Source: Acidobacteriota bacterium (GTDB lineage Bacteria; Acidobacteriota; Thermoanaerobaculia; Thermoanaerobaculales; Sulfomarinibacteraceae). Taken from it: a stretch of 33,257 nt of DNA. A program made the translations under genes and the position numbers. The notes beneath the pieces were generated by a model. It saw only the letters and a program-made list of their open reading frames with translations. It did not search any database and was not told where the DNA came from. The stretch spans positions 1-33,257 of the forward strand of contig WGCW01000096.1 of assembly GCA_015493585.1 (NCBI GenBank). Direction: 5' to 3'. Positions 1-33,257 of this stretch are shown here, one piece after another. How positions within the stretch are numbered: the stretch's first letter is position 1; each line of letters starts with the position of its first letter.

Positions 1-259
1 ATCCTTCGCGGCGCACCTACGGTGCACCACTCAGGATGACATAGGAGAAAGTGTCATTCCGAGGAGGCGCAGCCGACGAGGAATCTGGGCGGGGGGGCAA
101 ACGCCACTCACTCCCCTTTCCCAACGTTCCCGCCCTTCCCGGCGGAACGCCCCCTCCCAGATCCTTCGCGGCATGCCACGGGCACGCCGCTCAGGATGAC
201 ATGGGGAGAAGTGTCATTCTGAGGAGGCGTAGCCGACGAAGAATCTGGGCGGGGGGCAA
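1..259. repeat. Two tandem copies of a short MITE-like repeat (family A)
   Basis: Two copies in the same orientation, about 1-106 (left end cut by the window) and about 154-259. The second looks complete. It opens with CCCAGATCCTTCGCGG and closes with CCGACGAAGAATCTGGG, which form imperfect terminal inverted repeats. Inside are the half-sites CTCAGGATGAC and GTCATTCTGAG, facing each other around a short spacer. The same modules recur many times right of 23.2 kb and never inside the polysaccharide genes. No coding potential is supported. The stretch from 259 to 273 and the spacer 107-153 hold nothing else recognisable. Confidence 0.75.
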
Positions 260-273
260 CGCCACCGACTCTC

Positions 274-1482
274 TCACCCGCCCCGTTTGACCCGCAGCCA
301 CGACCGGCCATAGCGCACTGCACGCACGACGACATCGAACGGGCGGTACAGGCGCCACCCCCAATAACCCAACGCGCTCTTGGGTTTTCCGTACAGGATC
401 TCAACCTGGCCGCGGCTCAGCCACAATATGTCGTGGAACCCCGCTCTCATCAGCGAGCGCACCCGGCTGCCCGAGGCTGGAACAACCCCAGACACGGCCT
501 GAAACCGCAATGATTTCGCGTAATCCCGGTCCGTTACTCCGAGAATCACGTGCCGCAACAGCCGCCCAGCATCATCATCGCTCTCCCACAGCGCGCGCGG
601 ATCCGTTCCTGCGCTCAGGCTCGCCGCCAACTGTCTGAGGGCATCGACCATCCCCGCCGGCACACCAGCCTCGATCCAACGGTACGGCCCTTCGAGGAAC
701 GCGCGCCACCGGGCGTCGTCCCAACCGAAGCTCGCAATATCCGCCACCAGCCGGAGCTGCGGATACGACCCCGGGGACCACAGGTGCTGGCCAAGGCCGT
801 GGACCAGCAGGTGCGCCATCAGCACATCGTCCGAGGGAAGGAATGCCTGACCGGGGGCACCGTCGAGCGGCTCGAGTTCCCCCGCCGACCGCAGCTCCTC
901 TAGCGTCGCAGAGGCCGATTCCCCGATCGCCACGCCCCGAACGATCCGGTGAATCTCGACAGTCGCTCCTTTCGTCGGATGCGTCACAGGTGGCAGGTGC
1001 TGCTCACTCCGTGGGACATCCATCGCCGTCCAGCCCCGCTCGAGCAGCGCATCCTGCAAGTTGCGGTCCCCGCCCGGTGGTGCCAGCAGATCGATGTCAG
1101 AAGAGCTCCGAAACCCAAGCGGCACAATATTCTTGAGCGCCAGCGCCATCCCCTTCAATAGGATGACGGGGATCCCGAGCTCCCCCGCAAGGGCGTTCAC
1201 TTCATCACTGACAATCTGGTACAGCAGGATGGCAGCCGCCGTTTGACGATACCGCCATCGAAACTCCTCCGCCCGTTCAGCCCCGGCTTCGGATTCGAGC
1301 ACCCCGGCCGGCACTCGTCCGCCGATCCGCCCGTCCAGCCCAGACATCGCTGCCAAACTGACGACATCGGCATCTCCCGGTCCCACGACGCTCTGCTCCA
1401 CCGGGCCGAACGCCCGCGCCAGGACCCATCTGAGCCCCGGCGGCATCTCCCCGGCAGGCGGATGCAAAAGATACTGAGCCAT
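274..1482 (-). CDS. Nucleotidyltransferase family protein (NTP_transf_5-like), copy 1
   Basis: Predicted 402-residue cytosolic protein. Around residues 115-135 it has the block IPVILLKGMALALK followed by SSDIDLL. The conserved LKG and the D-x-D acidic pair identify the NTP_transf_5 (PF14907-like) branch of the polymerase-beta nucleotidyltransferase fold. That family is common beside bacterial polysaccharide and peptide-modification clusters, and its substrate is generally unknown. The ATG at 1482 is the longest start with a family-like N-terminus; no good ribosome binding site precedes it. The gene lies beyond the terminator of the dehydratase gene, so it is probably its own transcription unit. 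A second, diverged member lies at 3860-4984 on the other strand, so the dehydratase is flanked by two paralogues. The substrate cannot be inferred. Confidence 0.8.
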   Translation of the reverse strand: MAQYLLHPPAGEMPPGLRWVLARAFGPVEQSVVGPGDADVVSLAAMSGLDGRIGGRVPAGVLESEAGAERAEEFRWRYRQTAAAILLYQIVSDEVNALAGELGIPVILLKGMALALKNIVPLGFRSSSDIDLLAPPGGDRNLQDALLERGWTAMDVPRSEQHLPPVTHPTKGATVEIHRIVRGVAIGESASATLEELRSAGELEPLDGAPGQAFLPSDDVLMAHLLVHGLGQHLWSPGSYPQLRLVADIASFGWDDARWRAFLEGPYRWIEAGVPAGMVDALRQLAASLSAGTDPRALWESDDDAGRLLRHVILGVTDRDYAKSLRFQAVSGVVPASGSRVRSLMRAGFHDILWLSRGQVEILYGKPKSALGYWGWRLYRPFDVVVRAVRYGRSWLRVKRGG

Positions 1483-1544
1483 AACCCGAGGCTACCACGT
1501 TCCAGCGCCACCCTTGCGCCCTCACACATCCCGTCAAGACACAA

Positions 1545-1577
1545 AAAGGGGGAACGTCGCTTTCCGTTCCCCCTTCA
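1545..1577 (-). terminator. Intrinsic terminator after the dehydratase gene
   Basis: On the minus strand a stem of nine pairs (GGGGGAACG / CGTTCCCCC) with an eight-base loop is followed directly by TTTTTG. This is a canonical Rho-independent terminator for transcription leaving the dehydratase gene (stop at 1728). On the plus strand the stem is followed by TTCAAAATC, so plus-strand function is unlikely. Coordinates are good to within a base or two. The rest of 1483-1727 shows no gene. Confidence 0.8.
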
Positions 1578-1727
1578 AAATCTCAGGCGCTTGTGCCGCG
1601 GACCCTGCGACTGAGCCTACACCCTGTGCATCTCTCCCCCGTCAGGTATCAGCCACTGATTCACCAAGGTCAATCCCCGTCAGAGCCGTCTCACCGGTTG
1701 GGGTGGATCACGAGCCAATCATGCCGC

Positions 1728-3644
1728 CTAAAGTTGCAGCCTCGCCTCGGGCAGCAGCTCATTGAAGTAATGGCGGAGCTCGCGCTCCTTCCCATGACGG
1801 CTCAGCTCGTCCAAGCGGGCAATCGCCGCATCGACCTTCTCCGGCGGATATGCCGCAATCTGACCGATGAAGATCTTTGGATGACGGGTCTTCTCGATAT
1901 GCTCACCGACCGTCTCCAGCTCTTCGAACAGCTTCTCGCCCGGCCGGATGCCGGAAAAGACAATGTCAATATCCTCAAACGGCTTCAGCCCGGATAGTGC
2001 AATCATGTCCTTCGCCATGTCCAGAATTCTCACCGGTTCGCCCATGTCGAGAATGAAGATCTCTCCGCCCCGGCCCATCGCGCCGGCCTGCATGACGAGC
2101 TGTGAGGCCTCGGGGATCGTCATGAAGTAGCGCACCATGTCGGGATGTGTCACGGTCACCGGGCCGCCGCGGCGGATTTGCTCTCTGAAGATCGGGATCA
2201 CCGAGCCGGCCGAACCCATGACGTTGCCGAACCGGACGGCAAGGAACCGCGTGCGGTACCTGGCATCGAGATCCTGGATGACAAGCTCCGCCGCCCGTTT
2301 CGAGGCGCCCATGACCGACGTCGGACGCACCGCCTTGTCCGTGCTGATCAAAACGAACGCCTCAGCCTCCATATCGCCAGCGAGGCGTCCGGTCGTCCAG
2401 GTCCCGAGCACGTTGTTCTTTGCTGCCTCCGTTGGATTGGTCTCCATCATCGGCACATGCTTGTGGGCCGCCGCATGGAAGATCACCGCCGGCCGGTACT
2501 GCCGCATGACCCATTGCATCCGCGCCTCGTCACCAACGTCCGCGACGAGCGGGACAATCGCACGCTCCGGCCATGCCTGCCGCAGCTCACGGTCGATATT
2601 GAACAGCGCAAACTCCGCGCGCTCCACGAGCAACAAGCTCGACGGCTCGAACCGGGCGACCTGCCGGGCAATCTCCGAGCCGATCGATCCTCCAGCGCCC
2701 GTCACCATCACCGCCTTCCCCTTCAGAAATGCGGCAATCTCATCCTCTTCAAGCCGAACTGGATCGCGGCCCAACAGATCCTCGATCTCGATGTTCCGGA
2801 TCCGGGAGATTTCGACCTTGTCGTCGAGGATCTCGTACAGCCCAGGGATGATCTTGGCCCGGACTGGTACCGAATCGCAGATTTCAACGATTCTCCGGAT
2901 CTGCCGCCGCGACGCCTTCGCGATCGTCACGATGACGTGGTCGATCCCAAGCTCTGCGACAAGACGCGGGAGCTCCCTCGTCGTCCCGAGCACCTTGACG
3001 CCTTGAACGACCGCCCCCTGTTTCTCCGGATCGTCATCCACGAATCCCCGGATGTCGAGCGCGAGATCCCCGCGTCCCTGGATCTCCTTGGCCGTCATCA
3101 AACCTGCCCGGCCTGCCCCAACCAGGAGGACCGGCGCTTTCTTGCCGTTATGTCCCTTCTCCGTCAACCCTTTCTCGTACCGCTCGTACAACGTCCGCCG
3201 GATCACGCGAAGCCCGACGATCCCTGAAAACGCAAACACCGTGTCCATCACGATGATCGACAGCGGAACTTGCCAGAGCCGCAATGCCAAAGGCACGAAA
3301 AGACGAATGACGACCAGCACCAGCCCTGCGACAACCGACGCCTTGAGAAATGCCCACAACTCGCCGAGCCCAACGTAGCGCCAGATGAAGCTGTACGCTC
3401 CAAACGCCAGCATCGCCGTCAGCTGTACGAGCAACACCAGCGGTACCTGAGCGACGAGGCGATCCCAATTCTGAGGCGTCAGCACAAACTCGAAGCGCAG
3501 CAGATATGCCGTCAGCAGTGCCGCCGCCAGAACGGCGAGGTCGAGCGCAAACTGAAGCCATCGCGTCGTAAACCGGCTCCACGGAGCCTGCTTCACGCCG
3601 CGTTGCCCGGATGATCCTTCGGAGAGATACTCAGACGAGCTCAT
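1728..3644 (-). CDS. Membrane-bound nucleoside-diphosphate-sugar 4,6-dehydratase (PglF/WbpM/CapD family)
   Basis: A 638-residue protein of the full-length PglF/WbpM type. Four hydrophobic segments occupy about residues 25-160. A first Rossmann motif, VLLVGAGRAG, lies near residue 172 and a second, VTGAGGSIGSE, near 315. The active-site block STDKAVRPTSVMGASKR lies near 430. Met replaces the usual SDR tyrosine, which is characteristic of this inverting or non-inverting UDP-GlcNAc 4,6-dehydratase family. It should make a 4-keto-6-deoxy sugar nucleotide on the cytoplasmic face of the membrane, the first step toward bacillosamine- or QuiNAc-type sugars that DegT aminotransferases then use. The start at ATG 3644 is preceded by a GGTAGGT stretch about 12 bases upstream. 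It is transcribed separately from the glycosyltransferase operon and ends at the terminator near 1545. Exact stereochemistry is not readable. Confidence 0.9.
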   Translation of the reverse strand: MSSSEYLSEGSSGQRGVKQAPWSRFTTRWLQFALDLAVLAAALLTAYLLRFEFVLTPQNWDRLVAQVPLVLLVQLTAMLAFGAYSFIWRYVGLGELWAFLKASVVAGLVLVVIRLFVPLALRLWQVPLSIIVMDTVFAFSGIVGLRVIRRTLYERYEKGLTEKGHNGKKAPVLLVGAGRAGLMTAKEIQGRGDLALDIRGFVDDDPEKQGAVVQGVKVLGTTRELPRLVAELGIDHVIVTIAKASRRQIRRIVEICDSVPVRAKIIPGLYEILDDKVEISRIRNIEIEDLLGRDPVRLEEDEIAAFLKGKAVMVTGAGGSIGSEIARQVARFEPSSLLLVERAEFALFNIDRELRQAWPERAIVPLVADVGDEARMQWVMRQYRPAVIFHAAAHKHVPMMETNPTEAAKNNVLGTWTTGRLAGDMEAEAFVLISTDKAVRPTSVMGASKRAAELVIQDLDARYRTRFLAVRFGNVMGSAGSVIPIFREQIRRGGPVTVTHPDMVRYFMTIPEASQLVMQAGAMGRGGEIFILDMGEPVRILDMAKDMIALSGLKPFEDIDIVFSGIRPGEKLFEELETVGEHIEKTRHPKIFIGQIAAYPPEKVDAAIARLDELSRHGKERELRHYFNELLPEARLQL

Positions 3645-3847
3645 ATTGCTGCAACCTACCCACCTCTTGGCCCCTGCTTTCTATCTGCGAAGTTCCTGGA
3701 ACATTCAAACCCCTACATCCCCCTGAGTGTACCGAATTCCCCCCTGCTCCACCGGTCCGCCCTATGATGAGGCCACTGCCTGCCTTCGCTCCGAGGTCAT
3801 GGACCGCCGCCATCATACAAGCTCACCGGGCCAGCCCGGTGCTCCCC

Positions 3848-3853
3848 TATAAT
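3848..3853 (+). promoter_or_regulatory. Perfect -10 box implying a leaderless mRNA for the 3860 gene
   Basis: TATAAT on the plus strand ends seven bases before the A of the ATG at 3860, so the normal start site (+1 seven bases after the last T) falls on the start codon. No TTGACA-like -35 lies at the usual spacing, and no clear Shine-Dalgarno fits between the box and the ATG. This also argues against the longer frame that opens at 3611. The divergent gap 3645-3859 additionally holds a GTTCC-A-GGAAC inverted repeat near 3690-3705 of unknown role. Confidence 0.5.
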
Positions 3854-3859
3854 CAGGCC

Positions 3860-4984
3860 ATGTCCAGCCAAGCCGCTCCCGCTGCTGGTGACCTCCCGGT
3901 ATTGCACGGTCTCCACGAACCCATCCTTGAGATCATGTCTCATGCCTGTACGGGTCATGCAGAAGCGATTCGCCAGTTGGCCGCTTCGCCGCCCGGAATC
4001 TCCGCAGCCATCGAGCATCGGGTTGCACCGCTCCTGGCCATACTGGCATACAAGACAGGCATCGATGTCCCCGAAAAGTGGCTCGGCGCGATGCGCCAGT
4101 CAGCCACAATGAGGTTGCTCCTCGAGAGTGCTCTCTCCGGCCTTGGTGACATTCTCGATGCGGCGGCCATTCCCTGGGTTCCTCTCAAGGGGATGGGACT
4201 CCCCGCACGGCTCTACCCGAGCCCCGAATGCCGCCCCACCTCGGATGTCGACGTTCTCATTCCTGAAGCCCAACTCTCCGAGGCACGCGACAACCTCCGG
4301 AAGGCGGGGTGGAAGGACATCCACAGCGGCACAGCTTACGAACACTTTCTCCTGCATGAGGGCTATAACTGGCAGGCCAGCCACCCGTCCGGCGTCATGC
4401 TTGAGCTCCACTTCCGGCTCTGGGGCCCCGTGGATCCGGCCCTCCCTCAGACCATCATCGACGCCGCCCGGCCAGCCCCCGATCTCGGCGTCTTGGCCCG
4501 GATCCCCGGCCCGGCAGAGAGCTACATCGTCACCGCCTGCCACCTGTGGAACTCTCCGCAACCCGTGGCACTCATGTACTTCTTCGATCTCCACCTGCTC
4601 AGTCAGGCCGGCGCCAACAGGCCCGCCTTCGCGGAATCTGTCATCTCCATGGCCCGCCGTCACGACCTCCAGCTCTTTGCCGGCCTGGCCGCGGCGGTCA
4701 CCAACCAGCTTTGGCCGGACGACACCAGCCGCCAAATCGCCCGCGGTTTACTCACTCACCTCCGGCCGGCCGAACGGGCCATCGTCACCCTGGCGCGGTA
4801 CAGATCCGCTCGGGACATCCCCCTCGGCGCCCTGGTTTTTGCCCGTTTGCTTTCCGGCCGAAAGAGCCGCTCCGGCTGGCGAGCCCCTCTCCGTCGCGTC
4901 TGGCCACATCCGGCCATTTTCCAGGAATCCTCTCAAAAAGGCCCGATAGCTACGCTCCGGAGAACCATCACCAGGCGACACTGA
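3860..4984 (+). CDS. Nucleotidyltransferase family protein (NTP_transf_5-like), copy 2
   Basis: About 374 residues from ATG 3860. The frame is open back to 3611, but those residues look non-coding and the -10 box at 3848 sits inside them. The signature is WVPLKGMGLPARLY followed by RPTSDVDVLIP: LKG plus the D-x-D pair of the nucleotidyltransferase fold, as in the gene at 274-1482. Downstream are a conserved ELHFRLWG segment and a helical half rich in His and Trp, typical of the family. It is the only plus-strand gene supported in the window. It is divergent from the dehydratase and convergent with the end of the glycosyltransferase operon. Its role in polysaccharide assembly is guessed only from location. 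Confidence 0.8.
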   Translation: MSSQAAPAAGDLPVLHGLHEPILEIMSHACTGHAEAIRQLAASPPGISAAIEHRVAPLLAILAYKTGIDVPEKWLGAMRQSATMRLLLESALSGLGDILDAAAIPWVPLKGMGLPARLYPSPECRPTSDVDVLIPEAQLSEARDNLRKAGWKDIHSGTAYEHFLLHEGYNWQASHPSGVMLELHFRLWGPVDPALPQTIIDAARPAPDLGVLARIPGPAESYIVTACHLWNSPQPVALMYFFDLHLLSQAGANRPAFAESVISMARRHDLQLFAGLAAAVTNQLWPDDTSRQIARGLLTHLRPAERAIVTLARYRSARDIPLGALVFARLLSGRKSRSGWRAPLRRVWPHPAIFQESSQKGPIATLRRTITRRH

Positions 4985-5174
4985 TCTCAGCGTCACCAAA
5001 GCCATTGACCAACTTTGATCGCTCTTGGCGCACCACTCAATCCGGCGATTGGCCCTGTCTCACCCGTGAGAGCATTGAAAGCGCCTCAATTGTGGGCCGT
5101 TGACGATCGGGACTCACTAGCATTGGGTGAGGGGCTCTACTGCGCGCCTCAGCCCTGAGTCGCCCCGATACCCA

Positions 5175-5500
5175 CTACAGTGCGCCCCTCGCCGGTCCAC
5201 ACCGCCGAACGATCCCTGCGATCCGTTCGACATCGTCCCTTTCCAACGCACTTCCCGACGGCAGGCACAACCCGCGCTCGAACAGAGACTCCGAAACCGA
5301 CCCTCCCACCACCTCACAGCCCTCGAAAACCGGCTGCACGTGCATCGGCTTCCACACCGGCCGGGCCTCGATCTCCTCCGCCTCCAGCGCCAGCCGCACG
5401 TCCTCCCGCGTCGCCCCGAATTGCGCCGGCTCGATCGTCACGCAGGTCAACCATCGTGTCGACCGCCCGTAGGACGCCTCCGGCATGAACTCAAGACCAG
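5175..5500 (-). pseudogene. C-terminal remnant of a PglE-like DegT/DnrJ/EryC1/StrS aminotransferase
   Basis: An open frame on the minus strand reads as only the last hundred or so residues of a sugar aminotransferase. FMPEASYGRSTRWLTC, EARPVWKPMHVQPVF and FERGLCLPSGSAL occur in the order found in the C-terminal domain of PLP-dependent UDP-sugar aminotransferases. Similarity starts around 5500. The preceding bases up to 5540, the stop of the initiating sugar transferase, look random. The N-terminal two-thirds, including the PLP lysine domain, is missing, so it cannot be active. An initiating transferase, an acetyltransferase and an aminotransferase in series (PglC-PglD-PglE) is a known arrangement. 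A deletion here probably removed the acetyltransferase and most of the aminotransferase. From 4985 to 5174 nothing is recognisable. Confidence 0.8.
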
Positions 5501-5539
5501 TCGCTGTCCGTCGCTTGGACGGTTGTCGACGTCGCGGAG

Positions 5540-6214
5540 TTACGGATTTTCTGCCCCCCGCCCCGAAGCTCTTCTGATCTCCTCCAGTGAAGGCGGTCGG
5601 TTTGACGCTGGCAGTACCACGGCGACGATCGTTCTCACCAGAACCTTCATGTCACCCCAGGCTGATCGGTTCTCGACGTACTCGACGTAGCCTCGCAGTT
5701 TGAAGGGCTGCAGAAACTCCTTGTAATACATCTCTGCGTCCTCGTCAGCCTCGGCGATCAAATCCTCCTCGTTTCGCAGGGCCAGAGTGACCGGATCGGT
5801 GATTCCCGGACGAACTTGAAGAATCTCCTTCCACTGCGGATCTTCGAGGTTAACCAACTCCGGCACCTCGGGCCGTGGACCGACGAAGGACATGTCCCCC
5901 CGCACGACATTCCATAGCTCGGGCAACTCGTCGATCTTGGTCTGCCTCAGCACTCTGCCAACCGCCGTGATCCTCGGATCGCCGCCGGCCGTAACATTGG
6001 GGCCCTCGGTCGCCAACCCCATGGTCCGAAACTTCAGCATGACGAATGGCCGTCCACCCCTCCCTATCCGCACCTGACGAAACAACACCGGCCCGGGGGA
6101 TGAAAGGCGGACGAGCACAGCGGCGACCAGGAGAATGGGACTGACGACAACCAGCCCGCCCGCTGCCATCATCACCTCGAGCCAGCGTGGCAATCCCCGG
6201 CGCACGCCCGGCAT
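5540..6214 (-). CDS. Initiating sugar-1-phosphate transferase (PglC/WcaJ-type, bacterial sugar transferase)
   Basis: 224 residues, the short form of the bacterial sugar transferase family (PF02397). One N-terminal hydrophobic segment at about residues 12-35 (GGLVVVSPILLVAAVLVRL) is followed by the signature SPGPVLFRQVRIG, then MLKFRTM and the catalytic-region block DELPELWNVVRGDMSFVGPR. It should transfer a sugar-1-phosphate from a UDP-sugar to undecaprenyl phosphate at the inner membrane, the first step of repeat-unit assembly. Lack of extra N-terminal membrane spans favours a PglC-like monotopic enzyme, which often uses N-acetylated amino sugars. ATG 6214 is six bases after the upstream aminotransferase stop, with its GGAGGG ribosome binding site inside that gene's last codons. 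Confidence 0.92.
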   Translation of the reverse strand: MPGVRRGLPRWLEVMMAAGGLVVVSPILLVAAVLVRLSSPGPVLFRQVRIGRGGRPFVMLKFRTMGLATEGPNVTAGGDPRITAVGRVLRQTKIDELPELWNVVRGDMSFVGPRPEVPELVNLEDPQWKEILQVRPGITDPVTLALRNEEDLIAEADEDAEMYYKEFLQPFKLRGYVEYVENRSAWGDMKVLVRTIVAVVLPASNRPPSLEEIRRASGRGAENP

Positions 6215-6220
6215 CGGCCA

Positions 6221-7390
6221 TTACCCTCCGCCGCCGAGCAACCCACGAACGGCGTCGATCACCCTCTCCACGTCGGTATCGCTCATTCGAGAGTAGATCG
6301 GCAGGCTGACAGCACGTTCATATGCCCGGGTGGCCACCGGGAACATCTCGTCTCTCAATCCGTAGCGATCACGCCAGTACGGGTGCCGGTGAAGCGGGAT
6401 GAAATGGACGCTCGTTCCGATTCCACGCTCCGACATGGCCCCGATGAAACGGTCCCGGCTCATCGGTGCTTCGTCGGTCAGACGAATGACGTAGAGGTGC
6501 CACGCGTGAACGTCCCCCTCGGGCGCATGCGCCGGGAGCTGCACGGCAAGGTCGCGAAACGCCTCGTCGTACTTCCGCGCGATCGCTTCCCGCTGCGCTC
6601 GCATCTGTTCGGCCTTTGCCAGCTGGCACAACCCGATGGCCGCTGCAAGGTCCGTCATGTTGTACTTGAACCCCGGTGCCACCACCTCGTAGTACCAGGA
6701 GGGACGCTCGCTCCGGTAGCGATCGAAGGCGTCGCGGTCGATACCGTGAAGACGCATGATCCTTGCGCGCCGGGCGATTTCAGGCCGCCGCGTCACGAGC
6801 ATGCCCCCCTCGCCCGTCGCGAGCGTCTTCGTGGCGTAGAAGCTGAACGCCGTGGCGCCACTCCCCAGGTTACCGACAAGGGCCCCGCCGGCCGTCGAAG
6901 GGAAGGCATGGGCCGCATCTTCGAGCACCTCAAGACCTCGTTCGTCAGCCAACTCCAGGATCTGCGCCATGGCACAGGCCAATCCCCCGAAATGAACCGG
7001 GATCACGGCGCGCGTCCGATCGGTGAGGACCCGCTCCACGTGCACCGCCGTGAGGTTCAAGCTCACCTCGTCCACGTCCGCGAATACCGGATCGGCCCCA
7101 AGGTACCGGACCACCTCCGCCGTCGCGGTAAAGGTGTAGACCGGAACCACCACCTGGTCTCCCGGCTCGATGCCCAAGGCCTCGAGCCCGAGATGGAGCG
7201 CCGCCGTCCCCGAATTTACCGCGACGGCTTCGACTCCCTCCCCCAGGAAATCGGCGAAGGCTTCCTCAAAGCGCCGCGTCTTGGGACCCGTCGTTAGCCA
7301 ACCGGACCGGAGGACCTCCGCAACGGCGTCGATCGCATCCTCTCCCACGTCCGGCAACGCGAAAGGGAGAAACTCGGCTGGATGTATCAC
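6221..7390 (-). CDS. DegT/DnrJ/EryC1/StrS sugar aminotransferase, copy 1
   Basis: 389 residues from the GTG at 7390. The frame runs further upstream, but the family N-terminus ([16 protein letters not shown] then [17 protein letters not shown]) begins here. GTG overlaps the stop of the preceding glycosyltransferase as GTGA and follows a GGGAGGA ribosome binding site by a few bases. The protein is a fold-type-I PLP enzyme: [15 protein letters not shown] binds phosphate, [11 protein letters not shown] holds the PLP-contacting Asp, and [15 protein letters not shown] carries the Schiff-base lysine. It should aminate a 4-keto sugar nucleotide, such as the product of the 1728-3644 dehydratase. Substrate and C3/C4 specificity are not determinable by eye. 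Confidence 0.92.
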
Positions 7391-8568
7391 GTGTCCTCCC
7401 GCGCCCGGCCTTCGGCGCTCCTGCGCCAAGTCCCCACTGCATTCTTCGACCTCGTCAGCCGTTTCCAACCCTTGCCGGGGCCTCTCCGCAGGATGACGAA
7501 ATTCAAAACACCTATCATAAAACCCAGCCCATACCCAAAATGAAAACAAGGAAAGACGAGAGGCAAGAAGGGCAACAACGCCCAACCCTCGCGGCGGGCC
7601 ACCATCAAAGACGCCGCGAGGACGGCGACCATGTACAATCCCAACAATCCCACAAACATCGCCAACGCCCAGGGCCACGCAATTCCAAGCCCAAGTGTTG
7701 CTAGAAGAAGTGCTAGGAAAGCACCCGGAACCAGATGCCTCCAGGATGCCGGCAGGCGATGTTTCTGGATCACCCGGACTTTCCAGAAGCCGTATTGCAT
7801 GTACTGTCGGAAAAGCAATCGGAGGTTCGGACGAGGCGAATACCAAGACCTGATCGCAGGAGACTGCCAAACCAAGCCGCCACCTCGAACAATTCTCAGA
7901 TTGTGCTCATCGTCCTGGTTACGAACGAGCTCTTTGTCAAATGAGCCGAAGCGTTCAAAAGTGCCAGCACGCCAAAAACCATACGGTATTGTGTCGACGG
8001 GGCCCTCGTATCCGGGGTCGTGGAACCGAGCGCCGCCCACAGAAAATTGTGAATGGTATGCCGCGGCGATTGCTTTTTGAAGCCGTGATGACGCCTCAGT
8101 TCGCGCCGGCCCACCCGCGTTGTCCGCGCCGGTGGTTTCAAGAACTTCAATACACTTGAGGATGTAATCTTCGGCGTACCTCGTATGCGCATCAATCCTG
8201 GCGATGAACTCACCTCTGGCCTCCTTGATGCCCAGGTTCAACGCGTCAGGTGTCGTCCCGGCGAGGTTATCCAAAACCCGGAGCTTCGGTTGCACTGCTA
8301 CGAGTTTCTGTAGAACCTCTCTCGTGCCATCATCCGACATTCCATCAACGACGAGGACCTCGATACCGCCCTCCGGTTCCTCAAAACGAAATACGTCCCT
8401 GAGGCACGACTCAATGCTGTCAACCTCGTTACGACAAGGAATGACAACCGAAACACGCGGCCGAATGTCCGCGCCATCGGACTCCTGGCCAGAAAACGCA
8501 GCTGTACTCCTTTCAAGCGTCACAGTTGCTCCGAACCCGCGGGGATCTCGCGGAAACTCGTGGCACAC
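7387..8568 (-). CDS. GT2 glycosyltransferase, ExoA-like, with C-terminal membrane segments
   Basis: Up to 393 residues. The GT-A domain opens with [17 protein letters not shown] near residue 40. [12 protein letters not shown] follows, then a D-x-H acidic site in [11 protein letters not shown], and [15 protein letters not shown] as the acceptor-side acidic motif. This arrangement, with a long C-terminal hydrophobic pair (about residues 290-375), matches succinoglycan ExoA-type inner-membrane transferases. Two starts are possible: GTG 8568, five bases after the upstream stop, or the GTG at about 8523 with GGAG just upstream. It is coupled to the next aminotransferase by a GTGA overlap. The donor sugar is unknown. 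Confidence 0.88.
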
Positions 8569-8573
8569 GTTCG

Positions 8574-9767
8574 CTACGCACCCGTGCTCCGAGCCTCTTC
8601 GGCGATTTCCAGGACCGCCTCGATCACGTCATCAACGTCGCTATCGGCCAAGGCGCTGGAAAGTGGCAGGGACACCGTCTCGTTCCCGATTCTCTCGGCG
8701 TTTGGATAGTCGCCATTTTTGTACCCGAACGTTTTCCTGTAAAACTTGTGTAGGTGGACAGGCAGGAAGTGCACGCCCGACCCAATGTTGCGTTCTTTCA
8801 GGGCCCGGACGAATTCCCAGCGTCCGATCCCAAGTTTCTCCTCATTGATCCGAATCGTGTAGAGGTGCCTGCCATGCCGACAACGGTGATCGTTCTCGGA
8901 GCTATCCGCAAACGGCGGGGGGGTTGTGATTCCGGCAACTCCGCACAGGGCGTTGTCGTATTTTTTCCAGATCTCTCTCCGGCGTGCAAGGTTTTCTTCG
9001 ATCCTAGCGAGCTGATGTAGACCCATCGCGGCCTGAAGATCGGTCATGTTCATCTTGTATCCTGCTGCCACGACATCGTAGGACCGGAATCCCTTGTCTG
9101 AGTACCGATCCCAGGCATCCTTTGTGAGGCCATGAAGCCTCATGACCCGGACCTTCTCAGCCACCTTGGCGTCGCCGGTGGTCAGCATTCCGCCCTCGCC
9201 AGTGACGAGGTTCTTCGTTACGTAGAAACTGAAGGCCGTCACATCGCCGATCGTGCCAATTTTCCGACCCTGATCCCAAGCTTCGATCGCATGGGCAGCA
9301 TCCTCAACGATATGGAGATCGTGACGCCTGGCGAGATCCAACAGGTGCCTCATGGCGACGGGCCGCCCATAGAGGTGCACAGGGATGATGGCTCGTGTGC
9401 GCCGGGTGATAGCGCCCTCTACGCGGTTGAGGTCTATCAGGCCAGTGCGGGGATCCACATCCACGAAGACCGGTTTGGCTCCCCGATGAACGATGACGTT
9501 TGCGGTCGCGCAAAAGGTCATGGGCGTGGTGATGACCTCGTCACCGGGCCCTATTCCGAACACCTCAAGCGCGAGTTCCAGACCCGCCGTGCAAGAGCTC
9601 AGAGCAACGGCGTGCTTGGCGCCGATGTATTCTGCGAACGCGGCTTCAAACTTTTCGGTTCGCGGACCTGTTCCAATCCAGCCCGACCGTAGGGTCGCGA
9701 CCACCTCCTCGATCTCCGCATCGCGGATATCGGGGGCACCAAAAACCAGGAATGTGTCCCGATCCAT
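8574..9767 (-). CDS. DegT/DnrJ/EryC1/StrS sugar aminotransferase, copy 2
   Basis: 397 residues from ATG 9767, one base after the upstream stop (TGA-A-ATG), with GGGGAG upstream. The frame extends to 9839, but those residues lie inside the previous gene. The N-terminus FGAPDIRDAEIEEVVATLR, the block SGWIGTGPRTEKFEAAFAEY, IVEDAAHAIEAWD, and the PLP lysine in FSFYVTKNLVTGEGG define the family. Layout is close to ArnB/PglE-type 4-amino-sugar enzymes. It shares the MRLHG region with copy 1 but differs throughout, so this is not a recent duplication. With the dehydratase it implies one or two amino-deoxy sugars in the polymer. Confidence 0.92.
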   Translation of the reverse strand: MDRDTFLVFGAPDIRDAEIEEVVATLRSGWIGTGPRTEKFEAAFAEYIGAKHAVALSSCTAGLELALEVFGIGPGDEVITTPMTFCATANVIVHRGAKPVFVDVDPRTGLIDLNRVEGAITRRTRAIIPVHLYGRPVAMRHLLDLARRHDLHIVEDAAHAIEAWDQGRKIGTIGDVTAFSFYVTKNLVTGEGGMLTTGDAKVAEKVRVMRLHGLTKDAWDRYSDKGFRSYDVVAAGYKMNMTDLQAAMGLHQLARIEENLARRREIWKKYDNALCGVAGITTPPPFADSSENDHRCRHGRHLYTIRINEEKLGIGRWEFVRALKERNIGSGVHFLPVHLHKFYRKTFGYKNGDYPNAERIGNETVSLPLSSALADSDVDDVIEAVLEIAEEARSTGA

Positions 9768-9768
9768 T

Positions 9769-10815
9769 TCAACTCCCCACCTTTCCTGCCTCCGGGGAGC
9801 CAAGGTCCCGCCGGCGATCGCCGAGGAGCCCGAAGACAAGCTCGCGAAAGGCCTTCTCCCGGCTTCCCAGGGGAAAGTGATCCAGAATCCTCTGCCTGCA
9901 GCGCTCCTGTTCCTCCTGCCCCATTTGAAGTGCTGTGCTGACTCCGGCCGCTACCGCCTCGGGAGAATGTTCGCCTATCTGAACGCCGCAGTCGCCAATC
10001 ACTTCCGGGAGAGAACCCACTCCTGAAAAAACAGGGATACACCGAGCGAGCATGGCCTCGGCGACCGCAAGCCCAAAGCCCTCATGCCGTGACACCTGGG
10101 CATACACCGAACATCGGGCCATCAATGCGTCAAGATCCCTCCTTGGCAACCAACCTGTAACCAGAAGGTTTTCAGCACCCGTGCTTCGCAATTCGACTTC
10201 ACTGCCGTCAAGGGTCTTGCCCGCGACGATGAACCGTATATCTGGGACCAAGCGCGATGCCTGCGCAAAGATTCGGAGACCTTTCCGTTCCAGATTGGAA
10301 CGGGAAACGTTTCCTACCGTGAGGACATCCCTCACCTTATGGGATGGTCGTGCCCAGATCTGACTATCCGGCACGCCGAGATAAACGACAATCACGTTGG
10401 AATGGTGAATATCAGCGTTGCGAACCACCTCATCCGCGCTGTATTTCGAGAAAGCTGCCACCACTGTGGCACTATTGAGAACCTTGCGGCTGACCCATTT
10501 TCTGAGGCCCCCACGCTGGTGCCCATAACCGATTCCGGGCACATCTGCGACGTCGTAGCCGCCGCTGATCACAACCACCGGCTTCCTAAGAGCCCTCCCG
10601 AGCAGGGATGGTAGAAAGCTGTGCCACGAGGCAAACCAACAGACGACAAGGTCACAACCAGCCACCGCTCGGAACGTCCTGAGGCATTCCGGGCGCCGGT
10701 TGGTGAGGCCGAGCTCCGTCACATCCGCAAACCGGGAGAAAATCTCCAGATCCAGTTCGACAAACCGGCTCCTGTGATTGTGAACCAACGTGATTCGGGG
10801 CTTCACCTCTCTCAT
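9769..10815 (-). CDS. GT4 glycosyltransferase
   Basis: 348 residues, GT-B fold, glycosyltransferase family 4. The C-terminal donor domain has LTVGNVSRSNLERKGL near residue 170 and an intact EX7E motif in RHEGFGLAVAEAMLAR near 265, followed by GSLPEVIGDCG. The N-terminal half is short and diverged (ITLVHNHRSRFVELDLEIF). It acts at the cytoplasmic side of the membrane, adding one sugar to the lipid-linked repeat unit. Its ATG overlaps the preceding stop as ATGA, and the next gene starts one base after its stop. Donor and acceptor unknown. Confidence 0.88.
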   Translation of the reverse strand: MREVKPRITLVHNHRSRFVELDLEIFSRFADVTELGLTNRRPECLRTFRAVAGCDLVVCWFASWHSFLPSLLGRALRKPVVVISGGYDVADVPGIGYGHQRGGLRKWVSRKVLNSATVVAAFSKYSADEVVRNADIHHSNVIVVYLGVPDSQIWARPSHKVRDVLTVGNVSRSNLERKGLRIFAQASRLVPDIRFIVAGKTLDGSEVELRSTGAENLLVTGWLPRRDLDALMARCSVYAQVSRHEGFGLAVAEAMLARCIPVFSGVGSLPEVIGDCGVQIGEHSPEAVAAGVSTALQMGQEEQERCRQRILDHFPLGSREKAFRELVFGLLGDRRRDLGSPEAGKVGS

Positions 10816-12083
10816 GCCCTCCTGGCCCCGTCTTCTGCAGGCCTTTCAGCCCTCCGCGCTCTTTCTGAAGAATCTCGAATGACGCTTCGGAGAATGCCCT
10901 CGATTCGATCCACATGACCAGAAATGTTGAACTGTTCTTCCGCAAGGGCTCGGGCGGCTCGCCCCATCTCCTGCCGGCGTTCGGGAGACACAATCAGTTG
11001 GGAAATCGCCTCAGCCAGTACGCCAACGGCCCCGCATGGCACAAGCGACGCGCAGTGCTGCCCACCCAGGATTTCGTCGGTTCCATCGATCGAATAGGCA
11101 ATAACTGGCAGCCCCACGGCCAACGCAGAAAGGAGCGAGAGGGGGCTGGTGTCCTTCGTCAATGATGTGTAGGCGAAGACATCGAAGGCGCTGAGCACGT
11201 TGGGGAGATCCGTTCTGTATCCCGCGAAAACGACCCGATCCTCGATTCCATGAGATGTTACAAGCTGCCTCAGTTTCTTCTCAAAACGATCGTTGTCGAA
11301 AACCGGACTACCCACAAGAACGAGCCACACCCCTTCATTGTCTTCCAATCGGGCGAAAGCTCGAATGAGGTGGTCCTGGCCCTTCCAAGGCGTCAGCCTG
11401 GCCACGTTGCCGATCACCACAGCGTCACCCGGGATTCCGAGTTCTTTCCGAAACGACGAACCATCACCCGGCCTGCTGAACTCGTCGAGCTCAACACTAT
11501 TGAGCACGACCGAGCATTTGGTTTGAATTGTGCGCGGGAAAGCCGCACGAATTGCTCGGCCATCACAAACGATATGGTCGGCGAGTCGTTCTGCGAGCCA
11601 ATTCAAGGTTCCCTGATAGCAGCCCAGAACACCGGGAGAAACCAGATCCTGGAGATGCCAGACCACCGGAATACCGGCCTTTCTTGCGGCGGCAGCCGCA
11701 AATACATGGGCCGTGATCCCTTTGGTGATGACGACATCGGTTTTGTTGTTCGCCAAGAAACTTCGCAGTCGCCGACTCCAGGACCAACCACTGCCAAGAT
11801 TGGAACACCATGCAAGCGCGTTCGGGAACTTTGCCCCGTTGATTCGGATGCTGACGCTTCGCAATGTAGAGAGCCCAACGACACTGGTACGCAACCCAGC
11901 AACATTGCACCGGTCGATGAGCGGTCCGTCCTCCGGACAAACTACCTGGACGCGCCAGCCTCGGCGCGCAAGCTCCCCGGCCACTGTAAGTGTGCTGTGC
12001 TCCACGCCACCAAGCCGGGCTGCCGACTCCACGAGGGTCACACTGAGCGGACCCGGGCCGTGAGGTGCCGGTTCAGGAACCAT
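10812..12083 (-). CDS. GT4 glycosyltransferase with a degenerate EX7E motif
   Basis: 423 residues from ATG 12083. The longer frame to 12197 belongs to the previous gene, and AGGGGG sits just before this ATG. The start lies 11 bases inside the previous gene. The family 4 layout is clear: ARLGGVEHSTLTVAGELARRG at the N-terminus, VVWHLQDL mid-protein, IGNVARLTPWKGQDHLIRAF near residue 245. Where family members carry E-x7-E, this one reads DTSPLSLLSALAVGLPVIA, so both glutamates are replaced (Asp or Thr, and Ser). The flanking pattern is otherwise normal. It may use a different donor geometry or be weak; it is not obviously truncated. Confidence 0.85.
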   Translation of the reverse strand: MVPEPAPHGPGPLSVTLVESAARLGGVEHSTLTVAGELARRGWRVQVVCPEDGPLIDRCNVAGLRTSVVGLSTLRSVSIRINGAKFPNALAWCSNLGSGWSWSRRLRSFLANNKTDVVITKGITAHVFAAAAARKAGIPVVWHLQDLVSPGVLGCYQGTLNWLAERLADHIVCDGRAIRAAFPRTIQTKCSVVLNSVELDEFSRPGDGSSFRKELGIPGDAVVIGNVARLTPWKGQDHLIRAFARLEDNEGVWLVLVGSPVFDNDRFEKKLRQLVTSHGIEDRVVFAGYRTDLPNVLSAFDVFAYTSLTKDTSPLSLLSALAVGLPVIAYSIDGTDEILGGQHCASLVPCGAVGVLAEAISQLIVSPERRQEMGRAARALAEEQFNISGHVDRIEGILRSVIRDSSERARRAERPAEDGARRA

Positions 12084-12864
12084 ATCCCCCTCGAGGGCTC
12101 TTTTCGATACCCAACTCCTCGATTTCCCAAAGCTTCGCGTGAGAGAGGAAGTCGCTGATCGTGATGATCGAACACACAAAGAAGCCACGCCACCCATCGA
12201 GAAACCCGAGTCTCCAGACGTACCGATACAAGAACAGAAGCCACGGCCTTACAACCACCTGCCCTGCATGAAATCGCTTCCCCTGCTTTCTGAGCTCGTC
12301 AGCTTCATACCGTGTGTAGCGGTCCAGATTCGACAGTTGTTTTGACAAATTTGGAGCGCCGAAGTGGATGATATGATGGGTCAGCGTGCCGACACTGCCA
12401 TCAACGCTCACATGGGCGTGAACCTCCCTTTCCACCCAATGGCCTTTACTTCTTCTGAAAAGCCGGGTCTGAAAATCGGGATAGACTCCGCCATGCCGCA
12501 CCCATTTCCCAAGCATCAAATTCTTTCGCGGCATCCTGTAGGCCCGCACTTCCGGGCCAGCTTCACTGACCGCCCCTGCTATTTCTTCGGCGGCGCCCTC
12601 CTCCAGGATCTCGTCAGAATCGATCTGGAACACCCAATCGTGACTCGCAAATTCCAACGCCCAGTTCTTTTGTTTGGCCGAGTTGACATACTCGTGTTGT
12701 ATGACGCGAGCGCCATATTCCTTGCAGATCTCAACGGTGCGGTCTTTGCTGAAGGAATCAACGACGAGAAGTTCGTCCGCCCATCCCAAACAATCGAGCG
12801 TTCGCCGGATATACGTTTCGACATTGAAGACCGGGAGCAGGACCGTAATCTTAGGCCGGCTCAT
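12073..12864 (-). CDS. GT2 glycosyltransferase, WaaE/KdtX-like
   Basis: 263 residues from ATG 12864, which overlaps the preceding stop as ATGA and follows a strong GGAGGAGGTT site. Upstream codons to 13065 are inside the previous gene. The GT-A domain opens ITVLLPVFNVETYIRRTL, followed by DELLVVDSFSKDRTVEI, QHEYVNSAKQKNWALEFA and the metal-binding QIDSDEILEEGA. DELLVVDSxSxDxT with the KNWAL helix is typical of WaaE/KdtX-type beta-glucosyltransferases of LPS cores. The C-terminus has an amphipathic or hydrophobic stretch (FLYRYVWRLGFLDGWRGFFV) for membrane association. It probably adds a side or core sugar. Confidence 0.88.
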   Translation of the reverse strand: MSRPKITVLLPVFNVETYIRRTLDCLGWADELLVVDSFSKDRTVEICKEYGARVIQHEYVNSAKQKNWALEFASHDWVFQIDSDEILEEGAAEEIAGAVSEAGPEVRAYRMPRKNLMLGKWVRHGGVYPDFQTRLFRRSKGHWVEREVHAHVSVDGSVGTLTHHIIHFGAPNLSKQLSNLDRYTRYEADELRKQGKRFHAGQVVVRPWLLFLYRYVWRLGFLDGWRGFFVCSIITISDFLSHAKLWEIEELGIEKSPRGGYGS

Positions 12865-14387
12865 GCCAGGAACCTCCTCCAACCGAGTGCCTGAAGCCAA
12901 ATTCCACTCCAAAGCCAGATGAACCACACGGGCACGCAATATTGCGGCAACACCTCGACGCCCTGAACCGCGAGAAGCACACCGCACATCACCATGGCCA
13001 GGAACAGCTCCAGGGTCCGATCGCGGCCCTCGTGGCCGATTGGGAACCTCCTGCTCACCAGCCACAACCCAATGAGCGTGCTGAGGAGCCCCCCGAGAAC
13101 GACGAGCGCCGCAAGAATACCCTGATTGGCAGCGATTTGCGCCAGATCGCTATGGACCCAGCCAGAGCTGGCCCAGCCGCCACCAAGAGGGTCGTGAGCC
13201 GCCTGGGCCACTGCTCTGTCAAAGCGGTGGTAGCGCTTCCTTGCGCTCGAATCGGTGGCCCGAAAGGACACCGCTTCCAGCGCCGACTCGAAACGAACTT
13301 CCGTGACGCTCGGTACTGCGATGACGGTGCTGGCGCCAACCAGTAACAAGACAACAGCCAAGGTACCCTTTGCGTGGATCGCCAGGGAAATGGCCAACAC
13401 CAACAGCGTAGCCAACCAGAGTGACCGGTATCCCCCGATGAAGATTCCGGCGCCGAGGATCACGGCCGCAAGCCGGCGGCCCCAGTCGGCTGCTGACGCA
13501 GCCGGCCGCATCCAGGCGCCGAGCGCAAATGGGAGAGCCAGAAAACACATGAATGACGCCCCGGGAGAACCCCAGAATGAGAACTGCGCCCTTGCGAAAC
13601 CACCCCCAGTCACCAGTGGCGCCGGGTTCGCCATGAACGATGAAAAATGTCTGGCAAATGCCGGGAAGAGATATTCGATCAGCCCAAGTGCTGCTACGAA
13701 TACCCCGGCCCCCACAAACGTATACCGCAACACCGGCCATGATCTCTTGTCCGCCAGCGCTCTCCGGAGGATGAGGAACAGCGGGATGATGAGAAGGAAA
13801 TCCTTCGCTTCCGCCAACATTGCGTCCCAGGCGATCCCATTCGCAGCGCCGGTAACGCCTGCGAGGACCCAGAATGGAACCGAAAGCACGAGCCACCGGG
13901 GAAATCGAGCAAGCCGCCGAGGCGTCGCCGACCTTCTTCCCGTGACAGCGACAACCGCCGCGGCCACCCAGATCAGGACCTCGGTTGGATGGATGCGCAA
14001 CACGGGAGTGACCTCGACCGTCCTGTAGCCGATGGCGAACGAAGCCACGATGGTGGTCGCGCTCGCCAGTGCCGCCGACGAACCGGCCAAGACGAGCCCG
14101 AGCCCCCCAAGAACCAAGACGGCGATGAGCACCGCTTTGAAAGGCGCGCCGGCTGCGGCGAGAGCAGCGGCAGCCGTCAGGGCCCCGATGGTGTACCACC
14201 AGATCTTCCGCGTCCCACTCCGTCTCGGGGCGAGCCGTGAATGCGGACCTCGTCCGGGCCACACCCCCGGGTATCGGGGTATACCTTGCACCCTCGATTT
14301 CGATCGCCGTGCTATGCCAGCCACCTGAGGCGTCCCGTCCCCATTCCAGAGGTTCCTTCTTACTCGCAACAACTCATCCAATGCCAA
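12861..14387 (-). CDS. O-antigen ligase/polymerase-family membrane protein (Wzy/WaaL-like)
   Basis: Up to 508 residues, with about ten to twelve hydrophobic segments from residue 62 onward. The central region has a long extracytoplasmic loop between FSSFMANPAPLVTGGG and the block LAAVILGAGIFIGGYRSLW, whose GGYRS-like arginine motif is characteristic of Wzy_C proteins. A later GWVHSDLAQIAANQGILAAL fits the conserved H-S-D/N loop near the last helices. It should polymerise or ligate lipid-linked repeats at the periplasmic face. The longest start is TTG 14387. GTG codons near 14291 and 14264 are alternatives, because the first 60 residues are hydrophilic and unlike the family. The gap 14388-14491 is empty. 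Confidence 0.82.
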   Translation of the reverse strand: MALDELLRVRRNLWNGDGTPQVAGIARRSKSRVQGIPRYPGVWPGRGPHSRLAPRRSGTRKIWWYTIGALTAAAALAAAGAPFKAVLIAVLVLGGLGLVLAGSSAALASATTIVASFAIGYRTVEVTPVLRIHPTEVLIWVAAAVVAVTGRRSATPRRLARFPRWLVLSVPFWVLAGVTGAANGIAWDAMLAEAKDFLLIIPLFLILRRALADKRSWPVLRYTFVGAGVFVAALGLIEYLFPAFARHFSSFMANPAPLVTGGGFARAQFSFWGSPGASFMCFLALPFALGAWMRPAASAADWGRRLAAVILGAGIFIGGYRSLWLATLLVLAISLAIHAKGTLAVVLLLVGASTVIAVPSVTEVRFESALEAVSFRATDSSARKRYHRFDRAVAQAAHDPLGGGWASSGWVHSDLAQIAANQGILAALVVLGGLLSTLIGLWLVSRRFPIGHEGRDRTLELFLAMVMCGVLLAVQGVEVLPQYCVPVWFIWLWSGIWLQALGWRRFLA

Positions 14388-14491
14388 ACGTCAACGCTAC
14401 AAACAGAAGGGATCACCAACCGATGTCGACCGCTAATCACAAGCTGGAACCGAACCCAACACTCTCGACACAATTCCACACTTCAACCCAT

Positions 14492-15499
14492 TCACCTCCG
14501 CATTGCCTCAAGTAGCCTTCGCCGCATTCGCCTAACCATCCGCAGACCAGGATGGTTTTCCAGTATCGTATAGATGACGGGCGACCGCAAAGCAACTGTA
14601 CCAAAGGTCTTTTTGAACTCCTTTACGCCCTCGTGGCCCCCGCTAGGATTAAAGTCGTACCACTTGTACCCCTTGCGCCAGGCATCAACGACGATATGGT
14701 GTACTAGAAGGTGACGAATACCGAAACGAAAGTAGTCAGCCAAAAATGACGCGTGCCATTCAACACAATGATCGCGATGGTAGAAATTTACGTTACCGCC
14801 GACAATTTCGTTGCTGCGAGACGCAACAATCCACAACACCACGCTCTCGCCGCTCATTTCGCTCAGCAATCTAAACAAATCTAATGAGTAATGGTCTTTG
14901 GGATCTTCTCCCCATCTTCTTACGGCTCTTTGGAAGATGGAAAAATATTTTTCCCAATCATTCCAACTTTCCGCTTTATACGCGTAGAATCCGTTTCTGA
15001 CGGCCTTGTTTATCTGTTTCCTGACGCTACGTTTGTATTTCTGTTTAAGCTCATCCTCATCAGTAATCGATTTCAGATCGATGACCTGAGTCTCATCTTC
15101 CCGTGCTCCTTTGAGCCCCAATTTGAGTTCCTGATCGTTGTAAGGATTTACCCGCCACACGAGATTCCGGTAGTTACGCAGAATATGTCGAAACAATAGC
15201 CCACCATGGACCTCCGAAAGACTATCTAGCGACAACCAGCCCCCAAAAGTTCCGGCCGGTGAGGACAGGTATTTTCTGAGAAGCCCCCCGCCTCCCATCT
15301 CGCAGGAGAAGGGAAGGAGAGCGGTCCGACCGTCAGAAAACTCAATTACGCGCGCATCCCCTCGTATCCTTCGATTGGTATAGCTCTCCCAAAGCTTTGC
15401 CCACGATGGCGTCTGAAAAAACGTCGCATACCGGCACTCTCGCGCGTAATGGTCCCACTCGGCCGTTGATGCCAATCGGGCATTCGATATTCTCACCAT
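14492..15499 (-). CDS. FemAB-like / GNAT-fold acyltransferase (Acetyltransf_6)
   Basis: 335 residues. The pattern is that of the FemAB-related GNAT family: FFQTPSWAKLWESY near residue 27, SVRKQINKAVRNGFYAY near 155, VGGNVNFYHRDHCVEWHASF near 235, and the terminal block YKWYDFNPSGGHEGVKEFKKTFG near 290. Members are found in polysaccharide and exosortase-associated loci, where they transfer acyl or aminoacyl groups to sugars. The gene is visibly more AT-rich (roughly 14.7-15.2 kb) than its neighbours. It sits in its own gaps (162 bases before, 104 after) without translational coupling, which suggests later insertion. Ribosome binding is weak (GAGG about 11 bases before ATG). Substrate unknown. 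Confidence 0.82.
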   Translation of the reverse strand: MVRISNARLASTAEWDHYARECRYATFFQTPSWAKLWESYTNRRIRGDARVIEFSDGRTALLPFSCEMGGGGLLRKYLSSPAGTFGGWLSLDSLSEVHGGLLFRHILRNYRNLVWRVNPYNDQELKLGLKGAREDETQVIDLKSITDEDELKQKYKRSVRKQINKAVRNGFYAYKAESWNDWEKYFSIFQRAVRRWGEDPKDHYSLDLFRLLSEMSGESVVLWIVASRSNEIVGGNVNFYHRDHCVEWHASFLADYFRFGIRHLLVHHIVVDAWRKGYKWYDFNPSGGHEGVKEFKKTFGTVALRSPVIYTILENHPGLRMVRRMRRRLLEAMRR

Positions 15500-15588
15500 T
15501 TCGCTGCTTGCCTCAACTTCTTGACTTCCCGTTCCCCTTCCCGAGGTAAATCGATTGGACTCCCATACCTACCCGGCCTGAGCCAGGC

Positions 15589-15690
15589 CTATTGAGATAC
15601 CCGCCGCATCGCCGTCTCTATGTCCCAGTAGAAATCTTTGGCCCCCATAAAAAAGCCAAACCTATTGGCCAGTGGATTGGGCTTGCCGTA
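15589..15690 (-). other. Orphan coding-like tail after the acyltransferase, possible frameshifted C-terminus
   Basis: Just past the acyltransferase stop, a different minus-strand frame stays open across the gene end. It reads KPNPLANRFGFFMGAKDFY followed by WDIETAMRRVSQ and a TAG at 15589-15591. The composition is protein-like and the segment is not preceded by its own start and ribosome binding site. Either a frameshift near 15690 cut short the native C-terminus of the acyltransferase, or this is the end of a lost gene. I cannot assign it to a family. Confidence 0.35.
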
Positions 15691-16246
15691 ACACTCGCGC
15701 TGGCACACCGCCGACTATAGCACCAGGCGGAATATCACAACGGACGAGGGCGCCAGCTGCCACAATAGCTTCCTCCCCGATCGTCACGCCCTGAAGAATT
15801 GTGGCCCTGGCCCCAATATATGCCCCGTTGCAGATCATGATTGAACCCTGGCTCGTAGGCAGAGCGCTATCCTTGACGGGGCTGGAACCCGCGTTCGTGT
15901 GGGTGATCAGCATCACCCCGTGTGAAATGGTCACCCGCTCACCAATCACTACTTTATCCTTAAGATCGAGGAAGCATTGGCGGCCGATAAAACAGCCTGG
16001 GCCAACCTGCAAATTCGCGTAAAAAAGCCTCCTATCCCTGTCTTCGGCGTTATGGACAAGTAGAGGCGGTTGCCACTGTACATCGGCTCCAATGGTCGCT
16101 CCGTGGTGCGCCAGAGTCCACGTCAGGCTCCGGCTAGGCATGCTGTGAAAGAGCACATTCAAACCATCCGCCCTATATACCTTGGCTACGGTCCAACCAG
16201 AGAGTCGAAATAAATATGCGATTAGCTTCTGAAGAACTTCCCTCAT
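15662..16246 (-). CDS. Hexapeptide-repeat acyltransferase (WcaF-like)
   Basis: 194 residues. A left-handed beta-helix is indicated by repeated hexads: GATIGADVQW near residue 50, VGPGCFIGRQCFLDLKDKV near 80, and CNGAYIGARATILQGVTIGE near 140. The insert ISHGVMLITHTNAG contains the catalytic-type histidine. It ends with VGGVPARVL, the usual closing coil. WcaF/NodL-type enzymes O-acetylate sugars of exopolysaccharide repeat units using acetyl-CoA. Its ATG overlaps the stop of the upstream GT4 as ATGA. The C-terminus may have been changed by a frameshift (see 15589-15690). Confidence 0.85.
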   Translation of the reverse strand: MREVLQKLIAYLFRLSGWTVAKVYRADGLNVLFHSMPSRSLTWTLAHHGATIGADVQWQPPLLVHNAEDRDRRLFYANLQVGPGCFIGRQCFLDLKDKVVIGERVTISHGVMLITHTNAGSSPVKDSALPTSQGSIMICNGAYIGARATILQGVTIGEEAIVAAGALVRCDIPPGAIVGGVPARVLRQAQSTGQ

Positions 16247-17448
16247 CCAGAAAGTACCTCCTCGTACCGCTCCACCATACGCTGATTTGAAAAGAGCTCG
16301 GCCACCACGCGGCCTCGATCGTCAGACATGAGACCTTCGTACCAACCCCTGCTGTATGCCAGGCGTAAACCGGCTTCCAGCCCGTTTGCGTCCGGAGGGA
16401 CCAGCGCAGTTCTCAAGGCCTCGTATTCCTTGATTCTTGTGCCTTCAGGAACTCGAGCATCGCATGACATCCGGTTGGCGAGGCGTTCGATGATCTCTGG
16501 GATCCCTCCTACTTCCGTGGCGACCAGCGCGGCCCGCGTCCGCAGCGCCTCGAGGATGACAATTCCGAACGGTTCTGACCTCGAAGGGGCTACCACCGCC
16601 AGCGCCCCGTACATGAGCGCCCCGACCTCATCATGTGGAACCGGACCCAAAAAACGCGTTAGGCCAGCAATCCCCAGTTTCGCCGCTCGCTGACGTAAAG
16701 CTTCCTCTTCCGGGCCCCCGCCGGCAATCCACAACTCCACATCGGGCAGAGCATCTCGAACGCGTGCGAAAGCATCAAGTGCCAGGTCAATCCCCTTCTT
16801 CTTCTGCAACCGCGCGACGATCAGAAAATACGACGAGGCGCACTCGTTGACCTTGGCCTCTCCCCCCCGTCGATCATTCAAGCCGTTTGGTATGGAGACC
16901 GCTCGCTTTGTATCAGGTTCAATCGCCAGTGCTCGCTGCAGGAGCCATTCGGAGCAGGCGGTAACCGCGTCGGCTTCACGAAGGAGCTGCCGGAAAAGGG
17001 CGAGGCCCCTGCTCTCGTTCGGCCCGTCAGCCCATCGCTCTACCTCGGCTCCATGCAATGACACGACAAGTCTGAGACCAAGTCGATGTTTGAGCTCGAG
17101 TGCCACCCCGATTTGGTCAGTCGGAAAGTGGATGTTGACCACGTCGGGCATGAGTTCCCGTGCCAGCCTCAGCACCTCCCGGTTCGCGTGCCGGTCGACA
17201 AATGGCGCCAGGAGAAAGAGATCAATGCGGAGGTTCCTGAGGTAATGCCAACTTGGGCGCATGAACAAGATCCGCCGGACCTTCACACCTCCTGCGTCCT
17301 CGACTCTAAGCAGCGACCGCGGGTATCTATTGGTGATCACGCTGACTTCGTGGCCCTTGTCTTTCAAACCCCGCGCCAGGTTTTTTGTCACCACCTGCAA
17401 ACCGCCGACGACCGGCGGGTACGAGGCAGTCAGCAACAACACCCGCAC
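16243..17448 (-). CDS. GT4 glycosyltransferase
   Basis: 401 residues from the GTG at 17448, one base after the upstream TAA. The frame reaches 17586, but the family N-terminus VRVLLLTASYPPVVGGLQ begins at this GTG. The donor domain shows SYFLIVARLQKKKGIDLALD, ELWIAGGGPEEEALRQRA and an intact EX7E in SRSEPFGIVILEALR, followed by VGGIPEII. This is a typical retaining GDP/UDP-sugar transferase of family 4 at the membrane. It is closely packed with the GT2 before it and the acyltransferase after it, so the three likely act on the same part of the repeat unit. Confidence 0.9.
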   Translation of the reverse strand: MRVLLLTASYPPVVGGLQVVTKNLARGLKDKGHEVSVITNRYPRSLLRVEDAGGVKVRRILFMRPSWHYLRNLRIDLFLLAPFVDRHANREVLRLARELMPDVVNIHFPTDQIGVALELKHRLGLRLVVSLHGAEVERWADGPNESRGLALFRQLLREADAVTACSEWLLQRALAIEPDTKRAVSIPNGLNDRRGGEAKVNECASSYFLIVARLQKKKGIDLALDAFARVRDALPDVELWIAGGGPEEEALRQRAAKLGIAGLTRFLGPVPHDEVGALMYGALAVVAPSRSEPFGIVILEALRTRAALVATEVGGIPEIIERLANRMSCDARVPEGTRIKEYEALRTALVPPDANGLEAGLRLAYSRGWYEGLMSDDRGRVVAELFSNQRMVERYEEVLSG

Positions 17449-17449
17449 G

Positions 17450-18382
17450 TTATTTTTCTTCCAAAGCGACGGGACGGTCCGCGCCGCTGGCCCTCTCGAT
17501 GAGCAGCTGACGGAAAACGCCGTAGCGCCACGCAATCCCAGCGGCTCCCAGTAAGGGCAACGCCGCCAGCCTATGCAATCTCCCATCTACCCGTCGCGCC
17601 ATCACGAAAGGCGTGTAGAACTGCGAGGCAAAGAAGTTCACACTCCTCAGGACGTCCTTCGGGGTTCGCAGGCGATGCGGGTAAAGACAGTACATCTCCG
17701 GCCATTTTTGCCTCACGAGGTAGTACGCACGGCCGTACATGTAGTGCTGGTGCAAAAAACCCCGTAGGGTCGCACGGTGATAATGTTTAACACGCACCTT
17801 TGGATCGAAAAGGATCTGGTATCCAAGCCGCTTCACCCGCCAGTTGAAATCCACGTCCTCGCCCCGGAACAGTGTCACATCTTGCAGCCCTACCTCTTGC
17901 AGGACCTCTCTCTTGTACGAGACATTGACGCCCGGCAGCGTCCTCACGTCCTGCAGGCCCTCCCAGTGCGGAAACGTAATCGCATCTGCCACGAGGGTGA
18001 CCAGGTTGTTCCCACCAGCTCCAAACACGGGCCCGCCGACTGCACCCGCCTCCGGATGTTCCCCATGACTTCTCTTGAGCTCACGGATCCAGTCGGGAAA
18101 GACCTCCGCGTCGTCATCCGTCATCGCCACCACGTCGCCCCGGCACTCCTGAAGGCCGATATTCCTGCTGGTTGCCAGGTTGATGTTTTTCGTTCGGATC
18201 AACCGCACATCAACATCATTGATCCCAATATACCTTTCAACAACGTGGTCCGCCTCAGACGTACCGCCGTTCACAACGACGACCTCATCCGGCTTTTCGT
18301 CAGTCTGGACAACAACGGATGCGAGTACCTGGTCAAGAAGCTGAGGCCTGTTGTAGGTGCATATCAGTACTGAAACTCGCAT
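17450..18382 (-). CDS. GT2 glycosyltransferase
   Basis: 310 residues from ATG 18382. Upstream codons to 18448 precede the family N-terminus MRVSVLICTYNRPQLL, and no strong ribosome binding site exists, only AAGAAGAG. GT-A landmarks are VVVVNGGTSEAD, the metal-binding MTDDDAEVFPDWI, VGGPVFGAGG, GVNVSYKREVL and the acceptor acidic motif FRGEDVDFNWRVKRLG. A hydrophobic helix near the C-terminus (LLGAAGIAWRYGVF) could tether it to the membrane. It opens the three-gene coupled group 18382-15662. Substrates cannot be read. Confidence 0.88.
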   Translation of the reverse strand: MRVSVLICTYNRPQLLDQVLASVVVQTDEKPDEVVVVNGGTSEADHVVERYIGINDVDVRLIRTKNINLATSRNIGLQECRGDVVAMTDDDAEVFPDWIRELKRSHGEHPEAGAVGGPVFGAGGNNLVTLVADAITFPHWEGLQDVRTLPGVNVSYKREVLQEVGLQDVTLFRGEDVDFNWRVKRLGYQILFDPKVRVKHYHRATLRGFLHQHYMYGRAYYLVRQKWPEMYCLYPHRLRTPKDVLRSVNFFASQFYTPFVMARRVDGRLHRLAALPLLGAAGIAWRYGVFRQLLIERASGADRPVALEEK

Positions 18383-18711
18383 GTCTCTTCTTGTCAACGC
18401 TTTGGAATCCCGTTTAAAAAAATCGCCACAGATTGTCGATCTCCGCAAGAACCCTAAGGCGCAATGGTAAATGCAGCCTATGGCGAGCCCGCGCGTAACT
18501 CAATCCGGTCATCTGCTCCCTTGCGACCCATCCAAATACCTCAAGTTCCAGCGCGCTCGGTTTATTTAATTTCGCCATACTTGTGTTCTGCTTCCCTCGA
18601 TCGTCTACCGGGTGAGCCGAAGATCCAGGAACTGGCGTCCGGGGAAGTTCCATGCGGTGGTCATGAGACATTCCGGCCACTTTAACGTTCTGTACGCCGG
18701 GCCCTACCATT
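18383..18711 (-). other. 329-base gap with an unassigned open tail
   Basis: No complete gene is supported. A minus-strand frame from ATG 18575 to the stop at 18414 encodes 53 residues (starting MAKLNKPSALELEVFGWVA) that are Arg/Leu rich and resemble no family I know. It may be a gene remnant or chance. At its left border, on the minus strand, CTACCAT / ATGGTAG forms a seven-pair hairpin that overlaps the stop codon of the next GT4 (18697-18720 region). It is not followed by a T-run, so I do not call it a terminator. Confidence 0.4.
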
Positions 18712-19809
18712 TTACATGGTAGAAAAAAGATCGTCGTACAGTGTAGCAATCCGGTCCCAGGAGAACCTGGAAACAACCCATTCTCGGTTTGTTCGACCCA
18801 TTTCCTCCCCACGAGCGAGGTCACGGGCGAGGGCAACGAGCACTTCGCCTACACGGCGCGCGTTACCGCGGTTCACGAACACCGCCCCCTTCGGGTGGCA
18901 TATTTCGTCGAACGGCCGTTCCGTGGCGACGACGAGCGGGAGTCCGGTCGCCATAGCTTCCAACGGCGCCAGAGGCAACGCCTCGCCTTTGGCCAAGGCT
19001 ACAAAAACATCAGAAGCTCGAAGCCATGGTGCCGGGTCGCCGACGTCCCCGAGGAAGCGAACGTTCGACTCAACTCCTAGTTCAATAGCCAATTCACGCA
19101 GATTGTCCTCCTCGGGCCCATCCCCTACAATGAGGTACAGTAATTTCGGCACCTTACGAATGGCTTCCGCAAGAGCCCGTAGACTCTCAGCGATTCCCTT
19201 CCGTTCTTCCAATGCGGCTACGCTGATCAAGACAACCTGATCCCCGGGAAGACCGAGACGTTTCCGAATAACATCCTTCCGGGCAGCCGGCACAAAATGT
19301 TCGACGTCCACTCCGTTCGGAATGACCGTAGCGTGCCGCCCCAGTGCCTCTGTAATCCCATCGGCCACAAAAGCGCTCACCGCCACTACGTGAAGACCCA
19401 TCTCAAGCAAGCCGCTCTGGCGAACGTGATCGTAACGGCTCGGGACCTGCCAATAGGGGCTGTTGAGAACCAGCACCGTCTTCCCAACGTAACTCCTCCC
19501 TCGGCGGAGAGCTGCGTCCTCGCCGTGCCAAAGGAAGTTGACGAGAACACGATCCGGTTTCTTCCGGCGCAACAATCTAGCGTAGGAAATTCCAGCCCAC
19601 AATCGTTGGAAATAACGGGGCAGGTACATTGTCGTAAGTGTCACGTCCCCGGCCAGGTCCCCCCACGGCCATTGCCCATGTGGCGAGCGCCAAGCCACCA
19701 GATTAACCGAATGCCCCCGTTGCGCCAGGTGGTTTGCCAGGGAAACGGAAAAACGTTCAATACCCCTCTCATACCGGAAGAGAAACGGAGAAATGATGAG
19801 AATTCGCAT
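18712..19809 (-). CDS. GT4 glycosyltransferase
   Basis: 365 residues, starting MRILIISPFLFRYERGIERF at ATG 19809, with AAGGTG about 11 bases upstream. Donor-domain marks: VISVAALEERKGIAESLRAL near residue 200, LYLIVGDGPEEDNLREL near 235, and an intact EX7E in AKGEALPLAPLEAMATGLPL. An FxRYERGIERF N-terminus with GG/GIER instead of GGxE is within family range. It follows the sulfotransferase-like gene by 41 bases. Predicted to act on the cytoplasmic lipid-linked intermediate. Confidence 0.9.
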   Translation of the reverse strand: MRILIISPFLFRYERGIERFSVSLANHLAQRGHSVNLVAWRSPHGQWPWGDLAGDVTLTTMYLPRYFQRLWAGISYARLLRRKKPDRVLVNFLWHGEDAALRRGRSYVGKTVLVLNSPYWQVPSRYDHVRQSGLLEMGLHVVAVSAFVADGITEALGRHATVIPNGVDVEHFVPAARKDVIRKRLGLPGDQVVLISVAALEERKGIAESLRALAEAIRKVPKLLYLIVGDGPEEDNLRELAIELGVESNVRFLGDVGDPAPWLRASDVFVALAKGEALPLAPLEAMATGLPLVVATERPFDEICHPKGAVFVNRGNARRVGEVLVALARDLARGEEMGRTNREWVVSRFSWDRIATLYDDLFSTM

Positions 19810-19850
19810 TCTAAAAGCTACACCTTACCCCAGAAGATGTGTTCATGAAA

Positions 19851-20651
19851 CTACCGCTTCGACCACCGTTCACGAAAACCCGCGACCTCCCTTTCCGAAT
19901 AATAATGTCTACAGTATTTACTGTCATACTGGGTATCAAGGTAATTCCGGTCGAACTTGATGTATTTCACGAAATCCTTGTAATTCTGCTTGTAGGCCCT
20001 ATCAGCAGAGGTGTTACATATGCGAAGACGGAATTTGGGGATGTCAAGGAATTCTGCGATGCACCTCTCTTGAATGGACACATCAATTTCCGATTTTAAA
20101 AGCAGGATGCTCAGCCTCCCAGACTCTATGGTCGAAAACCCCGCTTCCTGATCGAAGGGTTGCAAAAATACATCCACACCGGTCGATTTCAGAAACTCGT
20201 CATCAAACCACCGAATACCATCATAATGACGGTCCCATTCATAATACATCTTCCCTAACTCTTCGAGGGAGTAATCCTGCATCCCTCCCTGAAAATACAA
20301 CGGAAAGTCATGTGCGAAGGAGGATACGTTGCGAGCAACGGGCTCTCTAACCATAGTAATAATCTTGATCGTTGCGTCCTTTGCCATTTCGAATCTCAAC
20401 CAAAGATATTCATGGAACTTTTGTTTCCGAAGGTCTCGAATGTAGTGAAAATGGATGACCGGGAAGTAGCCCTCGCCCAGCAGGGAATAATACACACTTT
20501 GCGAACCAACTTTTCCCATCTGGTAAACTAGAACAAGTGGTTTGTTATGCGCCAACATGCGCAAAGTATCAAGCGCATGTTTTACGGTGTTCGAGCCCCT
20601 CCGTCCCAGTGCCCGTACGATCAGTTTCTTTACTCTTGCCTCCCTGGTCAC
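19851..20651 (-). CDS. Sulfotransferase-like capsular polysaccharide protein (NKWYS-like)
   Basis: 266 residues. KPLVLVYQMGKVGSQSVYYS near residue 38 matches the 5'-phosphosulfate-binding loop seen in the sulfotransferase superfamily and in the putative capsular synthesis family NKWYS (PF10364). TMVREPVARNVSSFAHDF near 105 matches the 3'-phosphate-binding motif (R-x-P-x6-S). The C-terminus YDSKYCRHYYSEREVAGFR is family-like. If active it would use PAPS to sulfate a sugar of the polymer. The gene is distinctly AT-richer than most neighbours, like the FemAB gene, and has spacers on both sides, consistent with separate acquisition. Target unknown. Confidence 0.72.
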   Translation of the reverse strand: MTREARVKKLIVRALGRRGSNTVKHALDTLRMLAHNKPLVLVYQMGKVGSQSVYYSLLGEGYFPVIHFHYIRDLRKQKFHEYLWLRFEMAKDATIKIITMVREPVARNVSSFAHDFPLYFQGGMQDYSLEELGKMYYEWDRHYDGIRWFDDEFLKSTGVDVFLQPFDQEAGFSTIESGRLSILLLKSEIDVSIQERCIAEFLDIPKFRLRICNTSADRAYKQNYKDFVKYIKFDRNYLDTQYDSKYCRHYYSEREVAGFRERWSKR

Positions 20652-20899
20652 GGTTTACAGTCTCCAGTCGAGTTTCTCAAGCAAATTCGCCTAAGGTGTC
20701 ATCGTTACAAAGGGCGCCGCCGCCAACCTCGGTACGCCGGCCATCAAGTCCATCTTCAAATGCGTCCAAACACAAGGTGACGTCCATACCCTCAATCACA
20801 CGCTCGAATTCCCTTCTCTTGACCGCAGTGTTGTTCGCGGTCTCTGCCCAACGCGTTGGGCCAGCACGGATCATCCATCCTTGGCATTCCAATTCCGTG
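20652..20899 (-). other. 248-base spacer with an unassigned protein-like frame
   Basis: A minus-strand frame ending at 20677 runs in from the end of the flippase gene. It encodes a protein-like tail containing EFERVIEGMDVTLCLDAFED and DGRRTEVGGGA. It has no convincing start of its own and overlaps the flippase 3' end in another frame. I cannot place it in a family. It may be the end of a lost gene. Nothing else is seen. Confidence 0.3.
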
Positions 20900-22438
20900 T
20901 CAATTTGGAAACCTGCCACGCCTGCGAACATCCCTGAGGGCGCTGCGTCGAAGCTCCCTCAGCGGCTCCCATGGCCAAGCCATAAGCCCTGCGCCATAGA
21001 GCATGGCCCCAATCAATACCTCCAAGCCTAGTGCCCCCACGCTCCTCAGGGCAGTGAAGCTCAAAGTGAACGACATTCCATAGACGGCAACTGCCATCAG
21101 GCTGCTCAACACCAGCGCGGGAGTGAGTGAATGACCAAAATCTTTGATACCAAAGCCGACTTGCTGGTACGCCCACAGCTGGTAAGGGATTCCCGTGATC
21201 GCCACCACGCAGGAAACGACTACAGCAACAACCAGGAGACTGCCGGTCTGAATGCCGATCAGCAGTGACACTAACAGGGCTGCCGTGCGTCCTGCGGTGA
21301 CAAGAAAGACCGCTTTGGCTTTTCCCCTACTGAGCAATACGGCCGTCGCCGCTTCCACGGAGTACACAAGCCCCGCCGGTGTTAGCGCCCGGAGCAGCAC
21401 CGACACACCCGACCATTTCGGCCCGTAAACGACACCAATGAACTGTGGCGCCACCGCAGCGAGGCCAAAGAGTATCGGAAAAACCAACAATGAAACGCCG
21501 AGGAGAGTCTTTTGCAGTCCCCGCTGCGTCCGGGGCTCGTCGTCCTGGACAATAGCAAAGACAGGGTACATTACCGACAAGATTACGCCGCTGAGTTGCG
21601 AACGGGGAATTTCAATCAGGCGAAATGCCATCGTATACAGGCCAAGTTCAGTTGCAGAAAGAAACTTCCCGATGATGAGGTAGTCGATATTCCCGGTAAG
21701 GTACCGGAAGAGCTGGAACCCGAGATAATAGCTGCCGAATCCCGCGATGTCCCGGAGGGCCGACAATTCGAAAGCCAATTTTGGGCGCCAGCCACAGAAC
21801 CGCCATGCGAGAACCGTCGCGACCAGAGGGGACACCAGGTTTCCTATAACCAGGCTCCAGTAACCAAGGCCCGCTGCCGCGGCACCTATCGAGCTCGCTC
21901 CACCCAGTATCATGCCCCCCCAATCCAGGAGGAACGTCTCCCTGAACCGCAACGCCTTGTAAATCAGTGCTCTTGGCACTGCAGAAGCAGTAGCGAAAAC
22001 GAAGCTCAGCGACGAAACGATAAAGATGGGTCCAACCTCGGGCGTTGAATAAAACCGCGCCAACCATGGCGCAGACAAACACGCGATACCCCACAGAACT
22101 ACACCAGTAACCACGTTGAGCCAAAAGACAGAAGAGAGCTGTATCTGGGTCAGTTCCTTTTTCTGGACCACCGCTCCGCCGAATCCCAAATCTGCGAGGA
22201 TCCGCCCAAGGCCAATAAATACGGCCGCCATTCCGACCAAGCCATAATCCCTCGGAAACAAAAGGCGGGCGAGGACAATTGAAATCCCGAATTGGACAAC
22301 CTGTTTCCCAATTCGATTCAACCCGGTCCAACCGAATCCCTCCAACGCCTTCTGTTTCAAATTCGCGACGCCGACTTCGTGCTCGGCGTCCACGCCGCGA
22401 AAATCCGGATCTCGATGGCCCTTGAAAAGCTTTGTCAT
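20900..22438 (-). CDS. Wzx-type oligosaccharide flippase (MOP superfamily)
   Basis: 512 residues with about 12-14 hydrophobic segments. The N-terminus ALEGFGWTGLNRIGKQVVQF, then LARLLFPRDYGLVGMAAVF and LADLGFGGAVVQKKELT, are hallmarks of the WzxC/polysaccharide-biosynthesis branch (Polysacc_synt). Downstream, FSFMTASAVPRAL-like and YLIIGKFLSATELGLYTMAF blocks also match. It should flip undecaprenyl-linked repeat units to the periplasm for the Wzy protein at 12861-14387. It is the first gene of the locus in the direction of transcription. No strong Shine-Dalgarno or consensus promoter is visible before ATG 22438. Confidence 0.92.
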   Translation of the reverse strand: MTKLFKGHRDPDFRGVDAEHEVGVANLKQKALEGFGWTGLNRIGKQVVQFGISIVLARLLFPRDYGLVGMAAVFIGLGRILADLGFGGAVVQKKELTQIQLSSVFWLNVVTGVVLWGIACLSAPWLARFYSTPEVGPIFIVSSLSFVFATASAVPRALIYKALRFRETFLLDWGGMILGGASSIGAAAAGLGYWSLVIGNLVSPLVATVLAWRFCGWRPKLAFELSALRDIAGFGSYYLGFQLFRYLTGNIDYLIIGKFLSATELGLYTMAFRLIEIPRSQLSGVILSVMYPVFAIVQDDEPRTQRGLQKTLLGVSLLVFPILFGLAAVAPQFIGVVYGPKWSGVSVLLRALTPAGLVYSVEAATAVLLSRGKAKAVFLVTAGRTAALLVSLLIGIQTGSLLVVAVVVSCVVAITGIPYQLWAYQQVGFGIKDFGHSLTPALVLSSLMAVAVYGMSFTLSFTALRSVGALGLEVLIGAMLYGAGLMAWPWEPLRELRRSALRDVRRRGRFPN

Positions 22439-22646
22439 TGGTTAGCACTGTCACCGATCAACCATTGAATCCTACAGCTGCAGCCCCCCACCAAGGCCCT
22501 TCGATTCACCGATGATTTCGCGGATCGACTTTCCATGGTTCATGTTTGCTATATCGCGCACCCAACCTGTGGATCGCGTGAAAAAACGGGGTTAATTCCA
22601 CCTCTTCTCTCTGCGTTCTCTGCGTGCTCTGCGAGAAGCGCTTTGG
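22439..22646. repeat. Boundary spacer with a family B 'CTCTGCG' repeat
   Basis: A 208-base non-coding spacer marks the edge of the polysaccharide locus. Its right part (about 22597-22642) is a family B repeat half: CTGCGTTCTCTGCGTGCTC followed by TGCGAGAAGC. The same text returns near 24765, 25545, 28480, 29105 and 30830. The rest is featureless. Confidence 0.6.
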
Positions 22647-22925
22647 TCAGAGGTCATCGGGCCAGGTCCGGGCGGCGTGGAGAACGCGGAGAATCTGTAC
22701 GTCGTCTCCCTTGACACGGTAGGCGACGATGTAGCTTGACACGACCAACTCTCTGGTTCCGGGAACTCTCCCCGGCCGTCCTGACGAGGGAACCGCTGCC
22801 AGCCGTTCGACGGCATCAAGCACCTTCTCCGCTTCCTGTGCCGAAGCGGCGGGGTTGTCCTGAGCGATGAAGTCAACGATTGCTTCCAGATCATCAACGG
22901 CCAGTGAGAGCCAGAGGACCCTCAC
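22647..22925 (-). CDS. ParE/RelE-family toxin
   Basis: 92 residues. The ParE pattern is clear: WLSLAVDDLEAIVDFIAQDN at the N-terminus, AVPSSGRPGRVPGTRELVV in the middle and YIVAYRVKGDDVQILRVLHA at the end, with the terminal arginine-tryptophan strand usual for gyrase-targeting ParE proteins. The start is GTG 22925, overlapping the antitoxin stop as GTGA, so translation is coupled. All core elements are present and it looks intact. Whether it acts on DNA gyrase or on mRNA cannot be told from sequence. Confidence 0.88.
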   Translation of the reverse strand: MRVLWLSLAVDDLEAIVDFIAQDNPAASAQEAEKVLDAVERLAAVPSSGRPGRVPGTRELVVSSYIVAYRVKGDDVQILRVLHAARTWPDDL

Positions 22926-23191
22926 CTGGCTTTCTTTCCGGCGGTGGTCCTGACGTCCTTCTCGAACCGCACGCGCAGTTCCTCATGTCCGGTGAATTCG
23001 GCGTCCGGGCGATCGGCTGCCTCAACGGCCTCCTCGATGGCCCTGACCTGCCATTCCTGAGCGTCGAGATATTCCTCGATGGCTCGACTCGCTAGGTAGG
23101 CCTTGGTGCGGTCCATTGCAGCGGCCAGTTTCTCCAGGCGGCCCTTAACGTCCACGGGGAGTCTGATGGTCAAGGTCGTGGTTTTCGGCAT
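22922..23191 (-). CDS. CopG/RHH-type antitoxin
   Basis: 89 residues from ATG 23191, with a perfect AGGAGGT site eight bases upstream. The longer frame to 23413 runs through repeats and is rejected. The N-terminal TTTLTIRLPVDVKGRLEKLA is a ribbon-helix-helix DNA-binding domain. The middle AYLASRAIEEYLDAQEWQVR is a helical linker, and the charged C-terminus should wrap the ParE partner. The upstream region holds three phased ACACAG boxes, the likely autoregulatory operator. Confidence 0.88.
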   Translation of the reverse strand: MPKTTTLTIRLPVDVKGRLEKLAAAMDRTKAYLASRAIEEYLDAQEWQVRAIEEAVEAADRPDAEFTGHEELRVRFEKDVRTTAGKKAR

Positions 23192-23207
23192 GGTGCGCAC
23201 CTCCTGT

Positions 23208-23233
23208 ACACAGTGTAACACAGGATAACACAG
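23208..23233 (-). promoter_or_regulatory. Three ACACAG boxes phased at 10 bp, probable RHH operator
   Basis: ACACAG occurs at 23208, 23218 and 23228 on the plus strand (CTGTGT on the minus), each exactly ten bases from the next. The array ends just before the ribosome binding site of the antitoxin. Ribbon-helix-helix dimers bind short tandem sites about one helical turn apart, so cooperative autorepression is the natural reading. The -10 and -35 are not clear. Confidence 0.55.
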
Positions 23234-23721
23234 CCGCTGCGCGCGGAGGTTTCTCGCGGAGATTGCGGAGTACGTGGAGGAAGAAGCGCCGGTTGCCCCC
23301 GCCCAGATTCTTCGTCGGCTTCGCCTCCTCAGAATGACAATGGGAGGGATGCTCAGAATGACATCTTCTCTTGTCTTCCTGAGCCGAAGGCGAAGGATCT
23401 CGTCTCCTCTCAACTAACAGCAATTGCATCATCCGGGGGAAAGGCGCGTAACGTACTGATAACACGCAACGTCGAAACCCTACCCGAATGCCTGTTGGTC
23501 CAGCGTCCCGGTGCCCCGCACTGGGGCATGTCGGTGCTCAGGATGACGCCTCCCCCTGTCATCCTGAGTGGCGTGCCGAAGGCAGGCCACGAAGGATCTC
23601 GCTGCCTCAGAATGACGCCCTTTCCCGTCATCCTGAGCTGCCAGGCGAAGGATCCCATTCCCCGGAATCACGCTCGTCCCTGTCATCCACCGGTCGCGGC
23701 AAGATGCTGGGGGCGTAAAGG
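23233..23721. repeat. Composite repeat block: family B, family A and a unique core
   Basis: A 489-base gene-free stretch. It contains a family B half (23233-23292), a family A left end (CCCAGATTCTTCGTCGG near 23301) with several CAGAATGAC/GTCATCCTGAG modules, and a roughly 140-base unique core at 23404-23547 (CTCAACTAACAGCA ... TACTGATAAC ... CCGAATGCCTGTT ... GGTGCCCCGCACTGGGGCAT). More family A modules follow to about 23665. The core recurs at 28693-28849 with the same flanks. Frames through it are not believable genes. Confidence 0.75.
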
Positions 23722-24348
23722 TCAGCGAAGGATTGCATCGACCCAGCTTTCGAGGTCGGCCTTGACCCGGTTCCAACTGACGTCCGCGAGTAGCCGGAGC
23801 GGTGGTTCGTGTTCGGCATCGTCGAAGAAGATCAGGCTGCGAAGGACGTGGCCGGGATCGGCACCGTATTTCTTCTCATACAGAGCGAGGTACTCTTCGA
23901 GGCGCCTGTGCCGGGTGACAAGCACCCAGAGATCCACGAAGTCCTTGCGGCTCCCCCGGGAGGCCACGGCGGCGAGCTTCATGGCGGCGATGTCATCGAG
24001 GGAAGCCAACGGGACGCTGGTCCCTCCCGGTTGGAGCAGTGGCTCAAGGAGACCGTACGAAGAGCCGATGAAACTGACCCGGATGCCGCCGATGCTCACG
24101 TAGAGCGTCTCGGGCGCCGTTGAGACGATCGTCATCCCTCCGGCGATGCGTCTCAAGCGGCCCGCCAGAACCAGGGGGTCGCCGATCGACGGAGCGAACA
24201 GATCGAGGTCGGCTGAAAGACGGTGGGCTTCGAGCAGCGCCAGTGCGGTACCGCCCGCCAGGTAGAACCCTTCGTCCGCGAGAAAGGAGGGAAGGGCCTC
24301 GTACGCTTCCCTGACGCCAGGCGGTGTGGCTTCCCAGTGGAGGTTCAT
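23722..24348 (-). CDS. AbiEii/AbiGii-like nucleotidyltransferase toxin
   Basis: 208 residues from ATG 24348. It shares one base with the stop of the upstream gene (TGATG) and is preceded by GGAAAG. Residues about 32-50 read LAGGTALALLEAHRLSADLD: GGTAL plus S-x-D-x-D is the catalytic motif of the AbiEii/MenT-type DNA-polymerase-beta fold. KLAAVASRGSRKDFVDLWVL near 130 is the second conserved block (K, R, K-D, D). Family members act as toxins of type IV-like or AbiE systems by transferring nucleotides to tRNA. The protein is near the small end of the family. It looks intact. Confidence 0.82.
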   Translation of the reverse strand: MNLHWEATPPGVREAYEALPSFLADEGFYLAGGTALALLEAHRLSADLDLFAPSIGDPLVLAGRLRRIAGGMTIVSTAPETLYVSIGGIRVSFIGSSYGLLEPLLQPGGTSVPLASLDDIAAMKLAAVASRGSRKDFVDLWVLVTRHRRLEEYLALYEKKYGADPGHVLRSLIFFDDAEHEPPLRLLADVSWNRVKADLESWVDAILR

Positions 24349-24650
24349 CAATGCCACGATCTTTCCCGGCCCCGCGCGTTTCGGACCCACTCCCTGGTCG
24401 TGGATTCCTCGATGCCGGCCATGTGGCACCAGAAGCGCAACTCGCGCGGGGGAAGCACTCGCTGCCCACGGCTCTCAAGGTAGGCGGCGAGGCGGGCGCG
24501 GTTGACCGCCCGGAGGAGCCAACGCATTTCGGAGACCCCGCCGGCGGACATCACGCGCTCCAGGAGCGTGTCCGGGAGCTCCGTGCCGTTCTGAAGCACC
24601 GCCCCGTCGTACTCCCACATCAGACGAAGAACCTGTTCCGGAATCTTCAT
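24348..24650 (-). CDS. DUF6922-like partner (probable antitoxin) of the nucleotidyltransferase
   Basis: 100 residues. The core LLERVMSAGGVSEMRWLLRA, then AAYLESRGQRVLPPRELRFW, looks like the DUF6922 domain (hydrophobic -ERVL-YG-...-RWL- followed by RxLsPRxxxFW) that commonly precedes AbiEii-type nucleotidyltransferases. The assignment is from memory and moderately secure. The gene pair shares one base, so expression is coupled. ATG 24650 sits exactly where transcription should start from the TATAAT at 24657-24662, so this gene is probably translated from a leaderless mRNA. Confidence 0.65.
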   Translation of the reverse strand: MKIPEQVLRLMWEYDGAVLQNGTELPDTLLERVMSAGGVSEMRWLLRAVNRARLAAYLESRGQRVLPPRELRFWCHMAGIEESTTREWVRNARGRERSWH

Positions 24651-24656
24651 AACTAC

Positions 24657-24665
24657 ATTATATCA
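24657..24665 (-). promoter_or_regulatory. Extended -10 promoter, leaderless, for the DUF6922-AbiEii pair
   Basis: On the minus strand TGATATAAT is a perfect extended -10 (TGn plus TATAAT, 24662-24657). Seven bases after its last T is the A of ATG 24650. No -35 match is seen, as expected for an extended -10, and no Shine-Dalgarno fits between the box and the start codon. Confidence 0.6.
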
Positions 24666-24876
24666 CAGTATCTTGAATTGCTGTATGGCTCGGGTAAGGC
24701 GAAACCGGGAACGGAGTAATCGTCGTTGAACATGCGAAGGCCGGTTTCATCCTATTGCTTCGGCGTGCTCTGCGTGCTCTGCGAGAGGCTCTCTTCTCCC
24801 CATCGCCACTGATTGGCCACCCGCCCGAGAATTCCTCTCACTGAGAGTGCAGAGAGCACTGGGAAAAGAGATCCGT
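24666..24876. repeat. Spacer with a family B repeat half
   Basis: About 24763-24803 carries GCGTGCTCTGCGAGAGGCTC plus TCTTCTCCCC, the right half of family B. The remaining bases hold no gene. A 27-base text including GTTGAACATGCGAAGGCC near 24725 reappears near 25513, showing that the spacers of neighbouring TA modules share sequence beyond the repeats. Confidence 0.6.
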
Positions 24877-25137
24877 TCAGACGTCATGATAGTGGGTTCG
24901 CGCCCGGAGGATGTAGACCGTTTGATCCTCCTCATCGATCCGGTAAACGATGCGGTCCCGGTAGGTCAGACGTACGGACCAGTACCCCGCCAGGTCTCCG
25001 ACCAGCCGCTTCCCAGAGGTTGGGTTTTCTGCAATCCGATGGATAAGGATATCCCGAAGCTTGCGACGGAGCTTTGGAGTCAATTGCTCGATATCCTTCC
25101 GGGCTCGCCGCGTGATTCGGATGGTGTAGGGAGGCAT
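24877..25137 (-). CDS. yoeB: YoeB-type toxin
   Basis: 86 residues, beginning directly after the antitoxin stop (TGA-ATG). IRITRRARKDIEQLTPKLRR forms the RelE-fold N-terminus. GDLAGYWSVRLTYRDRIVYR is the YoeB signature (GDLxGYWSxRI..xxHRxVY), and the C-terminus RARTHYHDV provides the His of the catalytic end region. YoeB is a ribosome-dependent mRNA endonuclease. The operator upstream of the antitoxin, with paired TGTACA boxes, independently supports the YefM-YoeB assignment. Confidence 0.85.
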   Translation of the reverse strand: MPPYTIRITRRARKDIEQLTPKLRRKLRDILIHRIAENPTSGKRLVGDLAGYWSVRLTYRDRIVYRIDEEDQTVYILRARTHYHDV

Positions 25138-25395
25138 TCAGATATTTTCGAACGCCTCATCGATGGAGAGAGTGTGCCCGGCCTCGATCTCATCCTCGGC
25201 CTCGCGAAGGCTCTCGCGGAGCCCGGGAACGCTCAGCAACTCGAGGGTCTCCATCAGGTTCTCATAGTCTTCTTCGGACAACAGCACGACGGCGCCGTCA
25301 CGGTGCGTGATCCTGACAGCCTCGTGGGACTGCCGTGCCCTCCGGATCAGGGTAAAAAGCTCTTTCCGCGCCTCAGTAGCTGTGATCCCAGTCAT
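25138..25395 (-). CDS. yefM: YefM/Phd-type antitoxin
   Basis: 85 residues from ATG 25395; the longer frame to 25434 would run through the operator and is rejected. GITATEARKELFTLIRRARQ and EAVRITHRDGAVVLLSEEDY match the Phd/YefM DNA-binding and dimerisation domain. The C-terminal third is acidic (LREAEDEIEAGHTLSIDEAF) and should wrap the toxin. The leader is short (about 13 bases from the predicted start site) and the ribosome binding site is poor (GGGGGT within a GGGGTACCCC palindrome). Confidence 0.88.
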   Translation of the reverse strand: MTGITATEARKELFTLIRRARQSHEAVRITHRDGAVVLLSEEDYENLMETLELLSVPGLRESLREAEDEIEAGHTLSIDEAFENI

Positions 25396-25414
25396 CGGGG
25401 TACCCCCAAGGTTA

Positions 25415-25443
25415 ATGTACATGTTTCTGTACATTCCGTCAAG
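25415..25443 (-). promoter_or_regulatory. yefM-yoeB promoter covered by two TGTACA operator boxes
   Basis: AATGTACA (25415-25422) and TGTACATT (25429-25436) form a perfect inverted repeat with six bases between arms. The two TGTACA cores are 12 bases centre to centre, the geometry known for the E. coli yefM-yoeB operator. On the minus strand TTGACG (25443-25438), a 17-base spacer and TACATT (25420-25415) make a plausible -35/-10 pair. The operator therefore fills the promoter spacer and overlaps the -10. Confidence 0.72.
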
Positions 25444-25694
25444 AGGATGTCACCGTTCAATGTGGTTGCGCTGCGCCCCCGGACGTATCCATCCTGGGAC
25501 GCGCTGGTCGTTGTTGAACATGCGAAGGCCGGTTTCATCCCCGTACCTCTGCGTTGTCTGCGCGCTCTGCGAGAAGCTCTTTTCTCCCCCACCCACCCGG
25601 TTTCTCGCCGGGAACGCGGGGAACGGGGAGGAAGAGAAGTCTTTTGGGCCCCCACCCGGCCCGGGTAAGCGAGGCAGCGCGAGCACCGGTCGCG
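25444..25694. repeat. Spacer with both halves of family B
   Basis: From about 25545 a family B right half (CTGCGTTGTCTGCGCGCTC, then TGCGAGAAGCTCTTTTCTCC) runs into a left half (CCGGTTTCTCGCCGGGAACG ... GGGGAGGAAGAGAAG) ending near 25660. The two halves are inverted relatives of each other. No gene is supported. Confidence 0.65.
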
Positions 25695-25919
25695 TCAACG
25701 GAGAAGAGCGAGGAACTCGTCGACTGAAAGTCCAGCGGCCCGGATGAGCGCTCGAAGGGTTCCGATGGAAAGTTCCTTGTGTTGCGGTATCGAAAGGTTG
25801 ACTCGTACGCCTTCCTTGACCAGTACCAAGTGGCTGCCGACCTGGCCAATCGCAACCCATCCGGCCTTCTCGAAGGCTTTTGCCGCCGCCTTGCCCGAAA
25901 TGTTCGCCAGTCGTGCCAT
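25695..25919 (-). CDS. hicA: HicA toxin
   Basis: 74 residues from ATG 25919, two bases after the hicB stop; the frame open to 26003 overlaps hicB and is not used. ISGKAAAKAFEKAGW, then GSHLVLVKEG with the catalytic histidine in GSH, and LSIPQHKELSIGTLRALIRA match the double-stranded-RNA-binding-like HicA mRNA interferase. Gene order is antitoxin first, as in part of the HicBA class. It looks intact. Confidence 0.9.
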   Translation of the reverse strand: MARLANISGKAAAKAFEKAGWVAIGQVGSHLVLVKEGVRVNLSIPQHKELSIGTLRALIRAAGLSVDEFLALLR

Positions 25920-25921
25920 CC

Positions 25922-26137
25922 TTAGACGGCCACGACGATCGAAGGTGAACCAGAGTTCTCTGAACCCGAAGCCAAGGCCTTCTGGTCCTCCGCCCAGAGC
26001 CATGCGGTGATGGCTTCCTTGACGTTTTCAAGGGCTTCCTTCTCATCCTTACCCTGGGAGACGCAGCCGGGAAGCGCCGGAACCTCGGCCACCACCCAAC
26101 CATCCTCAGCCCTTTCCAACGTTACGTGAAATAACAT
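25922..26137 (-). CDS. hicB: HicB antitoxin
   Basis: 71 residues. LERAEDGWVVAEVPALPGCV followed by SQGKDEKEALENVKEAITAW is the HicB partial RNase-H-like fold. No helix-turn-helix or RHH tail is obvious after residue 50, so DNA binding may be weak or lie in the short C-terminus. ATG 26137 has AAGGAG eight bases upstream. A consensus promoter lies at 26195-26223. Confidence 0.9.
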   Translation of the reverse strand: MLFHVTLERAEDGWVVAEVPALPGCVSQGKDEKEALENVKEAITAWLWAEDQKALASGSENSGSPSIVVAV

Positions 26138-26166
26138 CTTTGTCTCCTTGTTCTCTTCGCCTCACC

Positions 26167-26223
26167 GCGATGATCGCAATCTCATCGCCTAACAATCATA
26201 TTTGTCGAAGTTTGCATGGTCAA
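26167..26223 (-). promoter_or_regulatory. hicBA promoter and inverted-repeat operator
   Basis: TTGACC (26223-26218), exactly 17 bases, then TATGAT (26200-26195): five of six matches in each hexamer on the minus strand. The start site is predicted near 26188. GCGATGA / TCATCGC (26167-26173 and 26182-26188) is a perfect seven-base inverted repeat beginning at that start site and is a likely operator. The leader is about 51 bases. Confidence 0.65.
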
Positions 26224-26504
26224 GCCGTATGGATTAGGGAGGTTAGCAAGGAGTCGCGTCTCCTCTCAGAATAACCTCCTCCCCTTGTCATCCTGAGTGG
26301 TGCGCCCAAGGCGCGCCACCCCTCCCTGTCATCCTGAGCCGAAGGCGAAGGATCTCGCCTCCTCAGAGTGACAGTGGAGGGTGGATTGCCGCGTCGCGGC
26401 CCTTCGGGCTGCTCCTTGCAATGACGGAGCCAGGACAGATGGTCGCGTCTGGCGTTTCGGGTCGACACACTGTTCTGTCATTGCGAGAAGCGGGGCGACG
26501 GCAG
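26224..26504. repeat. Family A modules and an inverted pair of 'TGCAATGAC' repeats (family C)
   Basis: 281 bases without a gene. About 26255-26375 holds CAGAATAAC, GTCATCCTGAG and GGTGCGCCCAAGGCGCGCC family A units. About 26381-26502 holds a different inverted pair: ATTGCCGCGTCGCGGCCC...CTTGCAATGAC facing GTCATTGCGAGAAGC...GGCGACGGCA. This second type ends three bases before the stop codon of the broken RelE toxin. Confidence 0.65.
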
Positions 26505-26771
26505 CTATTCGTATGCCTTGCTCCGGTGGCGTACCACGAGGACATGAATCAGTGGGGCTTGGTCGTCGATCCGGTAGATGACGCGGTAGTCGCCCACCCA
26601 AATCCGCCATGAGTCCCCAGACCCTGCGATCTTCCTGCAACCCGGAGGGCGAGGCTCGACGGCCAGCTCCTGGATCTTCGAGACAACTCTGCGAACAACC
26701 GTGGTTTCGAGGGATTCAATCTCTTTTCTTGCCGTACGGGCGAAGATGATTCAATAGGCCTTCTCAGGCAT
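26505..26771 (-). pseudogene. RelE-family toxin broken by a TGA at codon 7
   Basis: From ATG 26771, inside the antitoxin's last codons, the frame reads MPEKAY, then TGA (26753-26751). It then runs open to TAG 26505-26507 as IIFARTARKEIESLETTVVR, followed by GSGDSWRIWVGDYRVIYRID and VLVVRHRSKAYE. The downstream part is a complete RelE toxin of normal length (88 codons in total). Family members often read -YWIIF/-YxIxF at this point, and TGG to TGA is a single change. No ATG, GTG or TTG in frame restores the N-terminus. UGA is an ordinary stop in many genes here, so readthrough is unlikely. The antitoxin is intact. Inactivation of the toxin, or a sequencing error, explains it. Confidence 0.82.
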
Positions 26772-26955
26772 CCAGCTTGCCCTGAGCTTTAAGACGCTGG
26801 ACGACGTCTTCAAACGACTCAGTGGGTTCGTTGCGCCGATGCTCTATGAGGTACGAGTCATACACATTCTCCCAGAGCTCAGCATGCGTGGACAGGTCAA
26901 TCACCACTGCGGTCAGGTGGCCGCTGTCGTCAACAACGTATTGGATGCCCTTCAT
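26764..26955 (-). CDS. RelB-like small antitoxin
   Basis: 63 residues. The start IQYVVDDSGHLTAVVIDLST, followed by ELWENVYDSYLIEHRR and ending VVQRLKAQGKLDA, matches the small antitoxins (xYVVDExGxxTAVVIxxxxWE) that pair with RelE toxins. ATG 26955 has GAAGGGGG about nine bases upstream. Its last eight bases overlap the start of the toxin frame. With the toxin broken, the gene may persist as an orphan antitoxin. Confidence 0.75.
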   Translation of the reverse strand: MKGIQYVVDDSGHLTAVVIDLSTHAELWENVYDSYLIEHRRNEPTESFEDVVQRLKAQGKLDA

Positions 26956-27000
26956 CGTTTGGCCCCCTTCCGCCCGTCACTGGGAGATCTGTCAGGCCTT

Positions 27001-27028
27001 ATTATACTCCGCACGGCTTCTTCGTCAG
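27001..27028 (-). promoter_or_regulatory. Promoter of the relB-like gene
   Basis: TATAAT on the minus strand (27006-27001) with CTGACG (27028-27023) sixteen bases upstream. The start site falls near 26994, giving a leader of about 39 bases with a ribosome binding site. So the promoter of the broken module is still well formed. Confidence 0.55.
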
Positions 27029-27330
27029 CCTCACTGCGCCAAGCGACCAGTGACTCAAGTCCGTGCGGGCTCCCCTCGTCTTCACCTCTCCACCTCAGAT
27101 CGGTGCTAGGACCGGAACTTCTCACAGCTTTGTATTTCACTGTTCGTTGCCACTCAACCGAGGCGCTTCCGGCCACCGCCCACCCGCCCAAGAAGGTCTC
27201 TCGCAGGGAACGAGGGCAACGCGGAGGAAGAAGAGGAATCTATTCAGTTCCCCCACCCGCCTAAGATTATCTCTCGCGGGGATCGCGGGGCTCGCGGAAG
27301 AAGAGAAGACTAAAGTCCGCACGTAGTTTC
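27029..27330. repeat. 302-base spacer with family B left halves
   Basis: Two family B left halves in tandem: CACCCGCCCAAGAAGGTCTC ... GCGGAGGAAGAAGAGG (27179-27238) and CACCCGCCTAAGATTATCTC ... GCGGAAGAAGAGAAG (27251-27308). The part from 27029 to 27175 has an open minus-strand frame of low credibility and no recognisable gene. Confidence 0.6.
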
Positions 27331-27741
27331 TCAGGGGAGCAGGTCTTCCGGCTGCGTTATGAGTCCTAGGCCTTCGACGCTCTCGAAATGGCGATCGTAG
27401 GAGAAGACGGGCAAACCACTCTGAAGAGCTGTGGCGGCGATCCAGAGGTCGTTGGCCGGAATCGGGCGGCCCAATCGCCGGAGATTCGCATAGATTCGTC
27501 CGTACCATGAAGCGGTGGTGGAATCCACCGTCGCCACCTGTACCCGTGGGGAGTCCAGAAAGGCCGTCAGCTCCCTCCGATTTTCCGTTTCCCGAGCTCC
27601 GAAGGCGAAGCCAGCCAGGAGCTCGCCCAATACGATCACCGGAATCACGATCGTTTCGGCAAGCTGCAGCATCTCCACAGCCTGTTGCCGTCCACGCTTG
27701 AACGCTACGTATGCGTTGGTATCGAGGATGAGGCCACTCAT
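27331..27741 (-). CDS. VapC/FitB-type PIN-domain toxin
   Basis: 136 residues from ATG 27741, which overlaps the antitoxin stop as ATGA; a GTG two codons earlier is possible. The PIN acidic set is complete: Asp in LILDTNAYVAF, Glu in IVLGELLAGF, Asp in IPANDLWIAATAL and Asp in VFSYDRHFESV. These coordinate the metal of an RNase, typically cutting tRNA or rRNA. The C-terminus (EGLGLITQPEDLLP) is standard. No damage seen. Confidence 0.92.
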   Translation of the reverse strand: MSGLILDTNAYVAFKRGRQQAVEMLQLAETIVIPVIVLGELLAGFAFGARETENRRELTAFLDSPRVQVATVDSTTASWYGRIYANLRRLGRPIPANDLWIAATALQSGLPVFSYDRHFESVEGLGLITQPEDLLP

Positions 27742-27995
27742 TCCCACATGCCCGGGTCAATCTGTTCTGTCTCCTCCAGAGCTGCCAAAACCGCCTGCGC
27801 TTCTTCTTCGGTCCATGTTCCCGCCAGCTCATCCAGGTCGTGGTGTCGGGGGTGCCATGGACGGCGCGCAAGGCCTGCGCCTTCCCGTACGAGCCGGAGA
27901 AGGAACGCGTTGAGTGAAACGCCCTCTCGCCGCGCCTCCTCCCGAAGGCGTTCAGCTTCTTCTTCTTTCAGCCCTCGAAGCGTCATCGTAGGCAT
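27738..27995 (-). CDS. FitA-like RHH antitoxin of the VapC module
   Basis: 85 residues. MPTMTLRGLKEEEAERLREE, then GVSLNAFLLRLVREGAG, is a FitA-type ribbon-helix-helix domain (MTLRxLxxxxxxxLRxxAxxxGxSLNxFL). A Trp-rich C-terminal tail (HDLDELAGTWTEEEAQAVLA) would block the toxin. ATG 27995 has AGGAGGT seven bases upstream. The upstream operator is described at 28009-28026. Confidence 0.88.
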   Translation of the reverse strand: MPTMTLRGLKEEEAERLREEARREGVSLNAFLLRLVREGAGLARRPWHPRHHDLDELAGTWTEEEAQAVLAALEETEQIDPGMWE

Positions 27996-28008
27996 GATGC
28001 ACCTCCTG

Positions 28009-28026
28009 ATGGCATCATGATAGCAT
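28009..28026 (-). promoter_or_regulatory. Operator and extended -10 of the FitA-VapC module
   Basis: ATG-GC-ATCATGAT-AG-CAT is an imperfect 18-base palindrome with a perfect ATCATGAT core. On the minus strand TGCTATCAT within it is an extended -10 (TGn plus TATCAT, 28022-28017). TTGAGC lies upstream at a loose 19 bases. The start site would be near 28010, just before the ribosome binding site. An RHH dimer bound here would block the -10. Confidence 0.55.
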
Positions 28027-28427
28027 ATTCTGCCACCAGCCGCTCAAGATGTCTCGTGCAGGAAACACCGGAAACGCGAAAGAAGACAAGCTTGTTCTTC
28101 CTGCGTTCTACGAGCGGTCTTCGTGAGGCCTTATCCTGAACCGGAAGAATTTCTTGTGATTGAATCGCAGGAGCTGTCATCGACTATCTGTCCGGCGCTC
28201 TAACCTATCAGCCAAAGCTGGGATGTGGACACTGTCAGCAATCAGCAACCGCATGTATAAAGCTACCGCACTTGGATAGGAGACTAACTTCCTTATCCAT
28301 GGGAACTTAATATCCATCGCCGACTCAACGTGACGGCGATCATGCTACGCAGAATAATACTACAGTCTGGCAAGATGTCACCTCTCATGTTGAGACGGGG
28401 CCGGCGGGCCGGCCCACCTGGAAGAGG
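28027..28427. other. Gene-free stretch with one decayed family B unit and a hairpin
   Basis: About 28047-28125 looks like a worn family B unit (TGCAGGAAACACCGGAAACG ... TTCTTCCTGCGTTCTACGAG). ATCGCCG / CGGCGAT (28316-28322 and 28334-28340) is a perfect seven-base inverted repeat with an 11-base loop. GGATAGGA ... TTCCTTATCC near 28274-28298 is an imperfect one. No gene or clear promoter uses them. Confidence 0.45.
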
Positions 28428-29186
28428 TTGGCCGCTGGGGACGCGGGGTACGGGGAGGAAGACACGTTCCTTCTTTCTGCGTTCTCTGCGCTCTCTGCGG
28501 GAGGCTCTTCTCTCCCCCACCCACCCGGTTTCTCGCGGATAACGCTGGGTTCGCTGCGGAAGAAGCGTTGGTTGCCCCCGCCCAGATTCTTCGTCGGCTT
28601 CGCCTCCTCAGAATGACATATCCCCATCTGTCATTCTGAGCCAAAGGCGAAGGATCTCGTCTCCTCAGAATGACAATGGGAGGGATGCTGCGCCTCCTCT
28701 CAACTAACAGCACTTGCGTCACGTGGGAAAAAGCAGCGTAACATACTGATAACGCGAAACGTTGAAAAACCAGAGAAACGGTACCCGAATGCCTGTTAGC
28801 CCACCGTCCCGGTGCCCCGCACTGGGGCATGAAGGTGCTCAGAATGACACCTTCTCTTGTCATTCTGAGCCAAAGGCGAAGGATCTCGTCTCTTCAGAGT
28901 GACCGTTCCCCTCTCATCCTTCGTGGTGCGCCACACGCGCCTAACCTCTCCCTGTCATCCTGAGTAGTGCGCCACAGGCGCGGCACCTCTCCCTGTCATC
29001 CTGAGGGGTGCGCCACAGGCGCGCCACGAAGGATCTGCGTGGGGGGCCACAAGGTTTGCTGCTCGAAACGCTGGGTACCTGGAGGGAGACAAGATTGTTT
29101 TCTCTACGCGCTCTGCGAGGGGCTCTCTTCTCCCCCACCCGCCCAAGATTGTTTTTCGCGGGGTACGTGGCGTAATTGTTCTTTCC
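28428..29186. repeat. Left composite repeat flanking the ATPase gene
   Basis: In order: family B halves (28428-28570); a family A left end (CCCAGATTCTTCGTCGG near 28579) with further modules; the unique core (28693-28849) shared with 23404-23547; and more family A modules. Three 41-base tandem units start at 28914, 28955 and 28996, each with a GGTGCGCC...GGCGCGCC-type hairpin. A right end GAAGGATCTGCGTGGGGGGC (29029-29048), inverted relative to the left end, is followed by family B halves to about 29165. No gene. Confidence 0.75.
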
Positions 29187-30566
29187 CTACCGGCAGGCCC
29201 TGAGGACATCCGCGGGAGTGACCACAGGGCAGGAAAGCTGATCGGCCGCGCCATCGGGTAGCCAGAGGACGGGAAGAACATCCCTCCCTTCGGTAAAGGG
29301 CAGACGATCGATCTTGTCCATCAACTGACGGAGAACAGCACCTGCATCGATCCGGGTGGACCATTTCACCTCTCCGACGAGCAGGCCTTCTCCCCCGACC
29401 TCCCCTGCGACAACATCCACTTCGAGGGGTTTCCTATCCCGCCCGGGCCCCCACCACCTGAATGCCTTGCCCCACTCTCTTCCGGCCAGATCAAGCCGCG
29501 GGACGCTCTCGCGTGCGAGGTCTTCCCAGACCCCCGCAACATGATGACGAAAACCGGGCGCCAGATTTCGCCAGACTAGGTCCGGACTCCGAACCTCAAG
29601 CAGGGAACGGTTTGGCTCGACAAAACGGAAATAGAACCGGAGAAAAGGATCGTCGATGTCATAAAAGGACCGTTTTGAAGCCCTCTTCGGCGCGCCATAG
29701 GGAACCTCACGCCGGACGAGCCCCATCTCCACCAGGCGCTGCAGCGGCCGAGTGAGGGATGTCGCCGGTTTTCCAAGCCTCCCTGCAATTTCAGAGAGCC
29801 TGTGGCAACCACTGCCAATGAGATTGAGGATCGAGGCAGCCTGGGTCGTATCCCGAAGATCATCCAGCAAGAGTCGTCCGGGCTCATCGTGAAGCACGCC
29901 CAGCGGGTCCAGTACGAGAGACGCCACGGCAGCAGAAAGATCTCTCTGCTCCGCCGCCAGTTCCCAGTAACGGGGGATTCCACCCCACACGGCGAAAGCC
30001 TCAACCGCTTCCTCCGCCCTGACGATGCCCAGAGCTTCCGGAATCCAGCCAAAGGAAAGCGGCCGAATCTTGAGGATCTCGTCTGCCCTTCCAAACAGCG
30101 GAGCCGACCGATCCATTACAAGCCCCTGCATCATTCGCTGGGAGGATCCCGCCACGATGAGGTGGGGAGACCCTGCGGCGTTGCCATCAATGAGCTTTTG
30201 CAAGATGGAAGGAAGACCACGCTCTTGGGCGACGAGAGAAGGCAACTCATCGAGGATGAGCACAGATCCCGCGGGGGCATCCTTCCACCACCGGCCAAGG
30301 AGAGCTTCCCAGTCAGGGTAGTCAACCCGGTCGAAGCCCTCGATCATGCGTGCGATTTCAACGGCAAGAGTCGCCCGCTGGAGGATTGGCGCACGATCGT
30401 CACCAACGTAATTGACAGACCGCTCAGCGGGAATGGCCTCACGTAACAGCCGGGACTTACCACATCGGCGCCTTCCGTAAAGCACCCCGAAACCGCCAGT
30501 CGACCTCCGAATCAGCCGGTCGATCCGGGCTTTCTCTGCTGTACGATCAAGGAAACGTAGCTTCAT
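29187..30566 (-). CDS. AAA+ ATPase with DUF234-type nuclease-like C-terminus
   Basis: 459 residues from ATG 30566 (upstream frame to 30656 rejected; CGGAGC lies about ten bases before the ATG). Walker A GVLYGRRRCGKSRLL is near residue 30 and Walker B SVLILDELPSL near 105. An arginine and sensor region follows (IVAGSSQRMMQGLV), then a winged-helix segment (CHRLSEIAGRLGKPATSLTR) near 270. The C-terminal DUF234 domain has LEVDVVAGE ... LLVGEVKWS, fitting a PD-(D/E)xK fold. This is the archaeal-type ATPase/DUF234 group found in many bacteria, of uncertain role (suspected in mobile elements or defence). It is bracketed by direct composite repeats. Confidence 0.88.
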   Translation of the reverse strand: MKLRFLDRTAEKARIDRLIRRSTGGFGVLYGRRRCGKSRLLREAIPAERSVNYVGDDRAPILQRATLAVEIARMIEGFDRVDYPDWEALLGRWWKDAPAGSVLILDELPSLVAQERGLPSILQKLIDGNAAGSPHLIVAGSSQRMMQGLVMDRSAPLFGRADEILKIRPLSFGWIPEALGIVRAEEAVEAFAVWGGIPRYWELAAEQRDLSAAVASLVLDPLGVLHDEPGRLLLDDLRDTTQAASILNLIGSGCHRLSEIAGRLGKPATSLTRPLQRLVEMGLVRREVPYGAPKRASKRSFYDIDDPFLRFYFRFVEPNRSLLEVRSPDLVWRNLAPGFRHHVAGVWEDLARESVPRLDLAGREWGKAFRWWGPGRDRKPLEVDVVAGEVGGEGLLVGEVKWSTRIDAGAVLRQLMDKIDRLPFTEGRDVLPVLWLPDGAADQLSCPVVTPADVLRACR

Positions 30567-31305
30567 GTTTATGATGCTCCGGCATAATGCACGAGCTACA
30601 TAATACCACCACTTTCCACCCGGGACAGATTTCCGGCCACCAGCGCGAGCCTGCACTGCTCACCAACTTTCATCGCGAGGGCGTGGAGGTGCCTGTCAGG
30701 GTGGGTTCTCGACCAAGACGTCGCAGGGGGCGTCGCCGGGAGAAGGGCCGCAATGACGGGCAGATCCTCGGCCGCAGCAGGAAGTTGGTGAGAAATGCGG
30801 GCTTGGCACATCACGAAAGAAACCCCTGTGTTCTCCTCGCGTTCACCGCGTCCTCTGCGAGAGGCCTCTTCTCCCCCGCCGGGCCAAGAAGGCTTCGCTC
30901 GGAGAACGATGGGTAGATGGAAGAAGAACCGCTGGTTGCCCCCCGCCCAGATTCTTCGTCGGCTTCGCCTCCTCAGAATGACATATCCCCATCTGTCATC
31001 CTGAGCCGCAGGCGAAGGATCTCGCCTCCTCAGAATGACAGTGGGAGGAAGGCATTGCCTCCTCAGAATGACACCCTTTTCTGTCATCCTGAACCCCCAT
31101 ACCCTCCCGCTGTCATCCTGAGCCGCAGGCGAAGGATCTCGTCTCCTCAGAGTGACCGTTCCCCTCTCATCCTGAGTGGTGCGCCGAAGGCGCGCCACCC
31201 CTCCCTGTCACCCTGAGTGGTGCGCCACAGGCGCGGCACCCCTCCCTGTCATCCTGAGGGGTGCGACAAGGGCGCACCACGAAGGATCTGGGTGGGGGGC
31301 CACAT
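30567..31305. repeat. Right composite repeat flanking the ATPase gene
   Basis: 30567-30805 shows nothing. Family B halves occupy about 30806-30940. A family A left end (CCCCCCGCCCAGATTCTTCG, 30940-30959) follows with several CAGAATGAC/GTCATCCTGAG modules. Three 41-base units start at 31167, 31208 and 31249. The right end GAAGGATCTGGGTGGGGGGC closes near 31301. About 190 bases (31110-31302) are a direct near-copy of 28857-29049, offset by 2253 bases. The unique core present on the left is absent here. Confidence 0.75.
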
Positions 31306-31486
31306 GCTCCCGTTCAGTTCCACGAGAATACAGAGCGGGAGCGGCCAATGTCCCCGGACTCTAAGGCTCTGAAGTACTCTGTGCGCGGTTCTGGCCTCTT
31401 GCTTTCTCAGTGCTCTTGACACAACTACCGCGCATAGATTGCATATGCAACCTCTTGATCCTCTGTTATTTACCTGGTCCAGAACC
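31306..31486 (-). other. Leader-like spacer downstream of the NusG paralogue
   Basis: 181 bases with no gene. TTGCATATGCAA (31439-31450) is a perfect 12-base palindrome. On the minus strand GCGGTAG (31431-31425) matches the core of the RfaH-recruiting ops element (GGCGGTAG) in seven of eight positions and lies just after the NusG-like gene on the same strand. GCGGTAG also occurs by chance elsewhere (near 26585), so this is weak. Confidence 0.3.
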
Positions 31487-32038
31487 TCAGCTTGGAACCA
31501 GTGCCAGCGCTGCGACGTCAATCTCGACACGCCGCTGACTCCGCAGGAAGTCCAACAAGATCCGAGCCCGCTGGCCCCCCTTGAGATACCCTTGAAACAC
31601 ACCCTCAAACCCACGCAGCGGGCCACCCATGACGCGGATACGGGAACCCTTTTTCATCTTCCGCCGGAGGTCATCCGGCACGATGTAGCCCCGTTCCCCC
31701 TCACGGCGCATCAGCTCATCGATCAAGACCTGTTCAACCGTAGCAAGCCTCCGGTCGAAGCTCAGCGGCCGCAGCACGCCGGGACAATACCGGACGGCGT
31801 TGAGCTCCTGGCTGGGATCACACGACACGAAGATGTAGCCGGGGAAGAGCGGCATCGGTCCCCGAGGCGCCCGCGTATGCCAGGGAGGTTGCAGAAAGAG
31901 GGGGCAGTAGGGATCCACGCCCCGTTGCGTGAGATGGTGGACGGCCACCCGCTCCTGGCGCGGCTTCGTACGAACCACCAGCCACAACCTGCTGACCTCG
32001 TACTCATCCCTGTTGAACGAGGAGCCATCACTGAACAT
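31487..32038 (-). CDS. Specialised NusG paralogue (RfaH/UpxY/LoaP-like antiterminator)
   Basis: 183 residues from ATG 32038, or 184 from GTG 32041. The longer frame to 32116 contains the promoter and is rejected. The NGN domain has RLWLVVRTKPRQERVAVHHL, GVDPYCPLFLQPP and PLFPGYIFVSCD. A KOW domain follows (KKGSRIRVMGGPLRGFEGVF, then RARILLDFL). Length and linker fit NusG paralogues that bind RNA polymerase and suppress pausing or termination in long polysaccharide operons. It is read toward the polysaccharide locus and could serve it in trans. Housekeeping NusG is unlikely, since no secE, rplK or rplA is adjacent. Confidence 0.85.
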   Translation of the reverse strand: MFSDGSSFNRDEYEVSRLWLVVRTKPRQERVAVHHLTQRGVDPYCPLFLQPPWHTRAPRGPMPLFPGYIFVSCDPSQELNAVRYCPGVLRPLSFDRRLATVEQVLIDELMRREGERGYIVPDDLRRKMKKGSRIRVMGGPLRGFEGVFQGYLKGGQRARILLDFLRSQRRVEIDVAALALVPS

Positions 32039-32040
32039 CA

Positions 32041-32077
32041 CGAAAACATTATGCCCATAATGCGCGAAATCCGTCAA
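32041..32077 (-). promoter_or_regulatory. Promoter with palindromic -10 for the NusG paralogue, leaderless
   Basis: On the minus strand TTGACG (32077-32072), 18 bases, then CATAAT (32053-32048). Seven bases after the last T is the G of GTG 32041, followed directly by ATG 32038. No ribosome binding site is present. CATTATG-CC-CATAATG (32047-32062) is a perfect inverted repeat that includes the -10 and may be an operator. Confidence 0.6.
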
Positions 32078-32116
32078 GAGGAAATGACGGGTTGAGCGAG
32101 AGCGAAAGCAAGGCAA

Positions 32117-32267
32117 CGGACGGGAAGATCCCTCCCAGCCAAGGGTTGATCCCCGAAGAAAAGAAACCCTTTCTCAGGTCCGGTCCCTGCAAGGGTCTGG
32201 ACCCAGTCCATGGGCCTCTTCTCGGACGACGATACAAAATGAAGTGAGCACCACGCCGCAGCGCACG
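32117..32267 (-). other. Upstream region of the NusG paralogue with a long hairpin
   Basis: GGTCCGGTCCCT / AGGGTCTGGACC (32177-32203) pairs at ten of twelve positions around a three-base loop. In the minus direction it is followed after a few bases by GGGTTTCTTTTC. It could terminate transcription from upstream or be a structured leader. No gene is seen. Confidence 0.4.
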
Positions 32268-32644
32268 TGCCCCCCGCCCAGATTCTTCGTCGGCTGCGCC
32301 TCCTCAGAATGACGTCTCCCCCTGTCGTCCTGAGCCGAAGGCGAAGGACCTCGCCTCCTCCAAACGGCCATCTCCCTGTCATCCTGAGTGGTGCGCCAAA
32401 GGCGCGCCACCCCACCCAGATCCTGAGTGGGGGGACTCGGATGCACCGGCCAAGCCTTGTCGCCCTCTGTGGCCAAGACGCGCTGACGGACCTCGCCAAA
32501 ACCTCAGAGTTGGGGACGGTGCTGAAACCATCTAGGCCTTCCTCTGCGACCTCCGCGGTTGCCTTTTCCTCGCGGTCGTTCCCCCGCCCAGATTCTTCGT
32601 CGGCTGCGCCTCCTCAGAATGACGTCTTCTCTTGTCATCCTGAG
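32268..32644. repeat. Family A copies near the right edge
   Basis: A left end (CCCCCCGCCCAGATTCTTCG, about 32271) with CAGAATGAC, CGTCCTGAG and one GGTGCGCCAAAGGCGCGCC hairpin unit ends in a worn right end near 32445. A bit of family B (32540-32575) precedes another left end (CCCAGATTCTTCGTCGG near 32585), which runs directly into the 307-base tandem repeat. The stretch 32450-32540 has nothing recognisable. Confidence 0.65.
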
Positions 32645-33257
32645 CCGCCACCCCTCCTGTGAAGATGCCGGAGCTCGAAGATCTGCACGAATGCCGGAAA
32701 AGGTGTCACCGCTGGCGGCGAAGCCGCGGTGGATGTTGGGTGAGGCACGTGAACGGCTCCCGTTCACGGGACACATCCTCACAGCCACCGGAGCGCGCGA
32801 AGCACGACCCATTCGAACGGACCCCCTGCACGTGGCGAGCGGCTGCGGGGATTGCCGCGACGGCGTCCCCTCCAGCACGACTCCACCGCAACCTCCACCG
32901 CGCACACCCACCCGCTGACGCCGCCACGTCGCGGTCATCCCGAAGGGATGGCCGCCACCCCTCCTGTGAAGATGCCGGAGCTCGAAGATCTGCACGAATG
33001 CCGGGAGAGGTGTCACCGCTGGCGGCGAAGCCGCGGTGGATGTTGGATGAGGCACGTGAACGGCTCCCGTTCACGGGACACATCCTCACAGCCACCAGAG
33101 CGCGCGAAGCACGACCCATTCGAACGGCCCCCCTGCACGTGGCGAGCGGCTGCGGGGATTGCCGCGACGGCGTCCCCTCCAGCACGACTCCACCGCAACC
33201 TCCACCGCGCACACCCACCCGCTGACGCCGCCACGTCGCGGTCATCCCGAAGGGATG
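32645..33257. repeat. Tandem repeat, 307-base unit, running off the window
   Basis: Copy 1 is 32645-32951 and copy 2 is 32952-33257, cut by the window edge. Over 306 bases I count five mismatches. Each unit has CGTGAACG-gctcc-CGTTCACG (32748-32768 in copy 1), CACCGC...GCGGTG around GGC/GCC, and GGTCATCCC-GAA-GGGATGGCC at the junction (32933-32953). The unit length is not a multiple of three and the frames look non-coding. The joint text GTCATCC resembles the edge of family A. Confidence 0.9.

What the first reader, a model, noticed from the sequence alone, without database searches (positions are those of the whole stretch)
26505..26771. RelE toxin killed by a single TGA at codon 7 while its antitoxin and promoter stay intact
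The frame MPEKAY-TGA-IIFARTARKEIESL continues as a complete RelE toxin. It sits exactly where the toxin should start, overlapping the end of an intact RelB-like antitoxin. One base (TGG to TGA) would restore it. All other TA modules here look whole, so this is either recent loss of toxicity leaving an orphan antitoxin, or a sequence error. The tidy promoter at 27001-27028 argues that decay is young.
Basis: partly seen in the sequence, partly recalled or inferred. Interest (0 to 1): 0.7.

Follow-up and report, generated by a model that had tools for sequence, protein, structure and literature searches.

The report
Freshly broken toxin beside intact antitoxin
A bacterial growth-stopping toxin gene has been switched off by a stop signal after six amino acids while the antidote gene beside it is intact, an ordinary kind of decay that turns out to recur often and independently in this one toxin-antidote family but not in its closest sister family.

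Summary
Confirmed: window 26771-26505 (- strand) reads as a complete RelE/ParE-fold toxin (Pfam PF05016, 1.9e-11) stopped by TGA at codon 7, overlapping by 8 nt an intact 63-aa RelB-like antitoxin (26955-26764). No usable start lies just after the stop. The "TGG to TGA" detail is not supported: relatives have many residues there, never Trp.

The nearest orthologue (same family, other genus, 78% DNA identity over exactly the two genes) also has an intact antitoxin and a dead toxin, but its stops are at codons 16 and 58. The toxin frame is still as constrained as the antitoxin (dN/dS 0.11 and 0.10). So these are two independent, recent losses.

Across the phylum, 70 loci with this antitoxin intact have a toxin that is intact in 37, broken in 20 and undetectable in 13. 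A sister RelE family with ribbon-helix-helix antitoxins has 28 of 30 intact and none broken. Genome-wide sequencing error cannot explain that difference; an error at this single base cannot be excluded without reads.

Selenocysteine recoding is unlikely, although the genome has tRNA-Sec. Best reading: a decaying type II module that leaves an orphan antitoxin. The kind is known; the family-specific excess of toxin loss is modestly new.

The parts
26764..26955 (-). RelB-like antitoxin, 63 aa, intact ATG-to-TGA frame
   Evidence: weak PF18506 RelB-like (0.0038, below cut-off; 6 of 7 family members hit the same model, best 1.4e-5); predicted fold is a beta-hairpin plus two helices, mean pLDDT 90, no ribbon-helix-helix or helix-turn-helix
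26505..26771 (-). relE-family toxin pseudogene, 88 codons plus stop, conserved positions kept
   Evidence: (PF05016 1.9e-11)
26751..26753 (-). in-frame TGA at codon 7 that ends toxin translation after six residues
   Evidence: sense codon in the G013 orthologue
26764..26771 (-). 8-nt overlap of antitoxin end and toxin start, as in translationally coupled antitoxin-toxin pairs
27001..27028 (-). sigma-70-like promoter match (CTGACG, 16 nt, TATAAT) upstream of the antitoxin; not conserved in the orthologue
   Evidence: flank comparison

Best explanation
This is a chromosomal type II toxin-antitoxin module of the RelBE kind whose toxin gene is a young pseudogene. Shown by sequence: the antitoxin frame is open, the toxin frame is complete except for a TGA at codon 7, and in relatives the same toxin is broken at different places while the antitoxin stays open. 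Inferred: translation of the toxin ends after six residues, so no RNase is made; the antitoxin is still expressed and remains as an orphan. Loss of the toxin is tolerated because the antitoxin is present, whereas loss of the antitoxin first would be lethal, so decay runs in one direction. The family is passed around horizontally (the shared DNA is exactly the two genes, presence is sporadic) and its toxin is lost repeatedly. Whether the orphan antitoxin is kept because it neutralises incoming related toxins (anti-addiction) or is only on its way out is not settled here.
For: Frame and domains. Independent losses: the G013 orthologue has an intact antitoxin and toxin stops at codons 16 (TAA) and 58 (TGA), with a sense codon at 7. 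Recency: dN/dS toxin 0.113, antitoxin 0.099; 41 of 66 toxin differences at third positions against 22 expected. Family pattern: first survey 10 intact, 11 broken, 4 absent; separate survey 27 intact, 9 broken, 9 absent. Control: RHH-RelE sister family 28 of 30 intact, 0 broken, Fisher 1.2e-5 for the first survey, 0.0037 for the second. One direction: in the toxin-profile search every intact family toxin had an intact antitoxin upstream, apart from one cut by a contig end. Mobility: flanks unrelated, 6 of 41 genomes in one genus, absent from the same-genus genome. Precedent: decay of ccdO157 in E. coli, cited in PMC2654758 and PMC7167474.
Against: No reads, so the single base is unverified. The low dN/dS is also what would be seen if the product were still made by readthrough. 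The genomes are draft assemblies, and some frameshifts in the survey may be errors. Surveyed loci are not independent in ancestry. The control covers the best-scoring hits of its family.
Confidence: 0.85

Rival explanations
1. Sequencing, assembly or strain-mixture error at 26751-26753; the toxin is intact in the cell.
For: Draft assembly of 194 contigs; a single substitution in an otherwise perfect frame; no reads available.
Against: The orthologue is broken elsewhere in the same gene, and 20 of 57 family toxins with remnants or intact frames are broken, while none is broken in the sister family taken largely from the same kind of draft genomes, including an intact copy in this genome. That makes a real lesion here the more likely reading but does not prove this base.
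Confidence: 0.08
2. The TGA is recoded (selenocysteine or regulated readthrough), keeping the toxin at very low level.
For: The genome has a good tRNA-Sec (75.9 bits against a gathering score of 47). The frame is as constrained as the antitoxin. A small hairpin follows the codon (-6 to -9 kcal/mol).
Against: Homologues never have Cys at this place. Lesions elsewhere in the family include TAA, TAG and frameshifts. The hairpin loop begins 12 nt after the TGA, nearer than bacterial SECIS loops usually lie (own knowledge), and the hairpin follows from the A-R-x-A-R codons. No Rfam match. TGA ends the overlapping antitoxin gene, so TGA is not sense throughout.
Confidence: 0.03
3. The antitoxin is kept by selection as a stand-alone immunity (anti-addiction) gene, and that is why toxin loss is so common in this family. 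(An addition to the best explanation rather than an alternative to the pseudogene itself.)
For: 13 of 70 loci keep an intact antitoxin with no toxin detectable. RelE toxins 38-49% identical to a family member occur on plasmids and phages. Anti-addiction is demonstrated for ccd (PMC2654758).
Against: No measured constraint on an antitoxin after its toxin was lost: synonymous sites are saturated in the testable genus. The antitoxin itself is almost absent from plasmids. Simple one-way decay gives the same picture.
Confidence: 0.25

Closest known systems
RelBE type II toxin-antitoxin systems (RelE/ParE superfamily, PF05016)
   Same: Toxin fold, antitoxin-then-toxin order, short overlap, size
   Different: Toxin frame stopped at codon 7; the antitoxin is below the Pfam RelB-like cut-off and the model shows no DNA-binding domain
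Decaying ccdO157 system of Escherichia coli (Mine et al. 2009, read here only through reviews PMC2654758 and PMC7167474)
   Same: Chromosomal type II module degenerating, part of a decay that the reviews describe as deletion and nonsense mutation
   Different: CcdB rather than RelE; within one species, whereas here the losses are spread over many genera of one phylum
Orphan antitoxins of E. coli and Klebsiella (PMC10790755; Klebsiella work as described in PMC7354431)
   Same: Intact antitoxins without a working toxin, many judged remnants of degraded systems
   Different: Those are pooled counts; here one family is compared with a sister family that shows no broken toxins
RHH-antitoxin RelE modules (G000 contig C192 copy, control family of this study)
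   Same: Same toxin superfamily (43% identity) in the same genome and phylum; the antitoxin tails align with the RelB-like profile, columns 27-61
   Different: Antitoxin has a ribbon-helix-helix domain; toxin almost always intact

Membership tests
RelBE-type II toxin-antitoxin module | Toxin of the RelE/ParE superfamily | tested here: met
   PF05016 1.9e-11 over the full profile, read through the stop; PDB RelE chains; TIGR02385 sub-threshold
RelBE-type II toxin-antitoxin module | Small antitoxin gene directly upstream, overlapping or adjacent | tested here: met
   26955-26764, 8-nt overlap
RelBE-type II toxin-antitoxin module | Antitoxin recognised as RelB family | tested here: inconclusive
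   PF18506 0.0038 for the window's protein, 1.4e-5 at best in the family, below the curated cut-off for the window's protein; no PDB match
RelBE-type II toxin-antitoxin module | Functional toxin that cleaves mRNA and is neutralised by the antitoxin | tested here: not met
   Toxin frame closed at codon 7 with no nearby start; activity of intact relatives not testable with these tools. Filed therefore as a decayed module, not as a working RelBE system.
Pseudogene with surviving antitoxin (orphan antitoxin) | Disabled toxin frame next to open antitoxin frame | tested here: met
Pseudogene with surviving antitoxin (orphan antitoxin) | Intact toxin in relatives | tested here: met
   37 of 70 loci intact
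Selenoprotein | Sec-to-Cys correspondence in homologues and SECIS element at the usual distance | tested here: not met
   No Cys at this position; hairpin too near and explained by coding; no Rfam match
Selenoprotein | Selenocysteine machinery in the genome | tested here: met
   tRNA-Sec 75.9 bits at G000:C69:10357-10451; selA and selB not searched

The most novel reading that the evidence does not exclude
The RelB-like antitoxin of this family, which in the model has no DNA-binding domain, is itself the selected part: an immunity gene against related RelE toxins on mobile elements, so that the cognate toxin is repeatedly discarded while the antitoxin is kept, unlike the sister family whose antitoxin is a ribbon-helix-helix protein.
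Probability: 0.2. Interest if true: 0.55.

Novelty: new member of a known kind. Interest (0 to 1): 0.38.

Why it matters
Toxin-antitoxin decay has usually been described system by system or as pooled orphan counts. Here a single-base lesion leads to a family in which about a third of detectable toxins are dead (20 of 57) next to open antitoxins, with a sister toxin family of the same phylum showing none. That makes a standing question testable: is the antitoxin merely the last part to go, or is it kept as immunity, and does having a DNA-binding antitoxin protect a module from decay?

Tried and rejected
Trp at codon 7: rejected by alignment. The promoter as evidence of youth: not conserved in the orthologue. 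Restart just after the stop: no start codon in frame. Selenocysteine: tRNA-Sec present, other criteria fail. Clustering of lesions near the start of the toxin: striking in the first survey (mean codon 19, chance 0.0003) but absent in the second (mean 41, chance 0.34), and biased because only the first lesion is scored, so dropped. Antitoxin constraint after toxin loss: synonymous sites saturated. Antitoxin in viral contigs and plasmids: none in viral contigs, one weak plasmid hit. Genome-collection scan with the toxin gave one distant locus. Structure search of the antitoxin model: nothing significant.

Full report
Observation. The minus strand from 26771 to 26505 reads MPEKAY, TGA, then an uninterrupted frame to a TAG. 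Read with X at the stop it is a complete RelE/ParE-fold protein (PF05016, 1.9e-11, full profile; solved RelE relatives), with the positions conserved among relatives kept. The 63-aa antitoxin frame before it (26955-26764) is open and overlaps the toxin start by 8 nt. No ATG, GTG or TTG follows the stop in frame near the start of the fold.

Genome and relatives. The window is the whole of contig 96 in a 3.1-Mb, 194-contig draft genome that is 99.6% complete. The only other genome of its genus among those searched has neither gene. The closest copy is in another genus of the same family (G013): 78% DNA identity over 451 nt that are exactly the two genes, with unrelated flanks on both sides. Its antitoxin is open, and its toxin has TAA at codon 16 and TGA at codon 58, with an Arg codon at position 7. 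The lesions are not shared, so the two toxins died independently.

Age. Between these two copies dN/dS is 0.11 for the toxin frame and 0.10 for the antitoxin; pN/pS intervals overlap (0.13-0.31 and 0.08-0.29). Of 66 toxin differences 41 are at third positions against 22 expected at random. Most of the divergence therefore happened while the toxin frame was under selection, and both deaths are late on their branches. The same numbers would be seen if the frame were still translated, which is why recoding had to be considered.

Recoding. The genome does have tRNA-Sec. Against selenocysteine: no homologue has Cys at codon 7, the lesions elsewhere in the family are TAA, TAG, TGA and frameshifts, the hairpin after the TGA is too near and follows from the codons for A-R-x-A-R, and Rfam finds nothing.

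Family survey. A profile of the antitoxin was run over the class and phylum. For each locus with a full, open antitoxin the next 450 nt were scored with a RelE profile in all three frames. First set, 25 loci: toxin intact 10, broken 11, not detectable 4. One of the 11 (G379, only the first codons left) was called broken by eye where the script's score fell just under its threshold. Second set, mostly new genomes from another class (extra regions), 45 further loci: intact 27, broken 9, not detectable 9. Together 37, 20 and 13.

Control. The sister RelE family, whose antitoxins are ribbon-helix-helix proteins, was searched by its antitoxin in the same 396 phylum genomes. Of 30 classified loci 28 have an intact toxin, none is broken, 2 have none detectable; the remaining full-length hits also have stop-free toxin matches, read from that table and not classified. 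Broken against intact: Fisher 1.2e-5 for the first set, 0.0037 for the second against the 28 classified controls, 1.6e-6 combined against 45. In the toxin-profile search, in-frame stops occur in 4 of 16 family hits and 3 of roughly 115 others (Fisher about 0.004). Sequencing error should strike both families alike and so cannot be the general cause. Limits: loci share ancestry, genomes are drafts, the control takes top-scoring hits, and the second set has no control from exactly the same genomes.

Direction of loss. In the same toxin-profile search, intact toxins of this family always have an open antitoxin upstream (one is cut by a contig end). No intact family toxin with a broken antitoxin was seen, as expected if antitoxin loss is lethal.

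The antitoxin. It is below the Pfam cut-off for RelB-like. Its predicted fold is a beta-hairpin and two helices with high local confidence (pLDDT 90, pTM 0.46) and matches no solved structure. Its C-terminal columns 27-61 align with the tails of the RHH antitoxins, which suggests a shared toxin-binding tail on a different N-terminus. That it lacks a DNA-binding domain is inferred from the model only.

Verdict. A real and ordinary event, a young toxin pseudogene with an orphan antitoxin, of the kind known from ccdO157 and from orphan-antitoxin surveys. What is added is the family-specific, repeated and recent loss with an internal control. A base error at this one site stays possible without reads.

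Noticed in passing
window 22647-28000, minus strand: An island of small modules in one orientation: ParE-type toxin with its partner (22647-23413), a gene that looks like an AbiEii-type nucleotidyltransferase (23722-24429, by eye), YoeB/YefM (24877-25434), HicAB (25695-26137), the broken RelBE, and VapBC (27331-27995), separated by dispersed repeats, beside a polysaccharide-type gene cluster.
   Followed up: partly
L141 (G013:C101) 9049-9148, 10099-10198, 10693-10749, 11495-11594: A 57-85 nt repeat lies just upstream of each small two-gene module; the core is a palindromic repeat found about 16-31 times per genome in that genus, but the long form with an extended -10-like stretch and ribosome-binding site was seen only in this array. 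The last copy also carries the first codons (MKGIQ) of the RelB-like antitoxin, followed by another gene.
   Followed up: partly
L141 (G013:C101) 10184-11345 and window 24877-26955: Both broken RelBE pairs sit upstream of a YefM/YoeB pair in the same orientation and next to polysaccharide genes, although the DNA between is unrelated.
   Followed up: partly
G000:C69:10357-10451 (L106): A strong tRNA-Sec (75.9 bits), so this organism probably makes selenoproteins.
   Followed up: no
window 7124-7222, minus strand: ARAGORN reports a tRNA-Ser (CGA) inside the conserved part of a DegT-like aminotransferase frame; probably a false positive.
   Followed up: no
L038 (G047:C6:146308-149493), around 1501-2010: A third in-class example with an open RelB-like antitoxin and a RelE remnant split over three frames, an older stage of the same decay.
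   Followed up: yes

Follow-up and report, generated by a model that had tools for sequence, protein, structure and literature searches.

Which genes does a NusG paralogue serve when it lies about 9 kb upstream of a polysaccharide locus, on the same strand, with toxin-antitoxin (TA) modules, an ATPase gene, and repeats in between? This arrangement, described in the original prediction, was confirmed in the window analyzed here, which is the whole of contig C96 (33,257 bases) of the 3.1-Mb draft genome G000. The recruitment of specialized NusG proteins has been worked out in detail for E. coli RfaH, which uses the ops element, and for LoaP, which uses an RNA hairpin, and approximately 95% of the RfaH proteins in one survey came from Proteobacteria (PMC7593976, PMC12691694). 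A search for literature on ops elements in Acidobacteria found none.

The gene, its promoter, and its surroundings

Genes in the window were called by homology, and the coordinates of the features are collected in Table 1. The paralogue matched PF02357 (NusG NGN) with 47 bits (E 3.6e-12) and was distinct from the housekeeping nusG of G000, a separate gene on contig C11 (123 bits). The window paralogue thus has the NGN domain, and its genome the separate housekeeping nusG, by which a NusG-SP is recognized. Its closest relative was found in a Thermoanaerobaculia (Acidobacteriota) metagenome-assembled genome (MAG); the relative G007, used below, is the Thermoanaerobaculia MAG GenBank JAMOWA010000056. 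Compared with G007, the window gene gave a dN/dS of 0.11, indicating purifying selection, with synonymous sites near saturation. Relatives of the same family (f1) showed the same promoter arrangement ahead of the gene as the window.

Table 1. Coordinates of the features discussed (window positions, except for the last line).
Feature	Position	Strand	Remarks
wzx-led polysaccharide locus	5540..22438	minus	wzx, NKWYS, glycosyltransferases, wzy-like, aminotransferases, sugar transferase
RelB/RHH antitoxin + ParE toxin	22647..23191	minus	
AbiEii-type toxin + putative partner	23722..24650	minus	partner without family match
Phd/YefM antitoxin + YoeB/ParE toxin	24877..25434	minus	
HicAB TA module	25695..26137	minus	
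RelB-like antitoxin, weak match	26764..26955	minus	partner directly downstream without annotation
VapBC-type TA module	27331..27995	minus	PIN toxin, RHH antitoxin
ops2 candidate	28253..28301	minus	bulged hairpin GGAT-a-AGGA..TCCT-ATCC, then GTGCGGTAGCTTTAT
Promoter-like site GTGACA-N16-TATTAT	28354..28381	minus	10/12 sigma-70-like; 84 nt before the ops2 GCGGTAG
ATPase_2/DUF234 gene	29187..30566	minus	first gene beyond ops1
ops1	31415..31456	minus	hairpin GGTTGC-ATAT-GCAATC, then GCGGTAG; 60 nt past the nusG stop
NusG paralogue	31487..32038	minus	183 aa, intact ORF, NGN + KOW
Promoter TTGACG-N18-CATAAT	32048..32077	minus	9 nt ahead of the nusG ATG, near-leaderless
Decayed nusG relic	G000:C63:18763-19053		96-aa ORF heading the wzc-galU-ugd-uxs operon

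The wzx gene (20900-22438, minus; PF13440, 290 bits) begins 9.05 kb downstream of the paralogue and is co-directional with it. The six TA modules at 22647-27995 are of differing families, occupy 5.3 kb, and are all co-directional with the wzx operon. A dispersed repeat with the core GACGAAGAATCTGGGCGG was present at window positions 30943, 32274, 28578, and 23299, among others; 112 copies occurred in the genome with at most one mismatch (none for the reversed control), many of them close to contig ends. Two PF14907 nucleotidyltransferase-fold genes (274-1482 and 3611-4984), one of them on the opposite strand, were found at the distal end of the wzx-led locus. ARAGORN called a tRNA-Ser(CGA) at 7124-7222, inside the aminotransferase ORF at 6221-7870, and this call may be spurious.

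Position of the gene in relatives and origin of the window copy

A close paralogue (E ≤ 1e-20) was found in 19 of the 149 genomes of the class, seven in f1 and 12 in the sister family, f2. In G001 (of the same genus as G000), G007, and G008, the gene lay directly upstream of a gene for a Wzc-type chain-length/tyrosine-kinase protein; in G001 and G007, wzc was followed by galU, uxs, and ugd, so that the paralogue heads the operon. It preceded a gfo/idh gene in G002 and galU-uxs in G010. To judge from these gene orders, the site of the gene in family relatives is usually the head of a wzc-galU-uxs-ugd export operon. The paralogue was at the wzx locus in none of the relatives examined, and the closest counterpart of that locus among 36 relatives shared only 34% identity.

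G000 itself retains a wzc-galU-uxs-ugd operon, which lies on contig C63 and is headed by a nusG relic. This relic aligned only to NusG residues of approximately 6-69 and 153-178, as expected of an in-frame internal deletion, grouped with G001 in the tree (88/90), and gave a dN/dS of 0.51 against G001 over 94 codons. Its promoter, CTTGACGCTTGT..ACACATAATACG, is common to G001, and the flank upstream of the promoter differs. By these sequence comparisons, C63 is the native site of the nusG paralogue in G000. The proteins of the wzc operon were 85-90% identical between G000 and G001, compared with 67-81% between G000 and G007, whereas the window NusG was 66% identical to that of its congener G001 and 80-82% identical to that of G007, which belongs to another genus. 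In the tree, the window NusG, G007, and G002 grouped together (96/95). These identities and the tree mark the window gene as a xenologue, or else as an old paralogue that was differentially retained.

Similar losses were seen in other draft assemblies. In G002 (contig C301), a like promoter was followed by a 40-aa nusG stub (..LSWAVVRTKADRERIAMVCLARVR) that ends in a stop codon overlapping the start codon behind it. G016 and G013 have the promoter fused to wzc and no nusG, whereas in their congener G008 nusG lies between the two. The loci L109, L110, and L107 (in G016, G013, and G005) carry wzc without nusG and still have the lost regulator's CTTGAC..ATAAT promoter, which in G005 lies 388 nt upstream. 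An intact paralogue was present at another place in G002, G013, and G000. This pattern suggests that such regulators have repeatedly been parted from the polysaccharide operons that they head.

These results bear on the history proposed in the original prediction, namely that the gene once headed the wzx operon and a TA island was then inserted between them. In its favor, gene and locus share strand and neighborhood, and ops2 with its promoter-like site is likewise upstream of the TA array. However, the arrangement occurs in no relative, no paralogue directly before wzx was found, the wzx locus is without a close relative, and the conserved site is the wzc operon. We therefore consider insertion very unlikely. 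With that history unsupported, the link between the gene and the wzx locus now rests on ops2.

ops-like elements 3' of nusG and in operon leaders

A feature new to this study, common to three genera, is a hairpin with GCGGTAG on its 3' side, 60-61 nt beyond the nusG stop codon: a 6-bp hairpin and ATGYGCGGTAGYTKTRTC were found 3' of nusG in the window, G007, and G002. The f2 genome G024 has GGTTTGC-GCGA-GCAAACC-AAC-GGCGGTAGC at 61 nt past the stop, and the distance from the nusG stop to GGTAG was 60, 61, 60, and 61 nt in G000, G007, G002, and G024, respectively. E. coli ops12 is GGCGGTAGCGTG (PMC5995543); the GCGGTAG of ops1 corresponds to bases 2-8 of the RfaH ops, and the flanks differ. GCGGTAG by itself was near chance in the window (five observed, 2.9 expected). 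ops1 was the only exact ATGNGCGGTAG in G000, and for a degenerate 15-mer derived from the three known sites, chance alone would give 0.001 occurrences per window and 0.09 per genome. Covariation in the f1 hairpin was not significant with three sequences, and the changes in the f2 hairpin were one-sided only.

Two covariance models were built, R1 from three f1 sequences and R2 from five f2 sequences. R1 scored ops1, one of its training sequences, at 56.2 bits. At E<1e-4, R1 gave three matches in 24 genomes, all 3' of nusG and all training sites; beyond these, every match in the 10 f1 genomes had an E of 0.2 or worse, and the best E in the 14 further genomes was no better than 0.02. R2 gave at least nine matches at E<1e-4 in 22 genomes, at least seven of them just 3' of nusG and at least two in the leaders of polysaccharide operons; because the first pass scored 150 of approximately 2,000 candidates per genome, further sites may exist. 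At least four strong R2 sites were outside the training set. Two adjoin nusG (G024, E 7e-8; G025, E 3e-5), and the other two are in G033 (contig C77) and G020 (contig C109). The G033 site (E 6e-9) precedes an operon for GDP-fucose synthase, GDP-mannose dehydratase, an epimerase, a glycosyltransferase, and Wzx, and in G020 a promoter, a 20-aa nusG stub, and the ops element (E 5e-8) are followed by wzz. In both genomes, the intact nusG is on a different contig. The architecture in f2 is thus that of f1, including two polysaccharide operons without a linked intact nusG.

In f2 genomes without nusG, the best R2 match was no better than E 0.007. No ops element was found in G001, G008, G010, or G013, in which the gene is present, indicating that ops is not universal in f1; more distant NusG-SP loci also yielded no element. 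R2 matches of 20-24 bits occurred in most genomes and were treated as noise. An R2 match in G000 (contig C25, 24.4 bits) was rejected because it overlaps unrelated genes, as was an R1 match in G012 (22.3 bits) with GCGGCAA instead of the core.

The ops2 candidate was outside the R1 training set. Its GTGCGGTAGCTTTAT matches the G007 site exactly, and exact core matches in G000 numbered two, both in the window, when the last letter of the pattern was widened to admit ops2. The R1 score of 17.7 bits (E 0.005 within the window) equals genome background, chance matches of the R1 and R2 models reaching 18-24 bits, and the hairpin is ordinary, 15% of windows being equally stable. Because the score is at background, the case for ops2 rests on its position, the promoter-like site, and the exact core. 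The six TA modules follow downstream on the minus strand, and wzx, on the same strand, comes after them at a distance of 5.8 kb from ops2. Immediately ahead of wzx, a promoter scan revealed no promoter-like site, and no ops site was found there. A tblastn search of the TA region for another remnant of nusG found none, and the sequence MIAVTLSRRWIL ahead of ops2, considered as a nusG stub, is too short to call. From this layout, it may be the second ops-like leader, at 28.25 kb, and not the gene, that the TA modules separate from wzx.

The main competing explanation is that the window paralogue serves only the C63 wzc-galU-ugd-uxs operon in trans, replacing its decayed nusG, in which case the proximity to wzx would be accidental and ops2 a chance match. 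The wzc-linked position of the gene in family relatives, the conservation of the C63 promoter with G001 despite decay of nusG, and the dN/dS of the relic agree with this. In contrast, the C63 region yielded no ops-like element, and both exact core matches of the genome are in the window; the absence from C63 is not decisive, because G001 also lacks ops there. We regard this explanation as unlikely. It is improbable that the gene was gained horizontally and has no present target, the ops-like sites being leftovers: its xenology and the ATPase gene, rather than a polysaccharide gene, next to ops1 would fit, but the low dN/dS against G007, albeit near synonymous saturation, and the retention of promoter and ops1 argue against it.

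Proposed mode of action and comparison with known systems

We consider it reasonably probable that the window paralogue is an RfaH-like antiterminator loaded at ops-like sites, and that the TA array parts a second such site, not the gene, from wzx. The gene, the promoter-like site, the conservation of ops1, the relic, and the xenology are evident from the sequence; from them we infer recruitment, antitermination, a function for ops2, and read-through into wzx. A sigma-70-type promoter of its own would give the gene a near-leaderless mRNA. If the protein works like RfaH, polymerase pausing at ops would expose GCGGTAG on the non-template strand, after the small hairpin, and the NGN domain would bind the exposed core and stay on during elongation, keeping the polymerase processive along a long polysaccharide operon. 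In the presumed ancestral state, a single cassette comprised promoter, nusG, ops, and operon, with a cis-acting regulator at the head. In G000, the native C63 copy has lost its nusG, and the window contains an intact xenologous nusG-ops1 unit. The second leader (promoter and ops2, 28.25-28.38 kb) most likely feeds the TA array and the wzx operon; the leader on which the protein acts would then lie 3.2 kb from the nusG gene and 5.8 kb from wzx. Action at a distance, as originally predicted, is plausible.

More tentatively, Acidobacteriota may possess their own ops-guided NusG-SP system, in which cassettes repeatedly lose nusG, keep the promoter, ops, or both, and pass from cis to trans control, the second leader of the window regulator driving the TA array together with the polysaccharide operon. 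If true, the conserved ops-like site beside Acidobacteriota NusG-SP genes would be a second ops system amenable to testing. The wzc promoters, at which nusG is intact, a relic, a stub, or cleanly deleted, would illustrate the step from a head-of-operon to a trans-acting regulator, a step inferred rather than documented in the cited literature.

The original prediction was right in seeing here a specialized NusG paralogue of the RfaH/UpxY type that is associated with polysaccharide genes. Among NCBIfam models, the window protein scored highest with RfaH (74.9 bits), followed by UpxY (62.6), LoaP (39.7), and NusG (32.7). It was below the cut-offs of TIGR01955 (RfaH equivalog, 144.5 bits), NF033644 (UpxY, 100 bits), and NF033641 (LoaP, 125 bits). 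By sequence, it is an RfaH/UpxY-like NusG-SP with an ops-like signal, below every curated family cut-off tested.

The likeness to RfaH lies in the NGN-KOW paralogue, the GCGGTAG core, the polysaccharide targets, and a candidate leader site behind a promoter; unlike in RfaH systems, a conserved hairpin lies just ahead of the core and the element is 3' of the regulator gene. Of the RfaH residues that contact ops, the window protein keeps K10 and H20, with R23 replaced by Q and R73 by P (one stretch of the RfaH sequence used for this mapping was confirmed); the proline at R73 counts against the RfaH-like reading. G007, G002, and G001 likewise have the equivalents of K10 and H20. In RfaH, H20 helps to read the T6 position of ops; in f2 proteins this residue is A, T, V, or L, and f2 sites vary at T6, which amounts to one phylogenetic contrast only. 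AlphaFold predicted an NGN domain and a beta-barrel KOW (mean pLDDT 84, 13-sequence alignment), and the nearest solved folds were NusG and RfaH on paused polymerase. In contrast to the autoinhibited, alpha-helical KOW of RfaH, the modeled KOW is beta and lacks RfaH-type autoinhibition. Monomorphic (beta-KOW) NusG-type proteins are thought to act in cis, a point against the proposed mode of action, and, according to a 2026 preprint, mostly adjoin long operons (PMC13015549), which fits the placement of the gene in relatives. As with UpxY, relatives carry the gene at the head of their own polysaccharide operon, at wzc, whereas the window gene is detached and does not come first in the wzx locus. 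A leader hairpin and a long biosynthetic operon are shared with LoaP; however, LoaP recognizes a leader RNA hairpin of the UNCG type, to which the loops found here do not belong.
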